Shown here: positions 1 through 64,000 of the stretch, in pieces
How positions within the stretch are numbered: position 1 is the first letter of the stretch
How the letters are laid out: each line of letters begins with the position of its first letter
Assembly: GCA_036924285.1 (NCBI GenBank)
Contig: JAYKYS010000002.1
Location: 8,928,001 to 8,992,000 of the forward strand
Source: Asterella californica
Lineage: Eukaryota > Streptophyta > Marchantiopsida > Marchantiales > Aytoniaceae
Direction of reading: 5' to 3'
Length of the DNA: 64,000 nt
The notes under the pieces: model-generated
What the model saw: only the letters and a program-made list of their open reading frames with translations
Databases searched by the model: none
Told to the model about the DNA's origin: nothing
Position numbers and translations under genes: made by a program

Positions 1-1203
1 AGTTTTGAGGAGCTGTTTGTTGAGTTGGAGAGCTGACGACGTGCTGGTCGTTTGGATATCAATTTCATCAGATTCTTGATCGATTTGGATTCTGAACCAA
101 CCGATTGAAGTTGAGAAGTGCAAACGTGATAAGACAGGAACAGCGAACTGTGATAGTCATGGATAGTTTGCTATTGCTTAAGTTCTGAGTCGAATTTCTG
201 AGTGAAACTTTCCAGGATTGAAGCATGTCTTATCAATAAGATACTTGGAAAGTTTCACCTCAAATGGTCGAGTAGTTTGTTCAGAATCTTGGATCAAATG
301 TACCTGGGTCTGTAAGCTCTGAAGTTCACACAGATTACGGTTTGATCCATATCTGAGAATTGGTTTAAGATTTCGACTTGAAAATTATTCAAGATAGGAG
401 TGAAGGGTCCAATCAAGCTTCCTGTGAAGTTTGATCATCATTGGTCAACTGGTTTGGGAAGACTGAGTTCTCAAAGTTCAAAGATACTTCTGTTATTAGC
501 AGTTTCAGGTTTTTCGGTATCATCTATTGTCATTTTGATCATTTTCGAGCAATTTGGAGAGGAGTTGTTGCTGAAATTGCCATGCCTGCATACGACTCGA
601 CATTGGAGGATGTGGGGCTGATTTCAGCTCTTGATGATGAAGGAGAACGGAGTCGTCATGAATCTTAAGCCGCTGTTTGGGTTCTCGGAGCTGCCAGGTA
701 CTACCGCCGTTGGTGCTATGTTGAGATCTGAGTAGTGCCTTGAAGCATGCATGCTTTACCTTGCTGGAATGCTTGGTAGACCAGGGTGTACAGGAAGTTG
801 TATCGATACTCTATCAAGTTGATTGAGTGATCTTATAGCATCTTCTGGTTGTACTATGAAGTTGTGGGAGCTATTCAGAAGTCGCTGGGGAGCTATTCAG
901 AAGTCATGCTTCCAGTGATATAGAGGAATAACTTCAGTTATATAATACAGAGCTGAGTATTTTTAGTTAGAGTACAAAAGATATGTTTGTAACACAAGTT
1001 TATGCAACCTATACGTAACCTTGGATCGTAGCAAGCTTTAAACTTGAGCCGAGCGGATACAAGGTCACTCCGGCTAGAAGAGTAGATAGTGAAACATTTG
1101 AGAAGAAACATTCAGATCTAGATCCAACCTTGTCAATCCACATACCTCTGCACAGCCATATATCCAGTGTATTCCTAGACAGAAAAACACGTTATACGAT
1201 AGC
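1..1203 (+). repeat. Element B 5' LTR, 3' part (cut by window edge)
   Basis: This is the tail of a long terminal repeat. It is directly followed by a primer-binding site and gag, so it is a 5' LTR; its beginning lies left of the window. The same sequence recurs at about 45420-46648 (the 3' LTR of the same element) and, more diverged, at 46649-47669 plus 60412-61858 (LTR of element A). It ends in ACGATA, like the LTR of element D. Short ORFs inside it (for example 400-668) are not shared coherently between copies and I do not regard them as genes. Confidence 0.8.
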
Positions 1204-1221
1204 TGGTGAACTCGACGTGAA
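1204..1221 (+). other. Element B primer-binding site
   Basis: TGGTGAACTCGACGTGAA begins with the TGG expected opposite a tRNA CCA end and lies directly after the LTR. The identical 18-mer follows the 5' LTR of element D on the minus strand (29421-29438). I could not name the tRNA. Confidence 0.7.
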
Positions 1222-1258
1222 AGTCTGGGGTGAGAGGTACGTGCGTGGTTTTGTCACC

Positions 1259-2510
1259 ATGGACGTTGAAGGGTTGGGTCATTACATAGATGAGGCTTCT
1301 ACATCTGGAGAGGTACCAAAGGTGACGAAGCTTTCACGGTCTGATATGCGATTGCTTGAGGCATTCGCGTTGGTAATGCAACAACAGCAAGCCACTGAAC
1401 GGAAAGAAGCAATGGCTACTAAAGCCTTGCAATCGGTTGTGGAGTTGCTAGATCAGTTTGACGGGAAGAACATATCCAAGTACCTAAAGTACTATTCTGG
1501 AGAGATGGAGTTGAGCAAGGTGCATGAAAGAGAGATGGTGAGTACATTTGCGCTTGCTGTCGTACTTGAACTACGAGAGCACATGAAGGACATCATCCGA
1601 TCTCATGGTGCTACGTGGGAAGGATTTACTCTTCAGCTGAAAGAAAAGTATTCTTTAGAAGATGCAGACCGAGTGACTAAGAAGTCATTCATGGAATGAG
1701 TAAACAAACCCAACAAAGGGCTTGTTGCCACAGAGCTATTTCGGGAGTTTGAGAGACAATTTCTTCAATTGTCTCGGATGGAGAAGCTCACATTGGAGAA
1801 CGACAAGGTGGAGTTGTTTCTGCAAGCAGCCAACAATGAATTACAAAGGGAGTTGGAGCTGCTTTTGGAAGATAGGATAGAAGATTATGGACTCACAACT
1901 GATTGGAGAAAAATCTCTGAAGCAGTGAGTGTACTTGCCAAAAGAGAGTACCGGAGAGGGAAGGTGGTGGAAAGACAAGAAGAGAGACCACCACCGATCA
2001 TAGTACCTCATAGGCAACCAATGGTACCCAATGTGCAAGCACCTATTATGCATGTACCTCAAGTTCCACTTCCTACTATTCTTGTCCCGAAAGTTGTACC
2101 GCAAAGAGATGCTATGGAAAAGTTGGTAAAAGGGATGAGGGACTTGCAGATCAAGTTAGCAAGGTTGGAAGAGAAGGGAGGAGCACATGATACCTGACTT
2201 GCTCCTAAGTAAGATTATGTACAAAGATGCATTTGGTGTGATAGTTCTGATCATGCTCGAAGAGAGTGTGGTGATTTTGCCAAAACTCTACGAGATGGAG
2301 TAGTCTATTGGAAGGAAGGAAAGATTGCTCTGAAAGATAATGGAGAGATTCTTAGAACCAACTTCGGGAAAGGAGGAATGAAGCAAGTACTAGAGGAGTA
2401 TCTATCTCAGCATGCTACTACGTCGGTAGAAGCTGCTACTTATGGAGTTGAGGTAGTACGAGAAAGAAGTGCTTCTAAGAAGCATGTAGATACTCTTGAT
2501 ATGTGGAGTC
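1259..2510 (+). pseudogene. gag: Element B gag, N-terminal part (broken by nonsense codons and insertion)
   Basis: This would be the structural Gag protein of a Ty3/gypsy element, which forms the virus-like particle and binds RNA. I chose the ATG at 1259 because alignment with Gag of element D starts in the same region (LLEAF, ERKEA, FDGK, WEGF, DADRVTKKSF). One frame runs through, broken by TGA at 1697 (a Trp codon in D) and by stops at about 2195 and 2210. A CCHC zinc knuckle (CIWC-x4-H-x4-C) is readable at about 2229-2275. The frame stops making sense at 2510, where element C is inserted, and Gag resumes at 8471. Codon-level similarity to the Gags of D and F is clear. Not functional as it stands. 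Confidence 0.85.
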
Positions 2511-2514
2511 ACGT
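2511..2514 (+). repeat. Target-site duplication ACGT, left side of element C
   Basis: ACGT precedes the TGTCGT start of the left LTR of element C and is repeated at 8471-8474 after the ACGACA end of its right LTR. Joining the two flanks restores the Gag reading of element B. Confidence 0.8.
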
Positions 2515-4060
2515 TGTCGTATTGTACATAGGTCTATACAGTGAAAAGTATTGCAGAGAGATTTTTTTCTATATTGTGTAAAGGAAGCTGCCCTGCAGCT
2601 TAACAAGCTAGGCAGGAGCTAAGCTGGGGCTATGCTTGACAAGCTACCCCCTAGCTTGGGTTGGAATATCACCCCTAAAGGAGTCGAAAGACACCAGAAT
2701 GCAAAGCTCGATGAGGAGAGCGACCTCATGCTTCTAGTTTTGACAGAAAGTGTTTTAAGCAATAGTTAGTACGAGTTTTAGGCTGTGAAATATGTGAAAG
2801 AGGGAAATCGGTCGATTCTGGCTTGTGACTCGAACTCAGAATCTGATAACATGAGCGTGTAGGTGTTCACAAATACTATAGTTTTGACTCCTTGTTCATT
2901 AAAAACGGAGTTGTATAGAGAAGTTAGTGTAGGAAAGGCTAGTAAAGATTTTACAGAAAAATTTCTTCAGGTAAACATATGTACAAAAGTTTTTACCTTC
3001 TTGAACGGAACCAAAGGCCATCCAGTGATAAGGCGCCTGTCTAGGAGGGAAGTGGTCTCAGGATCAATCCCCCCTGGCCTTTGGTTCCTATTCCGGCATG
3101 TTGGCCTCCTGGAAGGGAGTCTATGTTGGATATGCAGCCACGTCCTGCATATCTAGGGGCGGGAGACCGGTATCTCCCTTAATCGTGGGCTTCCTGACCT
3201 AAGCCTCCGCATGCCATCCTGAATATACTATGGGAGATACTTGGTGCGCATATGGGGGGGCTGTAAGCCCTGTGGGGCAGCCTCATAAGTGTAGGGGCTT
3301 CGGCCTACATTGGATGGCTTGTAGTATATTCAGGGTGGCATCAAGATGGCATCGAGGGCACGGGAAACTTTTGCTGATTATTATGTACGCATAAGGATAG
3401 CAGGGGAACAGCTTTAGCAGGGGCCTTAAAACTGAAGCGGAAGCGGACACTTTTCTGAGAAATGTTTCTTAGAGAGCTTGAAGCGAAAGATTGAAGCAAA
3501 ATATTACAGCGGAAGCGGAAAACTACAGCGGAAGCGGAAGATTACCGCGGAAGCTTGAAGCAGAATATTACAGCGGAAGCGGAAGATTACCGCGGAAGCT
3601 TGAAACGGAAGATTACAGTGGAAGCGGAAAACTACAACGGAAGCGGAAGATTACCGTGGAAGCGGAAAACTACAGTGGAAGCGGAAGATTACCGCGGAAG
3701 CTTGAAGCAGAATATTACAGCGGAAGCGGAAAACTACAGCGGAAGCGGAAGATTACCGTGGAAGCTTGAAGCAGAATATTACAGCGGAAGCGGAAGATTA
3801 CCGCAGAAGCTTGAAACGGAAGATTACAGTGGAAGCGGAAAACTACAACGGAAGCAGAATATTACCGCGGAAGCTTGGAGCGGAAGATTACAGTGGAAGC
3901 GGGGGCGGAAGGAGGAGAATTAGAGTTTAAAAGGGGGTCATCGATAAGGACAGCAGGGGGCAGCTTAGCTAGGGCCCTGCTTCTGATAAGTGACTACGCT
4001 TATAAGGACAGCAGGGGGGCAGCTTAAGCTGGGGCCTTAACTTTTAGGTTATTTACCTAC
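2515..4060 (+). repeat. Element C 5' LTR, truncated at its 3' end
   Basis: Nearly identical to 6280-7788 of the right LTR, then breaks off after TTTACCTAC. The right LTR continues for about 680 bases more. The copies differ mainly in the length of the internal GAAGCGGAA array. ORFs here (2863-3156, 3491-3923) are LTR and repeat sequence, not genes. Confidence 0.85.
3427..3910 (+). repeat. Tandem array of about 19-bp GAAGCGGAA-type units
   Basis: Units such as GAAGCGGAAGATTACAGCG recur head to tail, some with a 7-base CTTGAAG insertion giving 26-base units. The array lies in the LTR of element C and recurs at 7195-7640 with a different number of units. Translation gives low-complexity Ser/Gly/Arg/Lys peptides, which is a repeat artefact. 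Confidence 0.9.
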
Positions 4061-5612
4061 AATGGATGCAGAAGGTTTGTTGCAGACCATATCAGGGATG
4101 TAGAACGTATCTTGACTCGTCTGGAGGAGGTACATCTCACCCTGTCAGGAGCTAAGTCCAAGTTTGGTGTGTCTGAGATTTTAGTGGTTGGACATCTGTG
4201 TGGCGCTTTTGGAAGACGATCAAACCCCGAGAAGGTTGAAGCTATAGCTAGGATGGCAGACTGTAAGAACATCACGGAGGTTCGACGCTTTCTGGGTGCT
4301 TGTGTATTTTATCGCTTATCCATTCCTCATTATGCTCATGTTGCTGAGCCTTTGTATGCATTATTGAGGAAGGATAAGAGGTTCGTATGGACCTCAGTCC
4401 ATAGAGAAACTATGAATAGGCTGAAGGAGGCTCTACAGTCTCCACCTGTTCTAAGAAGAGTAGACTACGGATGTGGAAGACCTGTCATTGTCACAGTAGA
4501 TACTAGTCCAAAGGCGATTGGTTGGACAATAGGTCAAGATGATGCGGATGGTATGCGGCTTACCTCTAGGTTTGGAGCTAGGATCTTGACAGACAGGCAA
4601 CGAGATTATCCTCAGGTGAAGCGTGAATTGTGGGGAGCGGTGACAGCGATGAAGACAGACCGTGAGTTTTTGATTGGTGCTCATGTAGTCCTAGAGACGG
4701 ATTGTCTACCTCTACTAGGCATGATATCCAACTGTAGCACGCCAGACATAGCGATGTTACGTTGGATTGCCTATATTAGAAGCTTGAACCCAGAGCTGAA
4801 GCATATAAAAGGAAAGGAGAATATGGTCGCAGATATGTTGTCAAGAGCTCGATTTGTAGACGAGGATGTCATGATTTCAGAAGCTGAGGAAGAGGAGAGA
4901 AAGGATGCTCAGTGTCAGGTTAATCGACGGGCTACGAACTTGGAGCCGTTGATGTTTAGAGAAGAGCTTTACACAGGTAGACTTCGTGACATAGGGTATT
5001 ATCTGAGCTTGTTGGAGAGACAAGAGAGATGGAGCAAAGTAGAGTTCAGAGAGATAAGGAAACAAGCTTACAACTATCTTCTGCATGATGGGTATCTTTG
5101 GAGACGGCCACGGAGGAGAGATGGGATGTTCATACGAGTAGTGGACGATCTGCAGACTAAGCAGCAACTAATGAAAGAGTTCCATGATACCTTATGGGCC
5201 GGACATTGAGGGATTTGGGCTACCTACATCAAGCTGAAGGAAAGGTATTGGTGGAAAGTGGGTTCTCGACTTGGTGGTGATGCCTCTGGGGTTATGGGGC
5301 ATGCGATATTTGGTTCTGGCTCGTGAGGATCTCTCCAACTTTGTAGAAGGGCGAGCCTTGAGGACGAAGACCACAGAGGGGATATGTAAGTTTGTTCTTG
5401 AAGATATTATTTGTAGATATGGGTCTGTAGGAAGGCTACGTGCAGATAGGGGAGAACTACGTGGTACGGAAGCGAAAGAGTTTTTTGCTCGATATGGTGT
5501 GAAGCTCAAGCTTACTACTGCGATGAATCCAGAGGGGATTGGCAAGAGCGAACGAGGACATCCATCAATAGTTCAGGCTTTGGTGAAGGCGTGTGATGGT
5601 AAGCATAGAGAG

Positions 5613-5615
5613 TGA
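5613..5615 (+). other. In-frame UGA-C in integrase (shared with elements D and F)
   Basis: The codon before PRLLPFALWADR is TGA followed by CCT. Element B has TGG here, but elements D (12981-12983) and F (37243-37245) have the same TGA followed by CCT. UGA followed by C is a known weak termination context; whether it is read through here is inference. Confidence 0.6.
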
Positions 5616-6261
5616 CCTAGGTTACTCCCTTTTGCTTTATGGGCAGATAGAACAACTCATTGTTCTACTACAGGATATATGCCTGTTGAGTTAATGTTAG
5701 GACAGAAACCGATGATGCCAGCAGAAGAAGACTTTCCTACCTGGGCTACCTTGTCATGGGAAGATAATATGAACCGTGTGCAACTTCTCTCATTACGAAT
5801 CAGACAGCTAGAATGTAGAAAGGAGGATCTCGCTGAAGCGCAGCGACGGTTGAAGACGGCTCGACTTGGGAACAAGGAGGTTTGATAAGACTCACAAACT
5901 ACGACCAAAATCGATACAAGTTGGAGACTGGGTGTTGGTATACGACAGCACATTGGAGAACCAACACTCTACAGTTCGAAAGTTTTCGAGAAGGTGGTTT
6001 GGCCCTTACCTTGTCTCAGATGTACATCAGAATGCTACCTATTCCTTGCAAGAGCTAGATGGCACGCCTTTAAAGCTTCCAGTTGCAGGGAAACGAGTGA
6101 AGTTATTCAAGAAGAGAGGGGAGACTGTGGAGCTAGCTGAGTTCTTAGGTTCAGAGCAGACAGGAGCAAATGAAGACCTTTCTGAGACGGTCGAAGAGAG
6201 CGAAGACGATTTGGAGGACCATGAGGATCGGCGACGGATTGGCACATACCAGAGGATGTGC

Positions 6262-6279
6262 AGGTTTGGAGGGGATGAA
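6262..6279 (+). other. Element C polypurine tract
   Basis: AGGTTTGGAGGGGATGAA directly precedes the TGTCGT start of the right LTR. The same GGTTT-purine-GGGG pattern precedes the 3' LTRs of B, D and F. Confidence 0.8.
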
Positions 6280-8470
6280 TGTCGTATTGTATATAGGTCT
6301 ATACAGTGAAAAGTATTGCAGAGAGATTTTTTTCTATATTGTGTAAAGGAAGCTGCCCTGCAGCTTAACAAGCTAGGCAGGAGCTAAGCTGGGGCTATGC
6401 TTGACAAGCTGCCCCCTAGCTTGGATTGGAATATCACCCCTAAAGGAGTCGAAAGACACCAGAATGTAAAGCTCGACGAGGAGAGCGACCTCATGCTTCT
6501 AGTTTTGACAGAAAGTGTTTTAAGCAATAGTTAGTACGAGTTTTAGGCTGTGAAATATGTGAAAGAGGGAAATCGGTCGATTCTGGCTTGTGACTCGAAC
6601 TCAGAATCTGATAACATGAGCGTGTAGGTGTTCACAAATATTATAGTTTTGACTCCTTGTTCATTAAAAACGGAGTTGTATAGAGAAGTTAGTGTAGGAA
6701 AGGCTAGTAAAGATTTTACAGAAAAATTTCTTCAGGTAAACATATGTACAAAAGTTTTTATCTTCTTGAACGGAACCAAAGGCCATCCCAGTGATAGGGC
6801 GCCTGCCTAGGAGGGAAGTGGTCTCAGGATCAATCCCCCCTGGCCTCTGGTTCCTATTCCGGCATGTTGGCTTCCTGGAAGGGAGTCTATGTTGGATATG
6901 CAGCCACGTCGTGCATATCTAGGGGCGGGAGACCGGTATCTCCCTTAATCGTGGGCTTCCTGGCCTAAGCCTCCGCATGCCATCTTGAATATACTATGGG
7001 AGATACCTGGTGCGCATATGGGGGGGCTGTAAGCCCTGTGGGGCAGCCTCATAAGTATAGAGGCTTCGGCCTACATTGGATGGCTTGTAGTATATTCAGG
7101 GTGGCATCAAGATGGCATCGAGGGCACGGGAAACTTTTGCTGATTATTATGTACGCATAAGGATAGCAGGGGAACAGCTTTAGCAGGGGCCTTAAAACTG
7201 AAGCGGAAGCGGACACTTTTCTGAGAAATGTTTCTTAGAGAGCTTGAAGCGAAAGATTGAAGCAGAATATTACAGCGGAAGCGGAAAATTACAACGAAAG
7301 CGGAAGATTACCGCGGAAGCTTGAAGCAGAATATTACAGCGGAAGCGGAAGATTACCGCGGAAGCTTGAAACGGAAGATTACAGTGGAAGCGGAAAACTA
7401 CAACGGAAGCGGAAGATTACCGCGGAAGCTTGAAGCGGAAGATTACAGCGGAAGCGGAAAACTACAGCGGAAGCGGAAGATTACCGCGGAAGCTTGAAGC
7501 AGAATATTACAGCGGAAGCGGAAGATTACCGCAGAAGCTTGAAACGGAAGATTACAGTGGAAGCGGAAAACTACAACGGAAGCGGAAGATTACCGCGGAA
7601 GCTTGGAGCGGAAGATTACAGTGGAAGCGGGGGCGGAAGGAGGAGAATTAGAGTTTAAAAGGGGGTCATCGATAAGGACAGCAGGGGGCAGCTTAGCTAG
7701 GGCCCTGCTTATGATAAGTGACTACACTTATAAGGACAGCAGGGGGGCAGCTTAAGCTGGGGCCTTAACTTTTAGGTTATTTACCTACGGCGACTTGGGA
7801 TCGGGGACAGTTTTGCAAAGGATTTTTTCTGAGAGAACTGAAGCGGAAGGAAGAGGATTAGGGATTTGGGGGTTGAGGACACGCAGGAGAAGCTAGGAGG
7901 CGGGAGAAGGTGAAATTGCTCACAGATTGAATTGGGAGAGCATCGTAAGAGAGAGAGGCAGGAGTTTTAGGCTTGGACGTTGTTTAAATAAACTGTTCTG
8001 GGGAAAAATTACTCTTAGGGGACAGTTCTATTGAGAGAGATCATTTGGAAATCTACAGGGGACTTTTGATCGACGTTGGATCAGATTTCTGAGAGTTTCT
8101 GTTGGGGCAAGGAGAGGAATAGGATTCAGGGGCCTGAATTTCTCTATTAGGTTCGGATTGAGACGTACTGGGTAGACTTTTGGCTTGACGGGTGAAGAGA
8201 GGTGCGCAGGAGAGAAAGAGAGAGATTTTCTGTACAATTGGAGAAATTGGTGGTGCAGACTACACTATAATAAAGTTAATTGAATCTTGAGAGACCTATC
8301 TGTGTACCCAAGGTGTGTTTGAGTGCTTGTTTTTGTAATTGGTGGACGCAAGAAGCAGGGTTTTGGAGATCTCATCGTCAGCGGCTACTTGTCTTTCTCT
8401 TCTGGTCGTTTTCTTGGATCGATCACAGTCAGGAGGTCCGCCCTCCCCAAGAAAGACTCTCAACACGACA
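6280..8470 (+). repeat. Element C 3' LTR (complete)
   Basis: 2191 bases from TGTCGT to ACGACA. The first 1.5 kb match the left LTR; the last 680 bases (7789-8470) have no partner in this window because the left copy is truncated. I see no convincing gene in it. Confidence 0.85.
7195..7640 (+). repeat. Tandem GAAGCGGAA array, right-LTR copy
   Basis: Same 19/26-base units as at 3427-3910, with a shorter total length. This difference accounts for most of the length difference between the two LTRs over their shared part. Confidence 0.9.
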
Positions 8471-9599
8471 ACGTGGTAAGCACGAACAAAAAGGAGAAAA
8501 TCGCAAGGGAGGAGTTGCTTAGAACAGTCACGGCAATCATGGGTGCTACTGGATGGGATGATCCCGTGGATACAATGTCTGTACATGCTTATTTGACGAA
8601 GAGTCAACATGAGGCTCTCATGGAAGAGAAGCGCAAACGAGATGAGCAAGCCCTAGCGAAGAGAGAACAGCTCTCAAGAGACAAACAAGAGGAGAAAAGT
8701 TCAGACCGGAGATTATGTCTCTACCAGAGGAGACTATGGAAGAGGTCATATCATCTACTCCTGAGAAGTCAGAGAAGAGCAGAGGTAAAGAGAAAGGTAA
8801 ATCTCCTTCATACAAGCTTCAGTCTGATATTGAAGCTGCTACGGATCTGAAAGGAGTACTAGAAGAGAGAGTACTCAATGCCAAGATCGAGTTTACCTTG
8901 CGAGAAGTTCTTGGGATTGTCAAGAAGGAGTTTCATGATGTCATTATTGACACCATCAAACGAAAAAGGCAATTGGCAGGGGAAAACGCTGTGTCTAATG
9001 CATTAGACACAAGGATATCAAGAGAAGAAGAGTTAGAACTAGCTCAATGCCGCATCAACCGCAAGGTTCGGTTTGAGGATGATAGTGATGACAAGGTCTT
9101 TAATCATTACACTAGAGGACATTGGGCTAGAGCTACTACCGAAGCCTTAGTGAAGGTAGGAGAGATGATAGATCCGGTGGTTGCTCTCATTGATCCTGGA
9201 TCAGAGATCAATATTGTCTCTAAGGACATCTACAAGCAAGGTGGATGGCCTGTTGATATAGATCATGGTTGGATGATCAGAATAGCGAACAACACACGAG
9301 GAGAACTCTATAGAGCTTGTCTTGATGTGAAAGTAAAGGTTGGAGATGTAACTATAGAACAAAACTTCTTTGTTCAAGATAGTACATCATACCCGGTGAT
9401 ACTCGGTCAACCTTACATTACAGCTGTGAGGATGGAGACCAAGGTTTTGGATGATGGATCTGCTTATGCGCGGATCAGAAGTCAGGATGGTAAGAGAGCG
9501 GTACAATTTCTAACTGTATCAGCAAACCATGAGCGGAACAAAGATTATTTGAGGGGTGGTTCCTTGCCTAAGGTCACGGAGGAATTCAAGGATTTTTGA
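8471..9599 (+). pseudogene. gag-pro: Element B gag C-terminus and aspartic protease
   Basis: Gag resumes after element C (KEKIAREELL, GWDDPVDTMSVHAYL, matching D), shifts frame once near 8700, then runs open to TGA at 9597. The last 200 residues are the retroviral-type aspartic protease that cuts the polyprotein. Its active site reads D-P-G-S-E-I-N near 9192, where D and F have D-H-G; a second conserved block is ILGQPYI near 9400. The frame ends at KDF-stop, exactly where pol begins in the -1 frame. Damaged by the insertion and by a frameshift. Confidence 0.85.
9590..9596 (+). promoter_or_regulatory. Candidate -1 ribosomal frameshift heptamer GGATTTT (element B)
   Basis: Phased as G GAT TTT in the protease frame, one codon before TGA, with pol open in the -1 frame from this point. 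The same heptamer in the same phase occurs at the pro/pol junctions of D (26960-26966) and F (40222-40228). GGAUUUU is, as I recall, the shifty heptamer of a plant dianthovirus. Confidence 0.7.
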
Positions 9600-10434
9600 C
9601 AAGTACTGCTATAGAGCGAGGACATAGTGGTACACTGGAGAAGGTACTCTTGCTAGAGAAAGAAAGTGCTTTTTGTACAGGAGTTGTGAGATTTTCTGGG
9701 AGTGGATTTGCTACACATACACGACTTGCTGACTTGCAGAAGTGGGAGCAGAAGGTTCTGCGAAAAACTGAAAAAGACCTAAAGAGAGTTGGTGTGCTTG
9801 AAGAGGATGATAAGATAGAAGGTGTTTATTTGGAGTTAGGATTGGGAGATTTCATTGATGAGCTTGCTATGCATGAGCAACAAGATGAAGATCATGTGGT
9901 GGAAGTACACTCTAGGGAGCTCTATACAGCTATAGAGTCATTCGTAGATCCTGAAGTTAGAGTTGATACTAGGTACAAAACGGTAGACAAGAAGGTAAAA
10001 CTTATTGCTCAGCCATTACCAAGTGATTCTAACCAGCGAGTCCAACAATCTTCGAAGGAAAAAAGTTTGAGAGATCTTAGTCGAGTCGGGCACAAGTTCA
10101 CTGAAGCTACGCTCAAGGAGTTGAAGGTTGGTTCTGCAGATTTTCTTTTGCCTATGGAGGAGAATAGGTTTAAGGAGATGTTAACTAGACATGGGAAAGT
10201 CTTTGCTTTTGAAGCCTCAGAAATCAGATGTGTAGATCCCAGCATTGTGGCACCAATGATCATATTCACAATTCCACATGCTCCTTGGGACTTGAGGTCA
10301 ATTCCTGTAGAGCGCATCTACCGAAACTCATAGAGCTCTTGAAGGAGAAGATGCAGATGAAGATCTTGGAAACATCGTTTGCACCATACTCTAGTCGTTG
10401 GTTTACAGTACCAAAGAAGAGTGGTGCATTACGA
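9596..10434 (+). pseudogene. pol: Element B pol, N-terminal part (linker and start of RT)
   Basis: It begins in the -1 frame relative to protease. The first 150 residues are a linker region shared with D (CTGVVRFS, EGVYLE, HSREL, TRYKTVDKKVK, VGHKFTE). RT motifs then start (FAFEASEIRCVDPS, IPHAPWDL), a frameshift occurs near 10305, and the frame continues as LPKLIELLKEKM...SSRWFTVPKK. It is cut at 10434 inside RT by element D and resumes at 31464. Confidence 0.85.
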
Positions 10435-12299
10435 TATCGTGTCGGAACAGCACAAAACTGAGGAAAAGACCAGAGCAGTCTGTAACCTACTTCAGAAGCC
10501 CTAAAACAAACCCCTGAAACGTAACCCTAGTCTGAAATCGCCAAAACGTAGCTCAAAGCAAGAGGAACTTCTCTTTGCTAACAACCAGAGCCACAACAGT
10601 ATCATGCGATCCAAACCCAAGTCCAAACCACATCCACACACTAGCTCTTGGCTAAAGCTAGCTACCACAAGCCATACACAACCAACTAAGTCCTTAACGA
10701 ACTCAAAAGGACGAAACCTGTAGCGAAGGAACCGAAAAAGACCTATCTGGGAACTTTCTCCTTTCGCCAAACGATCTTCAAATGTTGATAGGGTCTCCTT
10801 CCCTGACTCCGTTGGCCCAAGAAACCTTCAGATCCGGCTCCTGATAGTTGAGATATCGCTAATTTTCGATCGCAGGTGATCGAACCTTCAAAAACTCCTC
10901 CCTGCGGCTTAAAACCGCTCACATCGCACAAACGGATCGTCTAAACTGATATCCGTCTTCGCTGGTAGGTAGATCTGGCTACCCTGAACCCAACAAGACT
11001 CCAAACAAGCCGTTTGGAGTTCCCCTTGCAAAACTACTCGAGAAATTTGATCGCAGACTACAAAAAACTGACGTAAATCGGCTCCCTACGGCTCAAATTT
11101 GCTCACCACACCCAAACCAACAATCCAATTCACTTACAGTCTTCTCCTATGCGTACATGAGGACTCCCTGATCGCGTAGGCACCAAGAACGAAGAGCTTG
11201 GCTCACCGATCGTGAAGAACAATCCAATCTCAAGTCGCAGGCGATGAAAACCTGACGCAAGCGCTTCTCTGCGAGCCAATTTCTCTCACAACTCTCAAAC
11301 CGCCCGATAAAACTTTGTATCGTCTTCAATTTCTTGAAGAACTCGTTGTTCTGATCCCGATGGATCCAAGGACAGCAAGTTTGGACTCCGGAACGGCCCG
11401 AACGGTCCAACTCTCCTTCACAGGTAACTGAAAACTTCAATTCTGCTCCCTGCGTCTCAATTTCTCCCAGAACACAACCCCCGATCCGTCTCTTCAAGAA
11501 CCGTCTTAACTTGTGCGTAGCTTGCACAGATCTGAACCCGATGACACCTTGCGCGCGTGTATTGGACTTCCCAATTCTCCAAAACATCCACCGACAGGTC
11601 GCAGGAACAAGCAAGTCCTCTAAGCAGCCCCCTTGCAACAGTCTGTACGTACGAAGTTCAACCCTCAATTATAAGAAGCAGGCCCCTTGCGTCTTTAATA
11701 TAACGCCTGAAGCCCTAAATACCCAATCAGCAAGTAACTAGGGGCCTAGCTTGATTTTACCTTTTTCTGAATCGCATAACTTCTTCTCTGGATGTCCAAA
11801 CGAAATAAACAAGATGCCCATGGAAAGCTGACAACGAGCTCTATCCATCTATGCGATAAAAGTAAAGATCCGAAGTTGCACCAAAAGCTCGTAAGCTGGG
11901 GCCTAGCTTGTTTTCTCCATCTTTCGAGTCCTGTAACTTCTTCACTATGCGTCCAAACGAAGTAGACAAAGTGCCTATGGAATGCTCACAAGGAGCTCTA
12001 TCCACTGGTGCGATAAAAACGAAGATCTGAAGTGGTGCTAAAAACCCGTAAGCTGGGGCCTAGCTTATTTTCTCCATCTTTCGAGTCTTGTAACTTCTCC
12101 ACTAGGCGTCCAAACGAAGTAGACAAAGTGCCTTTGGAAAGCTGACAAGGAGCTCTACCCATCTATGTGATGAAAATGGAGATCTGAGATTGCGCCAAAA
12201 GCCCGTAAGCTGGGGCCTAGCTTGTCTTCTCATGAGTGTCTTTGGAGCGACAAGCATCGAAGTTTGAATTTCAAGTAGGAGCCGGTCCACGACACGACA
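10435..12299 (-). repeat. Element D 3' LTR
   Basis: Nearly identical to the 5' LTR at 29442-31463 but lacks about 165 bases close to its 3' end. A 173-codon ORF (11147-11668) is open in both LTR copies but has no recognisable domain and unusual composition; I do not call it a gene. Several tandem-like blocks containing GCTGGGGCCTAGCTT occur at the U3 side. Confidence 0.85.
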
Positions 12300-12318
12300 T
12301 CCACCCCCTCTGAACCTG
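12300..12318 (-). other. Element D polypurine tract
   Basis: On the minus strand CAGGTTCAGAGGGGGTGGA runs straight into the TGTCGTGTCG start of the 3' LTR. It matches the polypurine tracts of B, C and F. Confidence 0.8.
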
Positions 12319-12374
12319 TGCATCCTCCGGTATGCACCAGAGATACCAACCAAGGAGTGGACCGGCTTATCGTC

Positions 12375-14130
12375 CTACTTCCCATCGTAACCAACCTCAC
12401 CTTCAAGATCTTCTGCATAATCCTCATCCTCAAACTGAAACTCCGTCAAGATATCTGCTAGATCGACCTCCTCATCTCTCTTTTTGAAAATCTTGACGCG
12501 TTTACCTGCCACTGGTACCTTCAAGCTTATTCCATCCAACTCTTGCAGGGCGTAAGTTGCGTTGTCATGAACCTTCTCCACCACATACGGACCAAACCAT
12601 CTTCTGGAAAACTTCCGGAGTGCACTATGCTGGTTGTCTAGACTGTTGTCATAGACTAACACCCAATCACCTTCCTTGATTTCCCTAGGTCTCAAACGAT
12701 GTCGCTCATCAAATCTGACCTTGTTCTTCAACCGTGCTTCTCGCAGCCTACCCAAAGCAGTTTGGATATCCTCTGGTCTTTTCTCTAACTGCCTAATTCG
12801 AATAGCAATAAGCTCTTCTCTAGTCAAATTGTCCTCCCAAGGTAACACACTCCATGTCAGAACATGTTCTTCAATCGGCATGATAGGCTTTTGACCTGTG
12901 ATGAGTTCCACCGGCATGTAACCTGTCACCGAGCTGTGCGTCGTTCTATCTGCCCATAACGCAAATGGTAAGAGTCGAGGTCACTCGCGCACCCTTCCGT
13001 TGCAAGCCTTCACCAAAGCCTTCACAATGGGTGGATGACCACGTTCACTCTTGGCATTCCCTTCGGGGTTGTAAGCAGTTGTCAGTGACAACCTCACCCC
13101 ACACCTTGCAAAGAATTCACGAGCCTCATGTGCATCTAGCTCTCCCCGATCTGCAGTGATCTTTCCCACACATCCATACCGACAAACAACCTCTTCCAAG
13201 AGAAATCTACATACCCCTTCAGTTGTCTTCGTCCGAAGCGCCCTACCCTCGACTTGATTTGAAAGATCCTCTCTAGCAAGTACCAAGTATCTCATCTGCC
13301 ATAATCCAACCGGCATAATCACCAAGTCTACCACCCACTTGAAGTGGATCGCCAATGGATAAGTCGGATGTAATCCGTCACGATGTCGGATATTCGAATA
13401 CATCTGACATGTCAAACAAGACTCCACAAAAGATACAACATCCCTGTACATGTTTTTCCACCAATACCGCTCTTTCATCTTTGTAAAAGTGGTCCAAATC
13501 CCTCGATGTCCAGCCCAAAGACTCTCATGGAACGCCTTGAGCAACTTCTGCTGATCTTCCTTGTTGCAAATCACCCGTAGCGATACTCCACCTTTTTGCT
13601 TCGATCGCTTCCAAAGAAACCCATCCTGCAACATGAAGTTGTAGGCCTTCCTTCTAACTCTCCGAAACCTCTCATCTCTGTCCAACCTGTCTGCTTAACC
13701 ATCGTACTAAGGTACCTCCCGATATCAAGCAAATCACCATCATACAACCCTTCAACAAACAACTCATCTTCTCTTCCTGTCTGTGCAATCGAATAGAACT
13801 CTGTACCCACGTCATCAATGTCTTTTACCATCTCATCTTCCCCATCATATCGAGCCCGAGATAACATATCCGCCATCAGATTATCCTTCCTTGCGATATG
13901 TCTAAACTCCGGGTTCAACGACTTGATATATGCGATCCATCGTAACATCGCAATATCAGGAGTTGAACAATTCATGATCATCCCTAACAACGGCAAGCAA
14001 TCAGTTTCAACCACCACTACTGCTCCAATCAAATACTCTTTCTCAGTTTTCATAGCTGCAACAATACCCCACAATTCTCTCTTCACTTGCGGATAAGCAC
14101 GTTGTCGAGCACTTAACACCTTCGCTCCTA
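12375..14130 (-). pseudogene. pol: Element D pol, C-terminal part: RNase H end and integrase
   Basis: It resumes after element E with AKVLSARQRAYPQVKREL and the RNase H block ETDCLPLLGMI. Integrase follows: zinc finger (H...H near FHESLWAGHRG, CLTC), first catalytic Asp in VVDLVIMP, second in TADRGEL, and Glu in KSERGHP. There is a frameshift near 13685 and a TGA at 12981-12983 in the conserved Trp codon (see finding). The end has RRWFGPYVV, then an acidic tail (EDEDYAEDLEGE). No chromodomain is visible. Confidence 0.88.
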
Positions 14131-14417
14131 TCACGTCAGTTTGGGCACCTCGGCTAGGTTGATCGAGTGCGAAGTGGCGCATCCCGATAAGGCCGTTAGT
14201 GCCGTTAGGGCGAGTTGGAGAGAGAGCCCACTAGGGGTAAAATTCGCAGGTAGGGCTTGGAGGCCTTAGTTCTTTGAGTTGAGCCTTCAAGCTCCAGGCT
14301 ATGGTGGATAGTCTAGTTGAGTGTAACCCGGATTCTCTTCGCGTTTAGAGTGGGTTTGGCTTGACCGTTTGTGAGTAATCCTTGTTGTGGTGTTGGAGAT
14401 GGTAATTTCTCTATACA
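14131..14417 (+). repeat. Element E 5' LTR, truncated
   Basis: From CACGTCAGTTTGGGC to CTATACA. It matches, in reverse complement, 22360-22698 and 22200-22353. The TGTGGTACAC start of the LTR is missing here; the full LTR would be roughly 0.35-0.4 kb. Confidence 0.75.
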
Positions 14418-15053
14418 GATTACTCAAAGAACTGAGTGCAGGTCAAGGCGGAGTTCAGTAAGAGCTCGCAGATCTGAAATCGGAAATCGTCCGCTGGTAT
14501 CTTCGGGCGTTGTTGTTCGTGGTTGATTGTTTGGAGCTGTGATCAAGGTGTGTGGGCGCCGTGCTACATTGCTGGTCGCAGATCGATTTGCTGTTGATTG
14601 GGGTCGAGTGGAGATTTCTGTCATGCGGAAGCGCTGCAGAAATTTTGCGGAATGTTCTTGAAGTGTGTTGTTGGAGCCGGATTGTGCGTTTGGGCGTAGC
14701 AGCTGAAATACTTGTCAATGTCGGGCCGGAGTGGACTCTTTGGAAGCGCATTGGAAAGACGATTCTAGCGCACTAAGTTTCGTGGAGTTTGGCCAAGGAT
14801 TGAAGAAGTTATGGCATGTCGAAGTTCGCTGCCGTGAAACCCGCAAGCAATCGGTGCAATCTTCTGCAATTCGAGCCTCTTCTGGTGTGTGTGTACCTGT
14901 TCTACTCTACTTCAAGCGGAGCGGAGTGGAGAGTGAGCGGGAGTGTCGAGGTGTGGAGTGCGTGTTAGGAGGCGTTTCGAGGCTTCGAGGAGCAGAGGTG
15001 CGTGAGTGCGGAGGAGTGAGAGCGGAGTGCGAGAGTGCGGAGGCGGAGCGGAG

Positions 15054-15088
<35 letters not shown>

Positions 15089-16047
15089 CCCGAGCCCGCC
15101 GCAAGCCAGCTTGCTGGCGTGCGTGAGAGAGGTATCCAAGCTTCAGGTGTGTGGGAAGGGTAAAACCAGCTGGTCACCCATCCCAACACTATTCTTGGAC
15201 CTGGACTCTTGACTCTGTAGTCTTAGCTTTGGCTTTACCACTAGACCAATAGCTCTTGGTGTCCTATAGGGATGCGTGCAAGTACTTATGGACTTGTATA
15301 AGGTAGTAGGAGACCTTCTCGCACGTCCCTAGAGGAGTGGTAGGACGACCCCACAGTATTAGGGGGAAGCTATAGTTGTGGTAGTGTTTGCCTACACCGT
15401 AGAGGCGTGTATGGAGGCAATTGGTGGCAGTTGTCTTGGGTGAGCTAGTAGAGCTACCACGTGGATGTTTTTGGAGCTACTAGAGGTGTGGACATCTAGT
15501 TAGTGACCTCCAGTGTCAGTTACGACTGTTGGTGACCATATATTGTGCATGTGGTCACCGACAAGGAGTCGTCAGTCCGGGTGGGACTGGGTTTCTCTTT
15601 ATGTGAATGTTTGAGTGTGGAGGGTTATCGTTTGGACTTCTTGTGGTTGGAACCCCTCCATACTCTGCTTCCTGTTTGTGCGCCGCGTTTGCTTGTGTTG
15701 GTGCTTGATTTCCGGAGTGAGTTCACTCCAGTGTGCTGTCGATAGTGAGGCTGGAGTTGCGGACCAGTCAGACTATCTTTGTCTCTCTCACGGTGCGGTT
15801 GGAGTGACGACCAACAGACCGTGAGAGGCTGCCTGTGGTGATGGCAGGTACAAGTTGCCCTTACCTTGACCGTCCTAGTAGGGGATAGGTGAGCTCAGTA
15901 GGAGCGGGGTTAGGCAAGTGGTGGTTACGGTGGTGACGGAGATTGCGACATTCCGGTTGGGGAGTGTGTTAGCGGGATTCTCTCATCACGGAGTTCTCGG
16001 GAGGTTCTGGTGGGGACTTCTCGGACAGTGGGTATACACGGAGTGGG
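14418..16047 (+). other. Element E leader without a recognisable gene
   Basis: About 1.6 kb between LTR and gag. No primer-binding site starting with TGG is visible close to the LTR. Short ORFs occur in several frames but none resembles a known protein. It contains a short hexanucleotide repeat at about 15051-15100. Confidence 0.6.
15051..15100 (+). repeat. GAGCCT/GAGCCC hexanucleotide microsatellite
   Basis: Seven or so head-to-tail hexamers, GAGCCT then GAGCCC. It gives artificial Leu/Ser/Pro or Gly/Ser peptides in the overlapping ORFs. Confidence 0.9.
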
Positions 16048-19000
16048 GTGAGGTACCGACTACCTACACCATTGCCGTCGGTTGTTCCAGAGGACGAGTC
16101 AGACGCAGACATCGCGTTTTCTGATGGTGAGTCTAGTGTCGCAACACCGTTGTTGTGGGACATGGACGAGATCTATGGTGCCACGAAGGGGCCTCGACGT
16201 TACTCGGGTACAGTTGGTACCATTGAGCTGGATGACTTCATACAGGAGTTCGACAGTTGGTGCGATCTACAGCAGATGCGGAACCCACAGCTGTTTACAC
16301 CCTTCATGGCGTGGAAAGGTTTGTTCCAGCACTTGGAGGGACCGCCGATGGACGATTATCATGAGTTCAGGCGAGATTAGAGTGTTGAGATCGAGTTGTG
16401 GAGACAACATTGGTCTCCCAACTACGTTTCTATCACTACTGGCGCAGTTTCGGGAGGCGTAGCACCTGCGAGTTCGGGTGCCATTAGCAGTGGTACAGCC
16501 GCAGGTGGCGGAGTACCTACTACCAGCGGTGCGTCCTCAGGTAGTGGAGCAGGTGGTAGTGTGAGCGGGATACCACCAGGGTTTAACCCTGTGGTTCAGT
16601 TCTTCCAATGTTTGAGGAAGAACTATCAGGGTGTGCGGACCGACAAGTTGAGGAGTCTGCAGGAGTTCCAGCGGAAGACTGGAGAGAGCCTACGCGAGGC
16701 GTTTACTCGCATGAGGCGGTTGATCAGCGTTACCCAAGGGGTGACGGAAGCACAGGCAGTCCAGTTCTGGTATGGGATACTAGACCGGGAGCTGCGTAGG
16801 AGAGTTAGAGATGCTACTCTTCTTAGAGATACCGCTCCGACGTTGGCGGTTGTCTTTAGTCTGGCTGAGCGGATTGAGCTCAACATGGTGGAGGAGAGGG
16901 TGGTGGTTGCTGGGTTCAGCAAGGAGACACCACATGGAGCGACCACCTCTTCTCGAGGATCACAGGCTACGCAACAGCGTGGTGGTGGTGGTGGTGGTAA
17001 GGATCGTGCAGAGCAGTCACGATCGCAGGGAGGTGTAGGAGGATCTGGTGGGCAGAAGCCCCTGCCGTCCTTCTCTAGTCAGCAACAAGCGGGTCCTTGC
17101 TGGACGTGTGATGGTCCTCATCAGCAGAGGGACTGTCCACAGAGGAGAGGTTATGAGACGTCAGGGACATCAGGGACGTCTCAAGCAGTACCTAGGCAAT
17201 GTGAGCATTGCGGACGACCTGGTCACAGTAGTGATCGTTGTTTTGATCTCCATCCTGAGTTGCGGCAAGGGAAGGCTGATCGTGGACGAGGCGGAGGAGC
17301 TCAGGGAGGCCGTGGTGGTCGAGCTGGAGGTAGAGGTCTAGCACCTGGGAGAGGACCGGTCGGTCCACCGCCTGCTACGACGTCAGAAGCAGGTATGGCT
17401 GCTCGGATTGAGCAGTTGGAGCAGAGGATAGCTAGTATGGCTATGGCTCAGCGGAGATCAGGTGGAACAGAGGCTTCCACGTCTTATGGAGGAGAAGGAG
17501 GTGACTTCGACTTCATGGCTGGTGTGGCGCAGATTGAGGCATCTGCGGCAGTGACTAGAGGTGCAGTACGTGCCTCTGAGCCACGAGGTACGTCAGTGGA
17601 GTTGGATCCACAACGCGGGGAGGCTGGTAGACAAGCCAGGCTTCCCCAGTCGTTCACGTTATCGGAGGCGTTGAGGACCACATCTATGGTTCCTAAACGA
17701 CCTACCGATGGTGCAGTAGAGTTGGAGGCATCGACATCCAGGAGGGGGTGTGATGTGAGTCCACCTTCGACGTCTGTGGATGCGACGTCGAACCCGATGT
17801 TGGGGGCGGCTACAGCAGTTTTGCGAGCCCCACTATTCTCAGCCACGGATATGAGGACATTGGGAGTCAACTTGGCTCCAGTGTTCCAGTTGGCGGCCAC
17901 GCTCAGTGAGAGCGAAGATGTAGTTACCTCTAGTGCTGAAGTAGTTCAGCGAGAGGCGGTAGACGTGTCCATGGAGTCGAGGATCAGGACAGCTACCAGT
18001 GGTACTTGGCAAGCGGCGGCTGCTAGGTTAGATGAGTTACCAGCTAGGCCGGCGATTGACCGTGCTAGTTTGGCACCAGGTGTGGTGTTGTTGGACAACA
18101 GAAGTGGTATCTTCTGTTTGGTGGCACCTTCAGGGAAAGTGTATCGACCCCAGAAGGTCTTGTTAGACTCTGGAGCCCAACCGTTGATGTTGGGAAAGGT
18201 GGCGTGTATTGGTTTGGGTCTGAAGAAGTCCGAGATAGAGAGATGTCCATTCCAGTTGCAGACATCTCTAGGGGGATCAGGAGGTACGGCTCTACACATG
18301 ACACGTGAGATGTTGACGGTGAGAGTTCGGTCAGATCATCCCACGGATGGCTCTATGGTGAAGGCCAAGGCCATTGTTACAGCCGCAGAGTCTTATGATG
18401 TATTGGTGGGAGGTGCTGTGTTGTACCCTATGGGGTTCGTGATTGACTATTGGGCAGAGACAGCATCTTACAGACCAGGTTGGCAGTCCGGTGAGGGACG
18501 AGTGAGCCGCTTACCAGTGCGGTTCAGTGCTAGAGTTGGGACGACGGAGCCTACACCAGGAACGATGGCATCCGTTGCAAGGTTCAGTTCGATCATCACT
18601 TGGCCGGACGAGTTGTTGGAGGGTAATGCCCATGCGGAGGACACTCCGATCTATGAGGAGGTGGAGGACATGCCTAGCATGTCTACGTTAGTACCATCTG
18701 CCTTGGATGTGCCACTCTGGAGTTCAAGTGGAGAGTTGCAGCAGTATGCTGATCAGTTGGTGCAGCAGGCTTGGAGTGAAGCTTTTGTACCACCAGTAAA
18801 GGAACAAAGGGTTGTTCCTGCTACTGACCCTGTGACCTTATCACCGTTGGATACGACTCCCATTGTGTGGCAGTATCCAGAGGAAGGTGTATGTGTGCTG
18901 GAGCTGTTTGGAGGGATCAGCACAGGTTTGGCTGCGGTATTGCAGGCAGGTATACAAGTACAGCGATACTTGTATGTGGAGAGAGATGAGATTACGAGAC

Positions 19001-20088
19001 GCATCTCATTGCGACATGTGGCACGTTTGGTGCAGAGATATCCTGAGTTGTTGCCCATATCAGCTGTTAGAGGATACCAGCAAGCATTACTGTCGGATAT
19101 TTCGCTGCTGGGGGCGCAGGATCTTATGTTTGTGGGCACCATTCACTTGGTGATAGCCGGATGGCCATGTCAAGGTCACACGCGTGCAGGGAGAGGTCAG
19201 GGTTTACATGACCCGCGATCTAGGATGTTCTGGGAGATGTTACGGATCCTACGACATCTCCAGATGCATCAGGTGGATTCTCCAGCGTACATCTTGGAGA
19301 ACGTTCCTTTGTTGGGTGATGCTCGTACACAGATGATGGCGAGTGTGCACCAAGTGCGGTCTTGGGTTGGACCAGCAGTGTTGTTGGATGCAGCGAGAGT
19401 GGGATCTCGTGCACATCGTCCACGGTTGTGGTGGACGAACTTGTTACCGAGAGAGGTGCTTAAGCGCGCACACGATGGAGTGAGACGACCAGCGCACCTC
19501 ACGGTTGATAGCATCTTGGATGCAGGACGACGATCTCAAGTAGTGAGAGTCGTCGATAGGTCACCCATGGCAGTGGTGAACCTAGTGGGACGGCCCATGG
19601 TAGCATTACCCACATTGGTAAGCTTTCCAGCGTCACATGCTTACAGAGATGGAGGACCTGGGCTTGTGTGGGATGCTCAATTACGGCAGTTGGTGGAGCC
19701 CAATGCCGATGAGAGAGAGCGAGCGATGGGTTTCACTACAGGTACGACGGCAGTAGCTTCGGTGTCGGAGGCTTCACGTCGTCAAGTATTGGATCAAGCA
19801 ATGGACTTGAATTCCTTGACATGGATTGTTAGCCTTGGATTGGCTGAGCAGCGTCGGATGCGATCGACGGGTGTTACTGCTCGAGCACTCTTGAGCTCTT
19901 TGCCTATCGGGTCGGTGGAGGCAAAGGCTGGGGGCGAGGCAAGTGGAGTTCGTCATCCTTGGACATCATGGGATGTCATAGGAGAGAGTGTGGAGCTTGC
20001 AGCTAGAACTGCAGAAGTTTTACGCACAGTAGCGGTGGAGGTTGTTGGTGGTGAGCAGAAGGAAACTGCTCCAGAGGCTGCAAGATAG
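16048..20088 (+). CDS. Element E Gag-protease-cytosine methyltransferase polyprotein
   Basis: A single frame of about 1346 codons interrupted only by TAG at 16378-16380, probably a point mutation because Gag-like sequence continues in frame. The first ATG in frame is near 16160. In order: a Gag capsid-like region (FIQEFDSW, then LRSLQEFQRKTGESLREAF and RRRVRDATLL); two CCHC zinc knuckles with first Cys at 17098 and 17200 separated by a Gly/Arg-rich stretch; an aspartic protease with D-S-G at 18166-18174; and a C5-cytosine methyltransferase domain at about 18870-19860. The frame ends at UAG 20086, followed in frame by RT. Known for the family: Gag packages RNA and protease matures the particle. 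Inferred: the methyltransferase marks element or host DNA. Position of the domain between protease and RT suggests release by proteolysis. Confidence 0.85.
18870..19860 (+). other. C5-cytosine DNA methyltransferase domain (DNMT3/DRM-like)
   Basis: Motif I is VLELFGGISTGLAAV (about 18892-18936). The following RYLYVERDE has the acidic residue expected to bind the cofactor ribose. Motif IV is GWPCQGHT with the catalytic Cys codon at 19168-19170. Motif VI is ILENVP with Glu at 19297. Motif VIII is R-x-R within AHRPRLWWTN (19411-19440). A late motif is ERERAMGF (19711-19734). The stretch DAARVGSRAHRPRLWWTNLLP closely resembles the DNMT3/DRM pattern in which this Arg pair precedes WGNLP. All catalytic residues I looked for are present, so the domain could be active. 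The reaction would be transfer of methyl from S-adenosylmethionine to cytosine C5. Confidence 0.88.
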
Positions 20089-20094
20089 CAGTCA
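20086..20094 (+). promoter_or_regulatory. Candidate UAG readthrough site UAG-CAG-UCA (element E)
   Basis: The stop of the Gag-protease-methyltransferase frame is followed by CAG TCA, fitting the UAG-CAR-YYA leaky-stop consensus known from tobacco mosaic virus. RT continues in the same frame with no further stop. Element G has the same arrangement at 54339-54347. Confidence 0.75.
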
Positions 20095-22143
20095 ACGACT
20101 TCGTCTTCTACCTCTAGCATGATGACAGAGGATACTTGGGAGCCGGAGATCGGACCCAAGCTTATAGGAGAGGAGAGACGAAGAGTCCAAAGATTCCTGA
20201 AGAGCTACAGGAATTGTTTTGCCTTCAGTATGAAGGATTTGGGTACCTTGAAGGGACCTGGTATACGGATCGACTTGGCTAATGACACGCCAATCTTTCG
20301 ACGTCCTTACAGGTACAGTGACATGGAGAGAGCCTTGATCCAGAGTCGGACTCAAGACTTATTGGAGGTTGGGTTGGTGAAGATGTCGCATGGAGAGTAT
20401 GCATCTGCCACAGTTATGCCAGCCAAGAAGGATATGTATGGCAACTACACGGATAGGCGGATGTGTGGAGACTACCGTCCTATCAATCGGCAGACAAAGT
20501 CCGATCAGTATGCCATGCCGACACCTGAGGAGATCTTTGATGCAGTGGGGCATGTGAAGGTCTTCAGTACTTTGGATCTTCGAGCAGGGTATCATCAGTT
20601 GCCAGTGAGAGAAGAAGATAAGTCCAAGACAGCATTCTGGGGAATTGACTCTCACGGCAAGGATTGTTTATATCAGTGGCGGTTCTTACCATTTGGGTTG
20701 AAGAACGCCCCTGCTGAGTTCCAAAGGGTGATGGACAGAATCCTAGCAGGATTGGATTTTGTCAGATGTTATATCGACGACATCTTAGTCTATAGTGCTA
20801 CAGTGGAGGAGCACGAGAGACACTTACGGGATGTGTTTGAGCGGTTGAGAGCTCATGGGTTGAAGTTACACCCCGGGAAGTGTAAGTTCTTCCAGGAGTT
20901 GGTAGAGTATCTGGGCCACACCATCTATCCAGGTGGATTGGGTGTTCAACAGACGAAGGTTGAGGCTATTGCACGTATCCCGCGCCCCACAGATGTGAGT
21001 CGAGTTCGGGCATTTGTTGGTTTGGCGAACTTTTATCGTCGGTACGTGAAGGGATTTAGTGCAATTGCGAAGCCGTTGACCAAGCTGATGAAGGTGGACC
21101 AGGAGTGGCAGTGGGGAGATGAGCAGGAGCGAGCTTTTGTAGAGCTCAAGGATAGGTTGACATCTGCTCTCATCTTGAGGAGACCCGTTAGGGGGCGTCC
21201 TTTCCAACTGCACACCGATTGGAGTATGTTGGGACTTGGAGTAGTGCTGACTCAGCATGATGATGAGAAAAAGGAGTTCGTGGTGGCGTATGCCAGTCGC
21301 TCCAATAATTCAGCGAAGGCGAGGTATAGTTCGTATGAGGGAGAGTGTTTGGCGGCAGTGTGGGCTGTTGCACACTTTCGATGTTATCTGTTTGGGAACC
21401 CCTTTACTCTCATCACTGATCACCAGCCGCTCAAGTGGTTGATGGAGTCCGACAAGCTTACAGGGAAGCTTGCACGATGGGCTCTGATCTTACAGGAGTA
21501 TGACTTCCAAGTAGTACATAGACCTGGAGTTGCAAACCTAGATGCCGACGGGTTGAGTCGCAACCCGTGCACGAGTCAGCAGGATCAGACTGGGGCTCGC
21601 TGGCAGGACGAGGTTGATGAGGAGATAGTGCCAGGGTGGCATGCATCTGCCTTTCTTTGTGTGTTGGCCATGAACTTTAGTATGGAGGGCCAAGTCGTAT
21701 CTTTCTCTGGTCAGAGGGTAGATGATGAGTCTCCAGATCCTGAGGGTGGAGATGGTGTTCCAGACCAGCGAGATATCCATGATGATGTGACCGTGTTGGA
21801 GTATCTACGTACTGGTGTGGTAGTAGGCACAGTAAGTGCCAAGGAGCGAGATCGTGTCTTTCATAGGCGCACTATTTTACGAGTGCGTGAGGTGTTACCT
21901 TCTGGAGTACTCATGTTAGAGGGCCGTGATGGTGTTGTGTGGAAGGACCATGTGCGTAATTGCGCGCCATGTCATCTTCCCAACATTGATGGTACCGTTG
22001 ACCCAAGCTTAGCAGTTGTACGCGCGGGCTTGAGGTGTATGTTGTGTGGGTCTGCTAGCGGAGCAGCCCGTATGTTGGTGTGTGATGGTTGTTCGAGAGG
22101 TTGGCACATGTCATGTTTGACTCCACCTCTCAGTAGTGTTTGA
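20089..22143 (+). pseudogene. pol: Element E pol: RT and RNase H with integrase deleted, truncated PHD
   Basis: Begins right after the leaky UAG; first ATG at about 20119. RT is complete: LDLRAGYHQ, FGLKNAP and canonical Y-I-D-D near 20769. RNase H follows (HTDWSMLGLG, ITDHQPLKWL, LDADGLSR). At about 21857 the frame jumps from RDRVF straight to RTILRVREV: nearly all of integrase, present in the inverted copy, is missing. The tail keeps the GPY/F-like segment and the first part of a PHD finger, then stops at TPPLSSV before the last two Cys ligands. Such a copy could not integrate by itself. Confidence 0.88.
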
Positions 22144-22872
22144 CTCCACCTCTCTGATGTGTATGCGCACGACATATGTTGTGTTATGTGTATGCGCCAC
22201 TTCGCACTCGATCAACCTAGCCGAGGTGCCCAAACTGACGTGACAGCTGTCGTGTGCATACACATCGCTACACAACATACATCGCTGTCAGAGGTACACC
22301 ACACATACACATAACACATGGACGATGTCATACACATACACAAGTGTACCACAATAATCTGTATAGAGAAATTACCATCTCCAACACCACAACAAGGATT
22401 ACTCACAAACGGTCAAGCCAAACCCACTCTAAACGCGAAGAGAATCCGAGTTACACTCAACTAGACTATCCACCATAGCCTGGAGCTTGAAGGCTCAACT
22501 CAAAGAACTAAGACCTCCAAGCCCTACCTGCGAAGTTTACCCCTAGTGGGCTCTCTCTCCAACTCGCCCTAACGGCACTAACGGCCTTACCGGGATGCGC
22601 CACTTCGCACTCGATCAACCTAGCCGATGCGGTAAGAGGTACACCACACATACACATAACACATGGACGATGTCATACACATACACAAGTGTACCACAAT
22701 CGCCCTCCCTAACTGGCGGTTAGGTCCCTCTAACTCCAGATAGCTCCATATCCCAACTACGTGATACACACCTTCATGGGTGCAAGGATCAGGAGGCCGG
22801 GTGCTACATTGCTCCATCGTTAGTCGCCTGTCTGCAATCCATACCACGCAAAGATCTAATCGACTATCTCCG
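22144..22872 (-). repeat. Centre of the inverted repeat: element E LTR remnants in tandem
   Basis: On the minus strand, the 3' end of pol is followed by about 160 bases of 3' untranslated sequence and a purine-rich AGGGAGGGCGAT at 22699-22711. Next come an LTR starting TGTGGTACAC at 22698 and ending CTATACA at 22360, a 6-base spacer, and a second LTR fragment from 22353 to about 22200. The first LTR lacks the CACGTCAGTTTGGGC segment that the second has. No gene here. Confidence 0.7.
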
Positions 22873-23937
22873 CTATATACATCGAGGACAAACCCACCGT
22901 CCAGTAGGAACTACACTGAGAGGTGGAGTCAAACATGACATGTGCCAACCTCTCGAACAACCATCACACACCAACATACGGGCTGCTCCGCTAGCAGACC
23001 CACACAACATACACCTCAAGCCCGCGCGTACAACTGCTAAGTTTGGGTCAACGGTACCATCAATGTTGGGAAGATGACATGGCGCGCAATTACGCACATG
23101 GTCCTTCCACACAACACCATCACGGCCCTCTAACATGAGTACCCCAGAAGGTAACACCTCACGCACTCGTAAAATAGTGCGCCCTGCGGTCACGTCCAAC
23201 GTCGTCGGTGCAGTCTGCTGTAGATAGATATAATCGCCAGGATGAAACCTGCGAATCGACGGTCGATAACCTCCTCCTCGGATAGTCGCATATCGCAACG
23301 TGTCTCTATGCTGAGCAATCGCTAGGTTCTCAAAAGCCATAGGCATAACTCTCCGAAATGTCTCTGCTCGTTGAGAACATGCTCTCACCCACATATCCGG
23401 GTCATCAAGGTCCAGCACCTCAACAGAATCACGACGAATGGCCGAAGATAGATCTGGATCTCGGCCATACAATAGAAAATACGGTGAGAAGGAAGCCAAA
23501 GACGCTTGTCGGCTAAAACGGTAGCCCATAACCAACCATGGTAACTGCACATCCCAGTCTCCCAAGAGGCCCTTCTGCAAGCCATACTTGCGCAATCCTC
23601 TCTTCACCGTCTGAACTACCCTCTCCGCCAAACCATCCGCCTCAGGATGATCTCGAGATGTAGTCCGATGATCAATTAGCGCCTGATCACACAAGGTCTG
23701 AAACTCACCAAGGAACTCTGTACCTTGGTCTGTCAGCACTTCAGCTGGTGCTCCAAAACGACTCAGCACTCGATCTAAGAACGCGTACGCCGTCCCTTCA
23801 CTCGCCTTGTCTGGTAATGCCACCAACTCAATCCACTTGGAGAAGTGCTCCACCATCACCAACACATACCGGTGGTGACGTACGGTCAACTGTAAGGGTC
23901 TCGCAAAATCCAAACTCCAACGGTAACCCAACCCCAT
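22873..23937 (-). CDS. Element E integrase core with C-terminal PHD finger (inverted copy)
   Basis: 355 codons open on the minus strand. Integrase catalytic residues are visible as Asp in WSLDFARP, Asp in VLTDQGTEF and Glu in HPEADGLAERV. A host-binding GPY/F-like tail (RTILRVREVLPSG) follows. The last 50 residues form a PHD finger: C-x2-C-x11-C-x2-C-x4-H-x2-C-x14-C-x2-C with the usual Trp two residues before the seventh ligand. PHD fingers read histone H3 tails; in integrases, chromodomains play such a targeting role. A frameshift at about 23937 separates this frame from the integrase zinc finger upstream (24299-23886), so the copy is broken. Confidence 0.88.
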   Translation of the reverse strand: MGLGYRWSLDFARPLQLTVRHHRYVLVMVEHFSKWIELVALPDKASEGTAYAFLDRVLSRFGAPAEVLTDQGTEFLGEFQTLCDQALIDHRTTSRDHPEADGLAERVVQTVKRGLRKYGLQKGLLGDWDVQLPWLVMGYRFSRQASLASFSPYFLLYGRDPDLSSAIRRDSVEVLDLDDPDMWVRACSQRAETFRRVMPMAFENLAIAQHRDTLRYATIRGGGYRPSIRRFHPGDYIYLQQTAPTTLDVTAGRTILRVREVLPSGVLMLEGRDGVVWKDHVRNCAPCHLPNIDGTVDPNLAVVRAGLRCMLCGSASGAARMLVCDGCSRGWHMSCLTPPLSVVPTGRWVCPRCI

Positions 23938-24299
23938 AATCGGTAAGGGGTGTAACTGTGGAGTAGGAGCATTAACGATGCTCGTACTCGATCACAAACC
24001 ACACATCGTGCGACAAACTGTTGCACATCGATGTGCATACCACGCCACCAATACTGTCCTTGGAGTAAGCTATGCGTACGCTTCACTCCAAAATGTCCCA
24101 ACTCCTCATGGGCATGTCGTACTAACTGTGCCCTCTGGGATGGATGTGGCACTATCCGTACCCTTCCATCACCCCACACTCGAAGTACATGTCGTCCTTC
24201 TCGTCGAAATCTCTTCGCTCGTTGAAGAACACGATCTCGCTCCTTGGCACTTACTGTGCCTACTACCACACCAGTGCGTAGATACTCCATCACGGTCAC
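23886..24299 (-). pseudogene. Element E integrase N-terminus (inverted copy)
   Basis: Contains the HHCC zinc finger (H in VRHAHEELGH, then CVVCDRV) just before a one-base frameshift that leads into the core domain. It starts right after another frameshift at about 24300, where a short patch of foreign sequence has replaced the original (see finding). Confidence 0.8.
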
Positions 24300-25223
24300 A
24301 TCATCATGGATATCCCGCTGATAGAGAAATTACCATCTCCACCCTCAGGATCTAGAGACTCGTCATCTACTCTCTGACTAGAGAAAGATATGACTTGGCC
24401 CTCCATACTAGAGTTCATGGCCAACACACAAAGAAAGGCAGATGCATGCCACCTTGGCACTATCTCCTCATCAACCTCGTCATGCCATCGAGCCCCAGTC
24501 TGATCCTGCTGACTCGTGCACAGGTTGCGACTCAACCCGTCGGCATCTAGGTTTGCAACTCCAGGTCTATGTACTACCTGGAAGTCATACTCCTGTAAGA
24601 TCAGAGCCCATCGTGCAAGCTTCCCTGTAAGCTTGTCGGACTCCATCAACCACTTGAGCGGCTGGTGATCAGTGATGAGAGTAAAGGGGTTCCCAAACAG
24701 ATAACATCGAAAGTGTGCAACAACCCACACTGCCGCCAAACACTCTCCCTCATACGAACTATACCTCGCCTCCGCTGAATTATTGGAGCGACTGGCATAC
24801 GCCACCACGAACTCCTTTTTCTCATCATCATGCTGAGTCAGCACTGCTCCAAGTCCCAACATACTCCAATCGGTGTGTAGTTGGAAAGGACGCCCCCTAA
24901 CGGGTCTCCTCAAGATGGGAGCAGATGTCAACCTATCCTTGAGCTCTACAAAAGCTCGCTCTTGCTCATCTCCCCACTGCCACTCCTGGTCCACCTTCAT
25001 CAGCTTGGTCAACGGCTTCGCAATTGCACTAAATCCCTTCACGTACCGACGATAAAAGTTCGCCAAACCAACAAATGCCCGAACTCGACTCACATCTGTG
25101 GGGCGCGGGATACGTGCAATAGCCTCAACCTTCGTCTGTTGAACACCCAATCCACCTGGATAGATGGTGTGGCCCAGATACTCTACCAACTCCTGGAAGA
25201 ACTTACACTTCCCGGGGTGTAAC
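24296..25223 (-). pseudogene. Element E RT end and RNase H (inverted copy)
   Basis: Matches 20866-21790 of the plus copy almost base for base in reverse complement. It starts without the RT active site at TTACACCCCGGG and joins element D sequence through about ten filler bases. RNase H motifs are HTDWSMLGLG and ITDHQPLKWL. The frame ends early after GGDGNFSI because of a short replaced patch. Confidence 0.85.
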
Positions 25224-26957
25224 TACAACCTAACCCTTGAACCTAACCGCAAACCTGTCTCCATCTTCATCATCCTGTCCGACTGTCCATCCAATTGCAA
25301 CTGGACTTGTATCCACAGTAAGAACCACCGGCCTAGCACCATTGTAATCAATCCTTCCCAGAACTGGAGGAGATGATAGTAAAGACTTCAGCTTCCTTAC
25401 CGCATCAATATGCTCTTCCTCCCATCTGAATTTATGACCCTTATGCAACAATCCATACAACGGATCCGCCACATGCGCATAATGAAGAATCCAAATGTGG
25501 TAGAATACACAAGCACCCAAAAATCTTCTTACTTCTATCAGCGAGTTGCAAACCTCCTTCATCCTTCCAATCGCATCCACCTTGTTCGGATCTGGCTTCC
25601 GACCAAACGATCCACACAAATGACCAACGATCAAAACCTCTCTAACTCCAAACGTAGACTTCGCACCTGATAGCGTAAGATGAACTTCCTCAAGTCGAGA
25701 TAAGATCTTCTCACAGTCTGCGATGTGATCAGTGACGTATCACCGACACCCCCTCTGATCTAATGCTTCATCCTTCTCATCTTCCACACATCCTTTGATG
25801 GGGATGTCATCCAAGAACGGCATCATCTTTTCGGGGATGAAGTCCCTTAGAACTCGATTCATCTCGTTCATCATGTGTGCTACCGAGTTGGTAGCTCCCT
25901 GTGGTAAGGTACACATCTTAACCAACCCCAAAGGTGTCCTCATTGTCGTGAAGCTTCTGCTCTCCTCCGCTAGTTGAAACTGATCATACCCCGAGTAAAG
26001 ATCTCCCATTGAGTAAATCGCTCTTCCTGCAAACGCTTCTGCAAACTCATCCACAATCGGTCCCACCCCAGCATTTCTGATTGTTACTCCGTTCACCGGC
26101 TGCATGTCTTGGATGAACCGCAGCGACCCATTCTTCTTTGGTACTGTAAACCATCTGCTTGAATATGGTGCAAACGACGGCTCCAAGATCTTCATCCGCA
26201 TCTTCTCCTTCAGCAACTCCACTAGTTTGGGCAAGTGAGCCCGCGGTACTGGAATTGGTCTCAGGTTCCATGGCACATGCGGTACCGTGAAGATAACCAT
26301 CGGGGTAACAACGTACGGATCTACACACCCAATCTCATGTGGCTCAAAAGCAAATGCTTTCCCATGTCTTGAAAGCATCTCCTTGAAGCACATCCTCTCT
26401 TTTGGTAGAAGAGACCCATCAGATCCAATCTTCAGCTCTTCAAGGGTCTTCTCCGTGAACTTGTGTCCTATCATTGCCGGATCTCTCAAACTCTTCTCCT
26501 TTGAAGCTCGATCCATCTGTTGGTTGGTGTCTTCCGGCAAAGGACCAGCAACTGGCTTTACTTTCCTATCCACTGTCTTGTACCTTGTCTCAACTCGAAC
26601 CTCCGGTGCACGAAATGATTCGATCACCGAATAGACCTCCCTTGAATGAATCTGCACGACCTTATCCATATCCTCCCATCCAATAGACATGATCTCTCGC
26701 AAGGGATCTTCCAACCCATCCTCTTCATAAACACCAGAAATCCATTCATCCCCTTCTAGCTCACCCAACTCTTTCAACATCAACTCAACACCACGCAAAT
26801 ATTTTTGTTCTTTTCTTCTCAGCTCTTCTATCTTCTTGTAGACAGCAATCCCACACTCTGAAAATCCAATAAACCCTGTACAAAAGGCACTATCTCCATC
26901 AAGCGAGAGTACCTTCTCTTGCGCACCACCACAATCTCGCTCTATAGTGGTACTCAA
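25224..26957 (-). pseudogene. pol: Element D pol, N-terminal part: linker, RT, start of RNase H
   Basis: Starts at TTG 26957 in the -1 frame relative to gag-pro. Linker, then RT with FTVPKKNGSLRFIQDMQPVN, YSGYDQFQL, LPQGATNSVAHMM and catalytic F-L-D-D in PFLDDIPIKG (Phe instead of Tyr). One TGA at 25740-25742; the frame continues past it through VGHLCGSFG, RRFLGACVFYHIW and the RNase H start VDTSPVAIGW, until interrupted by element E at GDRFAVRF. Confidence 0.88.
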
Positions 26958-29365
26958 CGAAAATCCTTGAACTCTTCACTCACCCTTGGAAGCGGCTTCT
27001 CCCTCAAACGATCTCGGTTGCGCTCGTGGTTGGACGGTACAGTCAGGAACTGTACCGCTCTCTTCTCATCTTGACTTCGGATCCTAGCATACGCAGATCC
27101 GTCGTCCAGTACCTTTGTCTCCATCCGGGTTGCTATGATGAAAGGTTGACCCAGAATGAGTGGGTATGATGTTGCTTCCTGAACAAAGAAGTTTTGCTCG
27201 ATAGCAACATCACCTACGCGCACTCTGACGTCTGGACAAGCTCCATACAAATCTCCTCTTGTGTTGTTGGCTGCTCTTATGACCCATCCATGCTCTGTGT
27301 CGATCGGCCACTTCTTCCTCTTGTATAGCTCCTTCGACATGATGTTGATTTCTGATCCATGATCGATCAGAGCAACCATCGGCTCATCCAAGTCCTCGAT
27401 CCTCACCAACGTCTCCGTCGTAGCTCGAGCCCAGTGACTGTGACTGTAATGACTTGAGCTCCGCTTTCCATCCTCCTCTTCATCCTCGAAATGCACCCTG
27501 CGCCTTCGATCTCTTTCTTCCTCTGGAGAATAGACACTGCACCTTGCAAGATCTCTCTCCTCATCCACTGACATCCTAGTATCCAAAGCATGTGATAAAC
27601 CAGTCTCACCCGTAATTTGTCGTTTCCGTTTGATGACATCGATGATGACATCATGAAACTCACGCTTGGCGATGCTTAATACTTCTCTCAAAGTAAACTC
27701 CACCTTCGCATTCAGAATGCGATCTTCCAAGACTCCCTTCAAGTCTGTTGAAGCCTCGATATCCGACTGTAGCTTGTACGCAGCCGGCTTACCCTTCTCC
27801 TTCTGAGATTTCTCCTTCGATGAAGAAGGAGCATCGTCCATCGGTAGGTCTTGAGCTCCTGCATCCCGAAGCTCTTGGTGAATCTTCTCCCCTCGAGTCT
27901 GTCTCTTGGAAGAAGTTCCTTCCCCTGCATCCTCTGAATCTCGCCTTCTCTTCTCTTCCAACAACGCTTCGTGTTGGTTCTTGACGATGTAAGCATGCAC
28001 CGATAGAGCTTCTATCGGATCCTCCCATCCAGTATCCTTTCTGATCGTAGCAGCTGTCCTCTGCAACGTCTCACGTGCCATCTTCCCTTTCTGTTTCATG
28101 GAGATGGCAGATGACCACAACTCACTTGGCTCAACTTGCTTGTTGAAACTCCTCTCAGCCTGATCCTCTACCCTTGTGCCATAAGTTCCAGCTTCCATGA
28201 TTGCGACTGCTTGCGCTGATAGGTGGTCCTCAACCAACTTCTTCATCCCTCCTCTACCAAAGTTGGTCTGAAGAAGTGCACCAGTATCCCTCAACGCTAC
28301 CTTCCCATCCTTCCAGAAGATCACTCCTTGCTGTAGAATATCTGTGAACTCCTTGCAATCTCTGCACGGATGATCAGTACTATCGCACCAGATACACCGC
28401 TGGATCCAGCCTTGCTTCTCAACAGGTTTCGTTCCGCTTGTAGACCCTTGCTCCTCCAATCTGGTGAGCTTGATCTGCAGATCTCGCATTCCACGCAAAA
28501 TCTCCTCAAAGTTTGAATCATCCTTCTTCGGAGGTACCATAGGTGCCTAAACAACTGGAACAACTGGAACAGCTGGTACTACCTGTCTAGCAACATGAAC
28601 CACTGGTCGGACTACATGAACAGGTGTTACAGCTGTAGGTGTTGGTGCCAATCTCCTAACAGGAACTTTCTCTCGCCTCCGCTCCCTCTTGGTGAGCAGA
28701 CCAACAGCTTCTTCAACCTTCTTCCACCTGCTAGTCAATCCATCGTCCTCCTCCCGGTCTTCCAGAAGTACCTCTAACTTCTCCTGCAACTTCTCATCTG
28801 CAGCCCGAAGAAATAGCTCTGTCTTGTTGGACTGCAACGTCAACTTCTCCATCCTGGTTAGCCGTGAAAACTGCTTCTCAAACTCCCTGAGCAACTCTGT
28901 AGCTTGTAAACCCTTCCTCGGTTGCTCAACCCACTCCAAGAATGACTTCTTGGTGACTCGATCAGAGTCCTCCAAGAAGTACTCATCCATCAAAGCACGA
29001 GCAAACGTCTCCCAGTCCTTGTTAAAATGCTTCGTTAGCATTTTAACATGATCCCTAATCTCTGGAGCCGCTGCCAACTCAAACATCTCAATCATCTCAT
29101 CTTCTGAGACCCGGTTCAGCTCCATCTCCTTCACATAATGTCTCAGATACCTTGAGACATCTCTTCCATCAAACTGGTCAATCCTGCTGACCACCGCTTG
29201 TAGCACCTTTGTTGCCAAAGCTTCCTTCCGCTCATCAGATTGTTGCTGCCGTAAGAACATAGTGAAAGCTTGGAACATCGATGCAGTCGTTGGATCCAAC
29301 TGCACTTTCGGCAACCCACTTGAACCACTAGCTCCATCTCCATCACCTTTCCCATCCCCACTCAT
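26954..29365 (-). pseudogene. gag-pro: Element D gag and protease
   Basis: One frame of about 800 codons from ATG 29365, broken only by TAG at 28547-28549 (CAG in the likely ancestor). Gag helices (FTMFLRQQQSDERKEAL, FDGRDVSRYL) are followed by a Pro/Val-rich linker, a CCHC knuckle (CIWC-x4-H-x4-C near 28390), a Lys/Glu-rich region and the protease, with D-H-G-S-E-I-N near 27360 and ILGQPFI. It ends KDFR-stop; pol begins in the -1 frame at a GGATTTT heptamer. The best-preserved gag of this lineage in the window. Confidence 0.88.
26960..26966 (-). promoter_or_regulatory. Candidate -1 frameshift heptamer GGATTTT (element D)
   Basis: Phased G GAT TTT in the protease frame, two codons before TGA; pol is open in the -1 frame across the overlap. 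Same heptamer, same phase and same KDF/SDF context as in B and F. Confidence 0.72.
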
Positions 29366-29420
29366 GACTGCCAATCTCTTCTTCAAAGTTCACACACAGA
29401 AGAAATCTCCACCCCAGACC

Positions 29421-29438
29421 TTCACGTCGAGTTCACCA
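29421..29438 (-). other. Element D primer-binding site
   Basis: TGGTGAACTCGACGTGAA three bases after the LTR end, identical to that of element B. Confidence 0.7.
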
Positions 29439-29441
29439 CCG

Positions 29442-31463
29442 TATCGTGTCGGATATTTTGTGCGTGAAGGATGTCCAGGAAAACGCGAGGTTCCTGGCTG
29501 TGGAGATGCTGTGTGCCAAACAGAGACAAGACAGAGAAGAACAACCACGAAAAGGAATGCTGCGATATATACCACTCTGAAAGTATGTACACTGTCGATT
29601 CTTTCTCCAAACAGCACAAAACTGAGGAAAAGACCAGAGCGGTCTGTAACCTACTTCAGAAGCCCTAAAACAAACCCCTGAAACGTAACCCTAGTCTGAA
29701 ATCGCCAAAACGTAGCTCAAAGCAAGAGGAACTTCTCTTTGCTAACAACCAGAGCCACAACAGTATCATGCGATCCAAACCCAAGTCCAAATCACATCCA
29801 CACACTAGCTCTTGGCTAAAGCTAGCTACCACAAGCCATACACAACCAACTAAGTCCTTAACGAACTCAAAAGGACGAAACCTGTAGCGAAGGAACCGAA
29901 AAAGACCTATCTGGGAACTTTCTCCTTTCGCCAAACGATCTTCAAATGTTGATAGGGTCTCCTTCCCTGACTCCGTTGGCCCAAGAAACCTTCAGATCCG
30001 GCTCCCGATAGTTGAGATATCGCTAATTTTCGATCGCAGGTGATCGAACCTTCAAAAACTCCTCCCTGCGGCTTAAAACCGCTCACATCGCACAAACGGA
30101 TCGTCTAAACTGATATCCGTCTTCGCTGGTAGGTAGATCTGGCTACCCTGAACCCAACAAGACTCCAAACAAGCCATTTGGAGTTCCCCTTGCAAAACTA
30201 CTCGAGAAATTTGGTCGCAGGCTACAAAAAACTGACGTAAATCGGCTCCCTACGGCTCAAATTTGCTCACCACACCCAAACCAACAATCCAATTCACTTA
30301 CAGTCTTCTCCTATGCGTACATGAGGACTCCCTGATCGCGTAGGCACCAAGAACGAAGAGCTTGGCTCACCGATCGCGAAGAACAATCCAATCTCAAGTC
30401 GCAGGCGATGAAAACCTGACGCAAGCGCTTCTCTGCGAGCCAATTTCTCTCACAACTCTCAAACCGCCCGATAAAACTTTGTATCGTCTTCAATTTCCTG
30501 AAGAACTCGTTGTTCTGATCCCGATGGATCCAAGGACAGCAAGTTTGGATTCCGGAACGGCCCGAACGGTCCAACTCTCCTTCACAGATAACTGAAAATC
30601 CCAATTCTGCTCCCTGCGTCTCAATTTCTCCCAGAACACAACCCCCGATCCGTCTCTTCAAGAACCGTCTTAACCTGTGCGTAGCCTGCACAGATCTGAA
30701 CCCGATGACACCTTGCGCGCGTGTATTGGACTTCCCAATTCTCCAAAACATCCACCGACAGGTCGCAGGAACAAGCAAGCCCCCTAAGCAGCCCCCTTGC
30801 AACAGTCTGTACGTACGAAGTTCAACCCTCAATTATAAGAAGCAGGCCCCTTGCATCTTTAATATAACGCCTGAAGCTCTAAATACCCAGTCAGCAAGTA
30901 ACTAGGGGCCTAGCTTGATTTTACCTTTTTCCGAATCGCATAACTTCTTCTCTGGATGTCCAAACGAAATAAACAAGATGCCCATGGAAAGCTGACAACG
31001 AGCTCTATCCATCTATGCGATAAAAGTAAAGATCCGAAGTTGCACCAAAAGCTCGTAAGCTGGGGCCTAGCTTGTTTTCTCCATCTTTCGAGTCCTGTAA
31101 CTTCTTCACTATGCGTCCAAACGAAGTAGACAAAGTGCCTATGGAATGCTGACAAGGAGCTCTATCCACTGGTGCGATAAAAACGAAGATCTGAAGTGGT
31201 GCTAAAAACCCGTAAGCTGGGGCCTAGCTTATTTTCTCCATCTTTCGAGTCCTGTAACTTCTCCACTAGGTATCCAAACGAAGTAGACAAAGTGCCTTTG
31301 GAAAGCTGACAAGGAGCTCTACCCATCTATGTGATGAAAATGGAGATCTGAGATTGCACCAAAAGCCCGTAAGCTGGGGCCTAGCTTGTCTTCTCATGAG
31401 TGTCTTTGGAGCGACAAGCATCGAAGTTTGAATTTCAAGTAGCAGCCGGTCCACGACACGACA
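29442..31463 (-). repeat. Element D 5' LTR
   Basis: 2022 bases, TGTCGTGTCG at its start and CGACACGATA at its end, forming an imperfect terminal inverted repeat. It has about 165 bases (from about 29455) that the 3' LTR lacks. Other visible differences between the copies are scattered single bases. Confidence 0.88.
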
Positions 31464-34117
31464 ACGGTTCATCCAAGATATGCAACCTGTGAACCAAGTG
31501 ACCATCAGAAATACAGGCATAGGACCTATCGTCGGAGAGTTTGCTGAAGCGTTTGTTGAGAGGGCTATTTACTCTATAGGAGATCTTTATTCTGGATACG
31601 ATCAGTTTCAACTTGCTGAACAGAGTAGAGATATCACCACCATGAGGACACCGTTGGGGTTGGTCAGAATGTGCACGTTACCACAAGGAGCAACAAACTC
31701 GGTAGCGCACATGATGAACGGGATGAACAAGGTTCTTCGTGAGTTCATTCCTGAGAAGACCATGCCTTTCTTGGATGACATTCCAATTAAGGGATGCGTT
31801 GAGGAGGAGAAAGATGAGACAATGGATCAGAAGGGGTGTAGAAACTTTGTTGCTGATCACATTTCAGATTGTGATAAAATCTTATCACGACTTGAAGAGG
31901 CGCACTTGACACTATCAGGTGCTAAGTCTTCATTTGGAGTGCGAGAGGTTGTGATTGTGGGACACCTATGTAGATGGTTTGGACGCAAACCTGATCCTGG
32001 TAAAGTGGATGCCATACAACAGATGAATGATACTTGTGGTTCAACAACAGAGGTGAGAAGGTTTCTTGAAGCTTGTGTCTTCTATCATGTGTGGATTCCA
32101 CATTTTGCACATGTGGCTGATCCTCTTTATGATCTGTTGAGAAAGCACAAGAGGTTTGCATGGGAGGAGAGGCATACTGAGACGATTCAGAGATTGAAGC
32201 AGTTGTTATCTTCTCCATCTGTACTTCGTCGTGTGAGCTATGAGGATAGCAAACCAGTGATACTTACTGTTGATACTAGTCCGATAGTCATTGGATGGGC
32301 AGTAGGACAGGATGATGAAGAAGAGAATCGGTTTGCAGTCAAATTTCGAGCAAAGGTGTTGAGTGAACGACATAGAAACTACCCTCAAGTGAAGAGAGAG
32401 TTATGAGGAGTAGTTACAGCTATGAAAGCTGAAAAGGACTATTTGATTGGAGCGCCAGTAATAGTAGAAACAGATTGTTTACCACTATTAAGGATGATTA
32501 CAAATTGTAACACCCTGATATTGCTATGCTACGCTGGATTGCTTACATCAAGTCCTTAAATCCTGAGTTCTGACACATAGCGGGGAAGAACAATCTAGTA
32601 CTTGATATGTTATCTCGTGCGAGGTACGAGGATGAGGAGGAGATGATAGAAGATACAGAAGACGTTGGTACTACTGTTTTCTGTAGAGCTCAAGGAGGTG
32701 AGAGTGAGCATTCGAAACCGTTCATGGAGGAGCTATATGAAGGAAAATGGATAGACATAGGATGCTATCTAAGCCTGTTGACTAGATAGTCAGGATGGAG
32801 TGATGCCCACTTTAAACAAATCAGGAGGAAGGCTTATAACAAATAACCACTTGCTACAAGGTGGTTATTTGTGGAAACATGCTAAGCAAGGTGGTAAGAT
32901 GTCACAAAGGGTTGTGTGCAAGATTGACATGCAGAAGTTACTCATGCAAGAGTTTCATGAGAGCTTGTGGGCAGGACATAGAGGTATTTATGTCACCTTT
33001 ACAAAGCTGAAGGAGAGATATTGGTGGCGTAACATGCATAGAGATGTAGTTCAATTTGTGGAGACATGCCAAACTTGTCAAGAGTATTCAAGAATTCGGC
33101 ATCGAGATGGGTTACATCCTACTTATCCACTTGCAATGCATTATAAGTGGGTAGTAGATCTTGTTATTATGCCAGTTGGTATATGGCAGATGCGTTACTT
33201 AGTTTTGGCACGTGAGGATTTGTCCAACCAAGTGGAAGGGCGAGCCTTACGGACAAAATCCACAGAGGGAGTCTGCAAATTCTTGTTGGAAGATGTGATT
33301 TGTAGATATGGTTGTGTTGGGAAGATCACGGCTGATCGAGGAGAGCTGAACAATGATGAGGCTAAAGCGTTCTTCAAGAGGTGTGGTGTCAAGTTAGCTC
33401 TCACCACAGCCTACAATCCGGAGGGTAATGCGAAGAGTGAACGTGGTCATCCTCTTATTGTGAAAGCTATTGTGAAAGCTTGCAAGGGGAGGGCAAGAGA
33501 ATGGTCAAGATTTCTTCCGTTTGCATTATGGGCTGATCGTTCGACTCATAGTTCAATTACGGGATATATGCCGGCGGAGTTGATGCAAGGACAGAAACCT
33601 ATCATGCCCATTGAGGAGCACATACCCACTTGGAGTGTTCTACCTTGGGAGGATGGTAGGTCTACAGAAGATCTTCTTGCTGTCCGAATCCGTCAACTAG
33701 AGAGAAGACCTGAAGATGTAGAGATTGCATTGACTCTTGAGAAACAAGGACAGATTCGATAAGCGTCATCGACTAAGGCCGAAGGAGATTAAAAAAGGAG
33801 ATTGGGTGTTGGTCTACGATAGTAGCTTGGACAACCAACACAGTGCGCTTAGAAAATTCTCTAAGCGATGGTTTGGCCCGTATGTGGTTCTTGTCGTGCT
33901 TGACAATGCCACATATTCACTAAGAGAGCTTGATGGGACAGAGCTCAAGGTTCCCATTGCAGGCAAGCGTGTGAAACTCTTCAAGAAGCGAGATGAAGAG
34001 ATAAGCATGGAGGAAGTCGGAGCAGAGTTTGATATCTTGGATGATGACGGAGAAGATTTGGATGACAAAGATATTACTAACGACAACATCAGTGAAGAAG
34101 ACGAAGATATAGTGTGA
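31464..34117 (+). pseudogene. pol: Element B pol, C-terminal part: RT, RNase H, integrase
   Basis: Resumes inside RT (FIQDMQPVN) and carries the F-L-D-D active site (PFLDDIPIKG near 31775). RNase H follows (VDTSPIVIGW). Damage: TGA for Trp at about 32404, a degenerate stretch with frameshifts at 32407-32830, and a further frameshift near 33745. Integrase is otherwise complete: HHCC (FHESLWAGHRG, CQTC), Asp in VVDLVIMP, Asp in TADRGEL, Glu in KSERGHP. The conserved Trp before the LPFALWADR block is intact here, unlike in C, D and F. It ends with RRWFGPYVV and a strongly acidic tail (EEDEDIV). Confidence 0.88.
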
Positions 34118-34166
34118 TGCCGACCACAACTTGTGAGTGTTGGCGCATACCAGAGGATGCGCAGGT

Positions 34167-34180
34167 TTAGAAGGGGTGGA
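34167..34180 (+). other. Element B polypurine tract
   Basis: TTAGAAGGGGTGGA directly before the TGTCGTGTTG start of the 3' LTR. Confidence 0.8.
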
Positions 34181-34393
34181 TGTCGTGTTGTGGTTCGGCT
34201 CCTGTGTGAAATTCCTGTGTAACCTATGTTGTGTTTCTTTTCTATGTTTCATGAACCGTATCGCATAACTCACCGACGGTGTGATGAGTGCCACGTTTGT
34301 GATTATTTGTTTAAGTGATCGCACGGTAGAGGAACGTGCCAAGTCATCGATATGTGTGCGTTCACTTCAATGGTCCTTGTCGCCGCATTTGTG

Positions 34394-34400
34394 TATAAAA
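34394..34400 (+). promoter_or_regulatory. Candidate LTR TATA box (TATAAAA)
   Basis: About 108 bases upstream of the ATG of the first LTR-encoded small ORF (34502). If used, transcripts would begin near 34425 and carry the two small ORFs near their 5' end. Confidence 0.5.
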
Positions 34401-34501
34401 TGGTGGGCCGAAGGTTCATACGGCATTCTCTCTCAGCGGATGATTCGTGAGGGTTCTCGGTGGTCTGCATGGAGGAGTGAAGAACTGCAGGAGTGGTGGT
34501 T

Positions 34502-34529
34502 ATGGACGAAGGTCTGTTACCGGCTCCGA
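34502..34529 (+). pseudogene. LTR small ORFa of element B, start (continues at 44590)
   Basis: ATG GAC GAA GGT begins a reading frame that is interrupted by element F and continues at 44590-44781. The same start occurs in the LTR of element F at 35088 (minus). Confidence 0.6.
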
Positions 34530-34662
34530 TGTCGTAGCGAGAGTCTTTCCTTTGAGCAAGGACGTACCTTCTGGCTGTGATTAGCGATCGATGCACAGCA
34601 GAGCGACTAGTATCTCGTAGATTTCTCTCTGACTTCCTTGATAACTAAGCACTTTCTTTCTC

Positions 34663-34866
34663 TCAGTAAAGGGTCAAGATAACTACACGAAAACGTTGGA
34701 TGATCATGGGCACGACAAACGGGATATGCGATGACATGATCTCTCGGTAGTATTCCTCTCCGAAGTTTCTCACTACTAGGGCTTCGTACATGGTTTTGGG
34801 TCGACAGATGTATCTTATCTCGCACTCGGTGTTAAAGTTTACAGGAGGGAGCTGATTTAGATCCAT
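34663..34866 (-). CDS. LTR small ORFb of element F, 67 aa, unknown function
   Basis: Starts MDLNQLPP and ends in a hydrophobic stretch (IPFVVPMII...VVILTLY) that might be a short membrane segment. It begins six bases after ORFa ends. A homologous reading exists in element B (44788 on, MDLNYPSN...CRPK, then NFGQEYYNRVI and PFVVPFII after a frameshift) and in the 5' LTR copy at 42914-42711. No domain recognised. Similarity between two different LTR families suggests past selection at protein level (inference). Confidence 0.5.
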   Translation of the reverse strand: MDLNQLPPVNFNTECEIRYICRPKTMYEALVVRNFGEEYYREIMSSHIPFVVPMIIQRFRVVILTLY

Positions 34867-34872
34867 CCTTCG

Positions 34873-35088
34873 TTAGATGAGGATAAAGACGGTGAGATCC
34901 CATTCTTGGCCGTAAGTGACAACAGATAAGATCACAGGGACAGGCGAGAGCATGACTTGCGGGGTAAAGTTATGCTCGAAGGATCCTATCAGAAACTGTT
35001 GAAAATGAACTCGTTCCATGTACATCAGTTTAATCTGGAAAGGGTTTCGAAAAGGAAATCTGGGCGGTAAGTAGAGTCCTTCGTCCAT
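34873..35088 (-). CDS. LTR small ORFa of element F, 71 aa, unknown function
   Basis: Starts MDEGLYLPP; contains FPFRNPFQIKL and VTYGQEWDLTVFILI, which match element B (LPFPNPFHIKL, VTYGETWDMTVYILL) over the whole length. In the 5' LTR copy (about 43136-42921) a CAG codon has become TAG. No known domain. Confidence 0.5.
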   Translation of the reverse strand: MDEGLYLPPRFPFRNPFQIKLMYMERVHFQQFLIGSFEHNFTPQVMLSPVPVILSVVTYGQEWDLTVFILI

Positions 35089-36570
35089 CTCTCACAACAT
35101 GTGCACTACAACTACTAAGGTATCTCGATCCATAAAACTCCGATACAATCTCATAGGATCACCACGATCTCTCCACGAACAATCTCTTGAATTTCTCAAG
35201 GTCGAATGTCCCCCACACAGGTCACTCCCCTTTGCTTAAAAGTTTTGAACACAAAACAAGGATAGGTGCAAGCTCCCTAACCGAGCAACCCAAGCCACAC
35301 GAGCTGATGAGGTGGCACACATGCACATCGCATGTTTGATGCCGTCATACTCATCCACGTGTAGGTCGTCTGGGTGAAAGGTTCTAATGCATGCACCGTA
35401 ACGTGTCCCAATACAAGAGACTAGACTAGACAGGTAGTCGACTTTACAGATCAAGGATCGCACTTTGCCACGTTGAGTGCGAACCTGACAACCACATGAC
35501 GTGGTTACAACGTAGGTCGCTGAAGTCTTATCTACGCCTAGAATACTCCCCAAAGCAATACAAACGTCACACTGGATACTTTTCTGCCAGTTGCCGCTAA
35601 CAAGACTCGAGACCTGGACTAGATACCGTTGTCGATACAACTCGACAGAAAAACAGCGAACTTTCACACATGATAGATACAGATCTACAGCTCAGTCTCC
35701 TCTCAAACTTGCCATGTAGATAGGATACAAGAATCACTACTTACAGGTCAAATTTCAGGAAGATCTGACGGCTAGATCTCCTCCCACAATTAACACAAAT
35801 TTACAGAAACTAACACGCACTTCAAATCTCAGATTCAGGACAGAAGCTTCTTCGCCTAAATGAACCGTCCACTTTCACTCAAACTTCCTGTGCTATCAAT
35901 TCAGAAGGTAAACTCACTACTCAGGAAATTTGAGCCGATTTGACCGTTCGGATCATCCTCCACAAATCAGCAAACTTGATGCTCCAGATTGAAAGCTTTC
36001 TGCACCTCGTCGTCTTCAAATCGCCATTGCGCTTAATGCGCTTAACATACGGTGGTGAAATTTGGGGTCAGAGCTTCAGCAACTGACAGACTACAAGCTC
36101 ATGAAATCTGGTCTCAATCTGACGGCTCAATCACTCAATCACTCAAACTCCTTAATCTTACAATCGGAAGAGAAAGCTATGTATTCTCATCACTCTATGA
36201 ACTTCAAATCGCCATAACGTATGCCTTGGACCTCCAAATCGAGTGAAATTTGTGGTCAGATTGCTCCTCCCGTCGAGAGCTCTCCGTCCATGCCCTCTGA
36301 TCTCCAAAATCCCTCGTCAAAGTGCCCCGAACCTCCCAGAGCGCACACTTAGGTAGATGACAAGTTATCTTCACTTTTGGGTGGACCAATGGGAAGTTAA
36401 AGGACTCAACCTTGTCCTTTTCTGCCCCATGGAGACCCCCAGCAGATAATAGAGCATTCTAAGCTCATAAGAGCAATGTTTTAGATCCTATTACACCACA
36501 ACTTCTACAATTGTGTCCAAAACGCACTTATACGCGTAATTTACATACTAACTGGTCCCACAACAGGACA

Positions 36571-36590
36571 TTCACCCCCTCCAAACCTGC
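36571..36590 (-). other. Element F polypurine tract
   Basis: On the minus strand GGTTTGGAGGGGGTGAA leads into the TGTCCTGTTG LTR start. Confidence 0.8.
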
Positions 36591-36615
36591 ACATCCTCCG
36601 ATATGTGCCAACTTG

Positions 36616-39600
36616 TTATCCATAGTCATCATCGTATCCTTCATCATGCTCTGAATTGTCAGGTTCATCATCATCTTCTCTCGCATAAGGTCTGGAAAGA
36701 TGAGAATCAGACTCGAGAAGTTCATCGAAATCAAGAAATCCTTCACGTCTTCGGAAAACCTTGACCCTTTTACCAGCAATGGGTAACTTCAAGAGTGTAT
36801 CATCCAATTCTCGCAAACTATATGTGGCGTTGTCGTGAACGACTACAACAACATAAGGGCCAAACCAACGTCGTGCAAACTTCTTGATAGTGCTGTGTTG
36901 GTTATCCAAACTGTTGTCGTATACTATGACCCAATCACCTTCTCGGAACGGCTTCTTTCGCAGTCGATGTGTCTAGTCGAACCGCTCCTTCAACCTCGCC
37001 TCCTTGAGTTTGACCAATGCTTCTTCGAGGTCCTCCTCACGTCGCTCAAGCTGCTGAATTCGTAGTGCCAATAGTCCTTTCCTATCAGAACCATCCTCCC
37101 AAGGTAGACATACCCAAGTAGGAACGTCTCCTTCCGCTGGCATGATAGATTTTTGACCGGTCATCAATTCTGTAGGCATGTAACCAGTGACAGTACTATG
37201 AGTAGTTCTATCAGCCCACAACGCAAAAGGAAGAAGTCTAGGTCAGTCCTCATGACGGTCCTTGCACGCTTTCACCAATGCTTGGATGATTGGTGGGTGC
37301 CCTCGTTCACTTTTCCCATTCGCTTCCGGGTTCATCGAAGTGGTCAACTTTAATCGTATTCCATATCTGTTGAAGAACTCACGTGCTTCATCTGCATTCA
37401 ACTCTCTTCTATCTGCACGGATTCTCCCCACGCTTCCATATCTAGAAACGATATCTTCTAATATGAATCGACAGACAGGCTCAGTAGCTTTGGTGCGTAG
37501 AGCCCTCCCTTCTACAAAGTTAGATAGCTCTTCTCGAGCCAAAACTAAATGACGCATGCCCCAAATTCCTGGTGGCATGGCAACCAAATCCAAAACCCAT
37601 TGGAAATGAATAGACAAGGGATATGTGGGTCTCAATCCATCCCTATACTGAATCTTGGATTGGAATTGACATTCAATGCATGACCCAACAAACTTTTCTA
37701 CATCTCGATACAATCCTTTCCACCAATACCTCTCCTTGATCTTGGTAAAGGTCGCCCATGTACCTCGATGTCCTGCCCATAAGGTATCATGAAATTGTTC
37801 GAGTACTTGTTTCTTGGTCTCTGCATCATCCACTACTCTCAAGGGTATTCCATCTCTCCTCTTTGGCCTCTTCCACAGATATCCATCTCGTAATAGATAG
37901 CCATAGGCCTGATGTCGTATCTCCTTGAAGACTTTCTCCGTCCATTCTTCATACTTCTGAAGAGTGCTTAGATAGCGTCCGATTTCTTTGAGGCTCTCAC
38001 AGTAGAGTTCTTCCTTGAAAGGAAGAACACCATCCAAGCGACTCCGGTCCTCGCTTGATAGTTGTAGAACTTGCTCCTCCTCTGCATCATCTTCATCCAT
38101 ATCTTCCGCCTCCATATCTTCTTCCTGAGAGTACTTAGCTCTAGACAACATGTCTGCCATCGAGTTCATCTTCCTGCTATGTGTCTCAACTCTGGGTTCA
38201 ACGACTAATGTAAGCTATCCAACGTAACATAGCAATATCAGGCGTTGTGCAATTTGCTATCATTCCCAACAAAGGTAAGCAATCAGTTTCAAGTAGTACA
38301 TGTGCTCCAATGAGATACTCCTTCTCAGCTTTCATTGCAGTTACAACGCCCAAGAGCTCTCGTTTGACTTGAGGGTATCTCCTTTGTCGATCTGTAAGTA
38401 TGCGAGCACCAAATCTTATTGCAAACCTCTTTTCCTCACCATTATCCTGCCCTATTGCCCAACCTATAGCGATAGGACTAGTATCAACAGTAACGACTAT
38501 GGGTCTACCACAATCATAGCTCAACTGTCGTAGAACTGGTGGTGATTTCAATGCTTCTTTTAGTCGCACCATAGCGACCCTCTGCTCCTCACCCCAAGTG
38601 AACCTTCTTCGCTTTCTCAGCAACTCATACAACGGTTCAGACATGTGACCAAAATGAGGAATCCACACTCGATAGAACAAACAAGCTCCCAAGAATCTCC
38701 TAACCTCTGTGGTGTTGGCACAATCTTTCATCCTCCCAATGGCATCAACCTTTGATGGGTTCGGACGTCGACCAAATGCCCCACAAAGATGACCAACCAC
38801 AACAATCTCTGAAACTCCAAAGCTCGATTTCTCCGCTGAAAGAGTGAGATTTACCTCCTCAAGCCTTGTTAAGATCATCTCCACATCGTGAATATGATCA
38901 ACCACAAATCTTCAACATCCATTCTCAGTAAGCTTTTCATCCTTGTCTTCGACTGCACATCCTTTCATAGGAATATCATCTATGAAAGGTATGGTCTTCT
39001 CCGGAATGAATTCTCGCAAAATCCTATTCATTGCATTTTGCACATGAGCAACGGAGTTTGTCGCTCCTTGTGGTAATGTGCACATCCTTACAAGCCCAAG
39101 TGGAGTACGCATAGTCGTGAGATCTTTGCTCTCTATCGCCAACTGGAACTGATCATACCCAGAGTATAAATCTCCAATAGAGTAGATAGCACGTCCAGCA
39201 AAAGCTTCTGCAACCTCAACTACTATGGGTCCTGATCCCATGTTCCGGATAGTCACCTTGTTAGCGTGTTGCATGTCTTGGATGAACCTAAGAGCCCTTG
39301 ACTTCTTGGGTACGGTAAACCACCGACTCGAGTAAGGTCCCATAGATGGCTCTAAAATACCCATGCGTATCTTCTCCTTCAACAACTCAATAAGCTTTGG
39401 CAACATAGCTCGTGGTACTGGTATAGGCTTCAAGTCCCAAGGCACATGTGGTACTGTGAAGATCACCATGGGTGCTACAACACTCGTATCTACACATCCA
39501 ATCTCTTCTGCATTGAAAGCAAAAGCCTTTCCATGCCTTCTCAACATCTCATGAAAATGCTTTCTCTCTTCCTCAGTGAGAAACTCACCCCCTCCAATCT

Positions 39601-40224
39601 GCAGTCGGTTGAGTGTCTCTTCTGTGAACCTGTGCCCTACTCTCTGTGAATCCCGCAGAACTGGTTCAGTCGATGCTCGTTCCACTTGCTTGTTAGAGTC
39701 TTCAGGTAGTTGAGTAGCCATCGGCTTCACTTTATGCGCCACAGTCTTGTATTTTGTATGAACCTGCGCTTCTTGATGTTTCATGGCTGTACTCCTTTTT
39801 AACTCCAACTCATGCTCTCCTTTCATCTGAAGCTGAACCTTGTAGCCATCCTCGACGAATCTTGTAATCTCTTCATATAACTCGCGTGAACGGATCACGA
39901 CTAATCCATTAATCAAAGAATCGGTGCTTATAAACGACAAAACCTCCTCAAGAGTATTTTCAAAGCCCTCTTCTTCGTACACCCCGTTAATGAACTCCTG
40001 ATCTAACAAAACTCCTTGAATTTTGAAGAGATCTTCCTGCTTCTTCACACATCGTCTTTGTACACTATCCATCTCTTCTATCACTCGAAATCTATTTACA
40101 CATGTTTCAGAAAACTGAGCAAATCCATATTTAAACATCTCTCCTTCATCTTCTGATGCTAGCAGAAGGCTCTTTCTCCTATCAACACTCCCATACTCTC
40201 GCTCTACAGGAGTGCTAACTAAAA
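36616..40224 (-). pseudogene. pol: Element F pol: linker, RT, RNase H, integrase
   Basis: Open in the -1 frame from the heptamer at 40222-40228. RT has FIQDMQHANKV, YSGYDQFQL, LPQGATNSVAHVQ and F-I-D-D in PFIDDIPMKG. RNase H (VDTSPIAIGW, ETDCLPLLGMI) and integrase follow (FHDTLWAGHRG, CIEC; Asp in VLDLVAMP; RADRREL; KSERGHP). Breaks: TGA after ENGC at 38912, a frameshift near 38190, TGA at 37243-37245 in the shared Trp position, and TAG near 36970. The C-terminal tail is acidic (REDDDEPDNSEHDEGYDDDYG region). Confidence 0.88.
37243..37245 (-). other. In-frame UGA-C in integrase of element F
   Basis: GAC TGA CCT AGA in place of the Trp codon that element B keeps; the same stop and next codon occur in C and D. 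Confidence 0.6.
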
Positions 40225-42549
40225 ATCCGAAAACTCTTTGTCAGTCCTTAAGGGACTGTCCCTCAGCTTCTCTCTGTTCCTTTCATGACCCGTACGTACA
40301 GTAAGAAACTGTACCGCCCTTATACCATCTTGACTTCTGATACGAGCATAATGAGACCCATCGTCCATTACTTTCGTCTCCATCCTAGACGCAGTAATAT
40401 ACGATTGACCAAGGATCACAAGATAAGCAGCTACACTCTGAACAAAAAAGTTTTGTTCTATCTCTACATCTCCTATTCGAGTCTTGACAGCTGGACAAGC
40501 ACCAAAAAGTTCACCTCTTTGGTTGTTAGCAGCACGAAGAACCCATCCATGTCCTGTGTCGATTGGCCACTTCTCCTTCTCGTAAACGTTTTTGGACATG
40601 ATATTAATCTCCGAACCGTGATCCACCAACGCCACTATAGCCTCCGACAAGTTACCTAGTCGGACCCTTGTCTCTGTAGTTGCACGAGCCCAATATGCTC
40701 GAGAATAGTGACTCTCATGCTGCTTCTCGTCGCCATGTTCTGCAGCGCAGTCTGAAACTCTTGCCTCTCTTCCTTTCGACGCCTGTAGTACATGCTTTTG
40801 GGCAAATACGCGACCTAACTCTTCATCTTCTTCCCCAGTGATGTCAGTATCCAATGCTTTCACCATCACTGTATCCGCAGTCATCTACCTCTTTCTCTTG
40901 ATCACATCTATGATCAACTCATGAAAATCACGTTTAGCTATTCCCAAGGCCTCTCGCAAGGAAAATTCTATCTTTGCATTCAAAATTCTCTCTTCAAGAA
41001 TCTCCTTCAAGTTGGTGCTGGTCTCGATATCTGACTATAGTCTGTAGGTCGGTGCTTTACCTTTGCCTTTTGAAGACGCTCCTTTGCCTTTCTCTCTCAT
41101 CTCCGTGTCATGAATAGGAACATCAACCATAGGTTCAGATGTAGATGCCCCTTGAGACGTCGAAGGAATATCGGAAGGTGATGCCTCTTGTTGCCCTCTC
41201 CTCTTAGTGGCTCTGGTTCTCCTTGTAGCCTCCTCCGGATCAGCAACATCATCATCACGTCTCCTTTTCTCTTCCACAATCGCATCCTGCCAGCTTACAT
41301 GCTTCTCTTGTACCAGGTAAGCTTTGACACACCCTGCCTCTACAGGATCATCCCATCCAGTAATGCGGCGAATTGCCTCCGCACCTCGTAACATTACTTC
41401 TCGTGGAACTTCAACTACATCGCTCTTAACAGCTGCTACAACCGATACATCTACTTCAATCGCAAATGTTTCTGGCTCTATCGTGCGTATCGCCGTAGCT
41501 ATACCAACCTGACCTCTCACCAAACTCTTCATTCCTCCCTTACCAAAGTTGGTACCCAACGGCGCACCAGTTTGGGCGAGATGAATCTTTCCATCTCTAA
41601 AATTCACGACTCCGGTTCTGAGAGCCTCGGAAAACTCCTCACAATCTCGACGTTGGTGTTCAGTACTGTCACACCAGATACATCTTCTAACAAAATTTCT
41701 GGTAGTTGAAGATGCATTGGTATCACCAGGACTCCGACTATGCTTTAGCTCTGCCATCTCTATTCTTAACTCTCTTAGACCCTTAACCAACTCATCGATT
41801 GCAGAATCTTCAATCTTGCTATTGGCAGGCTTAGGCAATGGAGCTAAAGAGACATCAGACCTCAAGGTTGCAGCTCTACCTCTTCCACGTTTCTGCTTCG
41901 TGAGAATAGTAACAGCTTCCTCTACCTTTCTCCAGTCTGTGCTCACTCCTCCTTCTTCTCCCTTGTCTGCTAGCATCAAGAAAAGCTTGTCCTCTAGATT
42001 TTCATCAGCAGCTTCTAGAAAAAGTTCTGTCTTCCTTAAGTCAAGCGTCGTCCTCTCAGATGGAGACAATTGACAGAACCGTTTCTCAAACTCACGTAGC
42101 AACTCATTTGGTGTCATCTCATTCCCCGGACGCTGCTCTATCCACTCCAAGAACGTTCTCTTGGTTACTCTATCCGCATCATCATCAAAAAAATCACTCT
42201 TCAACCTCTGCTCATACTCCTCCTAAGAACTCGTACGTGCATCCTTCAGCTTTGTCACTTGACTACGGATCTCAGGTATCACAGCCAACTCGAAACTAGA
42301 AATCATCTCTGTCTCAGGCACACGATTTACCTCCATCTCACAAATATACTCCCGAACATACTTCGTGATGTTCCTTCCATCGAACCTCCCCAACTTCTTC
42401 ACCACCGCTTGTAGAGCTCTTGTAGACTTCTGCTCCCCAACATCGTCAATGCTCGAAGCAGATCGTCCGCTCCTCCTCCACTCGCCCCCATTGCTTCGGG
42501 AAGATTCATACTTGACGCTCCTCGGCAACAACTCACTCAACCACCTCAA
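40219..42549 (-). pseudogene. gag-pro: Element F gag and protease
   Basis: A continuous frame with stops at about 42223 (TAG for Trp), 41035 (TAG for Gln) and about 40887 (TAG for Gln). Gag motifs FDGRNITKYVREY and DADRVTKRTFLEW, a CCHC knuckle (CIWC-x4-H-x4-C near 41675), and protease with D-H-G-S-E-I-N near 40615 and ILGQSYI. It ends SDF-TAG at the frameshift heptamer. The N-terminus is unclear and no good ATG lies close to the primer site. Confidence 0.87.
40222..40228 (-). promoter_or_regulatory. Candidate -1 frameshift heptamer GGATTTT (element F)
   Basis: Phased G GAT TTT, immediately followed by TAG in the protease frame; the -1 frame is open into pol (FLVSTPVEREYG). Confidence 0.72.
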
Positions 42550-42555
42550 AGCGTG

Positions 42556-42573
42556 CTCTCAATGGAAGCACCA
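42556..42573 (-). other. Element F primer-binding site
   Basis: TGGTGCTTCCATTGAGAG, four bases after the LTR end TATGACA. It differs from that of B and D, so a different tRNA or tRNA fragment would prime. Confidence 0.55.
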
Positions 42574-42577
42574 AATA

Positions 42578-44589
42578 TGTCATAGCGAGAGCCTTTCCTT
42601 TGAGCAAGGGCGTACCTTCTGGCTGTGGTTAGCGATTGATGCACAGCAGAACGACTAGTATCTCGTAGATTTCTCTCTGACTTCCTTGATAACTAAGCAC
42701 TTTCTTTCTCTCAGTAAAGGGTCAAGATAACTACACGAAAACGTTGGATGATCATGGGCACGACAAACGGGATATGCGATGACATGATCTCTCGGTAGTA
42801 TTCCTCTCCGAAGTTTCTCACTACTAGGGCTTCGTACATGGCTTTGGGTCGACAGATGTATCTTATCTCGCACTCGGTGTTAAAGTTTACAGGAGGGAGC
42901 TGATTTAGATCCATCTTTCGTTAGATGAGGATAAAGACGGTGAGATCCCATTCTTGGCCGTAAGTGACAACAGGTAAGATCACAGGGACAGGCGAGAGCA
43001 TGACTTGCGCGGTAAAGTTATGCCCGAAGGATCCTATCAGAAACTGTTGAAAATGAACTCGTTCCATGTACATCAGTTTAATCTAGAAAGGGTTTCGAAA
43101 AGGAAATCTGGGCGGTAAGTAGAGTCCTTCGTCCATCTCTCACAACATGTGCACTACAACTACAAAGGTATCTCGATCCATAAAACTCCGATACAATCTC
43201 ATAGGATCACCACGATCTCTCCACGAACAATCTCTTGAATTTCTCAAGGTCGAATGTCCCCCACACAGGTCACTCCCCTTTGCTTAAAAGTTTTGAACAC
43301 AAAACAAGGATAGGTGCAAGCTCCCTAACCGAGCAACCCAAGCCACACGAGCTGATGAGGTGGCACACATGCACATCGCATGTTTGATGCCGTCATACTC
43401 ATCCACGTGTAGGTCGTCTGGGTGAAAGATTCTAATGCATGCATCGTAACGTGTCCCAATACAAGAGACTAGACAGGTAGTCGACTTTACAGATCAAGGA
43501 TCGCACTTAGCCACGTTGAGTGCGAACCTGACAACCACATGACGTGGTTACAACGTAGGTCGCTGAAGTCTTATCTACGCCTAGAATACTCCCCAAAGCA
43601 ATACAAACGTCACACTGGATACTTTTCTGCCAGCTGCCGCTAACAAGACTCGGGACCTGGACTAGATATCGTTGTCGATACAACTCGACAGAAAAACAGC
43701 GAACTTTCACACATGATAGATACAGATCTACAGCTCAGTCTCCTCTCAAACTTGCCACGTAGATAGGATACAAGAATCACTACTTACAGGTCAAATTTCA
43801 GGAAGATCTGACGGCTAGATCTCCTCCCACAATTAACACAAATTTACAAAAACTAACACGCACTTCCAATCTCAGATTCAGGACAGAAGCTTCTTCGCCT
43901 AAATGAACCATCCACTTTCACTCAAACTTCCTGTGCTATCAATTCAGAAGGTAAACTCACTACTCAGGAAATTTGAGCCGATTTGACCGTTCGGATCATC
44001 CTCCACAAATCAGCAAACTTGATGCTCCAGATTGAAAGCTTTCTGCACCTCGTCGTCTTCAAATCGCCATTGCGCTCAATGCGCTTAACATACGGTGGTG
44101 AAATTTGGGGTCAGAGTTTCAGCAACTGACAGACTACAAGCTCATGAAATCTGGTCTCAATCTGACGGCTCAATCACTCAAACTCCTTAATCTTACAATC
44201 GGAAGAGAAAGCTATGTACTCTCATCACTCTATGAACTTCAAATCGCCATAACGTATGCCTTGGACCTCCAAATCGAGTGAAATTTGTGGTCAGATTGCT
44301 CTCCGCCCATGCGCTCTGATCTCCAAAATCCCTCGTCAAAATGCCCCAAACCTCCCAGAGCGCACACTTAGATAGATGACAAGTTATCTTCACTTTTGGG
44401 TGGACCAATTGGAAGTTAAAGGACTCAACCTTGTCCTTTTCTGCCCCATGGAGACCCCCAGCAGATAATAGAGCATTCTAAGGTCATAAGAGCAATGTTT
44501 TAGATCCCATTACACCACAACTTCTACAATTGTGTCCAAAACGCACTTATACGCGTAATTTACATACTAACTGGTCCCACAACAGGACA
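42578..44589 (-). repeat. Element F 5' LTR
   Basis: TGTCCTGTTG at its start and GCTATGACA at its end on the minus strand. About 30 bases shorter than the 3' LTR through small deletions. A copy of ORFb is open at 42914-42711; ORFa is interrupted. Confidence 0.88.
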
Positions 44590-44781
44590 CCGGACCTTCC
44601 TTTCCCGAATCCGTTTCACATCAAGCTTCATTGCATCCACCGCGATCACTTTCGACAGTGGTTAGTTGCATACTTTGACGATGAATTCATGGGAAGAATG
44701 ATGGAGTTACAGCTTTCGGTGATCCTTCCGATCGTAACATACGGAGAGACTTGGGATATGACGGTGTACATTTTGTTGTGA
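44590..44781 (+). pseudogene. LTR small ORFa of element B, second part
   Basis: Joins in frame to 34502-34529 if element F is removed; stop TGA at 44779. Aligns over its length with ORFa of element F (HIKL, HFRQWLV, VTYGETWDMTVYILL). Confidence 0.55.
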
Positions 44782-44787
44782 GGAACA

Positions 44788-44957
44788 ATGGATCTCAACT
44801 ATCCATCGAACGTTCCTTTCAACCTTTGGGTCGATGTCCGGGATCATTGCCGACCGAAGGTCAATCATGGGGCTTGGATCGTGAAAACTTCGGGCAAGAA
44901 TATTACAATCGAGTGATAGCTTCACCGTTTCCTTTTGTCGTACCTTTTATTATATAA
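44788..44957 (+). pseudogene. LTR small ORFb of element B (frameshifted)
   Basis: MDLNYPSN start six bases after the ORFa stop, the same spacing as in element F. It stops at 44916 in the first frame, but ORFb similarity continues in another frame (NFGQEYYNRVI, FPFVVPFII) to 44957, so one small frameshift broke it. Confidence 0.5.
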
Positions 44958-46648
44958 CGTTTTCAGGTTGTAATATTGACGTTGTATTAGTCTGCGACTC
45001 AATCGTTTCCATTCTGGTTGAGCGCTTTTGTGTAGTTACATATCGCGAAGAATCCATCGACGTATCTGAAGGATTTTCTGAGGTCTTAGAGTCTTGTTGA
45101 TGTCTTGTGTCTCCTTGGGAGTAAAAATTCGTTCTAGGGGGAAAAAGTTGAATGGAGAAAAGACAAAAGTAAAGATCTTTTTGCTCTTATTGGTCCACTT
45201 TTGGACCAATGGTGTTCTAGCTGATTCTCGTAACGTTTCTGTGGTTTCTGGAGGCTTCGGAGGTCCACTCGCAAAACGAAAGGTATGGTTGGAGAGCTCT
45301 CAACCGGGGCTACAATCAGGGCTGAAGAATCGGTCGATTTGATGGAAGAATGAGCGCGTTATGATCGATTGAGTGGAGGGGGGTGCAATTCGTACCTACC
45401 GCTATGTTTCTGGTTGTTCCGAGAGACTCGCAAAGAGTTTTGAAGAGCTGTCTGTTGGGTTGGAGAGCTGACGACGTGCTGGTCGTTTGGATATCAATTT
45501 CATCAGATTCTTGATCGATTTGGATTCTGAACCGACCGATTGAATTTGAGAAGTGCAGACGTGATAAGGCGGGAACAGCGAACTGTGATAGTCATGGATA
45601 GTTTGCTATTGCTTAAGTGCTGAGTCGAATTTCTGAGTGAAACTTTCCAGGATTGAAGCATGTCTTATCAGTAAGATACTTGGGAAATTTCACCTCAAAT
45701 GGTTGAGTAGTTTGTTCAGAATCTTGGATCAAATGTACCTGGGTCTGTAAAGCTCTTAAGTTAGCACAGATTACAGTTTGATCCATATCTGAGAATTGGT
45801 TTAAGATTTCGACTTGAAAATTATTCAGGGTAGGAGTGAAGGGTCCAATCAAGCTTCCTGTGAAGTTTGATCATCATTGGTCAACTCGTTTGGGAAGACT
45901 GAGTAATCAAAGTTCAAAGATACTTCTGTTATTAGCAGTTTCGGGTTTTTCGATATCATCTATTGTCATTTTGATCATTTTCGAGCAATTTGGAGAGGAG
46001 TTGTTGCTGAAATTGCCATGCCTGCATACAACTCGACATTGGAGGGTGTGGGGTTGATTTCAGCTCTTGGTGATGAAGGAGAACGGAGTCGTCATGAATC
46101 TTAAGCCGCTGTTTGGGTTCTCGGAGCTGCCAGGTACTACCGCCGTTGGTGTTATGTTGAGATCTGAGTAGTGCCTTGAAGCATGCATGCTTTACCTTGC
46201 TGGAATGCTTGGTAGACCAAGGTGTACAAGAAGTTGTATCGATACTTTATCAAGTTGATTGAGTGATCTTATAGCATCTTCTGGTTGTACTATGAAGTTG
46301 TGATAGTTGGATTGATGGGCAATTAGCGTCGCTGGGGAGCTATTCAGAAGTCATGCTTCCAGTGATATAGAGGAATAACTTCAGTTATATAGTACAGAGC
46401 TGAGTATTTTTAGTTAGAGTACAAAAGATATGTTTGTAACACAAGTTTATGCAACCTATACGTAACCTTGGATCGTAGCAAGCTTTAAACTTGAGCCGAG
46501 CGGATACAAGGTCACTCGGGCTAGAAGAGTAGATAGTGAAACATTTGAGTGGAAACATTCAGATCTAGATCCAACCTTGTCAATCCACATACCTCTACAC
46601 AGCCATATATCTAGTGTATTCTTAGACAGAAAAACACGTTATACGATA

Positions 46649-47669
46649 CCACTACGTTTCTAGTTGTTCTGAGAGACTCGTGAGGAGTTTTGAAGAGCTG
46701 TCTGTTGGGTTAAAGAGCTGACGACGTGCTGGTCGTTTTGATATCAATTTTGTCAGGTTCTTGATCGATTTGGATTCTGAACCGACCGATTGAAGTTGAG
46801 AAATACAAACGTGATAAGGCTAAAACAGCGAACTATGATAGTCATGGATAGTTTGCTATTGCTTAAGTTCTGAGTCGAATTTCTTAGTGAAACTTTCCAG
46901 GATTGAAGCATGTCTTATCAGTAAGATACTTGGGAAATTTCACCTCAAATGGTTGAGTAGTTTGTTCAGAATCTTGGATCAAATGTACCTGGGTCTGTAA
47001 AGCTCTTAAGTTAGCACAGATTACAGTTTGATCCATATCTGAGAATTGGTTTAAGATTTTGACCTGAAGATTGTTCAGGTTAGGAGTGAAGGGTCCAATC
47101 AAGCTTCCTGTGAAGTTTGATCATCATTAGTCGACTGGTTTGGGAGGACTGAGGTCTCAAAGTTTGAAGATACTTCTGTTATTAGCAGTTTCGGGTTTTT
47201 CGATATCATCTATTGTCATTTTGGTCATTTTCGAGCAATTTGGAGAGGAGTTGTTGCTGAAATTGCCATGCTTGCATACAACTCGACATTGGAGGGTGTG
47301 GGGCTGATTTCAGCTCTTGGTGATGAAGGAGAACGGAGTCGTCATGAATCTTAAGCCGCTGTTTGGGTTCTCGGAGCTGCCAGGTACTACCGCCGTTGGT
47401 GTTATGTTGAGATCTGAGTAGTGCCTTGAAGCATGCATGCTTTACCTTGCTGGAATGCTTGGTAGACCAAGGTGTACAAGAAGTTGTATCGATACTCTAT
47501 CAAGTTGATTGAGTGATCTTATAGCATCTTCTGGTTGTACTATGAAGTTGTGATAGTTGGATTGATGGGCAATTAGCGTCGCTGGGGAGCTATTCAGAAG
47601 TCATGCTTCCAGTGATATAGAGGAATAACTTCAGTTATATAGTACAGAGCTGAGTATTTTTAGTTAGAG
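46649..47669 (+). repeat. Element A 5' LTR, first visible part
   Basis: Homologous to the LTR of element B from about 45400 on, but starting in mid-LTR exactly where B ends. The best reading is that B inserted into this LTR and its beginning lies left of the window. Interrupted at 47669 by element G. Confidence 0.75.
47665..47669 (+). repeat. Target-site duplication TAGAG, left side of element G
   Basis: Repeated at 60407-60411. The homologous uninterrupted site at about 977-990 reads TTAGTTAGAGTACAAAAG, confirming insertion and exact element ends. Confidence 0.95.
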
Positions 47670-48236
47670 TGTGAAGCCTTGGTTTTTCGTTTTTGTTAAT
47701 TAATTGATTAGTTGTAAAGTAAATAAGAAGAATAGATGATAGAAGATAACCGATATGAGTAGAATAGTGTTAATTAGAAGTTTAGAGAAGAATCTCAGTT
47801 CTGGAGGAATTTATCGAATCTATGGAGACACTAAAAGATGATTTTCTCATAGATGAATTCCTCGGGCGAAGACCTTTCTAACGGTATGTTGTGCGAGGCA
47901 ATCGGAGACCGAACGACGAAGTTACAGTCGACGGAAGAATGTCAGTCGTCAAGAGGAAAACCCTAACTTCGGCTCGTGCAGGAAAGCCTATCGCGGGATA
48001 TAAGCAAGGTAACAAGTTGTTTACTTTACTCTTTTACTATTCCCAGAGCGAGCGATAGCAGGGCGCAGAGAGCCGCATTTACCGAACGCCGAAGTACGTC
48101 AGTTACGGGCGAGGAAGCCAATTCGTGAGTGAACGGCGAGGAAGCCAATTTGCGAGGAAGTACGTCAGTTACGGGCGAGGAAGAGATTGCAGCGAAGAAT
48201 CCGTTTGTAGCGAAGATCGTTGCAGTGATCCTAGGG

Positions 48237-50069
48237 ATGCGCGGGATGCAGACGACTAAGGCGCCGAGGCTCCGAGCCTTTGAAGTTAATCGACTAGCTC
48301 TTCGCCGCTATGACAAGGAGCTCGAGGAGATGGGGTTGGCATTCCTCTTACTTCCTTGGTGGGGAATGGTCTCTTCCAAATTGGTACATGAGTTGAAGGT
48401 TTGCAAGCAGCATCCGGCCGATGACAACTATGGGCGACCGTGTAACTAGACCGAAGATCACTGGTCCGGCGTCTTGGGGACTGACGATGCAGGCAGAGAA
48501 GGCGATCTTCTCTTCGATAGTGTGTCCGCCGCTGCTTCACCCGAAGCAGTGAAGAACTTCCCGAATCTCTTCAGGGAATTGCCTCAAGGGAGGAATGGTT
48601 ACAGAACGGGCGATTACTGCGAGCCGAAGAAGAGAGAAGTAGCAGATGCGATTATGGCGATCTTCAGGCCAAGAAGAACAACGTACATGTCGAATTGGCA
48701 GATCAACTTCATTGAGCAGCTCTTCGCCGGAAGAAGAGCACATTGGGCGAGGATCATCCACCGACATGTGCTGAAGCTTTGGAACGCGAATGACTTGGCG
48801 TACATAGGACCCTTTGTATCGGTGTTCTATATGGGGATGGGGTTGCTATCTGAGGCACAACAGACGAAGTTAGGCTTTACCGCAATTGCCGAGGAAGATG
48901 AATTCCAAGTGATACAGACTCCAGCCCGAGATGTAAATCTCGAGAAGTTCTTCGATGAAGTCATCGCCGAAGAGCCGAGGACCGAAGTAGCAATGGAAAC
49001 AACGCCGAGGCAGGAGGCATCGACTTCAACACCAGCTGCAGAGAAGACGCCCGAAGCAGTTACTCCGGCCGAAGATGATGATGTAGTAGAGGTATCTCCT
49101 CCAGTGCGCAGAAGTGGGAGGAAGAAACCTCTGGAAGAGACACCGAGGTCGACACAGAAGTCGCGGAAGAAGATGAAGATGACAAGGACCGTTCGCGCCG
49201 ATGACGAGCCAGTAGAAGAAGAAGCGACTGAGGAAGCTGACGAAGTTGACACTCCTCGAGCGGAGAAGAGCGTGGATACTTCACCAAAGACTAATTTTGC
49301 TCTATCGGCAATGAGGGAGGTAGACCAGCTTGTCTCTTCGGCGAAGTATGTGCAGGAGGTGGTCGCACCCCTGTTGTACAGCTTAGAGGGAAACCGCGGG
49401 ACATACGAAGAAGTGGTCGGCCGGAAGCTGAACCTAGCAGAGTTGGTACAGACGATGCACTTCGGCCGAGGGAACTGGAAGGAGGAGAAGGACAACTTAC
49501 GAGCAGCTCTCCTCATGGCGCAGAAGGAGACCCAGGCGAAGATGGAGGAGTTGAAGAACGAGAAAGCGGAGAAAGAGGTTCTTCTTCGGCAGAAGTTGGA
49601 TAGAGAGAAGGAACATGAGAAGGTTCTTTCTTTGACGAAGAAGGAGTTGGACGAGGTACGACTTCAACGGGACAGGAACCTGGATGTCGTCGCACAGATG
49701 ACAAAGGAGAACGAGGATCTAAAGCAGCGAGTCATCAAGGCCGAGGAGCTGAGTGCTCAACTTCGGAGTAGGGTCGAGCCGGTGTTGAAGAACTACTTCG
49801 CCGTTGAGCTAGACACCGAAGAGCTGAGTTTTCTTCGTCAGGTTAGAGAGGAGTTCTTAGCTGCAGATGCGGAGGGTACTTCAGCTAGGAACCGGGTAGC
49901 TAGGTTAGGACAGCGAGTAGTTAGGGAGCTTAGGGAGGTTAGAGCAACCGTAGAGTTCTCAGTTTGTGAGATAGGTAGAGAGCTAGCGGTAGAAAGCGGT
50001 GTCGTTTCTGGTGTCGTTTCGGACACAGGACCTTCATCCGGCGGACCAGAAGTAGTCCCGACTTCTTAG
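48237..50069 (+). CDS. U3-encoded coiled-coil protein of element G (5' LTR copy), in-frame UAG
   Basis: The frame is open from 48129; the first ATG is at 48237. It is interrupted once by TAG at 48447-48449 and is then open to 50069 (about 610 codons from ATG). Before and after the TAG the sequence looks like one globular domain (RLRAFEVNRL, LLPWWGM, then TYMSNWQINFIEQLF, WARIIHRHVLKLW, IGPFVSVFYMG). The middle is acidic and Thr/Pro-rich with basic KKPLEE/KSRKKMKM patches that could be nuclear signals. The last third is a Glu/Lys heptad coiled coil (about 49460-49770). I do not recognise the family; its layout recalls accessory ORFs of plant Athila-type elements. Being in U3, it would be expressed from the 3' end of the element RNA or from its own promoter. 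Confidence 0.7.
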
Positions 50070-50100
50070 GAAGAAGATCCGTCATCTTCGGGAAAATCTG

Positions 50101-50108
50101 TATATAAG
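50101..50108 (+). promoter_or_regulatory. Candidate LTR TATA box of element G (TATATAAG)
   Basis: Follows the U3 ORF and precedes the polyadenylation signal at 50724-50729, the expected order for an LTR promoter. The copy in the 3' LTR is at 59652. Confidence 0.55.
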
Positions 50109-50723
50109 CGTTGTGTTGTTCGTATTCAGGACCTCTATGTGTTTTATCATTTTTGAGTTTTCTATTTCCTGAGTTTACGGAGCCATTGAGTGTTTTGTCT
50201 TCTGCGAAAGATTTACCTACGAAGTATCGTAGTTTGCTGTGGTAGGAATTAGTCTGGGTGCCGAAGAATTTGCTGTTGACATTTGAAATCAGAGTAGAAC
50301 GTTTACGGCGAGGACTGAGAATAGACCAGCATCTGCGGAGTTAGTTTACTACGAAGACAGTTTTGGGCGAAGTTGACTTTGGAAGAAGTTGTTCTTTGGT
50401 AGAACACTTAGGAAGAAGTTCAATCTGGTTCTTCGGCGGAAGAAGAGTCTTCTTCGCCAGAGATTTCCGAGAGCAGTAGTAGTGAAAGTAACTCAGTGTG
50501 AAGATATTTAGCATTTATGTTGTTAAAGGCTACTTAGTAGCACTTCAGCAGTACTTCCTCGTGTGACATTTCCGTCCGTGGCTCTGTTTCTCTGTTGTTT
50601 ATCTGTTTCTTGAGGTCCCTGACCTGTTCAGTACCTGTTATGTTTATTTGTCAGGATTGTCAACTCTGTCTTGTTGGATAGATCTGAGTTTGATCTCTAC
50701 CGGGACTGATTTCTGCCCGTGAG

Positions 50724-50729
50724 AATAAA
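50724..50729 (+). terminator. Polyadenylation signal AATAAA in element G LTR
   Basis: AATAAAA within GAGAATAAAAGAC, about 620 bases after the TATA box. Repeated at 60275-60280 in the 3' LTR, where it would end the element RNA. Confidence 0.5.
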
Positions 50730-50876
50730 AGACAACTATAAAGAATCACCTTTGTCACGTGTTTACTACTTTTGGATGATCTTTACTTGCATCTCTGTGG
50801 GTTCGATCCTTAAATTACTACTTTCGAGCATCTTTTGGTTTTCTTGTGTGTTACATATAGAAGACTGAATAAATTT

Positions 50877-50894
50877 TGGCGCCGCTGCCGGGGA
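50877..50894 (+). other. Element G primer-binding site (Asp tRNA type)
   Basis: TGGCGCCGCTGCCGGGGA, 21 bases after the LTR. It differs by one base from the TGGCGCCGTTGCCGGGGA site widely used in plant gypsy elements, which pairs with the 3' end of tRNA-Asp. Confidence 0.85.
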
Positions 50895-50945
50895 TGCGAA
50901 TGCTGAAATTATCCAAGATCAGTGAACAGAAGTCCAGAGACATGT

Positions 50946-53900
50946 ATGTCGACGGGCAAGCCTGATCCTCCTGGAAACGTGCAATCTGAGAGAGACAGGA
51001 GGCGAGAAAGACGAGCAGAATATCGAGAACAAATTCTGGAAGAAGCTCGTCGGTTGAAAGAAGAGCATAAGAAGAGAGAACGAGGTTGGAGAACACCTAA
51101 CTCAAAAGAATGGAAGAGGAAGGAACCAAGCCTTGGTGAATCAAGTTCACCCCGGACACCAAAGTCATTACCTCCAACCCCTTTCGAATCTGCTCAAAGA
51201 GAACTTGACTTCGAAGAAGTTACCACTCGGCTAAGTGCTGAGAACGAACATCCAGAAAGTGAAGTAGGGTGGAAACCTTTCCCCGAAGTCAATACTGTTT
51301 TATATCCGCAGTTGTTTACTCCTGACCCAGAGGTAGGAAGTACTTCTGCAGATCAAGATCAGTTTACTTCTTCGAATGAAGAAGCTGCAACTAAGGCAGT
51401 AGAAGCTGTTACTACCTTAGTGGAACTTTTACAGGCGCAGGAACTTATTCCTCAAGCACTGGTGCGGGAAATCCTTCCGTTAACTCCAGTGACTCAGAAG
51501 GACAGCGCTGCTCCTTACTTACAGCCAACCACAGGACCGTCCATATTCAAGAAGAGACAAGCCCAAGCAGCTGCTGCTGCGGGTATTGCCCCTGCTGTCC
51601 TCGTTCAAGCTGCAGTACCAGCGCCGATTCCAGCTCCTGCCAAGATAGCAACTCAAGTTCCAAGGGCTCCTTTTGTTCGAAGTATGGCAGGCCAACCCAT
51701 CACGAAACATGGTTACCCAAAGTTCAGAGGAGGATCTTCAGATGACGATGAGGATGCAGATGCTTACATTAAACTGTTTGAATCTGTATCTGTCACTAAT
51801 AAGGAAGATGCTGAACCAGATCGGCTGCGAATCTTTCCGAGTCTTCTCAGGAAGAGAGCACGCAGCTGGTACAATCATGCAAATAGAGTACCAGGAGACA
51901 TCGATACTTGGGACAAGCTGAGGACAAAGTTCTTAGAGCGATTCCGGGAAATTGGGTACAATCGTCAAGTTCTGGGAAAGCTGACCAGACTGATCAGAGG
52001 AAAGAAAGAGAGCTTAAAAGATTATGTTCAAAGATTCTACAATCTACTGGACAGAATACCGAGGATGGGTACAGCCAACCCATACTCTATGGATCAAGCC
52101 ACAGAATGGCTAGTTACAGGCTTACCGATTGAGATGGAGATCTGGTGTCGCAGAGGAAAGATGGACGCCATCGAAGAGGTTGTTGCCTCAGCAGAAGCAT
52201 TTGAAGCGTCCACCCTCGGAAGTAAAGGAGGATGGATAAAAGGGAAGAAGAAAGGGAAGAGAGAAAGGAAGGAAGGTAAAACGACTCGGAGGAAGAAGCA
52301 GAAGAAGGGTCGCAGAGAACCTTCTTCCTCCGAGGAATCTTCTGACGATGAGTCTTCTTCGGCCGAAGCCGAAGAGTCTTCATCGGCGAGTTCATCTTCT
52401 TCGAGCGAAGAAGAACGAAGAATGAAACGTAGTTCTTCGTCCAAGGAAAAGAAAAGCTCGAAGGAAAAGAAGGGGAAGAAAAAGGGAGATAGTAATCAAC
52501 TCATGGAGGAGATGATAAAAGGGTTTGCGGATCTGAAAGTGCAGATGATAGGGACTCCTGACAGGAGGAAGTCACCTTCGGCATCACGACCGAGCTTATG
52601 GTGTACGACCTGTGGGAAACAAGGGCATGCCAATACAGAGTGTACAAACGCCAGGTCATTTCAGGCGTCACATGTAGAATGGGCACCCGCATTCGAGTCG
52701 TATTACAGCTCATTTTTTATAGAGACTCCAGATGATGTGTATGGAGTACAGTCCATACCACAAGCAACACCACCCCAATCTCCCAGACCTCCTCAACCTT
52801 CTCCGATTACCCCGATCCAACCCATATCCATCTCTAGATTTGTACCAAGAGAGAGAGCACAAAATGTGTCTCAGAAACACTTAATGACTCCAGCAGGAGC
52901 CAATAAACCACCACCCCATGGGTCTTGTTTCAATTGTGGTAGTACAGAACATTGGTCACCCAATTGTCCACATCCGAAGAAGCACCTAGGCTATGTAGCA
53001 CTGTGTGCAAAATGTCATCAACCAGGGCACGCCACGGCAGACTGTACCAATCCACCAGTGGAGAAGAGAGGGGTTCGCTTTGATCCCAAAACAGAACGTC
53101 ATGGAGAAGCTCAACTGCACAAGGTAGACTTGGAAGAATGGAAAGCCGCTGGAGATGAAGGATGGCCACCAGAAGAAACTTGGGTTTGTAAAGTGGACAC
53201 CAGAAGCTCTTTCAAGACCAAGCGAAAGGCAGAAGAAGCGCCCATAAAGACTCAATCGAAGAAAGAGCTGAAGAAGCAGAAGAAGGCTGCGGAGAAAGCC
53301 AAGAAGAAGATTGTTGAGGAGGAAACTGAGGAAGAGGAAGAAGAAATACTGAAGAGCGTAAATCCTCCGAGACTACCAGTTGACATTACGGACGAAGTCC
53401 GCGAACTCCTGAAGAAGGAGTTACTACGAGCAGGAACTTCGGCAAGAGAAGCTGATACAACTTCGGCCGAAGTACCAGAACAATCAACTTCGTCCGTACC
53501 CAAGATTTTCCGTTCTTCGGCCACTGAAGACAAGACTGCAGCCAAGAACGAGAAGGTTCCGAAGAAGCACAGTCGACCGGAACCTATGAAGAAAGAACCT
53601 GTGGCAGTACCACACTATGATGTGGTAGCTGATCTAGAAACACAGAAGGCTAACATAAGTTTCAAACAGCTGATTGAAGATAACAAAATTTACAGAAAAT
53701 TGTTACTTCAAGCACTGAAGAAACCCACTAAAGCAAGAAGATCAAAGTTGCCTTCTCTGTTTCACATCGAGGCAGAAGACCTGGGATCTCCAGAAGTGGA
53801 AGTGGAGGTTGCAGGCTGTGTAATTAGGAAAGTGCCAATTGACTCGGGGTCAGGAGTCAACATAATGACAGAAGACACGGCACACGCGTTGGGTTTCAGC

Positions 53901-54341
53901 AAGTTTGAAGAAACTCAGCGGGTGTTACGACTGGCAGATCAAACGAGAAGACGACCACTTGGGTTACTGCGCAACATCCCCACCTTAATAGGCGGAATTT
54001 CTTTTAAACTTACTTATGTTGTGCTGCGCCCTTTGGTTAAATCTGGTTATCAAATTTTGATTGGGAGGCCATGGTTGTATGGTGCCAAGGTACTAATAGA
54101 TTGGTACCGGCACCGTTTACAGTTCAAAGATCCACAGAAACCAACTGATAAGGCTGTGATGGTTTCTTGGAAGAAGATAACACATCAGGGCGAAACAGAG
54201 TCGACTGATGAATGTTACACTTCGGGATCTGATTCATCAACAAGTAGCGCAGGAGAAAGGAAAGGAGACCCTTATTCGATGGTCAACTATCTACAGTGCT
54301 ATGAAATTGATGAAGAAGAAGATATGAACGAGGCCGAATAG
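50946..54341 (+). CDS. gag-pro: Element G Gag-protease
   Basis: 1131 residues from ATG 50946 (the frame is open from 50922). N-terminal charged region with Arg/Glu helices; an Ala/Pro linker; a retrotransposon Gag capsid domain at about residues 255-420 (FRGG, LLRKRARSWYNHA, FLERFREIGYNRQ, LTRLIRGKKESLKDYVQRF). Then a Lys-rich and Ser/Glu-rich low-complexity stretch (52240-52480), three CCHC zinc knuckles near 52600, 52925 and 53000 (each C-x2-C-x4-H-x4-C), and a Lys/Glu-rich linker. The aspartic protease has D-S-G at 53841 and IGRPWL near 54060. It ends with an acidic tail and UAG at 54339. No defects seen; in-frame with pol. Confidence 0.93.
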   Translation: MSTGKPDPPGNVQSERDRRRERRAEYREQILEEARRLKEEHKKRERGWRTPNSKEWKRKEPSLGESSSPRTPKSLPPTPFESAQRELDFEEVTTRLSAENEHPESEVGWKPFPEVNTVLYPQLFTPDPEVGSTSADQDQFTSSNEEAATKAVEAVTTLVELLQAQELIPQALVREILPLTPVTQKDSAAPYLQPTTGPSIFKKRQAQAAAAAGIAPAVLVQAAVPAPIPAPAKIATQVPRAPFVRSMAGQPITKHGYPKFRGGSSDDDEDADAYIKLFESVSVTNKEDAEPDRLRIFPSLLRKRARSWYNHANRVPGDIDTWDKLRTKFLERFREIGYNRQVLGKLTRLIRGKKESLKDYVQRFYNLLDRIPRMGTANPYSMDQATEWLVTGLPIEMEIWCRRGKMDAIEEVVASAEAFEASTLGSKGGWIKGKKKGKRERKEGKTTRRKKQKKGRREPSSSEESSDDESSSAEAEESSSASSSSSSEEERRMKRSSSSKEKKSSKEKKGKKKGDSNQLMEEMIKGFADLKVQMIGTPDRRKSPSASRPSLWCTTCGKQGHANTECTNARSFQASHVEWAPAFESYYSSFFIETPDDVYGVQSIPQATPPQSPRPPQPSPITPIQPISISRFVPRERAQNVSQKHLMTPAGANKPPPHGSCFNCGSTEHWSPNCPHPKKHLGYVALCAKCHQPGHATADCTNPPVEKRGVRFDPKTERHGEAQLHKVDLEEWKAAGDEGWPPEETWVCKVDTRSSFKTKRKAEEAPIKTQSKKELKKQKKAAEKAKKKIVEEETEEEEEEILKSVNPPRLPVDITDEVRELLKKELLRAGTSAREADTTSAEVPEQSTSSVPKIFRSSATEDKTAAKNEKVPKKHSRPEPMKKEPVAVPHYDVVADLETQKANISFKQLIEDNKIYRKLLLQALKKPTKARRSKLPSLFHIEAEDLGSPEVEVEVAGCVIRKVPIDSGSGVNIMTEDTAHALGFSKFEETQRVLRLADQTRRRPLGLLRNIPTLIGGISFKLTYVVLRPLVKSGYQILIGRPWLYGAKVLIDWYRHRLQFKDPQKPTDKAVMVSWKKITHQGETESTDECYTSGSDSSTSSAGERKGDPYSMVNYLQCYEIDEEEDMNEAE

Positions 54342-54347
54342 CAATCA
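54339..54347 (+). promoter_or_regulatory. Candidate UAG readthrough site UAG-CAA-UCA (element G)
   Basis: The stop of Gag-protease is followed by CAA TCA, fitting UAG-CAR-YYA. The frame is open for 38 codons before the first GTG/ATG candidates of pol, and pol lies in the same frame. There is no frameshift, no intervening stop and no good internal ATG near 54342, which favours readthrough. Confidence 0.8.
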
Positions 54348-57182
54348 CAGCTAGGTCACGGGAGTGCAGAGACCAGTCATACAGATGGTATAGTCCTTCC
54401 AGGAGCATCCCAAGACCTACTAATAAGCGAAGGTAAGAGCCTCAAGATTTCTGTTGTGGTACAAGGAGAAGAGTTGGAAGTGTATCGTCAGATGCTGATC
54501 CATTACCAAGATGTCTTCGCCTGGACTGTGGAGGACATGAAGGGGATACCTGCACAGTGGGGAGAACATCGTATCGACCTCATTGAAGGATCAGTACCTG
54601 TACGACAAAGGCAGTACCGACTCAACCCAAAATACTCTTTGATGGTTAAAGACGAGATAGATAAGTACCTAAAGGCAGGTATTATTTTTCCTGTGTTAAG
54701 CAGCGAATGGGTAGCACCCATAGTAGTGGTACCCAAGAAGCAAACAGGAAAGATAAGAGTCTGTCAAGATTTTAGAAAGCTGAATGCAGCAACCAAGAAG
54801 GATCATCACCCTTTACCTTTTACTGATACCATTTTGGATCATGTATCTGGAAAGGAATGTTACAGCTTTTTGGATGGGTTTTCAGGGTACAATCAAGTGT
54901 CCATAAGAGAGCAAGATAAGGACAAGACTACCTTTACTACGGATTGGGGCACTTATGCTTATCACAAGATGTCTTTTGGACTATGCAATGCACCAGCTAC
55001 TTTTCAGAGGATGATGACCTCAATTTTCCAAGATTATTTGCGAAAATTTTTAGAGATCTTTATAGATGATTTTTGTGTTTTTGGCACACGTGAAGAACAT
55101 GCAGCGTGTTTAGCCAAAACCTTTCAGAAGTGTAGGGAAGCCAGACTTGCATTACATCCTGAGAAGTGTTTCTTCGTGATGACTGAAGGAATACTTCTTG
55201 GACATAGAGTATCAGGTCGAGGCATAGAAGTAGATGTAGAGAAAGTTAGAGTGATACTCTCCTTACAGCCCCCTACTGACATCAGCGAGTTGAGAGCCTT
55301 CCTAGGACATGTTGGATATTACAGAAGGTTCATCAAAGATTACGCCATACTTGCTGCGCCACTGACAGAATTGCTGAAGAAGACGACAGAGTACCATTGG
55401 CACGAGAAACAGCATGAGGCGTTTGAAACGCTGAAGAAGAAGTTGGCAGAAGCACCTGTCATGCGACCCCCAGACTGGGAGAGACCTTTTCAAGTGTATG
55501 TAGATACTTCTGCGTTTGCTATAGGAGTGGTTCTCAGTCAGAAAGATGATGAGAAGAGAGACCACCCAATCTACTATGCGAGTAGACAACTTTCAGCAGC
55601 AGAAAAGAACTACACCACTACTGAACGTGAAGCGCTGGGAATGGTGTACTCAGTAAAGAAGTTTAGACATTATCTTCTTGGCTATGAGTTTGTTTTTCAT
55701 GTGGATCATTATGCATTGAAGCATCTAGTACAGAAGTCAGACTTGTCAGGAAGGATAGCAAGATGGATGTTGTTACTTCAAGAATTCACTTTCACAGTTC
55801 AGACCAGACAAGGGATTCATCATGAGAATGCTGATTACTTGTCTCGACTGAGAACGGGAGAACGAGTGGATACAGTGGCAGATGACTTTCCAGATGAGGA
55901 ATTGTTTCAGCTGACCGTAGCACCTGCTACGAAGTACTATGATCTGTACAGATATTTACAGACTTTGCAGTGCCCAGAAGAAATGGACGCTGAACAGCGA
56001 ACAGTCTTCATACATCAGGCGGGACCCTACGAGATGAAGAACGGGATATTGTTCAAAAGAGGGCCTGATGAAGAACTTCGAAGATGTCTGGAAGTGCATG
56101 AGATACCACAAGTGGTAGGAGCACTACACTCGGAACCTGAAGGTGGACACTATGCACTGAGAAACACTGTGAAGAAGATCCTCTCAGCTGGATACTGGTG
56201 GCCAACGATGTACAAAGATGTTCAGGAGATCATCAAGAAGTGTGATAACTGTCAACGAGTGGGTAAGCCTACGCCAACCACTCAATGGCCATTACATCCG
56301 ATACTTCCATTAGCACCATTCGAGAAGTGGGGGATTGATTTTGTAGGACCTATACAACCTGCAACACGCCGCACAAGAAGAAGGTACAGACTGATAGCTA
56401 CTGATTATGCAACGAAGATGGTTGAAGCAGCAGCTACCAAGAAAGACGATGCAGCCACTGTGGCTGAGTTTCTGTACACACAGATCATTACTCGATATGG
56501 ATGCCCACTGGAGTTGGTGAGTGACCGAGGTACACATTTTTTAAACAAGATGATAGAAGAACTGACAGAGTACTTTGGTATAAAACACCGGAAGACAACA
56601 CCGTACAATCCAAAAGCTAACGGATTGACAGAGAAGTCTAATGGAGTGTTGTGCAAGATTCTGAACAAGGTGACAGTGAATCATGCATATGATTGGGATA
56701 CAAAGTTACCGGCTGTCTTATGGGCATTTCGGAATGCAGAGAAGATTACAACTCGACAAACACCCTTTTTCCTAACATATGGCATGACACCGATTATGCG
56801 AGTTGAATTTGATGTGCCTACTTACAGAATCCTGTCTGAAGATAGACTGTCAGTGGAGGAGAGTCAACTGTTACGACTTAAGAGTCTGATGACACTTGAG
56901 GAAGACCGTGAAGAGTCTAAACGACTAACGGAGATCATTCAAATGAAGCGGAAAGAGAAGCACGATAAGAAGATCCGCAAAGTGGACATCAAGGATGGAG
57001 ATTTAGTACTACTGTATGACAGTAGGTACACTAAATTTCCAGGGAAGTTACACTTACGTTGGATGGGTCCTTACAAAGTAACGCGTCGTTATAGTAATGG
57101 TTCGGTTCAGTTGGAAGAACTCGATGGAACATTGTTAGCTACCCGAGTCAATGGGTGGAGGATCAAGAGATACTACTCTTAA
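54342..57182 (+). CDS. pol: Element G Pol: RT, RNase H, integrase
   Basis: About 946 codons after the UAG. RT: VCQDFRKLNAATKKDHHPLP, FLDGFSGYNQ, FGLCNAPATFQR and active site F-I-D-D-F near 55062. RNase H: VDTSAFAIGVVL near 55500, YTTTEREALGMVY, VDHYALKHL, HENADYLSR. Integrase: HHCC finger (GGHYALRNT, CDNCQRVG) near 56150-56260, Asp in WGIDFVGP, Asp in LVSDRGTHF, Glu in KANGLTEKSNG, then a GPY/F module (LRWMGPYKV) ending at RIKRYYS. No chromodomain. All catalytic residues are intact, so it could drive transposition. Confidence 0.94.
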   Translation, partial: QSQLGHGSAETSHTDGIVLPGASQDLLISEGKSLKISVVVQGEELEVYRQMLIHYQDVFAWTVEDMKGIPAQWGEHRIDLIEGSVPVRQRQYRLNPKYSLMVKDEIDKYLKAGIIFPVLSSEWVAPIVVVPKKQTGKIRVCQDFRKLNAATKKDHHPLPFTDTILDHVSGKECYSFLDGFSGYNQVSIREQDKDKTTFTTDWGTYAYHKMSFGLCNAPATFQRMMTSIFQDYLRKFLEIFIDDFCVFGTREEHAACLAKTFQKCREARLALHPEKCFFVMTEGILLGHRVSGRGIEVDVEKVRVILSLQPPTDISELRAFLGHVGYYRRFIKDYAILAAPLTELLKKTTEYHWHEKQHEAFETLKKKLAEAPVMRPPDWERPFQVYVDTSAFAIGVVLSQKDDEKRDHPIYYASRQLSAAEKNYTTTEREALGMVYSVKKFRHYLLGYEFVFHVDHYALKHLVQKSDLSGRIARWMLLLQEFTFTVQTRQGIHHENADYLSRLRTGERVDTVADDFPDEELFQLTVAPATKYYDLYRYLQTLQCPEEMDAEQRTVFIHQAGPYEMKNGILFKRGPDEELRRCLEVHEIPQVVGALHSEPEGGHYALRNTVKKILSAGYWWPTMYKDVQEIIKKCDNCQRVGKPTPTTQWPLHPILPLAPFEKWGIDFVGPIQPATRRTRRRYRLIATDYATKMVEAAATKKDDAATVAEFLYTQIITRYGCPLELVSDRGTHFLNKMIEELTEYFGIKHRKTTPYNPKANGLTEKSNGVLCKILNKVTVNHAYDWDTKLPAVLWAFRNAEKITTRQTPFFLTYGMTPIMRVEFDVPTYRILSEDRLSVEESQLLRLKSLMTLEEDREESKRLTEIIQMKRKEKHDKKIRKVDIKDGDLVLLYDSRYTKFPGKLHLRWMGPYKVTRRYSNGSVQLEELDGTLLATRVNGWRIKRYYS

Positions 57183-57207
57183 GTGTTCGCGGGGTCGCTT
57201 CACAATT

Positions 57208-57220
57208 GAGAGGGGGAGTA
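57208..57220 (+). other. Element G polypurine tract
   Basis: GAGAGGGGGAGTA immediately before the 3' LTR. Confidence 0.9.
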
Positions 57221-60200
57221 TGTGAAGCCTTGGTTTTTCGTTTTTGTTAATTAATTGATTAGTTGTAAAGTAAATAAGAAGAATAGATGATAGAAGATAA
57301 CCGATATGAGTAGAATAGTGTTAATTAGAAGTTTAGAGAAGAATCTCAGTTCTGGAGGAATTTATCGAATCTATGGAGACACTGAAAGATGATTTTCTCA
57401 TAGATGAATTCCTCGGGCGAAGACCTTTCTAACGGTATGTTGTGCGAGGCAATCGGAGACCGAACGACGAAGTTACAGTCGACGGAAGAATGTCAGTCGT
57501 CAAGAGAAAAACCCTAACTTCGGCTCGTGCAGGAAAGCCTATCGCGGGATATAAGCAAGGTAACAAGTTGTTTACTTTACTCTTTTACTATTCCCAGAGC
57601 GAGCGATAGCAGGGCGCAGAGAGCCGCATTTACCGAACGCCGAAGTACGTCAGTTACGGGCGAGGAAGCCAATTCGTGAGTGAACGGCGAGGAAGCCAAT
57701 TTGCGAGGAAGTACGTCAGTTACGGGCGAGGAAGAGATTGCAGCGAAGAATCCGTTTGTAGCGAAGATCGTTGCAGTGATCCTAGGGATGCGCGGGATGC
57801 AGACGACTAAGGCGCCGAGGCTCCGAGCCTTTGAAGTTAATCGACTAGCTCTTCGCCGCTATGACAAGGAGCTCGAGGAGATGGGGTTGGCATTCCTCTT
57901 ACTTCCTTGGTGGGGAATGGTCTCTTCCAAATTGGTACATGAGTTGAAGGTTTGCAAGCAGCATCCGGCCGATGACAACTATGGGCGACCGTGTAACTAG
58001 ACCGAAGATCACTGGTCCGGCGTCTTGGGGACTGACGATGCAGGCAGAGAAGGCGATCTTCTCTTCGATAGTGTGTCCGCCGCTGCTTCACCCGAAGCAG
58101 TGAAGAACTTCCCGAATCTCTTCAGGGAATTGCCTCAAGGGAGGAATGGTTACAGAACGGGCGATTACTGCGAGCCGAAGAAGAGAGAAGTAGCAGATGC
58201 GATTATGGCGATCTTCAGGCCAAGAAGAACAACGTACATGTCGAATTGGCAGATCAACTTCATTGAGCAGCTCTTCGCCGGAAGAAGAGCACATTGGGCG
58301 AGGATCATCCACCGACATGTGCTGAAGCTTTGGAACGCGAATGACTTGGCGTACATAGGACCCTTTGTATCGGTGTTCTATATGGGGATGGGGTTGCTAT
58401 CTGAGGCACAACAGACGAAGTTAGGCTTTACCGCAATTGCCGAGGAAGATGAATTCCAAGTGATACAGACTCCAGCCCGAGATGTAAATCTCGAGAAGTT
58501 CTTCGATGAAGTCATCGCCGAAGAGCCGAGGACCGAAGTAGCAATGGAAACAACGCCGAGGCAGGAGGCATCGACTTCAACACCAGCTGCAGAGAAGACG
58601 CCCGAAGCAGTTACTCCGGCCGAAGATGATGATGTAGTAGAGGTATCTCCTCCAGTGCGCAGAAGTGGGAGGAAGAAACCTCTGGAAGAGACACCGAGGT
58701 CGACACAGAAGTCGCGGAAGAAGATGAAGATGACAAGGACCGTTCGCGCCGATGACGAGCCAGTAGAAGAAGAAGCGACTGAGGAAGCTGACGAAGTTGA
58801 CACTCCTCGAGCGGAGAAGAGCGTGGATACTTCACCAAAGACTAATTTTGCTCTATCGGCAATGAGGGAGGTAGACCAGCTTGTCTCTTCGGCGAAGTAT
58901 GTGCAGGAGGTGGTCGCACCCCTGTTGTACAGCTTAGAGGGAAACCGCGGGACATACGAAGAAGTGGTCGGCCGGAAGCTGAACCTAGCAGAGTTGGTAC
59001 AGACGATGCACTTCGGCCGAGGGAACTGGAAGGAGGAGAAGGACAACTTACGAGCAGCTCTCCTCATGGCGCAGAAGGAGACCCAGGCGAAGATGGAGGA
59101 GTTGAAGAACGAGAAAGCGGAGAAAGAGGTTCTTCTTCGGCAGAAGTTGGATAGAGAGAAGGAACATGAGAAGGTTCTTTCTTTGACGAAGAAGGAGTTG
59201 GACGAGGTACGACTTCAACGGGACAGGAACCTGGATGTCGTCGCACAGATGACAAAGGAGAACGAGGATCTAAAGCAGCGAGTCATCAAGGCCGAGGAGC
59301 TGAGTGCTCAACTTCGGAGTAGGGTCGAGCCGGTGTTGAAGAACTACTTCGCCGTTGAGCTAGACACCGAAGAGCTGAGTTTTCTTCGTCAGGTTAGAGA
59401 GGAGTTCTTAGCTGCAGATGCGGAGGGTACTTCAGCTAGGAACCGGGTAGCTAGGTTAGGACAGCGAGTAGTTAGGGAGCTTAGGGAGGTTAGAGCAACC
59501 GTAGAGTTCTCAGTTTGTGAGATAGGTAGAGAGCTAGCGGTAGAAAGCGGTGTCGTTTCTGGTGTCGTTTCGGACACAGGACCTTCATCCGGCGGACCAG
59601 AAGTAGTCCCGACTTCTTAGGAAGAAGATCCGTCATCTTCGGGAAAATCTGTATATAAGCGTTGTGTTGTTCGTATTCAGGACCTCTATGTGTTTTATCA
59701 TTTTTGAGTTTTCTATTTCCTGAGTTTACGGAGCCATTGAGTGTTTTGTCTTCTGCGAAAGATTTACCTACGAAGTATCGTAGTTTGCTGTGGTAGGAAT
59801 TAGTCTGGGTGCCGAAGAATTTGCTGTTGACATTTGAAATCAGAGTAGAACGTTTACGGCGAGGACTGAGAATAGACCAGCATCTGCGGAGTTAGTTTAC
59901 TACGAAGACAGTTTTGGGCGAAGTTGACTTTGGAAGAAGTTGTTCTTTGGTAGAACACTTAGGAAGAAGTTCAATCTGGTTCTTCGGCGGAAGAAGAGTC
60001 TTCTTCGCCAGAGATTTCCGAGAGCAGTAGTAGTGAAAGTAACTCAGTGTGAAGATATTTAGCATTTATGTTGTTAAAGGCTACTTAGTAGCACTTCAGC
60101 AGTACTTCCTCGTGTGACATTTCCGTCCGTGGCTCTGTTTCTCTGTTGTTTATCTGTTTCTTGAGGTCCCTGACCTGTTCAGTACCTGTTATGTTTATTT

Positions 60201-60406
60201 GTCAGGATTGTCAACTCTGTCTTGTTGGATAGATCTGAGTTTGATCTCTACCGGGACTGATTTCTGCCCGTGAGAATAAAAGACAACTATAAAGAATCAC
60301 CTTTGTCACGTGTTTACTACTTTTGGATGATCTTTACTTGCATCTCTGTGGGTTCGATCCTTAAATTACTACTTTCGAGCATCTTTTGGTTTTCTTGTGT
60401 GTTACA
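57221..60406 (+). repeat. Element G 3' LTR
   Basis: 3186 bases, essentially identical to the 5' LTR; ends GTTACA followed by the target repeat TAGAG (60407-60411). Confidence 0.95.
57788..59620 (+). CDS. U3-encoded coiled-coil protein of element G (3' LTR copy), in-frame UAG
   Basis: Identical in protein sequence to the 5' LTR copy, with the same TAG (57998-58000). This copy lies downstream of pol in the full-length element RNA, the usual place for an accessory gene overlapping U3, and starts about 600 bases after the pol stop. Function unknown. Confidence 0.7.
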
Positions 60407-61858
60407 TAGAGTACAAAAGATATGTTTGTAACACAAGTTTATGCAACCTATACGTAACCTTGGATCGTAGCAAGCTTTAAACTTGAGCCGAGCGGATACA
60501 AGGTCACTCGGGCTAGAAGAGTAGATAGTGAAACATTTGAGTGGAAACATTCAGATCTAGATCCAACCTTGTCAATCCACATACCTCTACACAGCCATAT
60601 ATCTAGTGTATTCCTAGACAGAAAAACACGTTATACGATACCGCTACGTTTCTGGTTGTTCTGAGAGACTCGTGAGGAGTTTTGAAGAGCTGTCTGTTGG
60701 GTTAAAGAGCTGACGACGTGCTGGTCGTTTTGATATCAATTTTGTCAGGTTCTTGATCGATTTGGATTCTGAACCGACCGATTGAAGTTGAGAAATACAA
60801 ACGTGATAAGGCTAAAACAGCGAACTATGATAGTCATGGATAGTTTGCTATTGCTTAAGTTCTGAGTCGAATTTCTTAGTGAAACTTTCCAGGATTGAAG
60901 CATGTCTTATCAGTAAGATACTTGGGAAATTTCACCTCAAATGGTTGAGTAGTTTGTTCAGAATCTTGGATCAAATGTACCTGGGTCTGTAAAGCTCTTA
61001 AGTTAGCACAGATTACAGTTTGATCCATATCTGAGAATTGGTTTAAGATTTTGACCTGAAGATTATTCAGGTTAGGAGTGAAGGGTCCAATCAAGCTTCT
61101 TGTGAAGTTTGATCATCATTAGTCGACTGGTTTGGGAGGACTGAGGTCTCAAAGTTTGAAGATACTTCTGTTATTAGCAGTTTCGGGTTTTTCGATATCA
61201 TCTATTGTCATTTTGGTCATTTTTGAGCAATTTGGAGAGGAGTTTGTTGCTGAAATTGCCATGCCTGCATAAAACTCGACATTGGAGGGTGTGGGGCTGA
61301 TTTCAACTCTTGGTGATGAAGGAGAACGAAGTCGACATGAACCTTAAGCCGCTGTTTGGGTTCTCGAAGCTGCCAGGTATTACAGCCGTTGGTGCTATAT
61401 TGAGATCTGAGTAGTGTCTTGGAGCATGCATGCTTTACCTTGCTGGAATGCTTGGTAGACCAGGGTGTACAGCAAGTTGTATCGAGACTCGATCAAGTTG
61501 GTTGAGAGATCTTATATTATCTTTCAGTTGTATCAAATAGAGTTGTGACGGCCAGACTGATGGGTAGTTAGCGTCGTTAAATCATGCTTCTAGTGATTTA
61601 GAGTTACTTGCATGCAGATAATACAGAGTTGAGTATTTCAGGATTTGTATGTAACACAAATTTCTACAACTTATATGTATCATGGGACCGTAGCAGCCTT
61701 TAACCTTGAGTCGAGAGATACAAGATCACTTGTCCGAGAAGAGTAGATAGAGAGCATTAGGGTTGAAAGATCAAGGTTCAGAACCAACCTGTTCAAGTCA
61801 CCTATCTCTACACAGCCATATACCTCGTGTATTCCTAAACAAAAAAACACGTTATATG
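60407..61858 (+). repeat. Element A 5' LTR, second part
   Basis: Continues the LTR from 47669 after the TAGAG duplication. Ends ACACGTTATATGAT, equivalent to the ends of the LTRs of element B. No gene; ORF 60876-61094 (minus) is an LTR shadow also present at 46884-47102. Confidence 0.85.
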
Positions 61859-61860
61859 AT

Positions 61861-64000
61861 AACGAGATAGCAAGAGTGAAGGATCTACTGCTACTATGAT
61901 CCCGCTTGAGCAGCCTGAGAGATCATAGGAGGCTGGTGAAGAGGCTGCTCAAGATTCAGAGAGTAGTTATGCTGTACATGGTTGGAAATCTGGTTTGATG
62001 ACTTTCAGTTTTGATGATTGGAGTGAGTTTACGCGGGTAGAGGATTTGACTAAGAAGAGTAGAAGGCAGATGGAGAAGTACGCAGCAAATCTACGTTGTA
62101 CAAGAGTTCTGAAGGAAGAAGAGATGATTTCTGGTGTTTATGAGGAGTTTGTAGACGTACAATCTTTTGTTCGTTGGCTGGATGATGTAGATAGGTTGAT
62201 GGAGCAAATGGGAGGTAGAGTGATGATCCTCATCCATTCTCGTGAAATCTGTGAGGAGATTATCTCATACTTGCGATATCATCCTCATCCGAGACTGGAA
62301 AATGGATGGAAGAATGCAGTCTGTTGGTGTGGCTCTCATCAGGAAGTCGAAGTACACGCCAAGTATAAAGCTGTAGTGAGAAAGGTGAAGCCTGTGGTGA
62401 CCCAATTACTTGTTGATTCTCAGCAGCAGATGGAGTTAGCAGTCGTTGAGCTTGTGCTTAGAGATCCTACACAAGTAGGACACAAGTTTACTCAGGAGAC
62501 ACTCGAGGAGCTTCAGATAGGAGGAGGTGGCTTCTTGACTGAAGTGGAAAAGCGAGCTTTCGAGAAGATGATAGTTAGTCATGGTAAGGCATTTTCTTTC
62601 TCAGCTGGAGAGATTGGTTGTGTCGATCCTAGTGTGATAGCTCCGATGGTTATCTTCACTGTTCCTCACATACCCTAGGACTTGAAGTCGATTTCAGTCC
62701 CTCGTGCCTTACTACCGAAGGTCATTGAGTTGTTGAAGGAAAGGATACGGATGATTATTCTTGAACCATCTATGGCTCCGTACTCTAGCCGATGGTTCAC
62801 AGTACCTAAGAAGACAGGAGCTCTATGCTTCATCCAAGACTTGCAGCCTATCAACAACACCACGATTCGAAACGTCGAAACAGGACCTGTGGTTGATGAA
62901 GTAGCTGAGGCGTTTGCTGGAAGGTCAATCTATTCTATTGGAGATCTGTTTTCAAGTTATGATCAGTTTCAGCTTGCTTTGGAGAGTAGAGACTTGACTA
63001 CCATGCGTACACATTTGGGTTTGATGCGGATGTGTATCCTTTCTCAGGGTGCGACAAACTCAATAGCCCATATGCAGAATGCGATGCATAAGGTGTTACG
63101 AGAGTTTGTACCTGAGGTCACTATCCTGTTTCTGGATGATATTCCCATGAAAGGTTGTCCGATGGAGGACAAGGACGCAGCAATGACTTCTGATGGTTGC
63201 AAAAAGTTCGTTGCAGACCACATTCGAGATGTGGAGAAGATTCTGATGCGTTTGGAAGAGGTACATCTCACTCTATGAGGTACCAAATCTCGTTTTGGAA
63301 TGTCAGAGATTGTGGTGGTGGGTCATTTGTGTGGTACTTTTAGAAGACATCCGAACCCAAAGAAAGTAGATGCTATAGCAAGGATAGCAGACTATACCAA
63401 CATAACTGAGGTTCGACGATTCTTAGGAGCTTGTGTGTTCTTTCGCGTGAGTATTTCGCGTGAGTATCTCTCTGAGAAAAGAAAAGAGGTTTACTTGGCG
63501 GCAAGAACATCACGAGACGGTGGAGCAGTTGAAGAAGATTCTGAAGTCTCCACCTATACTAAGAGGCTAAATTACGAGAGTGGGAGACTTGTGGTACTGA
63601 TCGTTGATACGAGTTCAAAGGTGATGGGATGGGCGGTTGGTCAAGAAGATGCAAAAGGTGTACGGTTTGTTTCAAGGTTTGGAGCTCGGATCTTAACAGA
63701 TAGACAACGTAACTATCCTCAGATGAAACGTGAGTTGTGGGGAGCTGTTACTACTATGAAGGTAGATCGAGAATTCTTGATAGGAGCTCGTGTGATATTA
63801 GAAACAGATTGTTTGCCTTTGTTGGGTATGATATGAAATTACAATACATCAGACATAGCAATATTGCGATGGATTGCTTATGTCCGGAGTTTGAACCCTG
63901 AGCGAAAGCATATAGCAGGGAAGGACAATCTCGTTACAGATATGTTATCTAGGGCTTGTTATACAGATGAGGATGAGATGTTTGCAGAGGTGGAGAATGA
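61861..64000 (+). pseudogene. pol: Element A pol (linker, RT, RNase H), continues past the window
   Basis: Pol begins only a few bases after the LTR end: primer site, gag and protease are missing. Linker (MISGVYEEF, HSREIC, HAKYKAVVRKVK, VGHKFTQ), RT (SSRWFTVPKK, YDQFQLALES, F-L-D-D-I-P near 63135) and RNase H (ETDCLPLLGM) are readable in one frame. It has TAG for Trp at 62676, TGA for a Ser codon at 63276 and TGA at 63834, plus a garbled stretch at about 63450-63570. Integrase would lie to the right of the window. Dead copy. Confidence 0.88.

Follow-up and report, generated by a model that had tools for sequence, protein, structure and literature searches.

Introduction

Retrotransposons that have acquired cytosine methyltransferases were reported by de Mendoza et al. 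in 2018 (PMC5890265), as the preliminary description of the locus studied here had correctly indicated. The published account includes KnitGypsy-Dnmt3 of Klebsormidium nitens, a Gypsy element with a Dnmt3 domain and DIRS-like repeats, and SymbioDIRS-Dnmt3, which established CG methylation de novo in yeast. The KnitGypsy enzyme yielded no methylation in the same report, a result that its authors judged inconclusive. Its main text appears to give target-site duplications for SymbioLINE elements only, and it does not contain the words "PHD," "gag," "target site," or "circular." For DIRS1, a relative of the Ngaro, PAT, and VIPER elements, the available accounts propose a circular intermediate (PMC8547959, PMC6681497, PMC3266345).

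Here, we analyzed a 64,000-nucleotide (nt) stretch of DNA from Asterella californica (the window) and the 516.7-Mb genome of this streptophyte. Gypsy elements that combine a Dnmt3 with DIRS-like repeats are already known, and the present family is a further member of this kind, to which we add three features: a conserved UAG in a leaky context, an A-coding-B-A-B arrangement combined with 4-bp duplications and a DDE integrase, and an invariant B1/A2 junction alongside a variable A2/B2 junction. Read jointly, the sequence data would describe a Ty3/gypsy family with a DNMT3-like enzyme, a leaky UAG, a self-primed circle, methylation of the cDNA, and DDE integration, a reading to which we give an even chance.

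Results

The element in the window starts on the plus strand with the left terminal repeat A1 (14129..14422), which was aligned with six other copies and begins with TATCACG instead of their TGTCACG. Within A1 lies a putative self-primer, AGTTCTTTGAGT (14268..14279, plus strand), which marks the predicted 5′ end of the RNA and is complementary to the sequence just after A1; the putative primer-binding site, ACTCAAAGAACT, spans 14422..14433 (plus strand). The N-terminal part of Gag (15973..16380, plus strand) is closed by a TAG at 16378-16380; many other copies lack this stop and have an open frame some 1370 codons long. It is followed on the plus strand by the Gag-protease-DNMT frame (16381..20088), with zinc knuckles at 17098 and 17200 and a D-S-G protease at 18160, by the conserved stop TAG CAG TCA (20086..20094), and by a Pol part (20089..22143) comprising RT, RNase H, a deletion that removed the integrase, and a truncated PHD finger. 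A rearranged block of B and A terminal-repeat pieces, mostly inverted and given no strand (22154..22700), contains the palindrome GACAGCTGTC (22242-22251) and precedes an inverted partial second copy on the minus strand (22873..25230) with a truncated RT, RNase H, an rve integrase core, and a complete PHD finger. Because of the extra TAG, the missing integrase in the plus-strand part, and the fusion to the inverted partial copy, the window copy is no plausible active autonomous element. Pfam found no chromodomain in the scanned frames, in which the PHD finger, nearest to the histone-tail readers DPF2, CHD4, and KDM5, occurs instead. No RNA families or tRNAs were found in the window.

The preliminary description had placed a C5-cytosine methyltransferase inside a Ty3/gypsy element, and this assignment was borne out. 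The PF00145 profile matched the domain (18883..19860, plus strand) with 35.3 bits against a curated cut-off of 22, and motifs I, IV (PC; catalytic Cys codon at 19168-19170, plus strand), VI (ENV), and VIII (R-x-R) were present in that order, as had been proposed. The closest solved structure, both by sequence and by predicted fold, was DNMT3A/B; given the profile and sequence matches, a chance match or frame artefact was rejected. Of the earlier label "DNMT3/DRM-like," the second half was not supported, since the domain runs from motif I to motif X without the permutation of DRM enzymes (motifs VI-X before I-IV) and the host has a separate, typically permuted DRM gene (L017; E = 2e-106 to DRM2). 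AlphaFold prediction of the domain without an alignment gave an uninformative pLDDT of 34, and the 50 rows of VIA-align, containing no DRM or DNMT1 row, exclude nothing.

The best pairwise similarity was to phage/viral DNMT3-like C5-methyltransferases (PHROG 116; 93 bits), which the domain resembles at least as much as it does DNMT3A or the host DNMT3 gene L016, the scores being those of fragments of unequal length (200 aa for the domain and 161-215 aa for the others). The PCQ motif is common to these enzymes and the element domain, whereas the GD of motif III and the GN of motif X that are usual in them are absent from it. The tree that holds the domain with eukaryotic DNMT3 was not rejected (p-AU of 0.25), with the domain on a very long branch of 3.0 changes per column; the domain may have come from the host gene L016 or from elsewhere. 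A search of viral contigs with the single domain sequence returned no relatives.

Other copies, for which the preliminary description had proposed to look, are present in the genome: 23 fixed bases around the stop between DNMT and RT have at least 821 exact matches. There were 4279 first-look candidates, of which 121 were scored; the set used for selection analysis consisted of loci L008-L045 (38 in number) minus the host genes L016 and L017 and minus L034, which had no tblastn match to the domain, leaving 35 copies. Variants present in at least three copies comprised 39 nonsynonymous and 67 synonymous changes (pN/pS of 0.20-0.28), and singleton variants comprised 124 and 60 (pN/pS of 0.73-0.99); the two sets of counts differed with a Fisher p of 7e-7. 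Since the ratio is low for old variants and higher for copy-unique ones, the domain was maintained, and on this sequence evidence we conclude that it has been under long-term purifying selection. A dN/dS near 1 across copies was thus not observed for the old variants, for which a decayed or neutral domain was rejected. The catalytic PCQ, ENV, and R-x-R were kept in all 35 copies. The motif III Asp was replaced by Ala, Val, or Thr in 35/35 copies, and Leu stood in place of the motif X Gly in 34/34; these two are the usual cofactor-site residues of C5-methyltransferases.

The ends of the element were read in 46 copies (26 plus 20 further ones), with right-end landmarks in 40 and both ends in 23. 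Among the 26, a landmark was missing in d10, d12, and d18; d12, which lacked it on the left side alone, was kept in the 40; among the 20, L185, L195, L200, and L201 were dropped for missing landmarks. As the copies used were the best scoring of the 121, they are biased toward young, intact ones. Instead of one identical LTR at each end, as is the rule in Ty3/gypsy elements, the family carries A at the left and B-GC-A-B at the right, i.e., A-coding-B-A-B with TG...CA termini. Of the 23 copies for which both ends were read, 22 were flanked by a 4-bp target duplication, and the remaining one matched at 3 of 4 bases. None of these 23 was an A-B-A-coding-B insertion. A polypurine tract lay upstream of B1 in 39/40 copies, and a self-complement of at least 12 nt between the primer and the site after A1 was found in 23/23 measurable copies of the 26; in minimum-energy folds, the self-primer paired with the primer site in 14/24.

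The B1/A2 junction, GACA-GC-TGTC, was unchanged in 40/40 copies, and the A2/B2 junction had changed in length in 10/40. The ten changes were five +T, two +A, one residual polypurine tract (d11), one primer-site CTC plus filler (cA), and one rearrangement; the seven 1-nt additions could be explained by slippage. The rearrangement, found in d09, is inverted and took out most of A2, and is no clean A2/B2 junction scar. The three large A2/B2 changes alone, compared with 0/40 at B1/A2, gave a p of 0.24.

The domain order of the family is Gag-protease-DNMT-[UAG CAG UCA]-RT-RNase H-integrase (DDE)-PHD, with the RT part in frame with DNMT. The sequence at the stop fits UAG-CAR-YYA, the type I stop-codon readthrough motif (PMC3542737), which is expected by chance about once in 512. 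Of the 35 selection-set loci, 34 cover the site, the window copy among them, and 33 of these have TAG and one a deletion; among the 100 matches listed of the 821, the stop is TAG in 95, TAA in 4, and AAG in 1. In five of six copies, no further stop interrupted the frame over the whole of the fetched piece (921-936 codons); in the sixth, one followed after 199 codons. The PHD C terminus was present in 6/6 copies, and RT, RNase H, H2C2, and rve were found in both copies scanned.

Discussion

Our data suggest a life cycle in which most ribosomes would halt at the UAG, yielding Gag-protease-DNMT at the dose of a structural protein, while some would read through and add RT-integrase-PHD. The RNA, starting at AGTTCTTTGAGT, would fold onto the complementary site after A1 and self-prime the minus strand, and the polypurine tract before B1 would prime the plus strand. 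The product would be a linear DNA in which the long terminal repeat made by RT is B-GC-A, and its ends would join (A|B) into a circle. The integrase may then cut the palindrome GACA|GC|TGTC inside one repeat, drop the GC, and insert A-coding-B-GC-A-B with a 4-bp duplication. Packaged with Gag, DNMT would most likely act on the double-stranded (circular) DNA, methylating it de novo ahead of integration, and the methylated DNA might escape treatment as foreign or unmethylated.

A bolder interpretation, to which we give somewhat less than an even chance, is that the family represents a Ty3/gypsy class whose productive DNA is the circle, with an integrase acting at an internal palindromic site and a DNMT, delivered at Gag dose by the leaky UAG, acting on the circle. 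The RT-set repeat (B-GC-A) being permuted relative to the integrase unit (A...B), A|B joining would then be obligatory. In retroviruses, such end joining and integration from circles have long been held to be a dead end. As a precedent for the proposed circle, the integrases of foamy virus and HIV-1 are described as cleaving LTR-LTR palindromes (PMC1180852; PMC1905944).

Alternatively, A-coding-B-A-B might arise along an unusual linear reverse-transcription path without a circle, the A2/B2 variation reflecting slippage and old rearrangement. We consider this path doubtful, although 7/10 A2/B2 variants being +1 nt and one a rearrangement would agree with it. So would the failure to find A-B-A-coding-B in the 23 copies; that product, too, would be expected if the circle offered two equivalent cut sites, and some asymmetry must therefore be assumed. 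Against it stand the constant B1/A2 junction, the ends defined by RT (at the polypurine tract preceding B and the primer site following A), which differ from those found integrated (the TG of A and the CA of B), and the remnants in d11 and cA, which sit exactly at A2/B2. Primer-site and polypurine remnants are known at retroviral LTR-circle junctions, and by analogy A2/B2 with such remnants resembles one.

As for the enzyme, its maintained domain may no longer be a DNA methyltransferase and may instead serve as a DNMT3L-like DNA/RNA-binding accessory of Gag in assembly, nuclear entry, or strand transfer. The altered motif III and X residues, the very long branch, and the lack of methylation by the KnitGypsy relative in yeast, judged inconclusive by its authors (PMC5890265), favor such a role; it appears unlikely to us, however, as PCQ, ENV, and R-x-R were retained throughout and a catalytic Cys is needless for pure binding.

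DNA methylation by the enzyme is also preferred over the improbable idea that it modifies the element's RNA or, with the PHD finger, targets host chromatin, quieting the insertion and sparing the host. The Discussion of PMC5890265 lists host-sparing and RNA roles, and the similarity of the PHD finger to histone-tail readers favors chromatin targeting; DNMT and PHD, however, lie in different precursor parts, on the Gag side and at the Pol end. The C-to-T decay of copies, strong at CG and CHG alike as if they were methylated, would also agree with chromatin targeting, but it fits host methylation and therefore provides no argument for activity of the enzyme that the element encodes. CpG observed/expected was 0.70 for the window element and 0.61-0.71 for neighboring DNMT-free gypsy elements, so that no extra methylation was seen, nor any sign that DNMT raises CpG loss in its own element.

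The possibility that the UAG is not read through and RT is made by reinitiation, by splicing (Ogre-like elements splice near the corresponding place), or from a second RNA is likewise improbable: the 11th and 12th codons downstream of the UAG are both ATG and could provide a separate start, but the readthrough context with RT in the same frame, the conservation of the stop in 33/34 loci and the presence of a stop codon at 99 of the 100 matches listed of the 821, and the likening of the end-of-gag stop of the Ty3/gypsy element Tj1 to that of type C retroviruses (PMC4600332) all speak against it.

Readthrough, if it occurs, would have consequences for the enzyme, as lying on the Gag side of a stop that is probably leaky would fix both its dose and its place, in the particle with the cDNA. 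Were the circle-class interpretation true, DNMTs would recur among elements whose repeats are split or inverted, since a circle lying naked in the nucleus would have to be methylated; the recurrence would embrace DIRS elements with adenine methyltransferase-like domains, SymbioDIRS-Dnmt3, KnitGypsy-Dnmt3, and the present family. Tj1 and Tf1 of Schizosaccharomyces are Ty3/gypsy-like elements. Their reverse transcription is self-primed, as proposed here, and their description in PMC4600332, so far as it is available, mentions neither a DNMT nor split repeats.

Collectively, the family combines the Ty3/gypsy domain order and TG...CA ends with short target duplications with the split repeats of DIRS/Ngaro/PAT, and lacks the tyrosine recombinase and the absence of duplication that characterize the latter. 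It shares A1-ORFs-B1-A2-B2 split direct repeats with Ngaro, PAT, and VIPER, which are described as having a tyrosine recombinase, with DIRS1 lacking target duplications, whereas the present family has an rve integrase and 4-bp duplications (PMC8547959, PMC6681497, PMC3266345). With SymbioDIRS-Dnmt3 it has in common the A-coding-B-A-B arrangement and a polyprotein that includes a Dnmt3-type domain, but that element is reported to use a tyrosine recombinase and not a DDE integrase (PMC5890265). Among titles and opening lines of abstracts in the open-licence literature, that of PMC5890265 was the one Gypsy element found to combine a DDE integrase with split direct repeats. The family is a testable case that would link the LTR and DIRS life cycles, and it raises the question of whether nature uses integration from circles. 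KnitGypsy-Dnmt3, compared through its published description, is closest: both have an in-frame Dnmt3-type domain under purifying selection and DIRS-like repeats (PMC5890265), while here the DNMT precedes a conserved UAG that sets it apart from RT. DNMT-bearing Gypsy elements are therefore not confined to K. nitens, for which fewer DNMT elements are reported than for Symbiodinium (PMC5890265), and with at least 821 junction copies in 516.7 Mb such a family can be very successful.

Results

The genome examined (516.7 Mb in 773 contigs) contains many copies of the family: all 121 candidates scored, out of 4279 first-look candidates, reached at least 96% identity, and 23 fixed bases around the stop codon between the methyltransferase and the reverse transcriptase (RT) have 821 exact occurrences. 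That a DNMT-type domain (18883-19860 (+) in the window copy) is present in this gypsy family is practically certain. PCQ, ENV and R-x-R are kept in 35/35 copies, but the Asp of motif III is replaced (Ala in 32, Val in 2, Thr in 1), and Leu stands in place of the motif X Gly in 34/34 copies. It is possible, if slightly doubtful, that the enzyme methylates the element's own DNA. When the N-terminal 200 residues of the domain were compared pairwise with fragments of unequal length, scores were highest for a viral enzyme (93 bits), with 62 bits for DNMT3A, 47 for the host DNMT3 and 35 for the host DRM. In the tree, which gave the family no firm placement, a branch of 3.0 leads to it, and a constraint joining it with DNMT3A and the host DNMT3 was not rejected (p-AU 0.25). 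Capture of the domain from the host is accordingly no more than one possibility.

The host genes themselves are a true DRM (E=2e-106 to DRM2) and a DNMT3 in at least two exon pieces (E=2.7e-14 to DNMT3A). DRM is described as confined to streptophytes (PMC12344493), which makes the host a member of that group. A further locus, L034 (G000:C526:10359269-10359532), matched PF00145 at 5.7e-8 without a tblastn match to the window's domain and is possibly another divergent methyltransferase or relic. Two more PF00145 matches (G000:C526:5101837-5102190 and 5132592-5132945) cover profile positions 2-101; their frames span 340 and 517 codons, and they resemble the host DRM, not the retroelement copies.

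The preliminary description had proposed dN/dS across copies as a gauge of whether the methyltransferase is maintained. We counted domain variants in 35 copies, separating singletons (seen once) from variants shared by at least three copies. By codon position, singletons numbered 80/52/66 and shared variants 22/17/68. Singletons gave N:S = 124:60 (pN/pS 0.73-0.99, the range reflecting the transition weight) and shared variants 39:67 (Fisher p=7e-7 between the two classes), with a pN/pS of 0.20-0.28 that is not near 1. The domain was thus retained as lineages multiplied and decays once inserted; its maintenance by selection is highly probable. The N part of RT gave 0.10-0.15, and the DNMT-stop linker (19861-20085) gave 2.6-3.2. 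Shared variants in this linker predominantly alter the amino acid (20 N : 3 S), marking it as relaxed or fast-evolving. Transitions at C dominated among singletons, with 0.31 changes per CG site, 0.32 per CHG and 0.16 per CHH against 0.05 per A/T site, as expected if the host methylates inserted copies; in the window, CpG observed/expected of the element was no different from that of neighbouring gypsy elements.

The sequence TAG CAG TCA was found in 33/34 loci that cover the stop (20086 in the window copy), and among 100 listed of the 821 places the codon was TAG in 95, TAA in 4 and AAG in 1. In tobamoviruses, UAG-CAR-YYA is described as the motif for type I readthrough (PMC3542737). Past the stop, the frame continued uninterrupted through the whole fetched piece in 5/6 copies and ended with a PHD finger in 6/6; RT, RNase H, zinc-binding and rve integrase domains were present in 2/2 copies scanned. 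Readthrough of the stop is very likely on this evidence, and Gag-protease-DNMT would be the main product. The PHD finger (22036-22134 and 22873-23010 (-)) is C-terminal to integrase and nearest to DPF2, CHD4 and KDM5 fingers; by analogy with chromodomains, it may steer integration. Among the titles listed in the literature searches on this point, none dealt with a PHD finger within a Ty3/gypsy element; in one of those papers the PHD gene is a host gene.

In six copies, A1 (294 bp) forms the left terminus and B1 (about 106-108 bp)-GC-A2-B2 the right one, with TG...CA ends, and the 4-bp target duplication was perfect in 22/23 copies having all landmarks, out of 26. Ahead of B1 lies a polypurine tract, GTTAGGGGGGCGA, in 39/40 copies. 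Directly after A1, ACTCAAAGAACT complements AGTTCTTTGAGT within A in 23/23 measurable copies, and 0/2000 base shuffles of one copy's site reached a complementarity of 12; self-priming is likely. With this tract and this self-complement, reverse transcription would yield B-GC-A repeats. Once integrated, in contrast, the element opens with the start of A and closes with the end of B. Among 46 copies inspected, 40 had right-end landmarks; the B1-GC-A2 junction, palindrome GACAGCTGTC, was unchanged in all 40, whereas A2/B2 was altered in length in 10 (Fisher p=0.001; p=0.24, not significant alone, when limited to the three large changes). The alterations were five +T, two +A, one residual polypurine tract, one primer-site CTC with filler and one rearrangement; it is what the polypurine and primer-site scars contain that speaks for end joining. 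We lean slightly towards a circle as the putative integrating form.

The window copy is a rearranged relic, since it has an additional TAG at 16378, integrase is missing from its + strand part, and an inverted partial copy (22873-25230 (-)), 97-99% identical over common stretches, comes next and holds the integrase and full PHD finger. Self-comparison of the window showed that a minus-strand gypsy element surrounds it, continuing on either side (the stretches 12266-14127 and 25246-26120 correspond to adjacent segments of a related element). Within the inverted copy, a replacement of about 11 nt in the linker between RNase H and integrase (24322-24336 vs 14402-14422) makes a 20-nt stretch identical to part of repeat A (GGAGATGGTAATTTCTCTAT). 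The pattern looks like a few-base template switch of reverse transcriptase. Copy d09 has a comparable inverted 3'-end piece beside a truncated A2, and such inversions therefore recur. There (right piece L072), A2 ends after 48 bp, followed by an inverted duplicate of d09's own 3' end and B1, an inverted integrase piece and B2, with the 4-bp target duplication intact. This looks like self-integration preceding insertion, and the window copy looks similar.

Elsewhere in the window, a 3,191-bp direct repeat (47670-50860 and 57221-60411, 99.9% identity), each copy with a 539-codon open frame (48450-50069 and 58001-59620), brackets gag-like (1144 codons) and pol (946 codons) frames at 50907-57182. 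The whole, 47670-60411, resembles a young gypsy element bounded by ordinary LTRs.

Discussion

The report from about 2018 of retrotransposon methyltransferases, mentioned in the preliminary description, is borne out by PMC5890265, which describes a K. nitens Gypsy element with Dnmt3, DIRS-like repeats and Ka/Ks <0.2; in its yeast assay SymbioDIRS-Dnmt3 was positive and the Knit domain was judged inconclusive. The element described here adds one more member to this kind, in another genome. The terms 'gag', 'target site', 'circular' and 'PHD' are absent from that main text; as far as this text and the literature searched go, the leaky stop, target duplications, junction pattern, self-primer and PHD finger are therefore additions. 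Integrases of foamy virus (PMC1180852) and HIV-1 (PMC1905944) are reported to cut palindromic LTR-LTR sites. Circles are thought to form in DIRS1-like elements, described as lacking target duplication (PMC3266345), and Ngaro shares A1-ORFs-B1A2B2 repeats but has a tyrosine recombinase in place of rve (PMC8547959). The Ty3/gypsy-like Tj1 likewise has a stop at the gag end, and it is self-primed (PMC4600332), as predicted for the present family.
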